Shown here: one piece after another, positions 1 through 44,444 of the stretch
How positions within the stretch are numbered: position 1 is the first letter of the stretch
Layout: the number at the start of each line of letters is the position of its first letter
Program-made: the position numbers and the translations under genes
Notes under the pieces: model-generated
What the model was told of the DNA's origin: nothing
What the model saw: only the letters and a program-made list of their open reading frames with translations
Databases searched by the model: none
NCBI GenBank assembly: GCA_034521495.1
Contig: JAXHMK010000003.1
Coordinates: 1-44,444, forward strand
Reading direction: 5' to 3'
From: Balneolaceae bacterium
GTDB lineage: Bacteria; Bacteroidota; Rhodothermia; Balneolales; Balneolaceae
DNA: 44,444 nucleotides

Positions 1-1
1 T

Positions 2-2398
2 CCCATCTCCGAAAAAACCTCGGACATGGAAAAAAACGAAGGCTTCTTCGATTACTGGTGGGATGAATCTGAAGGCAAAATCTGGCTGGAGATCGACAAA
101 CTTGAGCAAGAGTTTATCTATGTGAATTCTCTGGCGGCAGGAATTGGATCAAATGATATCGGCCTGGACCGGAGTCAGCTTGGGGATACGCGGATTGTAA
201 AGTTTGAGAAGGTTGGGCCAAAAGTTCTGCTGGTTCAGCCCAATTACGATTATCGGGCCACGTCAAATAATCCGCTGGAAGAAAAATCTATTAATGAAGC
301 GTTTGCTCAATCCGTGTTGTTTGGATTTGAAGTGGCTGCGGAAGAGGACGGTCGAATCCTGATCGATATTACCGATTTTTTGATGCAGGATGCCCACGGT
401 GTGGCCGAGAGACTTAGCGAGAGTGACCAGGGAAATTATTCAGTGAATCAATCCCGCTCGGCAATTCACTTGCCGGGGACGTTCAATTTTCCCAAAAACA
501 CAGAGTTTGAGGCGACACTTACATTCACGGGAAGCGGAGCCGGGGGTTGGCTCCGGTCAGTCACACCCACGCCGAATGCGGTAACCGTTCGTCAGCACCA
601 CTCCTTTGTGGAACTGCCGGATGATGAGTATCAACCCAGAAAATTCGACCCACGCTCTGGCTATTTTACGATTGGATACCAGGATTACAGCGCTCCCATT
701 GGCGGTGAGTTTTATAAGCAGTATATCGTCCGCCACCGGTTGGAAAAGAAAAATCCGGAAGCGGATGTTAGTGAGCCGGTTGAGCCGATTGTCTATTACC
801 TGGATAACGGAACTCCCGAACCGGTTCGGTCGGCTCTGCTGGACGGTGCCCGCTGGTGGAACCAGGCGTTTGAAGCGATTGGATACGAAAATGCGTTTCA
901 GGTTGAGATTCTGCCGGATGACGCCCATCCGCTTGATGTCCGGTATAATGTGATCAACTGGGTGCACCGGTCCACGCGGGGCTGGTCGTACGGATCTTCA
1001 GTGGTGGATCCGAGAACGGGCGAGATCATCAAAGGAAATGTGCTGCTGGGATCGCTGCGGGTTCGTCAGGATTACTTGATTGCTGAGGGATTGCTGGCCC
1101 CGTATGAAGAGGGCACGGAACCCGATGATGAGATGCTGGAGATGGCGCTCGCCCGAATTCGTCAGCTATCGGCTCACGAAGTAGGTCACACACTTGGCTT
1201 AGCCCATAACTTTGCCGCCAGTACCAACGATCTGGCTTCCGTAATGGATTACCCGCATCCCCGGGCGACGGTTCTTCCGGATGGTACACTGAGCCTGGAA
1301 AATGCTTACGATACCGACATCGGCAAGTGGGATAAACGAACCATTGCATACGGCTACCAGGATTTTCCGGATGATGTAAACGAGGAAGAAGCACTTGAAG
1401 AAATTATACAGGAGACTCTGGATATGGACTTGCTTTATATTTCTGATGAAGCCGCGCGTCCCCAAAACGGTGTTCATCCGAAAGCTCATCTTTGGGACTA
1501 CGGAACCGATGTGATTGATCAGATGGATCATATCCTGGATATTCGCAGAACTGCGCTCAACAATTTTGATGAGGAAGTAATCCGGATGGGACGGCCGATG
1601 GCAGATCTGGAAAATGCACTCGTCCCGATCTATCTCTATCATCGATATCAGATAGAAGCCGTTTCGAAACTGATTGGGGGTGTGAACTACGCATACAATC
1701 TTCGTGGGGATGATCAAACCAATCCTGAAATAGTAGATGCCCAACTTCAGCGAAATGCCGTTCAGTCGCTCATTCAAACCCTTCAGCCCAATGAATTAGC
1801 CCTGCCCGAAGAGATTCTGGATCTGATCCCGCCACAACCGGTGCAGACTCCATCATCCAGGGAACATTTCAGGGGATATACCAATCCCATGCTCGATCCG
1901 GTAGCGATGGCGGAAGTTGCGGCAGATCAAACAGCCAATATGATTTTTAACGCGGAACGAGCAGCCCGGCTCACAACACAATCAGCAAGGAATCCTGTAT
2001 TTCCCGATTTGATGGAAGTAACGGAAGAGGTATTGAATGCCACAATTTTAGGAGACATGAGTGAAGGATATAAGGGAGCCATTCAGCGAGGTGTGAATAT
2101 AGCCGTTTTTCGAAATTTGGTTGAACTCGCCTCCAACGAAAATGCCTCACCGGATGTAAAAGCGATTACCAAATCTGTTCTCGAAGATCTGCAGCTTAAT
2201 TTAACCGAGCGTATATTAGGACTTGACAACACGGTTTGGAACGCTCATTATAACTATATTCTCGGGTTGATCGAACAGTACAACAAAGAACCCGAATCAT
2301 TTTCAACACCTCCGGCTCCATACACTCCTCCGGGTTCGCCGATTGGAAGTGGGTATCTATTTGAATATGGATGCGGAACCTTATCCATCGAACATTAA
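2..2398 (+). CDS. Zinc-dependent metzincin metalloprotease (DUF5117/PF16313 type), 5' end missing
   Basis: Large secreted zinc protease of the Bacteroidota family with an N-terminal DUF5117-like region and a Met-zincin domain (PF16313). Counting from the first ATG at 26, the zinc site HEVGHTLGLAH is at residues 384-394, with ligands H384, H388 and H394 and catalytic E385. A Met-turn (SVMDYPH, M407) follows, which fits the metzincin pattern HExxHxxGxxH. The frame stays open from base 2 through 26, reading PISEKTSDMEK, and family members normally carry a signal peptide and a short leader. The true start is therefore upstream of the window and the ATG at 26 is internal. The gene ends 14 bp before the GH43 start. 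Natural substrates of this family are unknown to me; an exported proteolytic role is inferred. Confidence 0.88.
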   Translation, partial: PISEKTSDMEKNEGFFDYWWDESEGKIWLEIDKLEQEFIYVNSLAAGIGSNDIGLDRSQLGDTRIVKFEKVGPKVLLVQPNYDYRATSNNPLEEKSINEAFAQSVLFGFEVAAEEDGRILIDITDFLMQDAHGVAERLSESDQGNYSVNQSRSAIHLPGTFNFPKNTEFEATLTFTGSGAGGWLRSVTPTPNAVTVRQHHSFVELPDDEYQPRKFDPRSGYFTIGYQDYSAPIGGEFYKQYIVRHRLEKKNPEADVSEPVEPIVYYLDNGTPEPVRSALLDGARWWNQAFEAIGYENAFQVEILPDDAHPLDVRYNVINWVHRSTRGWSYGSSVVDPRTGEIIKGNVLLGSLRVRQDYLIAEGLLAPYEEGTEPDDEMLEMALARIRQLSAHEVGHTLGLAHNFAASTNDLASVMDYPHPRATVLPDGTLSLENAYDTDIGKWDKRTIAYGYQDFPDDVNEEEALEEIIQETLDMDLLYISDEAARPQNGVHPKAHLWDYGTDVIDQMDHILDIRRTALNNFDEEVIRMGRPMADLENALVPIYLYHRYQIEAVSKLIGGVNYAYNLRGDDQTNPEIVDAQLQRNAVQSLIQTLQPNELALPEEILDLIPPQPVQTPSSREHFRGYTNPMLDPVAMAEVAADQTANMIFNAERAARLTTQSARNPVFPDLMEVTEEVLNATILGDMSEGYKGAIQRGVNIAVFRNLVELASNENASPDVKAITKSVLEDLQLNLTERILGLDNTVWNAHYNYILGLIEQYNKEPESFSTPPAPYTPPGSPIGSGYLFEYGCGTLSIEH

Positions 2399-2412
2399 AC
2401 AAAGCTATAATC

Positions 2413-3543
2413 ATGTCTAATCAATTGTCTACAAAGCTTTTATTTATCATTGTTTTAACTATCGGGATTCTTTTAGTTGGCTGTCAGGGAGATTCCGATT
2501 CTGAAATGTCAGATTCTTCGGCAGAAGCAGAAACTGTTCTGAGTTCTGTAATGAGCGACACCCTGAACGCCATTTCCGAACCATTGGTCGATCATATGTA
2601 CACAGCCGATCCGTCAGCCCACGTGTTTGATGGTACGCTCTACATCTATCCATCGCACGATTATGAATCCGGAATTCCGCAGGATGACCTCGGCAGCCAT
2701 TTCGATATGAAAGATTACCACGTGTTTTCGATGGAAACTGTGGGTGGAGAAGTAACCGATCACGGAATGGCTTTGCACGTAGATGATGTCCCCTGGGCAG
2801 ATCGGCAGATGTGGGCTCCCGATGCCAACAGGAAAGGTGATACATACTACTTTTATTTTCCGGCAAAGGATGAGAATGGAGTATTCTTCATAGGTGCGGC
2901 CACGGCCGACTCACCCACCGGACCTTTTGATCCGCAGCCTGAACCGATTGAAGGTAGCTACAGTATGGACCCGGCTGTGTATAAAGACACGGATGGTGAG
3001 TATTACATGTATTTTGGCGGAATCTGGGGCGGTCAGCTCCAGCGGTGGGAAACCGGTGAGTATGTGGAAGAAGATGTTTATCCTGCAGATGACGAACCCG
3101 CGATTATGCCAAAAATTGCACGCATGAGTGATGATATGCTGAGCTTTGATGAAGAACCCAAAGATGTGATGCTTTTGGATCAAAATGGAGATCCAATCAC
3201 AGCCGGAGATAACGACCGACGATTTTTCGAAGCCGCCTGGGTTCACAAATATAACGACACGTACTACTTCTCATACTCCACAGGCGATACTCACAAAATA
3301 GTCTATGCAACCGGTGATAATCCCTACGGACCGTTTACATACCAGGGAGTAATTCTGGAGCCGGTCATCGGATGGACAAACCATCATTCCATTGCTGAGT
3401 TCGAAGGAAAATGGTACCTGTTCTACCACGACACAGAACTCTCCGGTGGTCAGACTCACCTCAGAAATATCAAAATGGCTGAGATGACACATAATCCCGA
3501 TGGAAGTATTGAGACGATAGATCCGTATCCGGATATGGAGTAA
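2413..3543 (+). CDS. Glycoside hydrolase family 43 lipoprotein
   Basis: Five-bladed beta-propeller glycosidase of the GH43 type, a family that acts mainly on arabinan and xylan side chains. The start at 2413 is chosen over an in-frame start at 2371 because it gives a clean lipoprotein signal (hydrophobic residues 9-22, lipobox LVGC, lipidated C24) and avoids overlap with the protease gene. Likely catalytic residues are D66 in TADPSAHVF (base), D186 in SMDPAVYKD (pKa modulator) and E273 in FFEAAWVHK (acid). Blade-like motifs such as WAPDANRKGDTYYFYFP and HHSIAEFEGKWYLFYHD also fit. At 376 aa it is a single-domain member. No SusCD pair or other glycosidase lies next to it, so the substrate cannot be inferred from context. 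Confidence 0.88.
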   Translation: MSNQLSTKLLFIIVLTIGILLVGCQGDSDSEMSDSSAEAETVLSSVMSDTLNAISEPLVDHMYTADPSAHVFDGTLYIYPSHDYESGIPQDDLGSHFDMKDYHVFSMETVGGEVTDHGMALHVDDVPWADRQMWAPDANRKGDTYYFYFPAKDENGVFFIGAATADSPTGPFDPQPEPIEGSYSMDPAVYKDTDGEYYMYFGGIWGGQLQRWETGEYVEEDVYPADDEPAIMPKIARMSDDMLSFDEEPKDVMLLDQNGDPITAGDNDRRFFEAAWVHKYNDTYYFSYSTGDTHKIVYATGDNPYGPFTYQGVILEPVIGWTNHHSIAEFEGKWYLFYHDTELSGGQTHLRNIKMAEMTHNPDGSIETIDPYPDME

Positions 3544-3575
3544 AACGTGAAACGGCAGATGTGAAATTGTATTTA

Positions 3576-3717
3576 CCTCTCCCAAACCCTCTCCTCAAGG
3601 AGAGGGCTTACAGTTACTTGTGGGCAACCTGGTTTGATTTAAATCATTTGATGATGGCGAACAAAAGAGAAAATAAAACTCCCCTCTCCCGCGGGAGAGG
3701 GGCCGGGGGTGAGGGCG
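3576..3717. repeat. Inverted pair of GC-rich palindromic repeats at the 5' end of the DUF559 gene
   Basis: The first palindrome has arms CCCTCTCCT (3587-3595) and AGGAGAGGG (3598-3606), with the flank CTCTCCCAAA on its left. The second is a perfect 22-bp palindrome at 3681-3702 followed by CCGGGGGTGAGGG on its right. The two units sit in opposite orientation about 75 bp apart, and the second is translated in the DUF559 frame as PLSRGRGAGGEG. The composition differs sharply from the AT-rich neighbours. A related palindrome with the same CCT-CA-AGG core lies at 19016-19031. Confidence 0.75.
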
Positions 3718-4118
3718 AAAAAAGCAACAAATCGATAAAGCTTTCACTCCATGCAGGCGCAGAGCCCTATCAATTCAGATATGCAAAAGAACTCCGCCGG
3801 GAAATGACAAAGGCTGAAGAAGTGCTTTGGGAACAACTTCGCGCCCGTCGTTTCCTAAACCTAAAATTCAGGCGACAGCACCCAATTCTTGATTTTGTTG
3901 TTGATTTCTATTGCCACGAACTAAAGCTGATTGTTGAAGCTGATGGCAAATATCATAGTGAAGAGAATACTCAGTATTATGATGATGAACGGACGAAAGA
4001 GTTACAGCGATATGGTTACTTAGTTATAAGATTTTCAAATGAGGAAATTTTGAATGATATGGATCAGGTTTTGAGACAATTGAAGAAGAAAGTAAAAATC
4101 AGAAAAACTCTGCCATAA
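3654..4118 (+). CDS. DUF559 (VSR/restriction-endonuclease-fold) protein
   Basis: Small nuclease-fold protein of the DUF559 family, related to very-short-patch repair endonucleases. The conserved core begins around FRYAKELRREMTKAEEVLWE and continues through FRRQHPILDFVVDFYCHELK and LIVEADGKYH, the usual acidic active-site region, to LVIRFSNEEIL near the C terminus. The open frame runs back to 3561, but the ATG pair at 3651/3654 is the most plausible start, giving 154 aa. Even so, residues 9-20 are encoded by a palindromic repeat, so the real conserved protein may begin later, for example near the ATG of MTKAEEVLW. It ends 3 bp before the acyltransferase start. Biochemical function is unproven for this family; DNA cleavage is inferred from the fold. 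Confidence 0.82.
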   Translation: MANKRENKTPLSRGRGAGGEGEKSNKSIKLSLHAGAEPYQFRYAKELRREMTKAEEVLWEQLRARRFLNLKFRRQHPILDFVVDFYCHELKLIVEADGKYHSEENTQYYDDERTKELQRYGYLVIRFSNEEILNDMDQVLRQLKKKVKIRKTLP

Positions 4119-4121
4119 CGA

Positions 4122-5320
4122 ATGTTCGACGATTTTACCTTCGAAAAAAATGACCGTGGCTTTTCGCAGAAAGCTTTTTCCTTCATGCGAAAGACGATTA
4201 TTCCGGCCACGAAATATCTCTTTAGTCCGCGTATCATCAACCCGGAAAATATGCCGATGACCGGGCCGTGTTTTATTTACGGGAATCATGCCAACTACTT
4301 TGATCCCTTCATGATCAATGTCGGCATGACCCGAGAACCCACCGCCGGAGTGATGACCCGCGACCAGTTTCATAAAACGCTCCCGCGAATTTTCATGGAC
4401 AGCATCGGCATTGTTCCAACCAGCAAGTATGTACCCGAACCTGGAAGCATTCGCAGTGTGTTGAAAATGATGGATCAAAACCGGATGATTGTCATTTTTC
4501 CCGAAGGCGGCCGTCGCTGGGATGGAAAACCAAAACCTCTCATCGAAACCACACTTAAGTTGTTTTGGAAAATGAAGATCCCGGTTCACCCGGTACAAAT
4601 TCATGGGTCCTATTTAGGATGGCCGCGGTGGGCAGATAAAATCAGAAAAGGAAGTGTAGAACTACATTTTTGGATCCGCTGCATGCATCCGATTTTGATG
4701 ATTATGATACATTTGCCAGTCAATGCCGTAAACTGATCACATTTGATGAATATCATCCGCCGGAGAATGCGATGCCGCAAAAATGCAGTAAACCGGCATC
4801 AGGTATTCACCGATTTCTTTATCGATGCCCGGATACCGGTGTAGATGGAGCCGTTTTCTCACCCGACGGCGAGCATGTATTCAGCCGGACATCCGATTTT
4901 CGATACCGAATGAACACCGCCTCCAGGTTGATCGCCCCGGATGATTCGATTGTATCGATCATCGATCTGCATGAAGAGATTAACGCCATGCCGATGGTTT
5001 TTGAAGATTCCCGGGAAAAAGTATTGCTTCAAAAAAATGGCAGTTTTGTAAATACTCTGGACAAAGAACAGCGCCTTCAGGCAATCGGTCGCGGTTTAGC
5101 ACAACTTACACCAGGCGGGCTTAAAATCGCAGTCGGTTCACGTAAATTTGATTTAACGCTGGATCAAATCCAGTACACCTCTGTTGAGCAAAATCATAAA
5201 TTGACAGTTACCGGCGCTGATCAAAGTATCCAGTTCAACCTGGAAGGACAAAGTGCCCTTCAATGGCAACTTTATATAAACAGGTTGAAAGCTGGCGAAA
5301 ATCCTGTAAATTCGCTGTGA
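4122..5320 (+). pseudogene. PlsC-like 1-acylglycerol-3-phosphate acyltransferase with C-terminal extension, frameshifted
   Basis: Residues 1-183 are a phospholipid acyltransferase: HX4D motif in GNHANYFD (H56, D61) and FPEG at 126-129. These enzymes acylate lysophosphatidic acid at the inner membrane. The frame then breaks in a run of five T at about 4666-4671. The upstream frame runs to a stop at 4734-4736, while the downstream frame continues as FLDPLHASDFDDYD to 5320. One extra T would fuse the two halves into a protein of about 399 aa. The roughly 200-residue extension is not part of a minimal PlsC. It contains a probable beta-rich region near its end (ALQWQLYINRLKAGE) that looks PH/GRAM-like, but I do not recognise it firmly. 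The frameshift could be a sequencing error, a true mutation or slippage. The next gene starts 1 bp after the stop. Confidence 0.8.
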
Positions 5321-5321
5321 C

Positions 5322-6700
5322 ATGGGCTCCTGGACACTCGACATATCTGCCGGAGAATTTTTTCTCGATTTTGCCTGGATGGGCGTTCTCCTGGTTATTG
5401 CTACCTATCTCAGAAGCAAAGTAAGTATTCTCCAAAAATACTTGATTCCCGCCAACCTTTTAGCCGGAACACTCGGGTTGATTTTAGGTGCAAATCTGCT
5501 GGGCTGGATCGACCTTACATCCGAACGATTGGGAACCTACGTCTATCACCTCTTGGCACTTCTGTTTATAGCTTTAGGTTTACGTGCACCGAAAAGCAAA
5601 ATGGGCCTCTCATCTGTAAAATTTGGGCTGATATTTCTCTCCGTTTACCTGGTGCAGGCAATTGTTGGGTTGATTATTGCCTTTATCCTGATCTATACAT
5701 TTCTGCCGGATCTGTTTGCCGGGATCGGGTTGCTGCCGCCTTTGGCTTTTGGGATGAATCCCGGGATTGCGTACACCATCGGTACAAACTGGGAGCAGTT
5801 CGGATTTGCAAGCGGCGGAATTGTAGGACTTACCTTTTCTGCCTGTGGGTTTATGGTGGCTTATACGGTTGGTATATGGTTGGTACGGCAAGGCATCAAA
5901 CAAGGACGCGCAGCCTATATAAACTCCGATGATGAACTGCCGGATGAAGTGAAAAAGGAATTTTGGATAAACCGAAAGCAAATGAAGAAGAGAAAATTAC
6001 CACTTCTTCCGAGAATATTGAGTCGTTTTCACTTCATCTCGGGCTGATCGGTTTTACATTTATACTTACTTACCTGGTGGTAACAGTGCTGGAGTGGGGA
6101 CTGATCTCCGTTGGAGCTGAAAATGAGGTTACAACGCTTTGGTCATTTCATTTTATACTTGCAGCAATTGTGGCTCTTTTTGTTCGCAAGATGATGGATA
6201 CCGTGAATGCCAGCCGGGTGATTGACGACACAACAATGACCCGCTGCTCCAATCTATTTATGGATTTTATGATTGTGGCTTCCGTTGCCGCAATCAGTCT
6301 TGTAGTGGTTGCTCAATACTGGGTGTCTTTACTTGCCATTTCAATCCTGGTGTCTCTTGCAACATGGTGGGTCATTCAATATATGACTCGGGATGCATTT
6401 CAGCAGTTTGAATTTGAACGCTTTGCAACCATTTTTGGCAACATGACCGGAACTCTACAGTCGGCGTTGGTTCTTCTTAGAATTGTAGATTCGGGGATGA
6501 AATCACCCGCCAGTTATAACCTTGTGTATGGTAGCGGACTGGCACTTGTTTTTGGCTTTCCGCTGCTTCTTCTCATCAACGCACCCGTCCACTATTTTGA
6601 TGATCCCACAGAAGGATTCTGGATGGTGCTTTTTGCCCTGATTGCCTATTTGGTTTTGCTTGGTATTGCCTGGCAGTATCTGAAGAGGAATGGGGATTGA
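5322..6700 (+). pseudogene. GltS-like sodium:glutamate symporter family (ESS), frameshifted
   Basis: Polytopic inner-membrane carrier resembling the ESS sodium:glutamate symporters. The N-terminal half (5322 to about 5960) has about six membrane segments with family-like stretches LLPPLAFGMNPGIAYTIGTN and ASGGIVGLTFSACGF. The C-terminal half (about 5963 to 6700) has another five or six segments, including FERFATIFGNMTGTLQSALV and YGSGLALVFGFPLLLLINAP. The halves are in different frames, joined at a run of four T at 5959-5962. One added T gives an in-frame linker EFLDKPKANEEEK and a protein of about 459 aa. Translational slippage is unlikely here because the Phe tRNA would have to re-pair on ATT. 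The transported substrate is not certain; glutamate is a family-level inference. Translationally linked to the acyltransferase gene, with a 1-bp gap. Confidence 0.82.
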
Positions 6701-6724
6701 GATAGAACCAAATTCAGGGGTTAA

Positions 6725-6748
6725 AATTCTTTTAAGAATTCTTTCTTG
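6725..6748 (+). terminator. Weak hairpin after the symporter gene
   Basis: Arms AATTCT and AGAATT with a TTTA loop, followed by the pyrimidine-rich CTTTCTT. The stem is short and AT-rich, so termination here is tentative. A second small hairpin with arms CTTACTT (6774-6780) and AAGTAAG (6785-6791) sits just upstream of the next gene. Confidence 0.3.
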
Positions 6749-6806
6749 ATGCGAGCTATTCACTTCTAACTTCCTTACTTTTATAAGTAAGAAAGTGGAG
6801 AAAATT

Positions 6807-7316
6807 ATGGCTCGGGGAGCTGAATCATATCAATTTTTACCTCTCCTACCTTTTCGATTCAGGTTTGCCGGTTATATAATGATTTTTCTGGGAATCGGAG
6901 CTGCATATCTTTATTTCTTCGGGGGCCGCCCCACATATTTTGAAATCCCTGTTTTTGCAATAGTGACGTCTTACGCCGAGACAAGATGGTTTGTATTTGC
7001 CCAGACTAACGCACTGGACGAACTTGCATTTGTTTTTTCACTACTTGGACTTCTGGCAATCCTGTTTTCTAAAGAGAAACACGAATTGCCGGAAATATCT
7101 TTTTTGAGGATCAAAGCCATTATTTATGGGGTCTACGGTACCTCTCTCTTTCTGATTCTACTATATATCACTGTTTTCGGTTGGCCGATTTTTATTGCTA
7201 TAGCCTGTGCCTTTGCATTTTTCATGGTTCTCTCCATCATCATTTTCAGAGTTTTGGTTTACAAGTATCAAAAAGAGTATAACAACAGTTCAAACACAAA
7301 AGAAGGAGCGCTATGA
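6807..7316 (+). CDS. Hypothetical four-segment membrane protein
   Basis: Not assigned to a named family. The protein has about four hydrophobic segments: around FAGYIMIFLGIGAAYLYFFGG, ELAFVFSLLGLLAILF, AIIYGVYGTSLFLILLYITVF, and the run from FIAIACAFAFFMVL through FRVLVYKY. A short polar Lys/Asn/Ser-rich tail ends it. A GTG start at 6795 is possible, but ATG at 6807 is preferred because GGAG at 6797-6800 lies 6 bp before it. The gene overlaps the following lipoprotein gene by four bases (ATGA), so the two are probably translationally coupled. A shared envelope role is an inference from that coupling only. Confidence 0.7.
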   Translation: MARGAESYQFLPLLPFRFRFAGYIMIFLGIGAAYLYFFGGRPTYFEIPVFAIVTSYAETRWFVFAQTNALDELAFVFSLLGLLAILFSKEKHELPEISFLRIKAIIYGVYGTSLFLILLYITVFGWPIFIAIACAFAFFMVLSIIIFRVLVYKYQKEYNNSSNTKEGAL

Positions 7317-7984
7317 AACGTATAATGTATTTTTTTATGACCACAATGGTGTTCATTGTTCTAAGCTCATGCGGATTATTGGATGGAAATGACGATGATT
7401 CAGGCACAAGTCCGCTGGGAGGAGATCCGTCACCAATGGCTGCATTAGGAAATGAGTTTTCACTGTATGCAGCAGGACTTGGAGTTTCTGAGTCGAATGC
7501 AGTGGTTACGTATCAGTCGGATGATATTGCTACAATTACAGCCAGTGGTAAAGTTACGGACCCGATGATGAAATCAATTTTGGAGCTTTCGCCCACATTT
7601 GAGATGGAAAGTCAAAGTTCAGATGTATATTCCGGAACAATAAAAATCAGGCTTACATCAAAGGGTATCCAGGATATTTATGAAGACGGCTCACCATTTA
7701 CTCTCATTAACTACGGGGCAAAAAAAGGTGATACATACAAAAAAAAGGTGAACGGAAAAACGATCACGCGTAAAGTTACCAAGGTATCTAAGGATGATGA
7801 TTACGAGTACGGATTTATATATATCAAGGTAATTGAAGTTGAGGAGACCGGAAACGGCATACCTGGTGTGTCAAAAATCAAATACGTTGGAAACCATTTA
7901 TTTGGCTTTGTGGGAATGGAAATATTTTTTGAAGATGGATCCACCAAACGCGCTACGGTAATAAGTGATAACTTTAATGAATAG
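7313..7984 (+). CDS. Hypothetical lipoprotein
   Basis: A 223-residue protein with an N-terminal hydrophobic stretch and a lipobox ending in LSSC (Cys at residue 20), followed by an acidic linker rich in Asp, Gly and Ser, as expected for an outer-membrane lipoprotein. The mature part is mixed beta-like sequence with a Lys-rich patch (GAKKGDTYKKKVNGKTITRK) and a C-terminal stretch ending GMEIFFEDGSTKRATVISD. No family was recognised. A strong Shine-Dalgarno (GAAGGAG at 7301-7307) precedes the ATG, and the four-base overlap with the membrane protein upstream suggests a two-gene unit closed by the terminator at 8010. Confidence 0.72.
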   Translation: MKRIMYFFMTTMVFIVLSSCGLLDGNDDDSGTSPLGGDPSPMAALGNEFSLYAAGLGVSESNAVVTYQSDDIATITASGKVTDPMMKSILELSPTFEMESQSSDVYSGTIKIRLTSKGIQDIYEDGSPFTLINYGAKKGDTYKKKVNGKTITRKVTKVSKDDDYEYGFIYIKVIEVEETGNGIPGVSKIKYVGNHLFGFVGMEIFFEDGSTKRATVISDNFNE

Positions 7985-8009
7985 TAAAAGCTGAGTAATA
8001 ATTGAATAA

Positions 8010-8039
8010 AGGAGGCTTTTAATTAAAGTCTCCTTTTTT
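8010..8039 (+). terminator. Rho-independent terminator after the lipoprotein gene
   Basis: Arms GGAGGCTTT and AAAGTCTCC pair with one G-T wobble around a short AT loop and are followed by a T run (CTTTTTTA). The position just after the stop at 7984 fits. Confidence 0.75.
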
Positions 8040-8078
8040 ATTGGATTATTTTAAAAAAGAATCCATTCTTGTGAAAGG

Positions 8079-8119
8079 AAGCAACGAGCTATTTAAACAC
8101 TATATTTTTGCAGCATTTC
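8079..8119. repeat. 41-bp direct repeat, left copy flanking the insertion sequence
   Basis: The 41 bases from AAGCAACGAGC to GCAGCATTTC are repeated exactly at 9774-9814. The left copy abuts the left inverted terminus of the IS at 8121. It is best read as a long target-site duplication. Confidence 0.85.
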
Positions 8120-8120
8120 A

Positions 8121-9773
8121 CCTGACTTCCGCACTTTTTTGATGTGAAAAATATCGGCATTGTTTTTTAATGACTTACGGGCATAAAAAACAATGTTTGG
8201 GTGTCCTGATCTTTTTTTGGCGTATTTTGGGCGCATGTTTGTACGTAAGAAACCCAATAAAAGTGGAAGCACCAGTGTTCAGGTCATCGATAAAAGCTCG
8301 GGCAGCTACAAGGTGGTAAAAACCATGGGCAGCTCAGATGACCCGCAGCAGATCGATCGGCTGATTCGCCGTGCTCACCAATGGATCAGCCATCAACTGG
8401 GGCAATCCGAGCTTGATTTTCATGATGAGAAACAGCTGTACCATTCCTTCATTTCCGGAATTCAAAGCGTGACGGTAGCCGGAACAGAGCTGTTGCTTGG
8501 CCGGCTGTTTGATCAGATCGGCTTCAACCAGATTGACGATGATCTGTTTCGCAGGCTGGTATTGGCCAGGCTTTGTTTCCCGGTGAGCAAACTCAGGACT
8601 GACCGACTATCTGCAAAAATATCATGGAATCACTGTTGATGAGGATGCCATCTACCGGTACCTGGATAAACTCTACAACACTCAAAAGGAAACGGTCCAG
8701 CAGATCAGCTACCGCCATACGCGGAAGGTACTGGGCAAAGATATACGGTTGGTGTTTTACGATGTAACGACTCTCTATTTTGAAATTGATAGGGAAGATA
8801 CCCTGCGCAAAACCGGTTTTAGCAAGGATGGCAAACATCACCGCCCCCAGATTGTCCTGGGCCTGTTGGTCAGCGAGAATGGCTATCCGCTGGCCTATGA
8901 AATCTTCCAGGGTAATACCTTTGAAGGCCACACGATGTTGCCGGTACTGGATGCCTTTAAGGATAAATACGGGCTTGACAAGCTGGTGATTGTTGCCGAT
9001 TCGGGCCTGTTGTCTAAAGCCAATATTACCAACCTGCAAGACAACGGCTATGAGTTTATTTTGGGAGCGCGGATCAAAAACGAGGCAAAATCTATCAAAA
9101 CCCAAATTCTCGAGTTGAAGTTGACCGACAATCAGAGCAGCGTAATTGACAAAGAAGATGGCATACGATTAATTATCAGCTATAGTGATAAACGAGCTCG
9201 TAAAGATCAACGCAATCGCCAAAAAGGCCTGCAAAAGTTGGAGAAACGGATCAAATCCGGGAAGCTCACCAAAGCCAACATCAACAACAGAGGCTACAAT
9301 AAATACCTGGTCTTGGAAGGAGACGTATCGATCAGCATTGATCGGGAGAAATTTGAAGCCGATGCCAAGTGGGATGGACTGAAGGGATACCTGACCAACT
9401 CCACGCTCGGCAAAGACCAGGTGATTGAAAACTACGCTCATCTATGGAAAATAGAACGGGCCTTTAGAATTTCGAAGACAGACTTAAAAATCAGGCCTGT
9501 TTATCACAGGCTTCAACGCAGGATTGAAGCTCATATTTGTATCGCTTTTGTGGCATACAAGGTCTACAAAGAGCTGGAAAGGCAATTAAAAGAGAAGAAG
9601 TCAGATCTAAGCCCGGAAAAAGCTATCGATATCGCAAAAACGATCTATGCCATAAAAGTCGTCACTCCCTTGAACAAGGAGGAAATTCATCAAACCCTAA
9701 TCTTAAATGAGGAACAGAGGATGCTGGCTGATTTATTCAACTTTTAACAGGGTGTCCCAATGCGGAAGTCAGG
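8121..9773 (+). mobile_element. IS1634-like insertion sequence
   Basis: The ends are inverted: CCTGACTTCCGCA at 8121-8133 matches TGCGGAAGTCAGG at 9761-9773. One transposase gene fills most of the interior. The element is about 1.65 kb and sits in the space between a terminator (8010-8039) and the 3' end of prfC, so no host gene appears disrupted. A 41-bp direct repeat flanks it. Confidence 0.85.
8235..9747 (+). pseudogene. IS1634-family DDE transposase, frameshifted
   Basis: Transposase with an N-terminal region from 8235 (MFVRKKPNKSG) and a DDE catalytic core. The first acidic residue is in LVFYDVTTLYFE, the second in LVIVADSGLLS, and the Glu lies in the late motif ENYAHLWKIERAFRISKTDL, the YREKxxIE-like block. 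The reading frame breaks near 8595, where one surplus base (probably C in GACCGAC) separates KLRTD from DYLQKYHGITVDEDAIYRYL. Removing it gives a full protein of about 503 aa. As read, the first ORF stops at 8639 and only a fragment beginning near 8749 could be re-initiated, so the element would not move by itself. ATG 8235 is preferred over 8193, which lies in the left end region of the IS. Confidence 0.85.
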
Positions 9774-9814
9774 AAGCAACGAGCTATTTAAACACTATAT
9801 TTTTGCAGCATTTC
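9774..9814. repeat. 41-bp direct repeat, right copy flanking the insertion sequence
   Basis: Exact copy of 8079-8119, starting directly after the right inverted terminus of the IS at 9773. Confidence 0.85.
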
Positions 9815-9888
9815 CAGATTCACTACCGGTCAAGTCAATCCAGGGATTGACATCTCCTGCCACTTACATCCTGTATCCTGTACCCTGC

Positions 9889-11508
9889 CTAATCTTGCTT
9901 GTACTTAAACAAGTTCTCAGCTCCCACTTTCTCTTCGGCCTGGTTTAGTGCATATGCACTTTCAAAAAGAACGATAGGATTGCCCTCCATATCTTTTGTG
10001 ATATGCGTGGAGTAATTATTTTCCAGTTTTTTGATGATCTCTTCACTTTCATTCGGCAACCACCGGGCAGAATTATACGAAACCGGCTGCTGATGAAGTT
10101 CAACGCCATATTCGGTAGACATTCTATGCGTAACAACATCAAACTGAAGAACGCCAACGGTTCCAAGCAGAAGCTCATTCCCAACGCCTTGGGGAACTTC
10201 AAAAACGTGAACAACACCCTCTTCAGAGAGCTGCTTCAATCCCTCACGAAGTTGTTTTCGCTTGAATGGATCTTTGGTTGAAACCTTCATAAAATGTTCC
10301 GGTGTAAAGAGCGGAATCACATTAAATTTTACTGGCTTGTCGGAATAGAGGGTTGAACCGATTCGGAAAAATCCCGGACTAAACAGCGAAACAATATCTC
10401 CGGGATAGGCTTCCTCCATGATGTGGCGTTCGTCTCCCATTAATGTATGTGGAGTAGACATGCGAACTTTCTTGCCGGTTCCTTCATGAATAGCTTCAAG
10501 GCCCCGCTCAAATTTGCCCGATGTAACCCGAACAAAAGCCGCACAATCGCGGTGATCGGGATTCATATTGGCCTGCAATTTGAATACAAATCCGCTAAAA
10601 GGTTGATTGAGATTATGTTCTTGCTCTTCTGAATTCTGATAAGGTTGCGGACTCGGAGCCAAATTCTGGAAATAATTTAGAAATACATCCAATCCAAAAT
10701 TGTTCAACGCCGAACCAAAGAATACGGGAGAAACTTCGCCAATCTTAAATCCCTCACGATCCATGTTTTCAAACATATCCTCAATCAGAAGAATCTCTTC
10801 AGTTAAATCCTCTTTTTCAGGTCCGGATAATGAACTTTCAGCTAAACCCTCCTCCAGAGATGTAAAAACATCGGTTTCCGCTTTTTGAGCACCATGTTTA
10901 GATTTTCGATAGAGATGCATCTCTTTGCCGATCAGGTCATAAATTCCCTGGAATTTCCGTCCGTATCCAACAGGCCAGCTTGCGGGAATCGCTTCAATAC
11001 CAAGTTTATTTTCCACGTTACTCAAAACTTCCAGCGGATCCATACCGGGACGGTCGCACTTATTTACAAACGTGATAACCGGTACCTGGCGCATTTTACA
11101 AACTTCAAACAGTTTTTCTGTCTGTTCCTCCACACCTTTGGCAACGTCAATTACCATTAAACCAGAGTCGGCGGCAACGAGAGTTCGCAGGGTATCTTCA
11201 GAAAAATCCTTGTGGCCGGGGGTATCAAGGAGATTGTATCGGATGCCGTCTTTCTCAAACCGAAGAACCGACGATGTTACTGAAATTCCACGCTCTTTTT
11301 CGATTGCCATCCAGTCGGATGCTGCATACCGGGCCGCTTTCCTCTGGCGGATGGAACCGGCTTCATGAATAGCACCCCCATACAGAAGCAGTTTTTCCGT
11401 GAGAGTTGTTTTTCCAGCATCCGGGTGCGAAATGATAGCAAAGGTTCGCCGCTTTTTCGCCTCCTCTAAAATCTGATTGTCCTGAACAGTTGTTTCGGTT
11501 TGTGGCAT
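9889..11508 (-). CDS. prfC: Peptide chain release factor 3
   Basis: Translational GTPase RF3, which removes RF1/RF2 from the ribosome after peptide release. At 539 aa it is the usual length. The GTPase motifs are clear: P-loop SHPDAGKTT (27-35), switch I ERGISVTSS (about 72-80), DTPGHKDF (95-102) and NKCD (149-152). The stretch GSIRQRKAARYAASDWM is highly characteristic of RF3 and separates it from EF-G and the tetracycline-protection proteins. The C-terminal domains, around FKRKQLREGLKQLSEEGVV and GVLQFDVVTHRMSTEYGV, are intact. It is transcribed towards the IS element, with no strong terminator visible in the 74 bp between its stop and the right direct repeat. Probably monocistronic. Confidence 0.97.
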   Translation of the reverse strand: MPQTETTVQDNQILEEAKKRRTFAIISHPDAGKTTLTEKLLLYGGAIHEAGSIRQRKAARYAASDWMAIEKERGISVTSSVLRFEKDGIRYNLLDTPGHKDFSEDTLRTLVAADSGLMVIDVAKGVEEQTEKLFEVCKMRQVPVITFVNKCDRPGMDPLEVLSNVENKLGIEAIPASWPVGYGRKFQGIYDLIGKEMHLYRKSKHGAQKAETDVFTSLEEGLAESSLSGPEKEDLTEEILLIEDMFENMDREGFKIGEVSPVFFGSALNNFGLDVFLNYFQNLAPSPQPYQNSEEQEHNLNQPFSGFVFKLQANMNPDHRDCAAFVRVTSGKFERGLEAIHEGTGKKVRMSTPHTLMGDERHIMEEAYPGDIVSLFSPGFFRIGSTLYSDKPVKFNVIPLFTPEHFMKVSTKDPFKRKQLREGLKQLSEEGVVHVFEVPQGVGNELLLGTVGVLQFDVVTHRMSTEYGVELHQQPVSYNSARWLPNESEEIIKKLENNYSTHITKDMEGNPIVLFESAYALNQAEEKVGAENLFKYKQD

Positions 11509-11767
11509 TGTTGGGTATTACTCAGTAAAAATTCAAAGAATTATAAAATAAGGAATTTTGTATTCGGGTTCACCTTGTGAGTTCATTAGATAAATGAATG
11601 AAGTGAATAGTAAAAGTAGATCAAACTGTATCTAACAATTTTGAATTTAAAAAGTGTAAAAACAATAGCTTAATGAAAACATGATAATCATCTGCATGTT
11701 TAGGTGAATGAAACGAAGGGAAAAAATTTTTCCAAAAAAACAATCATCAATAAAATATTATCTAAAC

Positions 11768-11965
11768 ATGTTTACCAAAAAAAGATTCTCCGTTATTACA
11801 TCCTTTATACTTTCTATTTTCCTGGTTGCAGGGATTAGTAATTTGCAAGTCCAGGATGATACAGTGGTAGATGTAATAAACAACAGCGAAGATCCAACTA
11901 AAACAGGCCAAGCTGTTTGTCTTTCCTGTCAACAGGCCATTCGGGAAGGGGTTCGAGCTCAGTAA
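11768..11965 (+). CDS. Possible small exported peptide (weak call)
   Basis: A 65-codon ORF beginning MFTKKRFSVITSFILS with a signal-peptide-like basic start and hydrophobic stretch (about residues 9-22), then an acidic segment (QDDTVVDVINNSEDPTK). Its last 68 bases run antisense through the 3' end of the DUF72 gene, which encodes conserved sequence, so the C-terminal part (VCLSCQQAIREGVRAQ) is suspect. The gene may be a remnant, spurious, or truly overlapping. If it is not real, 11509-11897 is a 389-bp AT-rich gap with no other feature I can see. Confidence 0.25.
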   Translation: MFTKKRFSVITSFILSIFLVAGISNLQVQDDTVVDVINNSEDPTKTGQAVCLSCQQAIREGVRAQ

Positions 11966-12764
11966 GGTTGGATAGCTCTCGATGAAAATAACGGGCAAGT
12001 TTTGGTGCGTGTAAAGTGTCGGGAGAGTGAATAAACATATAAGGGTGCTTACCGTCGCGAATCCAGTTGGCAATAATGATCGACCACTCCTTCAGGTGAG
12101 ATTCATTTTGAATGACTTCATTACCTCCCACAAAACGAATAAATGGATTGGCTCCGGTGGAATCAAATCGAACGGGAATTTTTGGTTTTTTCTTTTTGGC
12201 TTTTAAAACCGAAGGGTCGTTACTTTTTAACTCATGGAGGCGCCGGGTATCAAAAACCACCCGGTTGATTCCGTAACTTTTCAATACATTATTCAGATGC
12301 CGTTCCTTCTTTCCCTTATCAAAAAAATCGGGGTGACGTACCTCAAGTGCAAAACTCAGGTGAGCCGGCAACACCTCAATTAACTCCTCAATATTCTGCA
12401 TCTGTTCGTACGAAAAAGATGGACTTAACTGAATGTGAAATGGGCCCAGGTTTGTACGAATCGGTTGAAACAGATCCAGGAAGGAGAGGACCTCCTCGGT
12501 CACATTTTTGAGCTGTCTGTGATGCGTAATATTCTTTGGGAACTTGAAACAGAATTTAAAATCGGGAGGGACCTGTTCTCCCCATTTTTGAACGGTTTCG
12601 GGCGTTGGAACCCTGTAAAATGTAGTATTGCCTTCCACTGCATTAAAAACTGATGCGTACTCATTGAGAAAACGATCAGGTTTGGCACTTTCGCTAAAAA
12701 AGTTACCAACCCAGTCTTTAAATCCCCATTGAGTCAGGCCGATATGATATTTTTTGATGCTCAT
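11898..12764 (-). CDS. DUF72 (YecE-like) protein
   Basis: TIM-barrel-like DUF72 family protein, 288 aa, the usual length. Diagnostic stretches are the start YHIGLTQWGFKDWVGNFF, FNAVEGNTTFYRVPTPETVQKW, PPDFKFCFKFPKNITHHRQL, the central LGPFHIQLSPSFSY and FALEVRHPDFF, and the C-terminal PYMFIHSPDTLHAPKLARYF. The last residues, RKDKQLGLF, are typical of the family in this phylum. No catalytic reaction is established for DUF72, although homologues are often found near DNA-metabolism genes. Here it stands alone, divergent from the sodium:solute symporter gene and facing away from prfC's promoter region. Confidence 0.92.
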   Translation of the reverse strand: MSIKKYHIGLTQWGFKDWVGNFFSESAKPDRFLNEYASVFNAVEGNTTFYRVPTPETVQKWGEQVPPDFKFCFKFPKNITHHRQLKNVTEEVLSFLDLFQPIRTNLGPFHIQLSPSFSYEQMQNIEELIEVLPAHLSFALEVRHPDFFDKGKKERHLNNVLKSYGINRVVFDTRRLHELKSNDPSVLKAKKKKPKIPVRFDSTGANPFIRFVGGNEVIQNESHLKEWSIIIANWIRDGKHPYMFIHSPDTLHAPKLARYFHRELSNLTELEPLPEWPVDRKDKQLGLF

Positions 12765-13166
12765 AGCTCAGGTTGAATACAACATGTATTCTTTTCAATA
12801 AACAAAATTTTAGGAAACTATCATTAAAAAAATCAGCAGATAATTTCATTTTTGTAAATGAGCTCGTTCCGTAATCCAGTTTAAAACGAAATTAAACGGC
12901 ACTTTTAACAATAGTTAAGAAAAAATAATACTCATATTTACCCCGTAAAGACCAAAAAAAGGAAGCGGTTCCAGATTTGCATTGCATCGTCTGAATTCTA
13001 TATTCTGTGATGGCGATTATAGCTAACAAACCTGCTTGCTTTAGAACGAATTATTCGTTGTTTTTTAATCGTCATAAAGGCATATTTAGTGAAATTTTCG
13101 GGTATGATAACTGAGACGCAGAAAGCGATCTCTTTGATGTCCATGAATCTCAATTTTACATAGAAA
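12765..13166. other. Intergenic region between divergent DUF72 and symporter genes
   Basis: 402 bp of AT-rich sequence that must carry both divergent promoters. I could not identify a convincing -7/-33 pair, operator or hairpin. No ORF of useful length. Confidence 0.5.
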
Positions 13167-15026
13167 ATGGTTTCAACTCTTACAACTCTGGACTGGATTC
13201 TCGTAGCTTCCTATTTTGTATTTGCCCTTTCCATTGCTCTCTATTTCTATAGCCGTGCGGGGAAAAATACAACTGAATTTTTTCTGTCCGGCCGTAATAT
13301 GCCGTGGTGGATTATCGGTACAAGCATGGTGGCAACCACATTTGCGGCGGATACACCTCTCGCCGTTACCGAAATGGTTGCACTGGACGGAATTGCCGGT
13401 AACTGGCTTTGGTGGAACTTCCTGATGGGAGGAATGCTGACCGTATTTTTCTTTGCCCGGCTCTGGCGGCGCAGTGGAGTATTAACAGATGTGGAGTTTA
13501 TTGAACTCCGTTATGCTGGCAAGCAAGCGGCATGGCTTCGCGGAATTAAAGCGATCTATTTTGGACTTCTGATGAATATTATCATCCTCGGATGGGTATC
13601 ACTGGCCATGGAATCGATCTTTAATGTGCTGTTTCCGGGAATGACGCTTTTTGGCCAGGAAGCGTTTAATTTTTTAGGGATTCATATTAGTGCACCGCTT
13701 CTGTTGGTTGGATTTCTGATTATATTTGTTGGATTTTTCTCCCTGATTTCTGGTCTTTGGGGTGTGGCTGTAACCGATATTTTTCAGTTTGTTATTGCGC
13801 TTGGTGGTACAATTGTTCTTGCAGTATATGCGGTGAATATTCCTGAAATTGGCGGAATTTCAGGCCTCCAGGAAAAACTTCCGCCTGAGACATTTCAATT
13901 CCTTCCAACTATTGGTCAGACTGCCGAAGGAGTGGCCGTTCTTTCACTCAGTTTCGGTGCATTTGCCGCTTACTTCGGTGTGCAGTGGTGGTCGAGTTGG
14001 TATCCGGGAGCCGAACCCGGCGGAGGCGGTTATGTAGCCCAGAGAATTATGAGTGCCAAGGACGAAAAACACGCACTGTTCGCAACTCTTTGGTTTAATA
14101 TTGCTCACTACTGCCTGCGTCCGTGGCCATGGATTATTGTTGCACTGGTTTCATTGGTACTGTATCCAAATCTGGCTGATTCCCGTGAAGGATTTGTTTT
14201 GGTGATGAGAGAAGTACTTCCACCCGGCCTGCTGGGACTTCTGTTTGCTGCATTTTTAGCGGCATTTACAAGCACATTTGCAGCTCACCTTAACTGGGGG
14301 ACATCCTATCTGGTGAATGACTTCTGGCGTCGTTTTATCAAGCCGGATGAAGATGAAAAGCATTATGTATTTGTTTCAAGAGTTGTAACATTTGTATTAG
14401 CGATTCTTGCATTTTTGGTTACCACACAGCTCAGTACCATCCGTGAGGCGTGGGGATTGGTATTGACAGCATCCGGCGGACTGGGCTTGGTTCTGATCCT
14501 TCGATGGTACTGGTGGCGTATCAACGCATGGAGTGAACTGGCAGCTTCGCTGACACCTATTTTTCTTGTTATCCTTGTTCTTTTAGGCGTTCCGGTCCCC
14601 GGAATCCGTGATCCGTTTCCCATGAATCTCTATTATGTAGTAGCCATCACCACCGTTATCTGGCTGCTTGTAACATTTCTTACTAAGCCAACCGATCACA
14701 AAAAATTAACTCTCTTCTTTAGAAAGGTTCGTCCCGGCGGACCCGGCTGGAAACCGCTCCAGGAAGAAAACCCAGACATCGAAGACGACGGTGAACTGAT
14801 GCCGCTCCTCTACAATTGGATTGCCGGTGTAGTTTTAGTGTACATGGCACTGTTTGGATTCGGACACTTCCTGTTCGGTAATTATGGCAGCTTTGCCATG
14901 TGTCTTGTAGCAGGTCTTCTTGCCCTCGGCTACCTCTACTGGGATCTGAGCAAGCGCGGTTTCGATACAATCATCGAAGTGGAAGATTTCGACCACAAGC
15001 GTGATGCTTCGGAAGTAGGAAAATAG
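13167..15026 (+). CDS. Sodium:solute symporter (SSS family)
   Basis: Large polytopic inner-membrane carrier of 619 aa with about 14 membrane segments, a member of the sodium/solute symporter family. Early family features are the LDWILVASYFVFALSIALYF segment followed by AGKNTTEFFLSGRNMPWW and the TM2 region MVATTFAADTPLAVTEMVA, where sodium-site residues usually lie. Later stretches include SLISGLWGVAVTDIFQFVIA and AAFLAAFTSTFAAHLNWGTSYLVNDFWRRF, both typical of the subgroup with a long soluble loop before the last two helices (residues about 520-560). The substrate is not determinable from sequence; family members carry sugars, amino acids, organic acids or inositol. No catabolic genes adjoin it. 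Confidence 0.92.
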   Translation: MVSTLTTLDWILVASYFVFALSIALYFYSRAGKNTTEFFLSGRNMPWWIIGTSMVATTFAADTPLAVTEMVALDGIAGNWLWWNFLMGGMLTVFFFARLWRRSGVLTDVEFIELRYAGKQAAWLRGIKAIYFGLLMNIIILGWVSLAMESIFNVLFPGMTLFGQEAFNFLGIHISAPLLLVGFLIIFVGFFSLISGLWGVAVTDIFQFVIALGGTIVLAVYAVNIPEIGGISGLQEKLPPETFQFLPTIGQTAEGVAVLSLSFGAFAAYFGVQWWSSWYPGAEPGGGGYVAQRIMSAKDEKHALFATLWFNIAHYCLRPWPWIIVALVSLVLYPNLADSREGFVLVMREVLPPGLLGLLFAAFLAAFTSTFAAHLNWGTSYLVNDFWRRFIKPDEDEKHYVFVSRVVTFVLAILAFLVTTQLSTIREAWGLVLTASGGLGLVLILRWYWWRINAWSELAASLTPIFLVILVLLGVPVPGIRDPFPMNLYYVVAITTVIWLLVTFLTKPTDHKKLTLFFRKVRPGGPGWKPLQEENPDIEDDGELMPLLYNWIAGVVLVYMALFGFGHFLFGNYGSFAMCLVAGLLALGYLYWDLSKRGFDTIIEVEDFDHKRDASEVGK

Positions 15027-15034
15027 AAGCCGAG

Positions 15035-15073
15035 AACCTGGCAGTACAAAGCAGAGCGGAGTTCCTGCCAGGT
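15035..15073. repeat. REP-like palindrome after the symporter gene
   Basis: Outer arms AACCTGGCAG (15035-15044) and CTGCCAGGT (15065-15073) enclose a GC-rich centre (AGCGGAG). Related units follow at 15438-15656. It lies 8 bp after the stop of the symporter and has no T tract, so it is classed as a repeat rather than a simple terminator. Confidence 0.7.
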
Positions 15074-15126
15074 CGGTTGTCTTATATGTCTTTTGCAAAT
15101 CATTCCAAATCTATTAGCTTAGAGAT

Positions 15127-15342
15127 ATGAGTAAACCAATTACGATCGAAAACTTATCTCTGAACGAAAAGATTGAACTCATGGAAAAATTGTGGGCCGA
15201 TCTTTCATCCTCAGCACATTATAAGCCTCCAGAATGGCATGGCGAAGAACTTGCAAGAAGAAGAAAAGAAGTAGCTGAAGGAAAGATAACTTACATGGAC
15301 TGGGATAAAGCCAAAGAAGAGATTCGAAAAGAAATTTTATGA
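15127..15342 (+). CDS. Addiction-module antitoxin (PF09720, Unstab_antitox type)
   Basis: A 71-residue acidic/basic helical protein matching the short addiction-module family TIGR02574/PF09720. Its signature is LSLNEKIELMEKLWADL near the start, then PPEWHGEELARRRKEVAEGK and the final MDWDKAKEEIRKEI. These antitoxins neutralise RelE/ParE-type toxins encoded directly downstream. The overlap ATGA at 15339-15342 with the start of such a toxin reading MTIRILEPARRDL confirms the arrangement. The toxin is destroyed here, so this antitoxin is an orphan in this sequence. Confidence 0.85.
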   Translation: MSKPITIENLSLNEKIELMEKLWADLSSSAHYKPPEWHGEELARRRKEVAEGKITYMDWDKAKEEIRKEIL

Positions 15343-15437
15343 CCATTCGAATTCTTGAACCGGCCAGGAGAGATTTAATGAACGGGTTCGTTTCTATGGC
15401 ATTAGCGATGATCTTAACCAATACAATGCCCCGCAAT
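15339..15437 (+). pseudogene. Remnant of a RelE/ParE-type toxin gene
   Basis: The first 13 codons read MTIRILEPARRDL, a standard ParE/RelE N terminus. The frame then fails: adding one T in GGGTTCG (about 15384) would continue as NGFRFYGISDDLNQYN, which still resembles the toxin's second helix. Homology stops at about 15437, where a REP-like unit begins. About two thirds of a normal toxin of roughly 95 aa is missing. The existing frame from 15339 ends at 15491 after 50 codons, mostly inside repeat sequence. So it has both a single-base frameshift and a truncation by repeat sequence. Non-functional as read. Confidence 0.7.
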
Positions 15438-15656
15438 CTGCCAGGACCCCGACAAAACCGTGTCGGGGACTCTTGCAGGTTGCTGACCTAAGAACCTGGC
15501 AGAGCACGAAGCGGAGCGGAGTTCCTGTCAGAGTTCGAATGTTTACTTCAAAACGTACCCAATTGTAAATCGGGGTACGCAACTCTGCCAGGAACCGGAA
15601 AAGCACTGGTACTCTTGCAGGTTGCTTTCTCATGAACCTGCCAGGTTGCAAATCTA
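15438..15656. repeat. Cluster of REP-like palindromic repeats
   Basis: At least three units share the words CTGCCAGG, CTTGCAGGTT and AACCTGGCAG. One at 15438-15482 contains a perfect inner hairpin (CCCCGACA / TGTCGGGG). One at 15493-15531 has GAAGCGGAGCGGAGTTCCTG, very like the copy at 15035-15073. One at about 15582-15656 contains GCCAGGAACCGG and ends in a small palindrome AACCTGCCAGGTT. The cluster fills the space where the toxin gene should continue. Confidence 0.7.
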
Positions 15657-15813
15657 TTCATCAAAGAATGCCAAACCCATAAAAAATCCATATCTTTATT
15701 AGCTGTTATACTTATTAAAAAGTTGCCGAATCATGCCAGCCTCAAGTGAACCAATAGCGTCGGCTTCTTGTTTGAAATCAGAAAGATAGTTAGACACTGA
15801 GATTCGATTTTTT

Positions 15814-18742
15814 ATGCAGATAGATTTTGAGAAGGAACGCTTTTCCACACGGCACATCGGCCCGGATGAACAGCAAAAAAATGAGATGCTCGAGATTTGT
15901 GAAGCGGAGTCGATCGAGCAGTTATTGAAAGAGACTATTCCCGCTAAAATCCGCCTTGATAAACCCCTTAACCTTCCTCCGGCACTTAGTGAATTTGAGT
16001 ACCTCGATCATATCAAAAAAACAGCTTCGGAGAATGAGATTTATCGCTCATTTATAGGTATGGGATATTATGACACTCATATGCCAAATGTGATCTTGCG
16101 GAATATCCTGGAAAATCCGGGCTGGTACACAGCCTACACACCGTACCAGGCTGAAATTTCGCAGGGACGGTTGGAAGCTCTGATTAATTTTCAGACGATG
16201 GTTACTGATCTGACCGGAATGGAGATCGCCAACGCGTCATTGTTGGATGAAGGAACCGCTGCAGCCGAAGCGATCTCGATGCTGCATGGACGCCGGCGAG
16301 GGAAAAAACGGAAAAAAGCAAACACCTTTTTTGTATCGGAAAACTGTCATCCCCAAACAAAATCGGTGTTAAAGAGCCGAATGGAACCACTGGAAATTGA
16401 ACTGGTTTTTGGGAATCCCGGCGAAGCCGATCTGAATAATGAAAATATTTTCGGAATTTTGCTTCAATATCCCGATACCTATGGTACGGTTAAAGATCTG
16501 TCAGGTTTGATTGAGGCGGCTCATGCCAATGATGTGTATGTAACGGTTGCGGCCGACCTGTTGAGTCTTACACTTCTCACTCCGCCCGGCGAAATGGGAG
16601 CGGATGTTGTGGTGGGAACCACTCAGCGTTTTGGCGTGCCGATGGGTTATGGCGGTCCACATGCGGCTTATTTTGCTACAAAAGAGAAATTCAAGCGACA
16701 GATACCGGGACGAATTATCGGCGTAACGAAAGATGCTGAAGGAAATGCGGCATATAGAATGGCGCTTCAAACACGGGAGCAGCATATTCGCCGGGAAAAA
16801 GCCACTTCGAATATCTGTACAGCACAGGTTTTATTGGCTGTTATTTCGGGAATGTATGCGGCTTATCACGGCCCCGGGGGATTGAAAAAAATTGCATCAA
16901 AAATTCACGGCCTGGCGAAGCTTGCCTCAGCCGGTTTGAAGGAATTGGGGTACGAAACTGTTAGCGAACAGTTTTTTGATACCATAACGGTTCTGAATCT
17001 AACCTCCGATCAGATTGAGTTGATTCAGAAAAATGCTGAGGATCATCAGATAAACTTCAGATATTCGGAAGATGGAATTGGTATCTCTTTTGACGAAACA
17101 AAAGATATATCTGATGTTGAAGATGTGCTGAAGATATTTGCAGAGGCTGCAAATAAAGAGAATTCGTTTGATGTACAAAAGGCGTCCAGGGTGATGAGGG
17201 TAAATTATCCTGAATCACTCACCCGAACGACTCCATATTTGGAGCACCCGGTGTTCAACCAGTTTCACTCTGAGCACGAAATGCTTCGATACTTGAAAGA
17301 GCTTGAGAACCGGGATTTAAGTTTGACTCACTCGATGATCTCACTCGGTTCCTGCACAATGAAGCTGAATGCCACCGCTGAGATGATTCCCACTGACCTG
17401 GCCGGAGTTTGGCAATATACATCCATTTGCACCAACCAATCAGGCCAAAGGATATCACCAACTTTTTGAGGAACTGGATGATTGGCTTTCTGAGATCACC
17501 GGTTTTGCGAAGTTCTCACTTCAGCCCAATTCCGGAGCACAGGGTGAGTATACCGGTTTGATGACCATTCGCGGATATCATCACGCCAATGGCGAAACCC
17601 AGCGGAATGTGACGATTGTTCCTTCATCTGCTCACGGAACCAATCCGGCAAGCGCGGTGATGGCCGGCATGGAGGTTGTAGTTACAAAGTGTGATGAGGA
17701 CGGAAATATTGATCTGGAAGATCTGCGTGAGAAAGTTGAAAAAAATAGTGAACGGCTCTCCTCTCTGATGGTTACTTATCCGTCCACGCACGGTGTGTTT
17801 GAAGAAGATATTCGGGAAATTTGTGAGTTGATACATGAACATGGCGGCCTCGTTTATATGGATGGTGCAAATATGAATGCTCAGATTGGCTGGACCTCAC
17901 CGGCACAAATCGGGGCAGATGTCTGCCACCTGAATCTTCATAAAACATTTTGTATTCCGCATGGCGGCGGGGGGCCGGGAATGGGGCCTATTGGTGTTGT
18001 AGAAAAACTGGTTCCTTATCTTCCCGATCATGATGTCATTAAAATTAATGGAGATCAGGGGATTCCGGCTGTTTCATCAGCTCCCTGGGGTAGTGCCAGT
18101 ATATTGACCATCTCGCACGCTTATATACGAATGATGGGTGCTGACGGTTTAAAGGAAGCAACTGAAGTGGCAGTATTGAATGCAAATTATTTGAAAGATC
18201 GGTTAAAAGAGCACTACCCGATTCTCTATACCGGTCGCGGCGGACGAACCGCTCATGAATTTATTGTGGATCTTAGAAAATTTAAACAGGATATAGGGAT
18301 TGATGCCACTGATGTTGCAAAACGCCTGATGGATTACGGATTCCATGCTCCAACGATGTCATTCCCGGTTCCCGGAACACTGATGATTGAGCCAACCGAA
18401 AGCGAATCGAAAGAGGAGTTGGATCGATTTTGTGATGCGATGATTCAAATTCGAAAAGAGATTCAGGAAGTCGAAGATGGCGAGGCTGATTCCGAAGATA
18501 ACGTATTGAAACATGCGCCTCATTCTATGAGAGTGGCGTTAAGCGATGATTGGAATCGACCCTACTCGCGCCAAAAAGCCGTCTTTCCGGTTCCAAATCA
18601 ACGATTTAACAAATTCTGGCCGGCTGTGAGTCGGGTAGATGATGCATATGGCGACCGTAATCTCGTATGCAGTTGCCTTCCTGTAGAAGCATACTCCGAA
18701 GGACAAGAACCAGCGGCGGGAGAGTCGGTGTATCCGGCGTAA
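15814..18742 (+). pseudogene. gcvP: Glycine dehydrogenase (P protein), frameshifted by one base
   Basis: PLP-dependent glycine decarboxylase (P protein) of the glycine cleavage system, full-size type of about 975 aa with duplicated N- and C-terminal halves. The N half begins FSTRHIGPDEQQ and has GMGYYDTHMPNVILRN and LLDEGTAAAEAISM. The C half holds [33 protein letters not shown] and the PLP-lysine region [19 protein letters not shown]. The frame breaks near 17392: deleting one A from CCCACTGACC restores [19 protein letters not shown] and joins the two halves perfectly. As read, the first frame stops at 17469. No gcvT, gcvH or lpd is adjacent and no glycine riboswitch was seen upstream. gcvP is central to one-carbon metabolism, so a base-calling error is at least as likely as true loss. 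Confidence 0.9.
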
Positions 18743-18751
18743 GAAATGGTA

Positions 18752-18784
18752 AGATCCGCGAAGTCTTCGAGACTTCGCGGATCT
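18752..18784. repeat. Perfect 15-bp-stem hairpin after gcvP
   Basis: Arms AGATCCGCGAAGTCT (18752-18766) and AGACTTCGCGGATCT (18770-18784) pair perfectly with a TCG loop. It lies 9 bp beyond the gcvP stop and could end transcription or stabilise the mRNA, though it has no T tract. It may instead be a dispersed repeat. Confidence 0.8.
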
Positions 18785-18803
18785 GAATTCGTAAAAAAAG
18801 GTT

Positions 18804-18873
18804 GGCACAAGCGAGACGCTTGCGCCATTTCAAATAATAAAATAAAGGATAGCGCGAGCGTCTCGCTCGTGCT
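18804..18873. repeat. Inverted pair of GAGACGCT-type palindromes
   Basis: Unit one (18804-18826) has arms GGCACAAGC and GCTTGCGCC. Unit two (18851-18873) has arms AGCGCGAGCG and CGCTCGTGCT. Unit two is nearly the reverse complement of unit one, sharing the core AGCGAGACGCT. This resembles a BIME-like pair of small dispersed palindromes. Confidence 0.7.
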
Positions 18874-18896
18874 TTCATTCAGTTTTGTTCATATAT

Positions 18897-19031
18897 CTCC
18901 CATTGAGGGGAGACAGAATTTTTCAATAGGTTCTTGAATAATTCAGAGGAGTGTTCTCTCGCGTGATGACAGAAACACCTCCCGACCAAATTCTGAAAAA
19001 CACAGAATTTGCCCACCCTCCTCAAGGAGGG
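18897..19031. repeat. Further palindromes between gcvP and the creatininase gene
   Basis: CTCCC/GGGGAG at 18897-18912 is followed by AGACAGAATTTTTC. Near the right end, TTCTG/CAGAA is followed by CCCTCCT/AGGAGGG (19016-19031), ending one base before the creatininase stop codon. The last unit shares its core with the palindrome at 3587-3606. Confidence 0.6.
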
Positions 19032-19032
19032 A

Positions 19033-19794
19033 TTATTCATACAAATTATCCGTATCCGCTTCAGCCAATTCAATCATTAAACTCCCGATCTTTTCTGTTA
19101 CTTCTTTCATAAAAGCTTCTCCCTTTTCTTTCGTGGCTTTTTTTGGATTTCCGATACCTGTATCTGCCGAAACCTGGGACCATCGACGTTCTGCCCACGC
19201 CCAGCCTTCGCGAATTCCCTTGATAACCGATTTTTTCTCGGCTCCATCTCCGGCCTCTTCCAGCGGACGAATGAGATCTTCACGAAGATAAAGCATCACA
19301 CTCGTTTCCATCTCATCGGCGTGGTCGCCTTCTTCTTCAAACGTTTTTGATTTGTCTCCCACCTGGAACCAATTACAGAGCGACAGCAACATATCAGGAA
19401 ATTCCAGGCCTAATTCCCGGAGTAATGGTTTGAAATTGTTGCCACCGTGGCCATTCAGAACCAATAGTTTATGAATTCCCTGCCGATTTAAAACGGTGAT
19501 AATGTCCCGTAAAATGTGAAGTTGTGTGCTGGGATTAAGATTCAGGTCGAGTTTAATATCCGGCTGCCCCGTATTTACGCCAAATGGAACCGTCGGAAAA
19601 ACAACGACTTTTCTACCTGACTCCCAGGCAATTTTAGCTGACATCTCCGCAACGGCATCCACCTGGTAATTATCCGTAGCATATGGCATGTGATAGTTGT
19701 GTGCCTCTGTAGCTCCCCAGGGCAAAACGGCAAGCTCCACATTCATCTCTTTAATATTCTTCCAGTTATTCTCCGCAAGGATATATGGTTTCAT
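19033..19794 (-). CDS. Creatininase-family amidohydrolase
   Basis: Metal-dependent hydrolase of the creatininase family (PF02633), 253 aa, the normal length. Metal-site residues are visible: E30 and H32 in WGATEAHNYH, D41 in YATDNYQ, H116 in LNGHGGNN, and the acidic patch GDHADEMETS. The E-x-H-(8)-D spacing is the same as in creatininase. Family members include creatininase, a pterin deaminase-related enzyme in riboflavin/F420 biosynthesis (ArfB) and the mycofactocin peptidase MftE, so the exact substrate is open. No cofactor-biosynthesis genes are adjacent. It is the distal gene of a minus-strand group, separated from the PH-domain genes by a heptamer repeat array. Confidence 0.9.
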   Translation of the reverse strand: MKPYILAENNWKNIKEMNVELAVLPWGATEAHNYHMPYATDNYQVDAVAEMSAKIAWESGRKVVVFPTVPFGVNTGQPDIKLDLNLNPSTQLHILRDIITVLNRQGIHKLLVLNGHGGNNFKPLLRELGLEFPDMLLSLCNWFQVGDKSKTFEEEGDHADEMETSVMLYLREDLIRPLEEAGDGAEKKSVIKGIREGWAWAERRWSQVSADTGIGNPKKATKEKGEAFMKEVTEKIGSLMIELAEADTDNLYE

Positions 19795-19882
19795 TCGGAC
19801 TTCGAGTTTTGAGTTACGTGTTACGGTGATTTAAAATCTTTCTGATAAATTTGTTTATGTCTAAAAGCGTGAAAAACCTTTA

Positions 19883-21425
<1,543 letters not shown>

Positions 21426-21433
<8 letters not shown>

Positions 21434-21905
21434 CTTCTTCGGCAAGTCTTGCAAATGTGGATATTTGATGGCGTACCCTGTCGGCCAGAACCTCATCAAG
21501 TGCCGGGATTTCATGGGTAGTGGCAGCGGTTGAGATCGTTACACTGGCAAGATTGTAAGATCCCAATAGGGGTCCTTGTCGGGTGTCTACGTGTTGCACA
21601 CGACTCAACGGGATCAGCGTTCGGGTTTTAAATATTACACCCCGTTTCAGGTCAATCTCATTTTCATCGATGGCATATCTCCAGTTTTTCCAGGAGAGAT
21701 ACGGCATCAAAAAGGTTGAGAGTATCCAAATTGCAACCACAATAATTCCAAGTGAAATGATAGCCCATTGATGATATCCGCTGTATCCAAAAATAGCTGC
21801 ATAGGCAACAGGAAGTGCAAAAAGAAAGAGGGACCGAACAGAATTACTCCACTGCCAGACCCGTATAGCCCTCGGTGTTAATTTATGAAACGGGGGTTGC
21901 TTCAT
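21426..21905 (-). CDS. Bacterial PH (bPH2) domain membrane protein, YdbS-like
   Basis: 159-aa partner of the downstream ydbT-like gene. Two membrane helices lie near the start (SLFLFALPVAYAAIFGYSGY and WAIISLGIIVVAIWILSTFL), followed by one bPH2 domain with the signature WRYAIDENEIDLKRGVIFKT, RTLIPLSRVQHVDTRQGPL and LASVTISTAATTHEIPALD. Those motifs are very characteristic of YdbS. The overlap of 8 bp with the next start indicates translational coupling and a two-gene operon. No promoter was identified upstream; the nearest structured DNA is the long palindrome at 22080-22223. Confidence 0.88.
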
Positions 21906-22046
21906 TTAGTTTAACAGTCAATAAAATTCAAATGGTTTTAAGTCGATTTAAAAATAGATGTTTTTCAGCCAAACTGTAATCCCTATTTTAAGAGGACTTA
22001 CCCCATTAATGTAAGTGTAAACTTATTGCAAGTTGTATGTCCTTTT

Positions 22047-22223
22047 GTCTTGATACAAAAGAACGAAAAATCAAGACTGTGAATACTTGGCGGCGGACAC
22101 GAGTTCACCGTGGAATCCTTTCAATGGTCCATCAGGTTTTCAGCCCTTAAATTTCGCTCCTCGCCGGTATGAAAGGATTCTTCTCACGGTTCTCTCGTTG
22201 TCCTTTTTCCCGCCAACTATTCA
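22047..22223. other. Large imperfect palindrome (possible MITE-like element or structured RNA)
   Basis: A perfect 8-bp hairpin GTCTTGAT/ATCAAGAC (22047-22077) is followed directly by a long imperfect inverted repeat from 22080 to 22223. The outer arms TGAATACTTGGCGG and CCGCCAACTATTCA differ by one base. Next come GGACACGAG against CTCGTTGTCC, then CCGTG against CACGG, then a perfect 11-bp stem GAATCCTTTCA (22113-22123) and TGAAAGGATTC (22170-22180) around a 46-base loop. It lies in a 517-bp gap (21906-22422), the rest of which is AT-rich with no gene I can see. The direction of any transcript is unknown. Confidence 0.7.
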
Positions 22224-22373
22224 AGGTCGGTTATTTTCTCAAAATCACTATTTCCACTTGTTAAATGTATTAAACTACTGTTATTTAATACTTTAGCATA
22301 CTTAAACTTAAAATTTCGGGGTAACTTCTCCTATTTTTAAAAAGGTTGAATGAGGGTTGTAGAAACCACAAAC

Positions 22374-22402
22374 AAAAAAAGCCACGTAAAACGCGGCTTT
22401 TT
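22374..22402 (-). terminator. Terminator of the histone H1-like gene
   Basis: On the minus strand, arms GCCGCG and CGTGGC (one wobble) flank the loop TTTTA, and a run of seven T follows. It lies 21 bp beyond the stop of the H1-like gene. Confidence 0.85.
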
Positions 22403-22422
22403 CATTGGAAAATCGTAGTAGA

Positions 22423-22599
22423 TTATCCGTTATTTTTAATGTCCTGAATTTCCAGTCGGATATCCTGGGCCAGTTTTTTTAGATTTTGCAATTGTTTTCT
22501 TGCACGAGTACCGGCAGCTTTATTTCCTTTTTCGTAGAATTTATCAAGATCTTCTTCGAGTTCAGTCATTAAGCCTTTTACTTCTTCAATTCTGCTCAT
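22423..22599 (-). CDS. Histone H1-like (Hc1-type) DNA-binding protein
   Basis: 58-residue protein, MSRIEEVKGLMTELEEDLD followed by KFYEKGNKAAGTRARKQLQN and a helical tail ending IQDIKNNG. The block GNKAAGTRxRKxLQxLKKLAQDIR is the signature of the small histone H1-like proteins common in Bacteroidota and related phyla, abundant basic proteins thought to bind DNA. A very good Shine-Dalgarno (AAAGGAG, 6 bp before the ATG) and a strong terminator frame it, suggesting a highly expressed single gene. Its promoter should lie in 22600-22926, where repeated TAGAATC inverted motifs occur. Confidence 0.88.
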   Translation of the reverse strand: MSRIEEVKGLMTELEEDLDKFYEKGNKAAGTRARKQLQNLKKLAQDIRLEIQDIKNNG

Positions 22600-22663
22600 T
22601 TAAATCTCCTTTTAAGTTAGTTGTTTTTGATGTTGATAAAATTTTATCATCCATCCGATTTTA

Positions 22664-22843
22664 TAGAATCCTATTGATTCTATGCATAATATTCGATTAA
22701 GGTAAGAATATGGAGGCTAAAGTATGTTATTTACGGCTAAAAAAATTTTGTTTGGTTGAAATGTAACGGATCAACAGATTCTCAAACAGATAGATTTTTT
22801 AAAAAACATAATAAGTTATTGATTCTATGCTATTTATAGAATC
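22664..22843. repeat. Two TAGAATC/GATTCTA hairpins sharing a 13-bp direct repeat
   Basis: Left: TAGAATC (22664-22670) and GATTCTA (22676-22682). Right: GATTCTA (22821-22827) and TAGAATC (22837-22843). Both contain ATTGATTCTATGC (22673-22685 and 22818-22830), 145 bp apart. They lie in the AT-rich 327-bp gap upstream of the H1-like gene. They may be regulator sites or ends of a small repeat element; nothing else was seen in the gap. Confidence 0.55.
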
Positions 22844-22926
22844 ACTATGTGTGTACAGGAAAAATGAATGAATTTCCTTTATCTGATTTGAAGGTAGTGT
22901 TTAATAGAGGAAATCGAGCTATTTCA

Positions 22927-24285
22927 TCAATAATCCTCGTTTTGCTGAGCTTGAAAATCATCTGCGGCACTTTCTCCCCGTTTCTCATTTACAAAGAAAC
23001 AGACCAACAAGGCCACCAAAAACAGGAAGGCGCAAAACAGGACAGATTGATGCAGTCCGAATTCAGCCTGGAGTAATCCAAGTCCGATAATTCCAAACAC
23101 ACCGGCTATTTTATTGGAGAGTCCCCAAAATCCAAAAAATTCCGCTGATTTTTCTTCGGGGGTAAAAATTCCAACCAACGCCCGGCTCGCAGATTGGCTG
23201 GATCCGAGGCTGATTCCTGCAATAACTCCTATCCACAGAAATACATATTGAGCTTCAAAACTGGTACTAAAGGTATGGTTAATCCATACGGTTAAATCGG
23301 TTACGGCCCATATGCCAAGAACTCCCAAAAACCAAAGGACAAGAGTTATATTATAGGTGAGTTTGGCTCCGATTTTATCCTGGATATAACCAAATGCAAA
23401 AGCCCCAATGGCGGCCGTAATCTGTACAACAACAAACATCAGGATTCGAACGGTTTCATCCCAGTTCACAACCTGGTCGCCATAAATAAATGCAAACGAA
23501 ACGACGATATAGATCCCGGCCATAGCAAAGAAAACAGAGACAAGATAGACGGCCAGATCCTTGAATTTTGCAATCATCTTAAATGTATTGCCCAACCGCT
23601 TAAAACCAACAGAGAAGAATGTTTCTCCCGGCGGCAACTCTTTTCTGATCCCGGGTTCTTTCACCCAAAGAAATGTAGGTATGGCTGTGATCATAAAAAA
23701 GAGCGCTGTAAACGGTCCCACCCAACGGATTCGGTCAAAATTAGCGGCGGTTGGCTCGCCCAAAAAATAGATCACAAAACCAGCTGCAACGAGCCCGCCT
23801 ATGTATCCCAAAGCCCATCCAAAACCGGAAATTTTACCAAGATCTTTTGGTGGCCCCAGGCTGGGCAGAAAAGCAGCAATGAAATTTTCCCCAATAGCAT
23901 ATGCAAAATTAGAGATCACAAGTAACACCACTCCTAAAACAACAAGCCCTGGTTTCACAAAATAGAGAAAACCGGTACTCAGTACGGTAAGAGCGTAGCT
24001 GTAGAAGAGAAACCGTTTTTTCATGGCAGAATAATCCATGATAGCTCCAAAAACGGGGCCGCTAAGTACAACAAGGAAATAACTAACCGCCAGTGCAACA
24101 CTCCAAAGAAGATTTCCAAGGCGATAATTTTGTTCTGCATCTCCGACGATTACCGTGGTGAACAGAACGGGAAAAATAACTGTGATAATGAGCAGTGTGT
24201 AGGTGGAATTGGCAAAATCGAACATGGCCCATCCAAAAATCTCTTTCTTGGATGCACGGGGTATGTCGCTGCGAAGTCGTTTCAT
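22927..24285 (-). CDS. UMF1-type MFS transporter
   Basis: Twelve-segment major-facilitator protein of 452 aa with the signature of the UMF1 (Atg22-like) family: KEIFGWAMFDFANSTYTLLI at the N terminus, then SGPVFGAIMDYSAMKKRFLF in the first cytoplasmic loop, GENFIAAFLPSLGPPKDLGK and SGFGWALGYIGGLVAAGFVI. The C-terminal half has LGSSQSASRALVGIFTPEEK and AEFFGFWGLSNKIAGVFGII. Fungal homologues export amino acids from the vacuole; the bacterial substrate is unknown. The start is the first ATG, giving the usual short basic leader. It is a single gene, with no partner within 200 bp in its own direction. Confidence 0.92.
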   Translation of the reverse strand: MKRLRSDIPRASKKEIFGWAMFDFANSTYTLLIITVIFPVLFTTVIVGDAEQNYRLGNLLWSVALAVSYFLVVLSGPVFGAIMDYSAMKKRFLFYSYALTVLSTGFLYFVKPGLVVLGVVLLVISNFAYAIGENFIAAFLPSLGPPKDLGKISGFGWALGYIGGLVAAGFVIYFLGEPTAANFDRIRWVGPFTALFFMITAIPTFLWVKEPGIRKELPPGETFFSVGFKRLGNTFKMIAKFKDLAVYLVSVFFAMAGIYIVVSFAFIYGDQVVNWDETVRILMFVVVQITAAIGAFAFGYIQDKIGAKLTYNITLVLWFLGVLGIWAVTDLTVWINHTFSTSFEAQYVFLWIGVIAGISLGSSQSASRALVGIFTPEEKSAEFFGFWGLSNKIAGVFGIIGLGLLQAEFGLHQSVLFCAFLFLVALLVCFFVNEKRGESAADDFQAQQNEDY

Positions 24286-24420
24286 ACAGGATTTTTGAGA
24301 ATCAAGTTCAGAGCAGATATAACGATTTTAACGATCTAATAAAAGTAGCGTATTGATGATGGGTATTTCTGTGTTGTACAAACAATCAGAGAGGGCTTTG
24401 CAAAACCGTGGTTATTGGTC

Positions 24421-24522
24421 AATCTGAACTCGATTCAGATTCTCCATTCGTCTTTATAGCCAGTATCTGGAGATCCTGAATCAAGCCTGCCTGCGCTAAG
24501 CTTCGGCAGACAGGTTCAGGAT
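24421..24522. repeat. Two palindromic repeats between the MFS and IDH genes
   Basis: AATCTGAA/TTCAGATT with loop CTCGA lies at 24421-24441. A longer hairpin at 24473-24522 has outer arms ATCCTGAA and TTCAGGAT and inner arms CCTGCCTGC and GGCAGACAGG. The second is like a dispersed repeat found in many unrelated genomes. The rest of the 444-bp gap (24286-24729) shows no gene or recognisable promoter. Confidence 0.7.
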
Positions 24523-24729
24523 GACGGTCAGAGTTTTGCAAGCCCTTCTCAAAAATGTATAGGGAAGTTGTAAGGTCCTGCTTTCGCAGATGCTGTTTTA
24601 ATTAGGGCAGGAAGAAACAGATTGGGATTGCCGGAGGGCGAATCTGAACTACAAACTACGGCGGGATGTTCTGTTTCCTTCGGGCAGATTCTTTATCTTG
24701 AACAAAAATAAATCACAAATAAAAAGACT

Positions 24730-25743
24730 ATGTACAACATTGTAAAAATCCCAGGGGATGGAATTGGAACAGAGATCACTGAATCAGTAACAACTATTTT
24801 GGCAGCAGCCGGTGCAGAGATAAACTGGATTGAGTGTGAAGCCGGCGAAGCAACGTTTAAAAAGACGGGGAATCCGCTGCCGGACGAAACATTCGATGCG
24901 ATTGATAAGCATCGAATAGCACTAAAGGGACCTCTGACTACGCCGGTTGGAGCAGGTTTCCGATCTATCAATGTGGCATTACGGCAAAAGTTTGATCTGT
25001 ATAGTAATATTCGTCCGGCCAAATCACTGCCGAATATTGAGAGTCCGTTCAGGGCCGTTGATCTTGTGATGTTCAGAGAGAACACACAGGGCCTTTATAT
25101 TGGTAAAGAACAGTGGATTGATGAGGAAAAAGAAGAACATGCCGAAAGTATTGCAGTGGTTACACGTAAGGCCAGTGAAAAAATTATCACGGCGGCGTTT
25201 GAGTATGCAAAAAAGAACAACCGAAAGAAGATAACCCTGGTCCATAAGGCCAATATTTTGAAATTAACGACAGGTCTTTTTCTCAATATCGGAAAAGAGA
25301 TTTCAAAGAAATACCCGGAGATAGTTTTTGAAGATCTGATTGTGGATAATATGGCGATGCAGATGGTACAGTATCCTCAACAGTTTGACGTAATCGTTAC
25401 AACCAATCTTTTTGGTGATATTTTGTCTGACCTGGCATCCGGCCTTGTAGGGGGACTTGGTGTGACCGGTGCAGCCAATATTGGCGATGATGCTGCTATA
25501 TTTGAAGCTGTTCACGGTTCCGCACCCGATATTGCAGGCCAGGGGAAAGCAAATCCAACCGCACTTCTGTTTTCGGCACTGATGATGCTGGAGTACCTGG
25601 ATGAATATCGGCTGGCTGAAAAAATACGCTCTGCTGTTTATACGGTTTTACAAGATCACAAAGATGAGTGCACCCCCGATGTGGGCGGCAGTGGTACAAC
25701 ACAATCGTACACCGAAGCGATTTGTAAATTACTACGGGATTGA
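24730..25743 (+). CDS. NAD-type isocitrate dehydrogenase (isocitrate/isopropylmalate dehydrogenase family)
   Basis: 337-aa beta-decarboxylating dehydrogenase. Substrate residues include S79 and the Arg series R85 and R95, RENTQG (116-121), K173 and N175, and metal-binding D206, D230 and D234. The signature NLFGDILSDLASGLVGGLG is intact. The nucleotide loop HGSAPDIAGQGKANPTA has D267-I268 where NADP-dependent enzymes have Lys-Tyr, so NAD is the likely cofactor. RENTQGLYIG favours isocitrate over isopropylmalate (which usually has RELTGG), and no leu genes are adjacent. The alternative, a homoisocitrate or tartrate-type dehydrogenase, is less likely. It would feed 2-oxoglutarate into the TCA cycle. 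Followed by a bidirectional-looking terminator at 25881. Confidence 0.87.
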   Translation: MYNIVKIPGDGIGTEITESVTTILAAAGAEINWIECEAGEATFKKTGNPLPDETFDAIDKHRIALKGPLTTPVGAGFRSINVALRQKFDLYSNIRPAKSLPNIESPFRAVDLVMFRENTQGLYIGKEQWIDEEKEEHAESIAVVTRKASEKIITAAFEYAKKNNRKKITLVHKANILKLTTGLFLNIGKEISKKYPEIVFEDLIVDNMAMQMVQYPQQFDVIVTTNLFGDILSDLASGLVGGLGVTGAANIGDDAAIFEAVHGSAPDIAGQGKANPTALLFSALMMLEYLDEYRLAEKIRSAVYTVLQDHKDECTPDVGGSGTTQSYTEAICKLLRD

Positions 25744-25880
25744 TTGGCTGATTTTCCTACGATTACACCTGTTTTTAAATGGGGAAAATCCTTAGAAAGT
25801 TTAGTTCAGGCTTCGGCAGGAATCTTTTTGTTAGAAAATTTATAGATTAAACTATGTTTTTATGATTCAAGGGTAAAAAC

Positions 25881-25912
25881 AGGCTTTAAACATACCTTAA
25901 AGCCTATTTTTA
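25881..25912 (+). terminator. Terminator downstream of isocitrate dehydrogenase
   Basis: Perfect 9-bp arms AGGCTTTAA (25881-25889) and TTAAAGCCT (25897-25905) around ACATACC, followed by ATTTTTAT. An A run precedes it, so it could act in both directions. Confidence 0.8.
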
Positions 25913-26357
25913 TGCAGACAAAACCTTCATAGAAATATTTTTAAATTGATTAAAATCGGGCTTTCGCTATATGATTAATAATATCAAGAGATTGTAAAAA
26001 GGACCCATCGGTTTTAAAATTTTCCCTATATGCCCCTAAGGAAATCCCTTAGATGCAAAGGTTCTGAAAAGCTCTACCATACATGATAGGCAGTGCTTAT
26101 TAACCAGCTGCTGTGTTTCATATAATGATTTTTTAGTGGTTATTCATTTTCACAAAAGTGAGTCATACATGAGTGATGAGTTACTATAAAAGACCCGAAA
26201 AAACCTGAGATGTAAGTATTGACCTCTCTTACCTTTTGTCGTTTAAAGTATTGATCTTGAATTGATACCGGCGAACCAAGCAAGAGACGCAATTATGTGA
26301 GACATAGTGAATTGGCTGGTGAAAACTTTTCAGGGATACTGAGGATCTTTGGAAATG
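25913..26357. other. Long leader/regulatory region upstream of susC
   Basis: 445 bp with no ORF of useful length. It includes a small hairpin CTAAGG/CCTTAG near 26035-26052. The region presumably holds the promoter and an untranslated leader for susC, but no convincing promoter motif could be fixed by eye. Confidence 0.45.
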
Positions 26358-26390
26358 GGTATACCACATAACCAATAATGAAGGTATACC
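26358..26390 (+). promoter_or_regulatory. Paired GGTATACC palindromes immediately before susC
   Basis: The perfect 8-bp palindrome GGTATACC occurs at 26358-26365 and again at 26383-26390, centres 25 bp apart, and the second ends exactly one base before the susC ATG. They could be a dimeric operator. They could also form an RNA hairpin with each other (loop of 17 bases) that hides the translation start. Confidence 0.55.
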
Positions 26391-29300
26391 ATGAAGATAA
26401 AATCAGACAATTCACTATTTGCAATGCTGCTCCGTACTATCGCAAAAGCGGGGTTGAGCATGTACCTTGTTCTGTTTTTGTGCTCTTCCGTTAATGCCCA
26501 GGATATCCAGACAGTTCATGAAGTTTCAGGAACTGTTACGGATGCCAATGATGGCGAGACACTCCTGGGAGTTAATATTATGGTAGTAGGTACAACTACC
26601 GGTACAACTACAGACATGGAAGGAAACTACTCTCTATCGGTCCCATCACCAGATGCCCAGTTACGATTCTCGTATATAGGCTATCAACCTGTTGTGGTGG
26701 ATGTAGACGGACGAAATACGATAAATGTGGAGATGGAGATTTCTGCTATTCTTGGCGAAGATCTCATTGTTACAGGATATTCTGCTCAGAGGCGAATAGA
26801 TCTTACAGGGTCTATCAGTGTAGCCGATGTTCCCCAGATGCAGAAAATTGCTGAGTCATCTGTAAACCAACAGTTACAAGGTCAGGTTTCAGGTGTAACA
26901 GTTTCGCAATCAGGTCAGCCGGGCGATGAGCCCTCTGTACGAATACGGGGAGTTGGTAATTTTGGTAATGTAAATCCGCTTTATGTTGTTGATGGTGTTC
27001 CCACCAGCAGTATTGGCGATTTGAACCCCAGGGATGTTGAATCGTTACAAGTTTTGAAAGATGCTTCTGCGGCATCTATTTACGGTTCAAGGGCATCAAA
27101 CGGGGTGATAATTATCACTACAAAACAGGGGCGTCCGGGATTGAGCGTTACTTTTGATTCGTATGTGGGGTACGAAACCCCCAAACATCACGGCAATGCT
27201 TTTAATATTGCTTCTCCTATGGAGATGGCCGAACTGGAGTGGCTGGCCTATAACAACTCAGGTCTCACCCCTTCATCTTCCCTGTACGGAAGCGGTTCAA
27301 CACCCCAATTACCAGATTATATAGCTCCGACCGGTGCAATGGAGGGAGAGGTAAATCACGATGATTACTATGTGAATCCCTACTACACAGATACGGCTGA
27401 TTTGGGAAACTTTTTCCGAATTACTCAGGCCAATAAACAGGGTACCAACTGGTTCCAGGAGATCTTTAAACCTGCTTATACAGTGAACTCTAACTTATCG
27501 GTAAGCGGTGGTACAGATGATGCCAGTTACATGTTATCGTTGAATTATATTAATGAAGAAGGCACCCTGCTGCGAACCTATAATGAACGGTACACGCTTC
27601 GTGTAAATACACAGTTCAACCTGACCGAAAATATTCGTGTTGGCCAGAACGCATCAATAGCCATGTGGGAAAATCCACAGGCTGGTTCACTTAATGAAGG
27701 TACAGCCACAGGTATGGTCTATCGGCAGCAACCCATTATTCCCGTTTACGATATAGCCGGGAACTTTGCGGGTAATTTCGGAGCTCCTTTGGGTAATGCC
27801 AGTAATCCGGTTGCACAGCGCGAACGAACCATGAATAATACGGGCGAAAATAATCGAATTTTTGGTAATGTATTTGCTGAAATCGATTTTCTCGAAAATA
27901 TAACTTTCCGTTCTAATTTTGGCGGCAGTTATGCTACCAGTAATTGGAGTTGGTTCCAGTTCCCTGAATATGAAAATGCAGAAAATGCTGTTGTAAATTT
28001 ATATGGAGATGGAGCCTGGAACGGCACAAACTGGACCTGGACAAATACGGTTACATACACAGATCTGCTGGCCGATGTTCATAATGTCACTGTTTTATTA
28101 GGAACGGAAGCGAACGAAGATACCGGCCGCGAACGTGGCGGAACCCGGACCGACTATTTCTCATTCAATCCTAATTATGTGAACCTGAGCAATGGTGCCG
28201 GAGATCCCACCAACTATAGCTGGCAGTACGAGAATGCACTGTTCTCTCTCTTCGGCCGTGCCGAATACAATTACGATAACCGGTACCTGCTGAATGCAAC
28301 CGTTCGGCGAGACGGTTCCTCCCGATTTCTCGATAATCGATACGGTTTATTTCCATCCGGTAGTATTGGATGGCGTATTTCTGAGGAGGAATTTATGCGT
28401 GATGTTGACTGGTTGACAAACCTTCAATTACGTGCAGGATATGGCGTAATGGGGAACCAGTTGAATGTTGCAGCAGACAATGCCTACTCACTTTTTGGAG
28501 GAAACCAGCTTTCTACATTTTATCCGATAACAGGCGGGCCTACCATATTCCAGGGATTTGCACAAACGCGAATCGGTAATCCTGGGGCACGCTGGGAAGA
28601 GTCTCATACAATGAATTTCGGTGTAAATACCATGTTGTTTGAGGGAGCTCTTGAGATTGATATGGACTTCTATAAAAATGATGTGCGAGACTTGTTGTTC
28701 AACCCGGAATTGCCCGGACAGGCCGGCCTTGCATCACAGCCATATGTAAATGTTGGTAATGTAGAAAACAAAGGGCTTGATATGTCCATTACAGGACGCA
28801 GGGATATCTCCCAGGATTTCAACATGAGTGCAACGGTTAACTTTACTACATACAGCAATGAAGTGGTAAAAATTGCCGAAGGTGTTGATAATTTCGACGG
28901 AACAAGCCGGCGCTTTGGCAGCGGTAATCCTATTGTCAGAAACCAGGTTGGTTGGCCGATATCCACATTCTTTGGTTATAAAATTGAAGGATTTTGGAAC
29001 GAACAGTCAGAAATTGACCAGGCCAATGCAAGTGCAGGCGGCGTGTACCAGGAAGAGGCAGCTCCCGGTAGATTCCGATATGCTGATGTAAATGGCGACG
29101 GACGCATTACTGCCGATGATCGCACCAGGTTGGGTGATCCACATCCCGATTTTACATACGGACTGGATCTCACCGTCAACTACAAAAGTTTTGACGTGAG
29201 TGCATTCTTCTATGGGTCGCAAGGCAATGATATCTGGAACCAGGTAAAATGGTGGACCGATTTCTATCCCTCTTTCCAGGGAGCGAAAAGTAAAACCGCT

Positions 29301-29663
29301 TTGTACGATTCCTGGACACCAGACAACCACAATGCCACAGCACCCATCCAGGAAAATGCCGGTTCTACGGCTACGAACCTTGTGCCCAACTCCTATTATG
29401 TTGAGGATGGTTCATATCTGAGATTGAGAACGTTCCAGGTTGGATACTCATTCACTCCCGATATGCTCTCATATGTTGGATTGAACAGGCTGAGGGTTTA
29501 TGTACAAGCCCAGAACTTGTTTACCATCACAAATTATTCAGGGCCCGATCCTGAAGTAGGTAATACACAGTCAGCCAATGCCAGCACCACAAGTTTTGGT
29601 GTAGATGAAGGTGCATATCCAACCTCCCGCCAGTTCCTGGTTGGGTTTAATCTCGGATTTTAA
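26391..29663 (+). CDS. SusC/RagA-type TonB-linked outer-membrane transporter
   Basis: 1090-aa outer-membrane receptor that moves oligosaccharides or peptides into the periplasm using TonB energy, working with the SusD lipoprotein encoded next. A signal peptide ends near A36 (CSSVNAQ). A carboxypeptidase-regulatory-like beta domain follows (about 43-118: VSGTVTDANDGETLLGVNIM to FSYIGYQPVVVDV). A TonB-box-like stretch DLIVTGY is next, then the plug (about 131-245) with the SusC-type motif NPLYVVDGVPTSSIGDLNPR and KDASAASIYGSRASNGVIII. The remaining 850 residues are a 22-strand barrel ending in the aromatic FLVGFNLGF. No glycosidase or lyase lies next to the pair, so the cargo cannot be guessed. 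Confidence 0.95.
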   Translation: MKIKSDNSLFAMLLRTIAKAGLSMYLVLFLCSSVNAQDIQTVHEVSGTVTDANDGETLLGVNIMVVGTTTGTTTDMEGNYSLSVPSPDAQLRFSYIGYQPVVVDVDGRNTINVEMEISAILGEDLIVTGYSAQRRIDLTGSISVADVPQMQKIAESSVNQQLQGQVSGVTVSQSGQPGDEPSVRIRGVGNFGNVNPLYVVDGVPTSSIGDLNPRDVESLQVLKDASAASIYGSRASNGVIIITTKQGRPGLSVTFDSYVGYETPKHHGNAFNIASPMEMAELEWLAYNNSGLTPSSSLYGSGSTPQLPDYIAPTGAMEGEVNHDDYYVNPYYTDTADLGNFFRITQANKQGTNWFQEIFKPAYTVNSNLSVSGGTDDASYMLSLNYINEEGTLLRTYNERYTLRVNTQFNLTENIRVGQNASIAMWENPQAGSLNEGTATGMVYRQQPIIPVYDIAGNFAGNFGAPLGNASNPVAQRERTMNNTGENNRIFGNVFAEIDFLENITFRSNFGGSYATSNWSWFQFPEYENAENAVVNLYGDGAWNGTNWTWTNTVTYTDLLADVHNVTVLLGTEANEDTGRERGGTRTDYFSFNPNYVNLSNGAGDPTNYSWQYENALFSLFGRAEYNYDNRYLLNATVRRDGSSRFLDNRYGLFPSGSIGWRISEEEFMRDVDWLTNLQLRAGYGVMGNQLNVAADNAYSLFGGNQLSTFYPITGGPTIFQGFAQTRIGNPGARWEESHTMNFGVNTMLFEGALEIDMDFYKNDVRDLLFNPELPGQAGLASQPYVNVGNVENKGLDMSITGRRDISQDFNMSATVNFTTYSNEVVKIAEGVDNFDGTSRRFGSGNPIVRNQVGWPISTFFGYKIEGFWNEQSEIDQANASAGGVYQEEAAPGRFRYADVNGDGRITADDRTRLGDPHPDFTYGLDLTVNYKSFDVSAFFYGSQGNDIWNQVKWWTDFYPSFQGAKSKTALYDSWTPDNHNATAPIQENAGSTATNLVPNSYYVEDGSYLRLRTFQVGYSFTPDMLSYVGLNRLRVYVQAQNLFTITNYSGPDPEVGNTQSANASTTSFGVDEGAYPTSRQFLVGFNLGF

Positions 29664-29689
29664 AAGAATTAAATAGACAGAGGTCTAAT

Positions 29690-31603
29690 ATGAAGAACTC
29701 AAAAAATGTAATCATCATACTTGTACTAATCTTTACCGCAGGTATGTTCACAAAAGCGTGCGGAGATGAATTTCTTACGCGCCCTGCTATGGGATCGCTG
29801 AGTGAAGATGTAGTAGCCGATCGCAACGGCGTAGAAACACTTTTAATGGGGGCTTATGGGGCTCTCAGTCAAACCGGTAACCAGGGCTGGGGAGATGGCC
29901 TTCCGGGAGACGGAGCCTGGGCAGTTTGCCCCTCCAACTGGCTTTATGGAAGTGTTATGGGAACTGAAGCTCACAAAGGAAGTGATGCAGGTGACCAGCC
30001 ACAAATGAACACCCTCGGAGGTATGAACGTATCACCCTCCACAGGATTCATAAACCTGAAATGGAGAGGTCTTTACGAAGGTATTGCCCGTACAAACTCT
30101 GTGCTGAGTGTACTGCCAGATGTACCTGTTTCTGAAGGTGTTTTCAGCGAGGCAGATAAAGCCAGGATAGAAGCTGAAGCGCGTTTTCTGCGCGGACACT
30201 TCTACTTTGAGCTGAAGAGGTTCTATAATAACGTTCCATGGATCGATGAAACTGTGGATGCACTTACACCTCAGCCAAATGACCAGGATATCTGGCCAAA
30301 GATAGAAGCGGATTTCCAGTTTGCATTTAACAATCTCCCGGCTGTTCAAGCACAGGCTGGACGACCCAATAACTGGGCGGCTGCATCATATCTCGCCAAA
30401 TCCTATATGTACCAGGAGAAATTTTCGGAGGCCAAATCCTTGTATGATCAAATCATTTCCGATGGTAATACCTCTAACGGATTGGCATATGACCTTGTAC
30501 CGCTCGATCAGGTACATAACCCGGTCAATAAAAACAATGCAGAATCGGTTTTTGCTATTCAGGCATCTGCCGATGACGGGACAGGCACTATTCAAAATGC
30601 TAATCCCGGGATGATGCTCAATTATCCGTATAACAGTCCGTTTCGCTGCTGTGGTTTTTACCAGCCTACACTTTACCTGGTAAATTCCTTTCAAACAGTT
30701 GATGGAAAACCACTGATTAACGACTTCCTTTCAACTCCTGTGAAAAATGATCTGGGAGTTCTTTCAAGTGAAAATTTTGAGCCTCACAGCGGTACTCTCG
30801 ATCCACGGCTTGACTGGACGGTTGGCCGTCGCGGTGTTCCGTTCCACGACTGGGGACCACACCCCGGTCAGCGATGGGTGCGCGACCAGGCATATTCCGG
30901 TCCATATGCTTCCAAAAAGCACATCTGGTGGCAAAAAGATGATCAGGATGTAAACAATCCGAGTCAGTGGGCACCCGGTACATCGTATAACATCCCGATT
31001 ATTCGTTTTGCTGATGTCCTGTTGATGGCAGCCGAAGCGGAAATCGAAACAGGAAGCCTGTCACAGGCACTGGAGTATATTAACCGTGTACGAGCACGTG
31101 CTGCGGATCCATCTGCATGGGTTAAAAACGAATTCAATGAAGGATATGCTTTTGAAATCGTAAGCAGTGAAGCAGAGATGCTGGCACTCGAACCCACCTC
31201 CGGAAGCTGGGTAGTACGGGAAGATACTGGAACCACGTTTGTGTATCTGGGCGGCGGTGCAGCCGATATCAATAATTGGAATGAGTATACAGAGCCTAAT
31301 TATAATATCGATCTGTATGATGATCTTGGCACTCAGCAGCAAGCCAGGGAAATCGTACGGTTTGAACGCAAGCTGGAACTGGCCCTTGAAGGCCACAGGT
31401 ACTTTGATCTGGTTCGATGGGGAATTGCTGAGGATGAAATCAATGAGTTTATGGACTACGAAGGTGATTTCTTCCCGGCTTCATATCTCAATGAAGGGCA
31501 GTTTACACCAAACAGAAATGAATACTTCCCGATTCCACAAAGACAGATCGACTTGAGCACTGTTGGTGGAACTCCGGTTTTACAACAAAATACAGGTTAC
31601 TAA
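29690..31603 (+). CDS. SusD/RagB-type nutrient-binding lipoprotein
   Basis: 637-aa surface lipoprotein that caps the SusC barrel and captures substrate. The lipoprotein signal ends at C24 (FTKAC). The SusD N-terminal region starts at DEFLTRPAMGSLSEDVV, with the helical TPR-like core around ARIEAEARFLRGHFYFELKR and NWAAASYLAKSYMYQEKFSE. The C-terminal RagB/SusD domain has YNIPIIRFADVLLMAAEAEI and ALEYINRVRARA, then FERKLELALEGHRYFDLVRW and the final NEYFPIPQRQIDLS. It starts 26 bp after susC, with the purine-rich AGAGG as a weak ribosome-binding site, and is closed by a strong terminator. Confidence 0.95.
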   Translation: MKNSKNVIIILVLIFTAGMFTKACGDEFLTRPAMGSLSEDVVADRNGVETLLMGAYGALSQTGNQGWGDGLPGDGAWAVCPSNWLYGSVMGTEAHKGSDAGDQPQMNTLGGMNVSPSTGFINLKWRGLYEGIARTNSVLSVLPDVPVSEGVFSEADKARIEAEARFLRGHFYFELKRFYNNVPWIDETVDALTPQPNDQDIWPKIEADFQFAFNNLPAVQAQAGRPNNWAAASYLAKSYMYQEKFSEAKSLYDQIISDGNTSNGLAYDLVPLDQVHNPVNKNNAESVFAIQASADDGTGTIQNANPGMMLNYPYNSPFRCCGFYQPTLYLVNSFQTVDGKPLINDFLSTPVKNDLGVLSSENFEPHSGTLDPRLDWTVGRRGVPFHDWGPHPGQRWVRDQAYSGPYASKKHIWWQKDDQDVNNPSQWAPGTSYNIPIIRFADVLLMAAEAEIETGSLSQALEYINRVRARAADPSAWVKNEFNEGYAFEIVSSEAEMLALEPTSGSWVVREDTGTTFVYLGGGAADINNWNEYTEPNYNIDLYDDLGTQQQAREIVRFERKLELALEGHRYFDLVRWGIAEDEINEFMDYEGDFFPASYLNEGQFTPNRNEYFPIPQRQIDLSTVGGTPVLQQNTGY

Positions 31604-31623
31604 CTTTTAAACTTTAAATTCTA

Positions 31624-31657
31624 AAAAGGGCACATGTTTACTGTGCCCTTTTTTTTT
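31624..31657 (+). terminator. Strong terminator of the susCD operon
   Basis: Arms GGGCACA and TGTGCCC around a short loop, followed by nine T. It lies about 20 bp after the susD stop. Confidence 0.92.
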
Positions 31658-31995
31658 GGAATGTATTCTCTACATTCTGTCTGACTCAAGTAATTGATTT
31701 TTCAGAATTAATTGTTGACACGAAATAAGAGATGTAAGGGTAGTTGTAGTTGACTGTTTCATTCTGATTATTGCTCACAGCAAAGTTGCCAACACGTTAA
31801 ATTTGTAAGAAAATCATCATCAGGAGGAGTATTTTTGTAAAAGCAACTATTGCAAATGTCTGACTTCAATAGTATATATTCGTGGAAACATTAATTTATT
31901 TTTAATATTGTAGAGCTAACAATAAAATAGGACAGCGATCCCCAAAGCCGACGGTAGGTTATTCGTGGATAGAGATGTAATTTAGAAGGTTAAGT
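31658..31995. other. Intergenic region before the response regulator
   Basis: 338 bp, AT-rich. No ORF, tRNA or clear hairpin. AGAAGG at 31984-31989 may serve as a ribosome-binding site for the response-regulator gene. Confidence 0.45.
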
Positions 31996-32373
31996 ATGGA
32001 ATCGAACCCCAAAATTTTAATCGTAGAAGATGAGTTGGTTTTACAATTGATGCTCGAGCACATGCTAAAAAAAATGGGGTTCGAGCATTTAGGTACAGCC
32101 ACCAAAGGTGCGTCTGCTATCCAAAAAGCCAAAGAAGACTCTTACGATCTAATCCTTATGGATATAATGCTACAGGACGAAATTGATGGCATTGAAGCCT
32201 ACAGGGAGATCAAAAAAGAGAAAGAGATACCGGTTATCTATATTACCGGGAATACCGATCCGCGAAATAAAGAAAAAGCAAAAAATTTAGGATATCATGA
32301 CTATATGGGGAAACCGATTACTTTTTCACATCTAAAAAATTCTATTGAAAGGCTTAACTTGTTGAAAGATTGA
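31996..32373 (+). CDS. Single-domain response regulator (CheY-like receiver)
   Basis: 125-aa protein made of a receiver domain only. The acidic pocket is E11/D12 (IVEDE), the phosphoacceptor is D56 in DLILMDIML, the switch Thr is T84 in IYITGN, and the conserved Lys is K106 in YMGKPI. It has no output domain and no adjacent histidine kinase, so it probably acts as a phosphorelay intermediate or by protein contact, with its kinase encoded elsewhere. DEIDGIEAYREIKK is typical of the group of stand-alone receivers paired with PAS-histidine kinases. It is convergent with the peptidoglycan hydrolase gene (37-bp gap). Confidence 0.93.
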   Translation: MESNPKILIVEDELVLQLMLEHMLKKMGFEHLGTATKGASAIQKAKEDSYDLILMDIMLQDEIDGIEAYREIKKEKEIPVIYITGNTDPRNKEKAKNLGYHDYMGKPITFSHLKNSIERLNLLKD

Positions 32374-32410
32374 AAATTGATGCAATTCATATTTTTGTAT
32401 GTTTCTATTA

Positions 32411-34882
32411 TTAGTTCTGTGATTTTAGAAACACTTCCGTTTTCTTTTTTAGCATTCCACTGTCAAGATATTCCTGCAGATGCTCCCCCGGACAAGATGT
32501 ATCCGCCCAATCTCCGTGGCCATAAATGTCATTTAAACTCAAATTATATTTTTGAATAGCATAGGCCGTCATTTCTGCAATGGCATTGAGTTGTGCTTCC
32601 GTCGGTTCCTGTTGATTATAGTTCCCCATCACACTTATGAGCAGATGTCCGCGCGGATCATATGTGGTATTGGTTTCACCCGCGTATTTGGGATCTCGAC
32701 CTTCATAAATATTTCCGTCCAGATCGATTAAATAGTGATAAGGCAGATCCCACCAGTTGCGATCCTCCGCGCCCCATTCAAACAGGTTGTTCAGGATTTT
32801 AATGGGATCGTCTTCCGGTTCAAGCGGTTCGGCACTCCCGGAATGGTGTAGCGTAATTTGATTGATGGTATGAGGAACACGAAGCCGGTATTCAGCTGAT
32901 CCGGTGCTTAGGGCCGAAGCCCTGTCAACCGGCAGCGAGTTTACTGTAGCGACCTCAAACTGGGCCATGCCGCTGTCGAAATTAGTGTTGATCAGGCCAA
33001 CATGATAACCGTACCAGTTCATCGCTTCGCCAGGCTGAAGAAAAAACTGCTCAGACACACCATTTCGATAGAGCTGAACGGTAACCCTTTCGTTGATCTC
33101 CGTACTATCTTTCTTCTCAGAAGAGATACCCATGAAGTGCCCGGGATATGGAGTTGATTTCAACATTCGTGAAAAGACAAGGCTGAAGTCACGGAATTGA
33201 AGTGTATCTCCGTGCATCAGGTTTCTGCGCACGGCATTGGCATCATACCCTAACGGTTCATGCTCAGCCCAATCCTCTCGTTTTATTACATTTTCAGGAA
33301 GCCTGGCAGAATCCCTTATGGCTGATTCAATAACTTCTGTTTTGATCGGCTCAGAAAGCACACCCTCTATACCAGCCCGATTTACCCCGGAAACGACAAT
33401 ATCGGACGGACGCTTCATCCCTTCTCCTCCAAAAAAATCGATCTCACGATGAAAAGCGGGATAGTATTCCACTTCCCATTGGTCATTTAATTTTGTTCTC
33501 ACAAGCCACCATTGAATATCATCTCCATTTTGTGGTTGAAGAGTTAGCGACCAGTAAGAGTTAAAATCGTGAAATGTAACCGCCGGTGCATCCGGAACAG
33601 TTGTTGAGATCCAGGGGGATGCAGGAATCAGTGATGGATATGCATTCGGCCCGGCGGCAAGAATTTGGTTGAAATCATCGGGGTTTTCCATGAACGTTTT
33701 CATGCTGAAGTGAACGGCACCGGTTACATTCGGAAATGCCCGTGATGTATATAATTGGCCGGTGATTTCATTCGCCGGCCATGATGATAAAATTCGGCTT
33801 GTAAACAGTCCCGGCCAGATATGCCGGTTGTAATCGTTCTGCTCCACCCACCAATCCAGCATGATGGGAAACGGCTGCCCAACCTGATCCAGACGATAAT
33901 AGATCTGAGGTGTAAAATAATCCACCCAGCCCTCCTTCAGCCAGAGCCGGGCATCGGCATAGAGTTCATTGTAAGCATCGAATCCGGTAGTATACTCAGG
34001 ATAACCCGGCCGCCAGATTCCAAACGGACTGATCCCAAATTTTACGTGAGGTTTTACTTGTTTGATCTCTTCAGACAGTTCTCTCATCAATGTATCCACA
34101 TTACTTCGCCGCCAGTCTTTCCGGGAGAGTGTTGTGCCCTTTTCGACGGCTTTTTGCCAGCTTTCAGTGTCCGGGAAATCGGCTCCGTCAGCGTAGGAGG
34201 GATAGGGATAGAAATAATCGTCAAAATGAACGCCGTCGATATCATAGCGCTCAACCACGTCTAAAATGACTTCGATCGTATGCTGACGAACCTCAGGAAT
34301 GCCGGGATCGAGCCAAAGATAATCGCCATATTCATGGACCCAGTCTGGCTGTATTTTGCTGATATGATCGGGCGAAATTTCTGATTTATCTGAAGGATGG
34401 CCGGCACGATAGGGATTGAACCAGGCGTGTAATTCCATTCCCCGTTTATGAGCTTCTGTTACAGCAAACTCAAGCGGATCATATGCAGGCAATGGCGGTT
34501 GTCCCATTTTCCCGGTCAGGTAGTACGACCAGGGTTCATGGGGTGAGGGGTAGAGAGCATCAGCCGCGGGACGAACCTGGAAAATGATGGCGTTGAAATT
34601 CAATGCAGCAGCACGATCCAGGATGTCAATCATCTCTTCTTTCTGTCTGTCCACGGGCAGGCCGGGCTCAGAAGGCCAGTCGATATTTGCAACAGTAGCC
34701 ACCCATACGGCCCGAAATTCCCGGTTTGGTTTGAGACCGTCAACCTGCTGAACCGATGGTTTTTCAATCTCTGGTGGTTGTTGTTCCTCAACGATAGATT
34801 CGGTGGACCGACAACTTAGTATAGTCAGCCATAGAATTGGTAACAGAAGAAATAAACGGATCTTCAAAAGCCCTGATATCAT
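32411..34882 (-). CDS. GHL10 glycosidase - N-acetylmuramoyl-L-alanine amidase fusion lipoprotein (full copy)
   Basis: 823-aa two-enzyme lipoprotein. The lipobox ends TILSC (C24). Residues about 55-370 form a GHL10 (PF02638) barrel: EFRAVWVATVANIDWPSEPG, FNAIIFQVRPAADALYPS and GVHFDDYFYPYPS. The middle (about 430-650) is a linker with Ig/FN3-like and beta-rich sequence. Residues 666-810 are an amidase_2/PGRP domain with zinc ligands H679 (TLHHSG), H789 (YGHGDW) and C797 (TSCPGEH). In E. coli the GHL10 protein DigH cuts denuded peptidoglycan glycans at the division site, and amidases make that substrate. A single protein that strips stem peptides and then cuts the glycan is therefore a plausible reading, but it is inferred. 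Bases left of 32968 lie outside the duplicated unit, so only this copy keeps the amidase. Confidence 0.93.
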   Translation of the reverse strand: MISGLLKIRLFLLLPILWLTILSCRSTESIVEEQQPPEIEKPSVQQVDGLKPNREFRAVWVATVANIDWPSEPGLPVDRQKEEMIDILDRAAALNFNAIIFQVRPAADALYPSPHEPWSYYLTGKMGQPPLPAYDPLEFAVTEAHKRGMELHAWFNPYRAGHPSDKSEISPDHISKIQPDWVHEYGDYLWLDPGIPEVRQHTIEVILDVVERYDIDGVHFDDYFYPYPSYADGADFPDTESWQKAVEKGTTLSRKDWRRSNVDTLMRELSEEIKQVKPHVKFGISPFGIWRPGYPEYTTGFDAYNELYADARLWLKEGWVDYFTPQIYYRLDQVGQPFPIMLDWWVEQNDYNRHIWPGLFTSRILSSWPANEITGQLYTSRAFPNVTGAVHFSMKTFMENPDDFNQILAAGPNAYPSLIPASPWISTTVPDAPAVTFHDFNSYWSLTLQPQNGDDIQWWLVRTKLNDQWEVEYYPAFHREIDFFGGEGMKRPSDIVVSGVNRAGIEGVLSEPIKTEVIESAIRDSARLPENVIKREDWAEHEPLGYDANAVRRNLMHGDTLQFRDFSLVFSRMLKSTPYPGHFMGISSEKKDSTEINERVTVQLYRNGVSEQFFLQPGEAMNWYGYHVGLINTNFDSGMAQFEVATVNSLPVDRASALSTGSAEYRLRVPHTINQITLHHSGSAEPLEPEDDPIKILNNLFEWGAEDRNWWDLPYHYLIDLDGNIYEGRDPKYAGETNTTYDPRGHLLISVMGNYNQQEPTEAQLNAIAEMTAYAIQKYNLSLNDIYGHGDWADTSCPGEHLQEYLDSGMLKKKTEVFLKSQN

Positions 34883-35272
34883 TTGATGAAGTTTTTATTG
34901 GGTTGAAAAATCAAAAATTATAGACCAAATAATAAGGTTTTTTTGCGAACGGAGTAACCACGGGGATAAATATTCATAATCAAAAATATCTCTGCGCCAT
35001 TTCAGATGACTCTATCAGAAAGGGGAAGGTTCAAGAATTAGCAGGGGCAGCAGGATTGTTCTCTCAATATTCGCGGATTAAATAGAAACGTATTGCATAA
35101 AGATCCAATCATTTTAAAAATGAAGTTTCCAACAAATATGTGTGACAGAACTGATAATAATATTTCGCATTAGTTATTAGAGATAGGATGGAGATGATTG
35201 ATTTAGATATTCAAAAACTTTTCTACTCCAACCTTTTTAATGCCAGAGAGACTTAGAAAAAGGAATTAAATT
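34883..35272. other. Divergent intergenic region, left duplicate copy
   Basis: 390 bp between the divergent GHL10 and small-lipoprotein genes, nearly the same as 40618-41007. It must contain both promoters. No ORF or strong hairpin was seen; differences between copies are a handful of substitutions. Confidence 0.5.
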
Positions 35273-35728
35273 ATGAGATCTAATTATTTGCGAATTCTTA
35301 CCATAACAATTTTTCTGCTAACACTAATAGTGACATCATGCAAGGATTCAACCAGTTCTGAAAGTTCATTCATCGAAATTACTGACAGTTCATATTCTGT
35401 TGTTCAATTAAATGGATGCGACATTGATTCGGGTGCTTCAGCCACACGGTTTCAATTTGTATTGAACTTTGATTCAAGTTCAGGAGTAGATATTAGTGGA
35501 ATTGAGTTCGACATTTTATTTGAAAGCGGTACGGAAGGTGAAAATATTTTTGAAGATGACTTTGAAGTCGTTGGACAATCACTTGAATTTGACTTCTGCT
35601 TTAGATTTGGAAGTTCTTCATCATGGATTGAAATCTATCCATCTATTCTGGCTAATAATGAGGAGTTAGTAAGTAATGAAATTACGATCAGGATAGAGAG
35701 GCCGGAGGATGCCAATAAGAATTCATAA
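35273..35728 (+). CDS. Small hypothetical lipoprotein (left copy)
   Basis: 151-aa protein with a hydrophobic leader and a lipobox ending IVTSC (Cys at residue 23), then a Ser/Thr/Glu-rich linker and a beta-rich acidic body (VQLNGCDIDSGASATRFQF, FCFRFGSSSSWIEIYPSIL). No family was recognised. AAAGGA upstream of the ATG is a reasonable ribosome-binding site. It lies between the GHL10 and lyase genes, divergent from the first and convergent with the second. The translated copy at 41008-41463 is identical, while neighbouring sequence has changed slightly, which suggests selection or recent conversion. Confidence 0.8.
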   Translation: MRSNYLRILTITIFLLTLIVTSCKDSTSSESSFIEITDSSYSVVQLNGCDIDSGASATRFQFVLNFDSSSGVDISGIEFDILFESGTEGENIFEDDFEVVGQSLEFDFCFRFGSSSSWIEIYPSILANNEELVSNEITIRIERPEDANKNS

Positions 35729-35738
35729 TAGATTGATT

Positions 35739-35762
35739 TTGATTATTCATCAAGATAATCAA
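35739..35762 (+). terminator. Hairpin after the small lipoprotein gene (left copy)
   Basis: Perfect 8-bp arms TTGATTAT and ATAATCAA, with loop TCATCAAG, 10 bp after the stop codon; only a loose T-rich stretch follows (GATTTTTAATT). The same hairpin occurs at 41474-41497. Confidence 0.5.
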
Positions 35763-35991
35763 ATAACTGATTTTTAATTCACATTCGGGCTTCTCGGCCT
35801 ATCTTTTGACTAAAATTTGGTTAAACCAATTACTTTTTCCTTATTTCCAAGTCAGCTGTAGCAGACGGTAATAGATACCTTTCCATTATCTAAGGCTCTT
35901 TTGCAATTTTACTTTCCGAAAGCAATCAGATGTAATCTAAAGTGCCACAAACCGCTAAACAGTTACAATAAATTCCAATAAGGAGAGTCCA

Positions 35992-38702
35992 TTATTTGAT
36001 CACACTTACCCTGACACTTTTTTGATAGGCAGACCCAGCTTCAGGCGTGACAGTTAACCGCAGAATGTATATTCCCGACGATAAACCACCAGAATTCCAT
36101 TCTTTAGTAAAGGTACCAGCAGACTGCGAATCGCTAAGGATCAATTTAATTTTACGACCCAGGAGATCAAAAAGTTGAAGGGTTACATCGGCCTCTTCTG
36201 CAAGTTGATATCGTACATTCCCGGCCTCCCGCATAGGGTTTGGAAAGGGGTTATACAGCTTGAACTCGTCTGGTGTAGCCGATTGGTCGAAGTAGATCCA
36301 TTCGGTGTAATTAGATGGTGCTGAAGTCAACGAGTCGGAGTTCACGGCTTTTACAAACCAGCGCTGGTCAAATTCACCGGGCGGTAGATTGGTAATCGAG
36401 GCGTCCGCGTAGCTGTTGGTTTCTGATGTGCCAATTAATTCAACGGGTTGTTCGGATTGATCGGAGCGGGCCCTCAACTGTTTCCAGATTTCATAAAAAG
36501 CGATATCCCCCCCGGGCTCATTCCAGCTCAAAACAGCTGCGGGTCCTGCAGCTCGTTCTTCTATAGAAACGGAGAGATTTTTGGGCGCATCAGGTGCGGT
36601 ACTGGATTGCAGATGTACCGTATAATCAGAATCCTGCATCCAGCTATCACCATCCATTCTGAATCTTGAAAACCCGATGGTTTGATTTGCCAGGAGGGCA
36701 ATTTCAATTTCACTTAGTGGTCCGGATTGAATGTTTAGTGAGCGATTATTTTCAGTTGTATCAGCCGCAAAAACGAACAGGTCGATCGTTTCCGGGTCAA
36801 CTCGGTATGTGATATAACTCAAATCTCCTGAATTTGATACAAATTCAGGCTCAGAAGATGGTATGTCTTCAAGAATATTCAGAATACTTGCCGTTGTAAA
36901 TCGGTTGGATTCCTGGTCGCTGAGATATGATTTTCTTATTACTGGATATGGCATTTTTTCTCCATCAACCCGATTTTGAGCTTCCTGTATCTGAACTGTT
37001 TCAATCTCCTCATCATAATTTCCGAAAAGAGGAACTGTATACAAAAAAAGTCGATGGGAAGGACTTGTAAATGGCTGAGCTGAAAAATCCCAAAGGAACC
37101 AACCGTTTTCAGTATCAGATTGATCGCTGTTGCCGTAGTATCGCATCACAAAGTCATTACGACCCGAAACGGCTGCAATATCATTGATGTCGATCAGGTA
37201 GGGGTTCTCTCCCTTCACAAATATAATGGAACGGTTGTAGGTAGAAGAAGAACCCGAAGGAGAGTCAAAATTCAATTCAACCTGACCAGATATCAGTTCC
37301 ACATTTTGAGCCGGATTTTGATAATCAATGTCCGCTTCATTGTGAACGCTTACTTTCCTTGTCTCGGTAATGGAAGCAAATGGACTTTCAAGCCCGCCCT
37401 CATTCTGGTAGGTTACAAAATCGAACGTAGTTTCGATATCGGATGCATCATACTGCATGGTATTCGTGTAAAGGTATCCGTTCCAAGTGCTGTTGGTTTG
37501 AGGATTCCCGCTGTCGTAACCTCCATCCGTGAGAAATGAATATTCATCCAAATAGTAGAGCAGTTGCAGTTGATCGGGTTGTTCGTGACCTTCGCCGCTG
37601 GTGATTGATTTCCCTTTTTCGCCCACCAGCGCAAGATAGTGCTGTTGGTTTGATGCATCCGTATGGCGAATGATGAATTGCTGATCTTCGGGGTTTGTAA
37701 GAGATTCAATGTCAGAACTACTGCTATTGTTGATTGGAATTGCCGCCTCAACCAGGTAAAACTGGTCTTCATTTTCTGTTTCACTATGGTGTTCGGAGAG
37801 ATTATCAAAAATTGTTGTAAACATTCTGCCAACTTGTTCGTCTCCATACTCGCCGCTCCAACGTAGTAAATTGGCGGCTTGGATGGGCCGCTTGTTGCTG
37901 TCATCAAGTGCTGGCAGGGAACCATCAGGGGTTGAAAGATCGGCCAGCCATCGGACGGGATTCAGAAACCAATCATTAAAAAAGGGATCGAACGACTCAT
38001 CAAGATCTTCATTAATACGAATAGCGTGCCAGAAGATGATGGCGTCCTTCAATACAAAATCCAAATAGAACGGGCCTTCCGCCCAAAACCGGCTGCCGTT
38101 TGCGGTTTGATACATCCAATATCGTCCCCTCTGGTCATCTGATGGCTCACTGGCTTTTCTTCGGGCAGTTGAAATATAATCGTCCAGGGTGTCCGCTCTT
38201 CCTGTGTTGCAGTTTGGGCACTCATGGATGCATAAGCGAGGGCAAAATATCCCTTCATAGGGCGATTCCCGGCTTCAAGATGATCCTCCGTTACTGTAAA
38301 AAGGCCGCCCACACCATACTCTCTTTTTAAACCATTATTAAAAAGAATATCAATATCAGCCCTGAAGCGATTCATCAAATCTGTTTTTTCCTGTTCTGTA
38401 AGGAGCGAAGAATCATCCAGTCCATAATGTTGGTACGCATTTTCTGTGGCCAAGTAGAGATCCAGCGCTCGTGCCATATTATTAAAGGAGCGGATAGCAT
38501 TCAGGTAGTCATCAAACGGTTGATCTCCCGGTAATTTTCGAACCAATTTATTATTTGATGTTAGAGAATTAATGGCATTCGTCAATTTATCAATCACCAT
38601 TGAGTGCTCGCCTATAGTAAGGCCGTAAGTATTCTTAGAGCTGCTCAGAATCGATCCCGTTTTGTTCTAATACGAGAGATGCCAGCGTTTCAAAAGCCAG
38701 GT
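35992..38702 (-). pseudogene. Heparinase-like lyase with T9SS sorting domain, 5'-truncated and frameshifted (left copy)
   Basis: Copy of the lyase at 41728, cut at its 5' end by the duplication junction (38702/38703) and fused to a GHL10 fragment. It also has two single-base differences from the other copy: an extra base near 38640 (AGAGCTGC against AGACTGC) that puts a stop at 38635, and one C missing at 38193 (GTGTCCGC against GTGTCCCGC). As read, the coding sequence is broken into a 183-codon fragment (38049-38600) and the rest (35992 to about 38115). The rest still encodes a heparinase-type beta region (GHEQPDQLQLLYYLDEYSFL), an FN3-like domain and the C-terminal sorting domain (FKLYNPFPNPMREAGN to the end). 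Confidence 0.85.
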
Positions 38703-40617
38703 TGCCGCTGTCGAAATTTGTATCAATCAGACCAACATGATAACCGTACCAGTTCATCGCTTCGCCAGGCTGAAGAAAAAACTGCTCAGATACACCATTT
38801 CGGTATAGCTGAACGGTAACCCTTTCGTTGATCTCCGTACTATCTTTCTTCTCAGAAGAGATACCCATGAAGTGCCCGGGATATGGAGTTGATTTCAACA
38901 TTCGTGAAAAGACAAGGCTGAAGTCACGGAATTGAAGTGTATCTCCGTGCATCAGGTTTCTGCGCACGGCATTGGCATCATACCCTAACGGTTCATGCTC
39001 AGCCCAATCCTCTCGTTTTATTACATTTTCAGGAAGCCTGGCAGAATCCCTTATGGCTGATTCAATAACTTCTGTTTTGATCGGCTCAGAAAGCTCACCC
39101 TCTACTCCCGCACGATTTACCCCGGAAACGACAATATCGGACGGACGCTTCATCCCTTCTCCTCCAAAAAAATCGATCTCACGATGAAAAGCGGGATAGT
39201 ATTCCACTTCCCATTGCCCATTTAATTTTGTTCTCACAAGCCACCATTGAATATCATCTCCATTTTGTGGTTGAAGAGTTAGCGACCAGTAAGAGTTAAA
39301 ATCGTGAAATGTAACCGCCGGTGCATCCGGAACAGTTGTTGAGATCCAGGGGGATGCAGGAATCAGTGATGGATATGCATTCGGCCCGGCGGCAAGAATT
39401 TGGTTGAAATCATCGGGGTTTTCCATGAACGTTTTCATGCTGAAGTGAACGGCACCGGTTACATTCGGAAATGCCCGTGATGTATATAATTGGCCGGTGA
39501 TTTCATTCGCCGGCCATGATGATAAAATTCGGCTAGTAAACAGTCCCGGCCAGATATGCCGGTTGTAATCGTTCTGCTCCACCCACCAATCCAGCATGAT
39601 GGGAAACGGCTGCCCAACCTGATCCAGACGATAATAGATCTGAGGTGTAAAATAATCCACCCAGCCCTCCTTCAGCCAGAGCCGGGCATCGGCATAGAGT
39701 TCATTGTAAGCATCGAATCCGGTAGTATACTCAGGATAACCCGGCCGCCAGATTCCAAACGGACTGATCCCAAATTTTACGTGAGGTTTTACTTGTTTGA
39801 TCTCTTCAGACAGTTCTCTCATCAATGTATCCACATTACTTCGCCGCCAGTCTTTCCGGGAGAGTGTGGTACCCTTTTCAACGGCTCTTTGCCAGCTTTC
39901 GGTATCCGGAAAATCGGCTCCATCAGCGTAGGAGGGATAGGGATAGAAATAATCGTCAAAATGCACGCCGTCGATATCATAGCGTTCAACCACATCTAAA
40001 ATGACATCGATTGTATGCTGACGAACCTCAGGAATGCCGGGATCGAGCCAAAGATAATCGCCATATTCATGAACCCAATCGGGTTGAATTTTGCTGATAT
40101 GATCGGGCGAAATTTCTGATTTATCTGAAGGATGGCCGGCACGATAGGGATTGAACCAGGCGTGTAATTCCATTCCCCGTTTATGAGCTTCTGTTACAGC
40201 AAACTCAAGCGGATCATATGCAGGCAATGGCGGTTGTCCCATTTTCCCGGTCAGGTAGTACGACCAGGGTTCATGGGGTGAGGGGTAGAGAGCATCAGCC
40301 GCAGGACGAACCTGGAAAATGATGGCGTTGAAATTCAATGCAGCAGCACGATCCAGGATGTCAATCATCTCTTCTTTCTGTCTGTCCACGGGCAGGCCGG
40401 GCTCAGAAGGCCAGTCGATATTTGCAACAGTAGCTACCCATATGGCCCGAAATTCACGGTTTGGTTTGAGACCGTCAACCTGCTGAACCGATGGTTTTTC
40501 AATCTCTGGTGGTTGTTGTTCCTCAACGATAGATTCGGTGGACCGACAACTTAGTATAGTCAGCCATAGAATTGGTAACAGAAGAAATAAACGGATCTTC
40601 AAAAGCCCTGATATCAT
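38635..40617 (-). CDS. Truncated GHL10 lipoprotein fused to a lyase fragment (chimera at the duplication junction)
   Basis: Residues 1-638 match the GHL10-amidase protein almost exactly, including lipobox C24 and the whole GHL10 barrel. After TNFDSG the sequence switches to NLAFETLASLVLEQNGIDSE, which is lyase sequence (YLAFETLTSLVLEQNG in the intact copy). The frame is kept across the junction but stops after 22 lyase residues because of an extra base near 38640. The amidase domain and its zinc site are absent. If the base changes near 38640 and 38193 were errors, the ORF would run to 35992 and encode a chimera of about 1541 aa with a T9SS signal at its end and a lipobox at its start. As read, it is a 660-aa glycosidase-only lipoprotein. 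Confidence 0.9.
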   Translation of the reverse strand: MISGLLKIRLFLLLPILWLTILSCRSTESIVEEQQPPEIEKPSVQQVDGLKPNREFRAIWVATVANIDWPSEPGLPVDRQKEEMIDILDRAAALNFNAIIFQVRPAADALYPSPHEPWSYYLTGKMGQPPLPAYDPLEFAVTEAHKRGMELHAWFNPYRAGHPSDKSEISPDHISKIQPDWVHEYGDYLWLDPGIPEVRQHTIDVILDVVERYDIDGVHFDDYFYPYPSYADGADFPDTESWQRAVEKGTTLSRKDWRRSNVDTLMRELSEEIKQVKPHVKFGISPFGIWRPGYPEYTTGFDAYNELYADARLWLKEGWVDYFTPQIYYRLDQVGQPFPIMLDWWVEQNDYNRHIWPGLFTSRILSSWPANEITGQLYTSRAFPNVTGAVHFSMKTFMENPDDFNQILAAGPNAYPSLIPASPWISTTVPDAPAVTFHDFNSYWSLTLQPQNGDDIQWWLVRTKLNGQWEVEYYPAFHREIDFFGGEGMKRPSDIVVSGVNRAGVEGELSEPIKTEVIESAIRDSARLPENVIKREDWAEHEPLGYDANAVRRNLMHGDTLQFRDFSLVFSRMLKSTPYPGHFMGISSEKKDSTEINERVTVQLYRNGVSEQFFLQPGEAMNWYGYHVGLIDTNFDSGNLAFETLASLVLEQNGIDSEQL

Positions 40618-41007
40618 TTGATGAAGTTTTTATTGGGTTGAAATATCAAAAATTATTGACCAAATGATAAGGTTTTTTTGCGAACGGAGTAACCACGGGG
40701 ATAAATATTCATAATCAAAAATATCTCTGCGCCATTTCAGATGACTCTATCAGAAAAGGGAAGGTTCAAGAATTAGCGGGGGCAGCAGGATTGTTCTCTC
40801 AATATTCGTGGATCAAATAGAAACGTATTGCATAAAGATCCAATCATTTTAAAAATGAAGTTTCCAACAAATATGTGTGACAGAACTGATAATAATATTT
40901 CGCATTAGTTATTAGAGATAGGATGGAGATGATTGATTTAGATATTCAAAAACTTTTCTACTCCAACCTTTTTAATGCCAGAGAGACTTAGAAAAAGGAA
41001 TTAAATT
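40618..41007. other. Divergent intergenic region, right duplicate copy
   Basis: Same layout as 34883-35272, with a few substitutions. It should drive the truncated GHL10 chimera to the left and the second small lipoprotein gene to the right. Confidence 0.5.
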
Positions 41008-41463
41008 ATGAGATCTAATTATTTGCGAATTCTTACCATAACAATTTTTCTGCTAACACTAATAGTGACATCATGCAAGGATTCAACCAGTTCTGAAAGT
41101 TCATTCATCGAAATTACTGACAGTTCATATTCTGTTGTTCAATTAAATGGATGCGACATTGATTCGGGTGCTTCAGCCACACGGTTTCAATTTGTATTGA
41201 ACTTTGATTCAAGTTCAGGAGTAGATATTAGTGGAATTGAGTTCGACATTTTATTTGAAAGCGGTACGGAAGGTGAAAATATTTTTGAAGATGACTTTGA
41301 AGTCGTTGGACAATCACTTGAATTTGACTTCTGCTTTAGATTTGGAAGTTCTTCATCATGGATTGAAATCTATCCATCTATTCTGGCTAATAATGAGGAG
41401 TTAGTAAGTAATGAAATTACGATCAGGATAGAGAGGCCGGAGGATGCCAATAAGAATTCATAA
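41008..41463 (+). CDS. Small hypothetical lipoprotein (right copy)
   Basis: 151-aa product identical to that of 35273-35728, with the same lipobox (IVTSC), ribosome-binding site and trailing hairpin (41474-41497). Unknown function. Sitting again between a GHL10 gene and a lyase gene, its dosage has been doubled by the duplication. Confidence 0.8.
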   Translation: MRSNYLRILTITIFLLTLIVTSCKDSTSSESSFIEITDSSYSVVQLNGCDIDSGASATRFQFVLNFDSSSGVDISGIEFDILFESGTEGENIFEDDFEVVGQSLEFDFCFRFGSSSSWIEIYPSILANNEELVSNEITIRIERPEDANKNS

Positions 41464-41727
41464 TAGATTGATTTTGATTATTCATCAAGATAATCAAATA
41501 ACTGATTTTTAATTCACATTCGGGCTTCTCGGCCTATCTTTTGACTAAAATTTGGTTAAACCAATTACTTTTTCCTTATTTCCAAGTCAGCTGTAGCAGA
41601 CGGTAATAGATACCTTTTCCATTATCTAAGGCCTTTTTGTAATCTTACTTTTCGAAATCTATCAGATGTAATCTAAAGTGCCACAAACCGCTAAACAGTT
41701 ACAATAAATTCCAATAAGGAGAGTCCA

Positions 41728-44444
41728 TTATTTGATCACACTTACCCTGACACTTTTTTGATAGGCAGCCCCAGCTTCAGGCGTGACAGTTAACCGCAGA
41801 ATGTATATTCCCGACGATAAACCACCAGAATTCCATTCTTTAGTAAAGGTACCAGCAGACTGCGAATCGCTAAGGATCAATTTAATTTTACGACCCAGGA
41901 GATCAAAAAGTTGAAGGGTTACATCGGCCTCTTCTGCAAGTTGATATCGTACATTCCCGGCCTCCCGCATAGGGTTTGGAAAGGGGTTATACAGCTTGAA
42001 CTCGTCTGGTGTAGCCGATTGGTCGAAGTAGATCCATTCGGTGTAATTAGATGGTGCTGAAGTCAACGAGTCGGAGTTCACGGCTTTTACAAACCAGCGC
42101 TGGTCAAATTCACCGGACGGCAGATTGGTAATCGAGGCGTCCGCGTAGCTGTTGGTTTCTGATGTGCCAATTAATTCAACGGGTTGTTCGGATTGATCGG
42201 AGCGGGCCCTCAACTGTTTCCAGATTTCATAAAAAGCGATATCCCCCCCGGGCTCATTCCAGCTTAAAACAGCTGCGGGTCCTGCAGCTCGTTCTTCTAT
42301 AGAAACGGAGAGATTTTTGGGCGCATCAGGTGCGGTACTGGATTGCAGATGTACCGTATAATCAGAATCCTGCATCCAGCTATCACCATCCATTCTGAAT
42401 CTTGAAAACCCGATGGTTTGATTTGCCAGGAGGGCAATTTCAATTTCACTTAGTGGTCCGGATTGAATGTTTAGTGAGCGATTATTTTCAGTTGTATCAG
42501 CCGCAAAAACGAACAGGTCGATCGTTTCCGGGTCAACTCGGTATGTGATATAACTCAAATCTCCTGAATTTGATACAAATTCAGGCTCAGAAGATGGTAT
42601 GTCTTCAAGAATATTCAGAATACTTGCCGTTGTAAATCGGTTGGATTCCTGGTCGCTGAGATATGATTTTCTTATTACTGGATATGGCATTTTTTCTCCA
42701 TCAACCCGATTTTGAGCTTCCTGTATCTGAACTGTTTCAATCTCCTCATCATAATTTCCGAAAAGAGGAACTGTATACAAAAAAAGTCGATGGGAAGGAC
42801 TTGTAAATGGCTGAGCTGAAAAATCCCAAAGGAACCAACCGTTTTCAGTATCAGATTGATCGCTGTTGCCGTAGTATCGCATCACAAAGTCATTACGACC
42901 CGAAACGGCTGCAATATCATTGATGTCGATCAGGTAGGGGTTCTCTCCCTTCACAAATATAATGGAACGGTTGTAGGTAGAAGAAGAACCCGAAGGAGAG
43001 TCAAAATTCAATTCAACCTGACCAGATATCAGTTCCACATTTTGAGCCGGATTTTGATAATCAATGTCCGCTTCATTGTGAACGCTTACTTTCCTTGTCT
43101 CGGTAATGGAAGCAAATGGACTTTCAAGCCCGCCCTCATTCTGGTAGGTTACAAAATCGAACGTAGTTTCGATATCGGATGCATCATACTGCATGGTATT
43201 CGTGTAAAGGTATCCGTTCCAAGTGCTGTTGGTTTGAGGATTCCCACTGTCGTAACCTCCATCCGTGAGAAATGAATATTCATCCAAATAGTAGAGCAGT
43301 TGCAGTTGATCGGGTTGTTCGTGACCTTCGCCGCTGGTGATTGATTTCCCTTTTTCGCCCACCAGCGCAAGATAGTGCTGTTGGTTTGATGCATCCGTAT
43401 GGCGAATGATGAATTGCTGATCTTCGGGGTTTGTAAGAGATTCAATGTCAGAACTACTGCTATTGTTGATTGGAATTGCCGCTTCAACCAGGTAAAACTG
43501 GTCTTCATTTTCTGTTTCACTATGGTGTTCGGAGAGATTATCAAAAATTGTTGTAAACATTCTGCCAACTTGTTCGTCTCCATACTCGCCGCTCCAACGT
43601 AGTAAATTGGCGGCTTGGATGGGCCGCTTGTTGCTGTCATCAAGTGCTGGCAGGGAACCATCAGGGGTTGAAAGATCGGCCAGCCATCGGACGGGATTCA
43701 GAAACCAATCATTAAAAAAGGGATCGAACGACTCATCAAGATCTTCATTAATACGAATAGCGTGCCAGAAGATGATGGCGTCCTTCAATACAAAATCCAA
43801 ATAGAACGGGCCTTCCGCCCAAAACCGGCTGCCGTTTGCGGTTTGATACATCCAATATCGTCCCCTCTGGTCATCTGATGGCTCACTGGCTTTTCTTCGG
43901 GCAGTTGAAATATAATCGTCCAGGGTGTCCCGCTCTTCCTGTGTTGCAGTTTGGGCACTCATGGATGCATAAGCGAGGGCAAAATATCCCTTCATAGGGC
44001 GATTCCCGGCTTCAAGATGATCCTCCGTTACTGTAAAAAGGCCGCCCACACCATACTCTCTTTTTAAACCATTATTAAAAAGAATATCAATATCAGCCCT
44101 GAAGCGATTCATCAAATCTGTTTTTTCCTGTTCTGTAAGGAGCGAAGAATCATCCAGTCCATAATGTTGGTACGCATTTTCTGTGGCCAAGTAGAGATCC
44201 AGCGCTCGTGCCATATTATTAAAGGAGCGGATAGCATTCAGGTAGTCATCAAACGGTTGATCTCCCGGTAATTTTCGAACCAATTTATTATTTGATGTTA
44301 GAGAATTAATGGCATTCGTCAATTTATCAATCACCATTGAGTGCTCGCCTATAGTAAGGCCGTAAGTATTCTTAGACTGCTCAGAATCGATCCCGTTTTG
44401 TTCTAATACGAGAGATGTCAGCGTTTCGAAAGCCAGGTATTGCA
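41728..44444 (-). CDS. Heparinase II/III-like polysaccharide lyase with T9SS sorting domain (5' end outside window)
   Basis: The frame is open to the right edge. The ATG at 44337 is internal, because 35 more codons in frame (QYLAFETLTSLVLEQNG and on) precede it. The visible part has a helical, alpha/alpha-toroid-like region (GGLFTVTEDHLEAGNRPMKG, FWAEGPFYLDFVLKDAIIFW, NPVRWLADLSTPDGSLPALD). A beta-sandwich region follows with GHEQPDQLQLLYYLDEYSFL and LTDGGYDSGNP, like the heparinase II/III C-terminal domain. An FN3 domain comes next (APKNLSVSIEERAAGPAAVL). The last 85 or so residues (FKLYNPFPNPMREAGNVRYQ to SVIK) are a type IX secretion sorting domain, so the enzyme should be surface-attached or released. 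The substrate is unknown; glycosaminoglycan, alginate or ulvan-like uronates are family-level possibilities. Confidence 0.82.
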   Translation of the reverse strand, partial: QYLAFETLTSLVLEQNGIDSEQSKNTYGLTIGEHSMVIDKLTNAINSLTSNNKLVRKLPGDQPFDDYLNAIRSFNNMARALDLYLATENAYQHYGLDDSSLLTEQEKTDLMNRFRADIDILFNNGLKREYGVGGLFTVTEDHLEAGNRPMKGYFALAYASMSAQTATQEERDTLDDYISTARRKASEPSDDQRGRYWMYQTANGSRFWAEGPFYLDFVLKDAIIFWHAIRINEDLDESFDPFFNDWFLNPVRWLADLSTPDGSLPALDDSNKRPIQAANLLRWSGEYGDEQVGRMFTTIFDNLSEHHSETENEDQFYLVEAAIPINNSSSSDIESLTNPEDQQFIIRHTDASNQQHYLALVGEKGKSITSGEGHEQPDQLQLLYYLDEYSFLTDGGYDSGNPQTNSTWNGYLYTNTMQYDASDIETTFDFVTYQNEGGLESPFASITETRKVSVHNEADIDYQNPAQNVELISGQVELNFDSPSGSSSTYNRSIIFVKGENPYLIDINDIAAVSGRNDFVMRYYGNSDQSDTENGWFLWDFSAQPFTSPSHRLFLYTVPLFGNYDEEIETVQIQEAQNRVDGEKMPYPVIRKSYLSDQESNRFTTASILNILEDIPSSEPEFVSNSGDLSYITYRVDPETIDLFVFAADTTENNRSLNIQSGPLSEIEIALLANQTIGFSRFRMDGDSWMQDSDYTVHLQSSTAPDAPKNLSVSIEERAAGPAAVLSWNEPGGDIAFYEIWKQLRARSDQSEQPVELIGTSETNSYADASITNLPSGEFDQRWFVKAVNSDSLTSAPSNYTEWIYFDQSATPDEFKLYNPFPNPMREAGNVRYQLAEEADVTLQLFDLLGRKIKLILSDSQSAGTFTKEWNSGGLSSGIYILRLTVTPEAGAAYQKSVRVSVIK

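Follow-up and report, generated by a model that had tools for sequence, protein, structure and literature searches.

A possible RNA stem-loop in the leader of a susC-like gene from a Balneolaceae bacterium

Start-occluding stem-loops are RNA hairpins that act in cis, covering the ribosome-binding region and the start codon. The leader described here, from a susC-like gene of the Balneolota, resembles them in that its complementary arms flank a loop, pair just before the AUG and are predicted to reduce initiation. It differs from them in that no opener, be it a ligand or temperature, is known here, and in that the strong stem is missing from six of 12 orthologous leaders. Control of susC at the translation start has already been reported in Bacteroides: FopS sRNAs and RbpB act at this point, RbpB being an antagonist of the FopS sRNA at the susC mRNA and rearranging the susC 5' UTR, in which one more position, -6, changes when FopS-10 is also present (PMC11697453). 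Our locus shares its control point, the susC translation initiation region, with the FopS/RbpB system of Bacteroides thetaiotaomicron, but the sRNA of that system pairs in trans, whereas pairing at the Balneolota locus would be in cis and no sRNA is known (PMC11697453). For Flavobacterium johnsoniae, a second study associates structure near the start with lower translation, and has low structure and an A at -3 favouring initiation (PMC6847099). Our leader likewise has an A at -3 but is unusually structured, and start tuning in F. johnsoniae is a genome-wide tendency, in contrast to the gene-specific element considered here (PMC6847099). Among the titles that a search of openly accessible papers, a part of the literature, brought up, none names a hairpin before susC in Balneolota.

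The stretch of DNA that we analysed (the window, 44,444 nucleotides) is the entire contig 3 of a 4.57-Mb genome of a member of the Balneolaceae near Rhodohalobacter. The host is a salt-loving bacterium and susC a nutrient-uptake gene. Encoded on the forward strand is a susC-like TonB-dependent transporter of 1090 aa (26391..29663), which scores above the TIGR04056 cut-off and has the Pfam domains CarboxypepD, plug and barrel; a search of Pfam at an E-value of 0.001 found no N-terminal signalling domain. In-frame stops lie directly 5' of the gene (TAA at 26376, TGA at 26379), and the ATG at 26391 is therefore the first of the 1090-aa frame. Its best match among named genomes is in Rhodohalobacter sulfatireducens (94% protein identity), with the next ones also in Balneolaceae. 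A susD-like partner of 637 aa follows 3' of susC on the same strand (29690..31603). Where we refer below to sampled starts, the sample is 444,444 bases of the organism's own sequence (the window plus 20 sampled stretches), with 269 starts, the window's own gene included.

Several other features of the neighbourhood were observed in passing. Three bases 5' of the susD ATG lies a conserved ACAGAGGTCT-like element (29677-29686), present upstream of susD in six of eight cases checked, namely the window and orthologues L047, L049, L050, L051 and L056; L054 is without it, and in L052 the start is called elsewhere. The element is a better anti-SD match than most sampled starts have (ranks 16-27 of 269). 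Just 3' of susD, 31996-32373 encodes a stand-alone response-regulator receiver protein of 125 aa that is 92% identical in the sister species. Two stretches of ~3.9 kb, 34766-38700 and 40501-44436, are 99.4% identical, the second extending nearly to the contig end; they contain 151-aa frames encoding identical proteins (35273-35728 and 41008-41463) as well as frames with a Por-secretion tail, and represent either a recent duplication or an assembly effect. Elsewhere, three other SusC-like genes appear broken (G000 C10:656467-659563, C9:192425-195423 and C21:54364-57145), two being split across several frames and one full of stops.

The window contains exactly two copies of the 8-mer GGTATACC, one at 26358-26365 and the other at 26383-26390, with centres 25 bp apart and the second copy adjoining the susC ATG at 26391, just as an earlier sequence-only reading of this DNA had described two identical palindromes ending at the base before the ATG. 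On the forward strand, the upstream copy is the predicted 5' arm of a stem, possibly extended around one bulged G by 26355-26357, and the start-proximal copy is the predicted 3' arm, which supplies the A at -3. Between them lies an A-rich loop of 17 bases (26366..26382), whose CATAACC (26367-26373) is found again in other susC leaders. An AAGG on the same strand (26381..26384), a weak Shine-Dalgarno-like match of putative function, overlaps the 3' arm, and a possible upstream ORF of seven codons, MGIPHNQ, with TAA as its stop, runs in frame with susC at 26355..26378 of that strand. As a side observation, CATAACCA or a close variant lies ~19-24 bases 5' of several different susC starts whose leaders are otherwise unlike (L117-L120, L122, L026, L032, L121 and the window at 26367-26373). 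We rejected it as a specific pre-start element, with 50 matches in the organism's own genome against 53 in the reversed control.

The same reading had held the pair to be unlikely by chance. Two copies of GGTATACC with 5-30 bases between them occur once in the genome, but the 8-mer itself shows no enrichment (31 sites in 4.57 Mb versus 43 for the reversed control), and a perfect 8-pair stem whose 3' arm lies close to the start, seen at one of the 269 sampled starts (the window's susC), arises on average 2.17 times in mono-shuffled leaders. Stems of seven pairs near the start number five in 269, compared with 8.33 after the same shuffling. One in 100 dinucleotide shuffles of the window contained two copies of GGTATACC, a figure that disregards the post hoc choice of motif. 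Identical 8-bp palindrome pairs within 40 bp were found twice in the 444,444 bases (the window pair and one in L201), and within the last 50 bases before a start only at the window's susC (1/269); roughly extrapolated from the 269-start sample, a few tenths of such cases are expected per genome. The pair is thus uncommon, and is not by itself proof of function. This is the setting for a rival explanation that we consider quite possible, in which the 3' copy is conserved as initiation context (A-rich, AAGG, A at -3), while the 5' copy resembles it by accident and has no function; the ~2 stems of eight pairs among 269 mono-shuffled leaders speak for it.

Orthologues of at least 78% identity gave 14 copies in 13 of 28 genus genomes, of which 12 have readable leaders; L023, in which the contig start cuts the gene, and L027, with homology only from residue 91, were dropped. 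A start-proximal element GGTWTRCC is present in ten of these 12: as GGTATACC in five (L017, which is the window, L018, L019, L021 and L022), as GGTATGCC in three (L024, L025 and L115) and as GGTTTACC in two (L209 and L028). It is absent from L116, the second copy in G012, and from L026, whose branch in the protein tree lies outside that of the other 13 copies. The upstream copy, by contrast, is exact in only two of the 12 leaders, the window and its sister L018, and in L024, L025 and L115 it is altered to GGTCATACC, with pairing to the 3' copy retained. Comparison of the leaders in relatives, which the sequence-only reading had proposed, therefore upholds the start-proximal copy and mostly fails the upstream one; the loss of both palindromes from orthologous leaders, which that reading had named as evidence against itself, is not what we see. 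The sister leader L018 keeps both GGTATACC copies, and none of its six differences from the window over the final 48 bases touches the 16 bases of the palindromes, which is weak evidence, having a probability of ~7% by chance in a hand calculation.

Conservation of the 3' element in 10/12 leaders, set against an exact 5' copy in 2/12, is what one would expect if the 5' copy were a chance match. That a different susC group (L117-L120) conserves its own, unrelated start region points the same way. When the 28 genomes were scanned for AAGGTNTRCCATG, 28 matches came up (22 for the reversed control), ten of them at starts of the window's susC group. Of the other 18, 17 open frames no longer than 71 aa, and L229 opens one of a different kind, at least 486 aa long; on the matches seen, the element therefore belongs to a gene lineage rather than to a regulon.

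The conserved block extends across the susC start codon, a feature that would also fit a third explanation, in which an sRNA or RNA-binding protein acts in trans on the start region as FopS and RbpB do, the 3' conservation then reflecting that pairing. FopS-10, in the Bacteroides study, binds the initiation region of susC BT_3983 and blocks its translation in vitro (PMC11697453). Against such an arrangement, the organism's own genome has no second near-complement of a 25-mer around the start at up to three mismatches, a result that speaks to long complements and not to shorter seeds, and we regard it as unlikely.

The two arms are complementary and predicted to fold across the start region. 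Folding 26340-26410 yields the stem with a z of -2.28, four of 200 shuffles being as low, and the helix can be written as AUGG(N)YAUACC with GGUAURCCAU, which means that it may extend to the A and U of the start codon. Over -36..+6 the window's leader has an MFE of -11.8 against a mean of -3.0, a value reached by 7/269 starts, itself included; in wider frames it ranks 18 (-45..+6), 19 (-40..+20) and 39 (-60..+40) of 269. By the mean pairing probability of -12..+3, taken in a 100-base context, the window ranks 5 of 269; the ranks of its relatives are 8 for L019, 14 for L021, 26 for L025, 27 for both L024 and L115, 38 for L028, 61 for L116, 63 for L026, 96 for L018, 103 for L209 and 207 for L022. 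This outcome depends on where the transcript begins: for six assumed 5' ends from 26300 to 26358 the mean pairing probability of the start region is 0.79-0.92, and for 5' ends at 26362 and 26366 it drops to 0.41 and 0.34, the stem being lost. A longer fold, 26290-26430, gave a z of -4.10 and includes a long-range helix (26304-26318 with 26404-26418), which we set aside because the L018 sequence no longer matches there. A search of the window found no Rfam leader element or riboswitch at the gathering score.

Among the 12 leaders, six have an MFE of -10.5 or lower over -45..+6 (L017, L018, L019, L024, L025 and L115), L019 attaining -10.5 kcal/mol via another register over the same bases. Their z values run from -1.85 to -3.30, where the mean of the 269 sampled starts is 0.12; a stem or its equivalent in half of the leaders, at such values, is a point against pure coincidence. 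The strong hairpin is missing from the other six (L021 -6.2, L209 -4.5, L026 -4.0, L028 -2.9, L116 -1.6 and L022 -0.6), and L022, which is closely related to the L024 group, has three differences, every one of which breaks a pair. Nor is such a hairpin common to susC genes at large, an idea we discarded when 15 other susC or SusC-like leaders were folded and none came out ahead of rank 87 of 269 (-45..+6). Separately, a different inverted repeat, GGTGTTATCAA with TTGATAACC and unrelated to ours, is found in L029 and L030, which are 53-54% relatives of this susC; its 3' arm stops 13 bases short of the start used.

The sequence-only reading had offered two functions for the palindromes, an operator for a dimeric repressor and an RNA switch in which the copies pair and block initiation. 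An operator, with a dimeric repressor on each GGTATACC, would account for two perfect 8-bp palindromes with centres 25 bp apart at a start, and for the retention of both in the sister species. In L024, L025 and L115, however, GGTCATACC and GGTATGCC are both non-palindromic yet remain mutually complementary, one U-A pair having become C-G, and this loss of symmetry with complementarity kept favours RNA pairing over two operators. Further against an operator, the 5' copy is exact in 2/12 leaders and the genome offers no regulon-like set of sites: 26 of the 29 other GGTATACC sites lie inside frames of at least 150 aa, and the motif search that had been proposed before the organism's other susC genes returned none in the last 200 bases at the four other loci that pass the SusC family cut-off. 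The operator is therefore not supported, and we think it the least probable of all the explanations raised here. As to the remaining sites, L248 is the sole other GGTATACC outside long frames that stands within 50 bases (33) of a longer frame, of 322 aa, whose product resembles a secreted glycosidase, judged by eye; at L009, L004 and L013 a frame starts within 100 bases, but the sites are inside frames of 518, 371 and 192 aa.

The compensatory double change in these three relatives counts against a meaningless 5' copy, but it is probably one event in one clade. Pairs were counted in an alignment of ten of the 12 leaders, and the count leans towards structure because L116 and L026, which lack the element, were left out. 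Helix cells pair in 87.5% of cases, against 14.8-45.5% when the partners are slid, a figure that itself leans towards structure because the structure was derived from the same sequences. Covariation is not above that of column shuffles (213, 455, 81, 500 and 91 of 500 for five measures). When halves of the same ten leaders were swapped, folding means were -7.98 for native leaders, -7.48 for all chimeras and -7.39 for between-clade chimeras; in permutations on five representatives, 60/120 were at least as good as native (native order included), and with L022 as a sixth, 393/720. The half-swap test gives no sign of 5'/3' coevolution, which agrees with a chance 5' match, but its power is low, since the 3' halves differ so little. 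The RNA switch thus keeps a predicted stem over the start and one double compensatory change in its favour, but has against it the six leaders without a strong hairpin and the lack of coevolution.

The duplex of AAGG with a typed anti-SD tail has an energy of -4.2 kcal/mol (rank 49 of 269), and the 16S-like end CACCTCCTT occurs twice in the genome. SD-like words are rare before the 269 sampled starts (GGAGG 3, AGGAG 7 and AAGG 20, with controls at 0, 2 and 11). Given this rarity, the moderate AAGG match and a report that Bacteroidia ribosomes do not recognise SD (PMC9976891), we reduced a Shine-Dalgarno reading to a minor remark. A sigma-70-type scan of 25740-26450 gave six sites versus 2.9 in shuffles, with no promoter assignable; TAnnTTTG is mildly commoner near sampled starts (up to 11/269, against 2 to 5 further upstream). 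An RTG stands at the position of the upstream ORF in all ten aligned leaders, but the ORF varies in frame and length, and a conserved leader peptide is therefore not supported.

Our preferred reading, which we hold tentatively, is that a short RNA stem-loop, with the two GGTATACC copies as its arms, sits at the susC translation start and damps translation. The 3' arm would be part of a start-site element, AAGGTWTRCC-ATG, conserved by this susC lineage for initiation, and in the window species, its sister and a second clade the 5' arm would pair with it through 8 to 10 pairs around a loop of 17 to 21. Such a stem would cover the bases just 5' of the AUG and, in some folds, also its A and U; its most likely effect would be a standing reduction of susC translation, which an initiating ribosome, an sRNA or an RNA-binding protein might surmount. 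Each copy would then look palindromic simply because the two arms that pair are equal. The sequence, the way it is conserved and the predicted stem are shown; we infer that transcription takes in the 5' arm, that the cell does form the stem and that it lowers translation. RNA pairing is plausible for the window species and a few relatives, and is not conserved as a switch. A conserved initiation site together with chance may account for much of the pattern, and the chance-match explanation comes close to the stem that we prefer. A bolder proposal is a cis translational switch on the SusC of Balneolota, adding to transcriptional control, in which the stem hides the start until a regulator opens it, for example a ribosome translating the short ORF at 26355-26378, an RNA-binding protein or an sRNA; we consider this very unlikely, only slightly less so than a double operator.

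Most probably the stem slows protein production modestly, or the pattern is in part a coincidence. If the stem works, start-site control of SusC transporters, as reported for sRNAs in Bacteroides, would extend to another phylum and to a simple hairpin acting in cis. If it is idle, the locus would illustrate how one conserved start-site element and one chance match can mimic a double operator.
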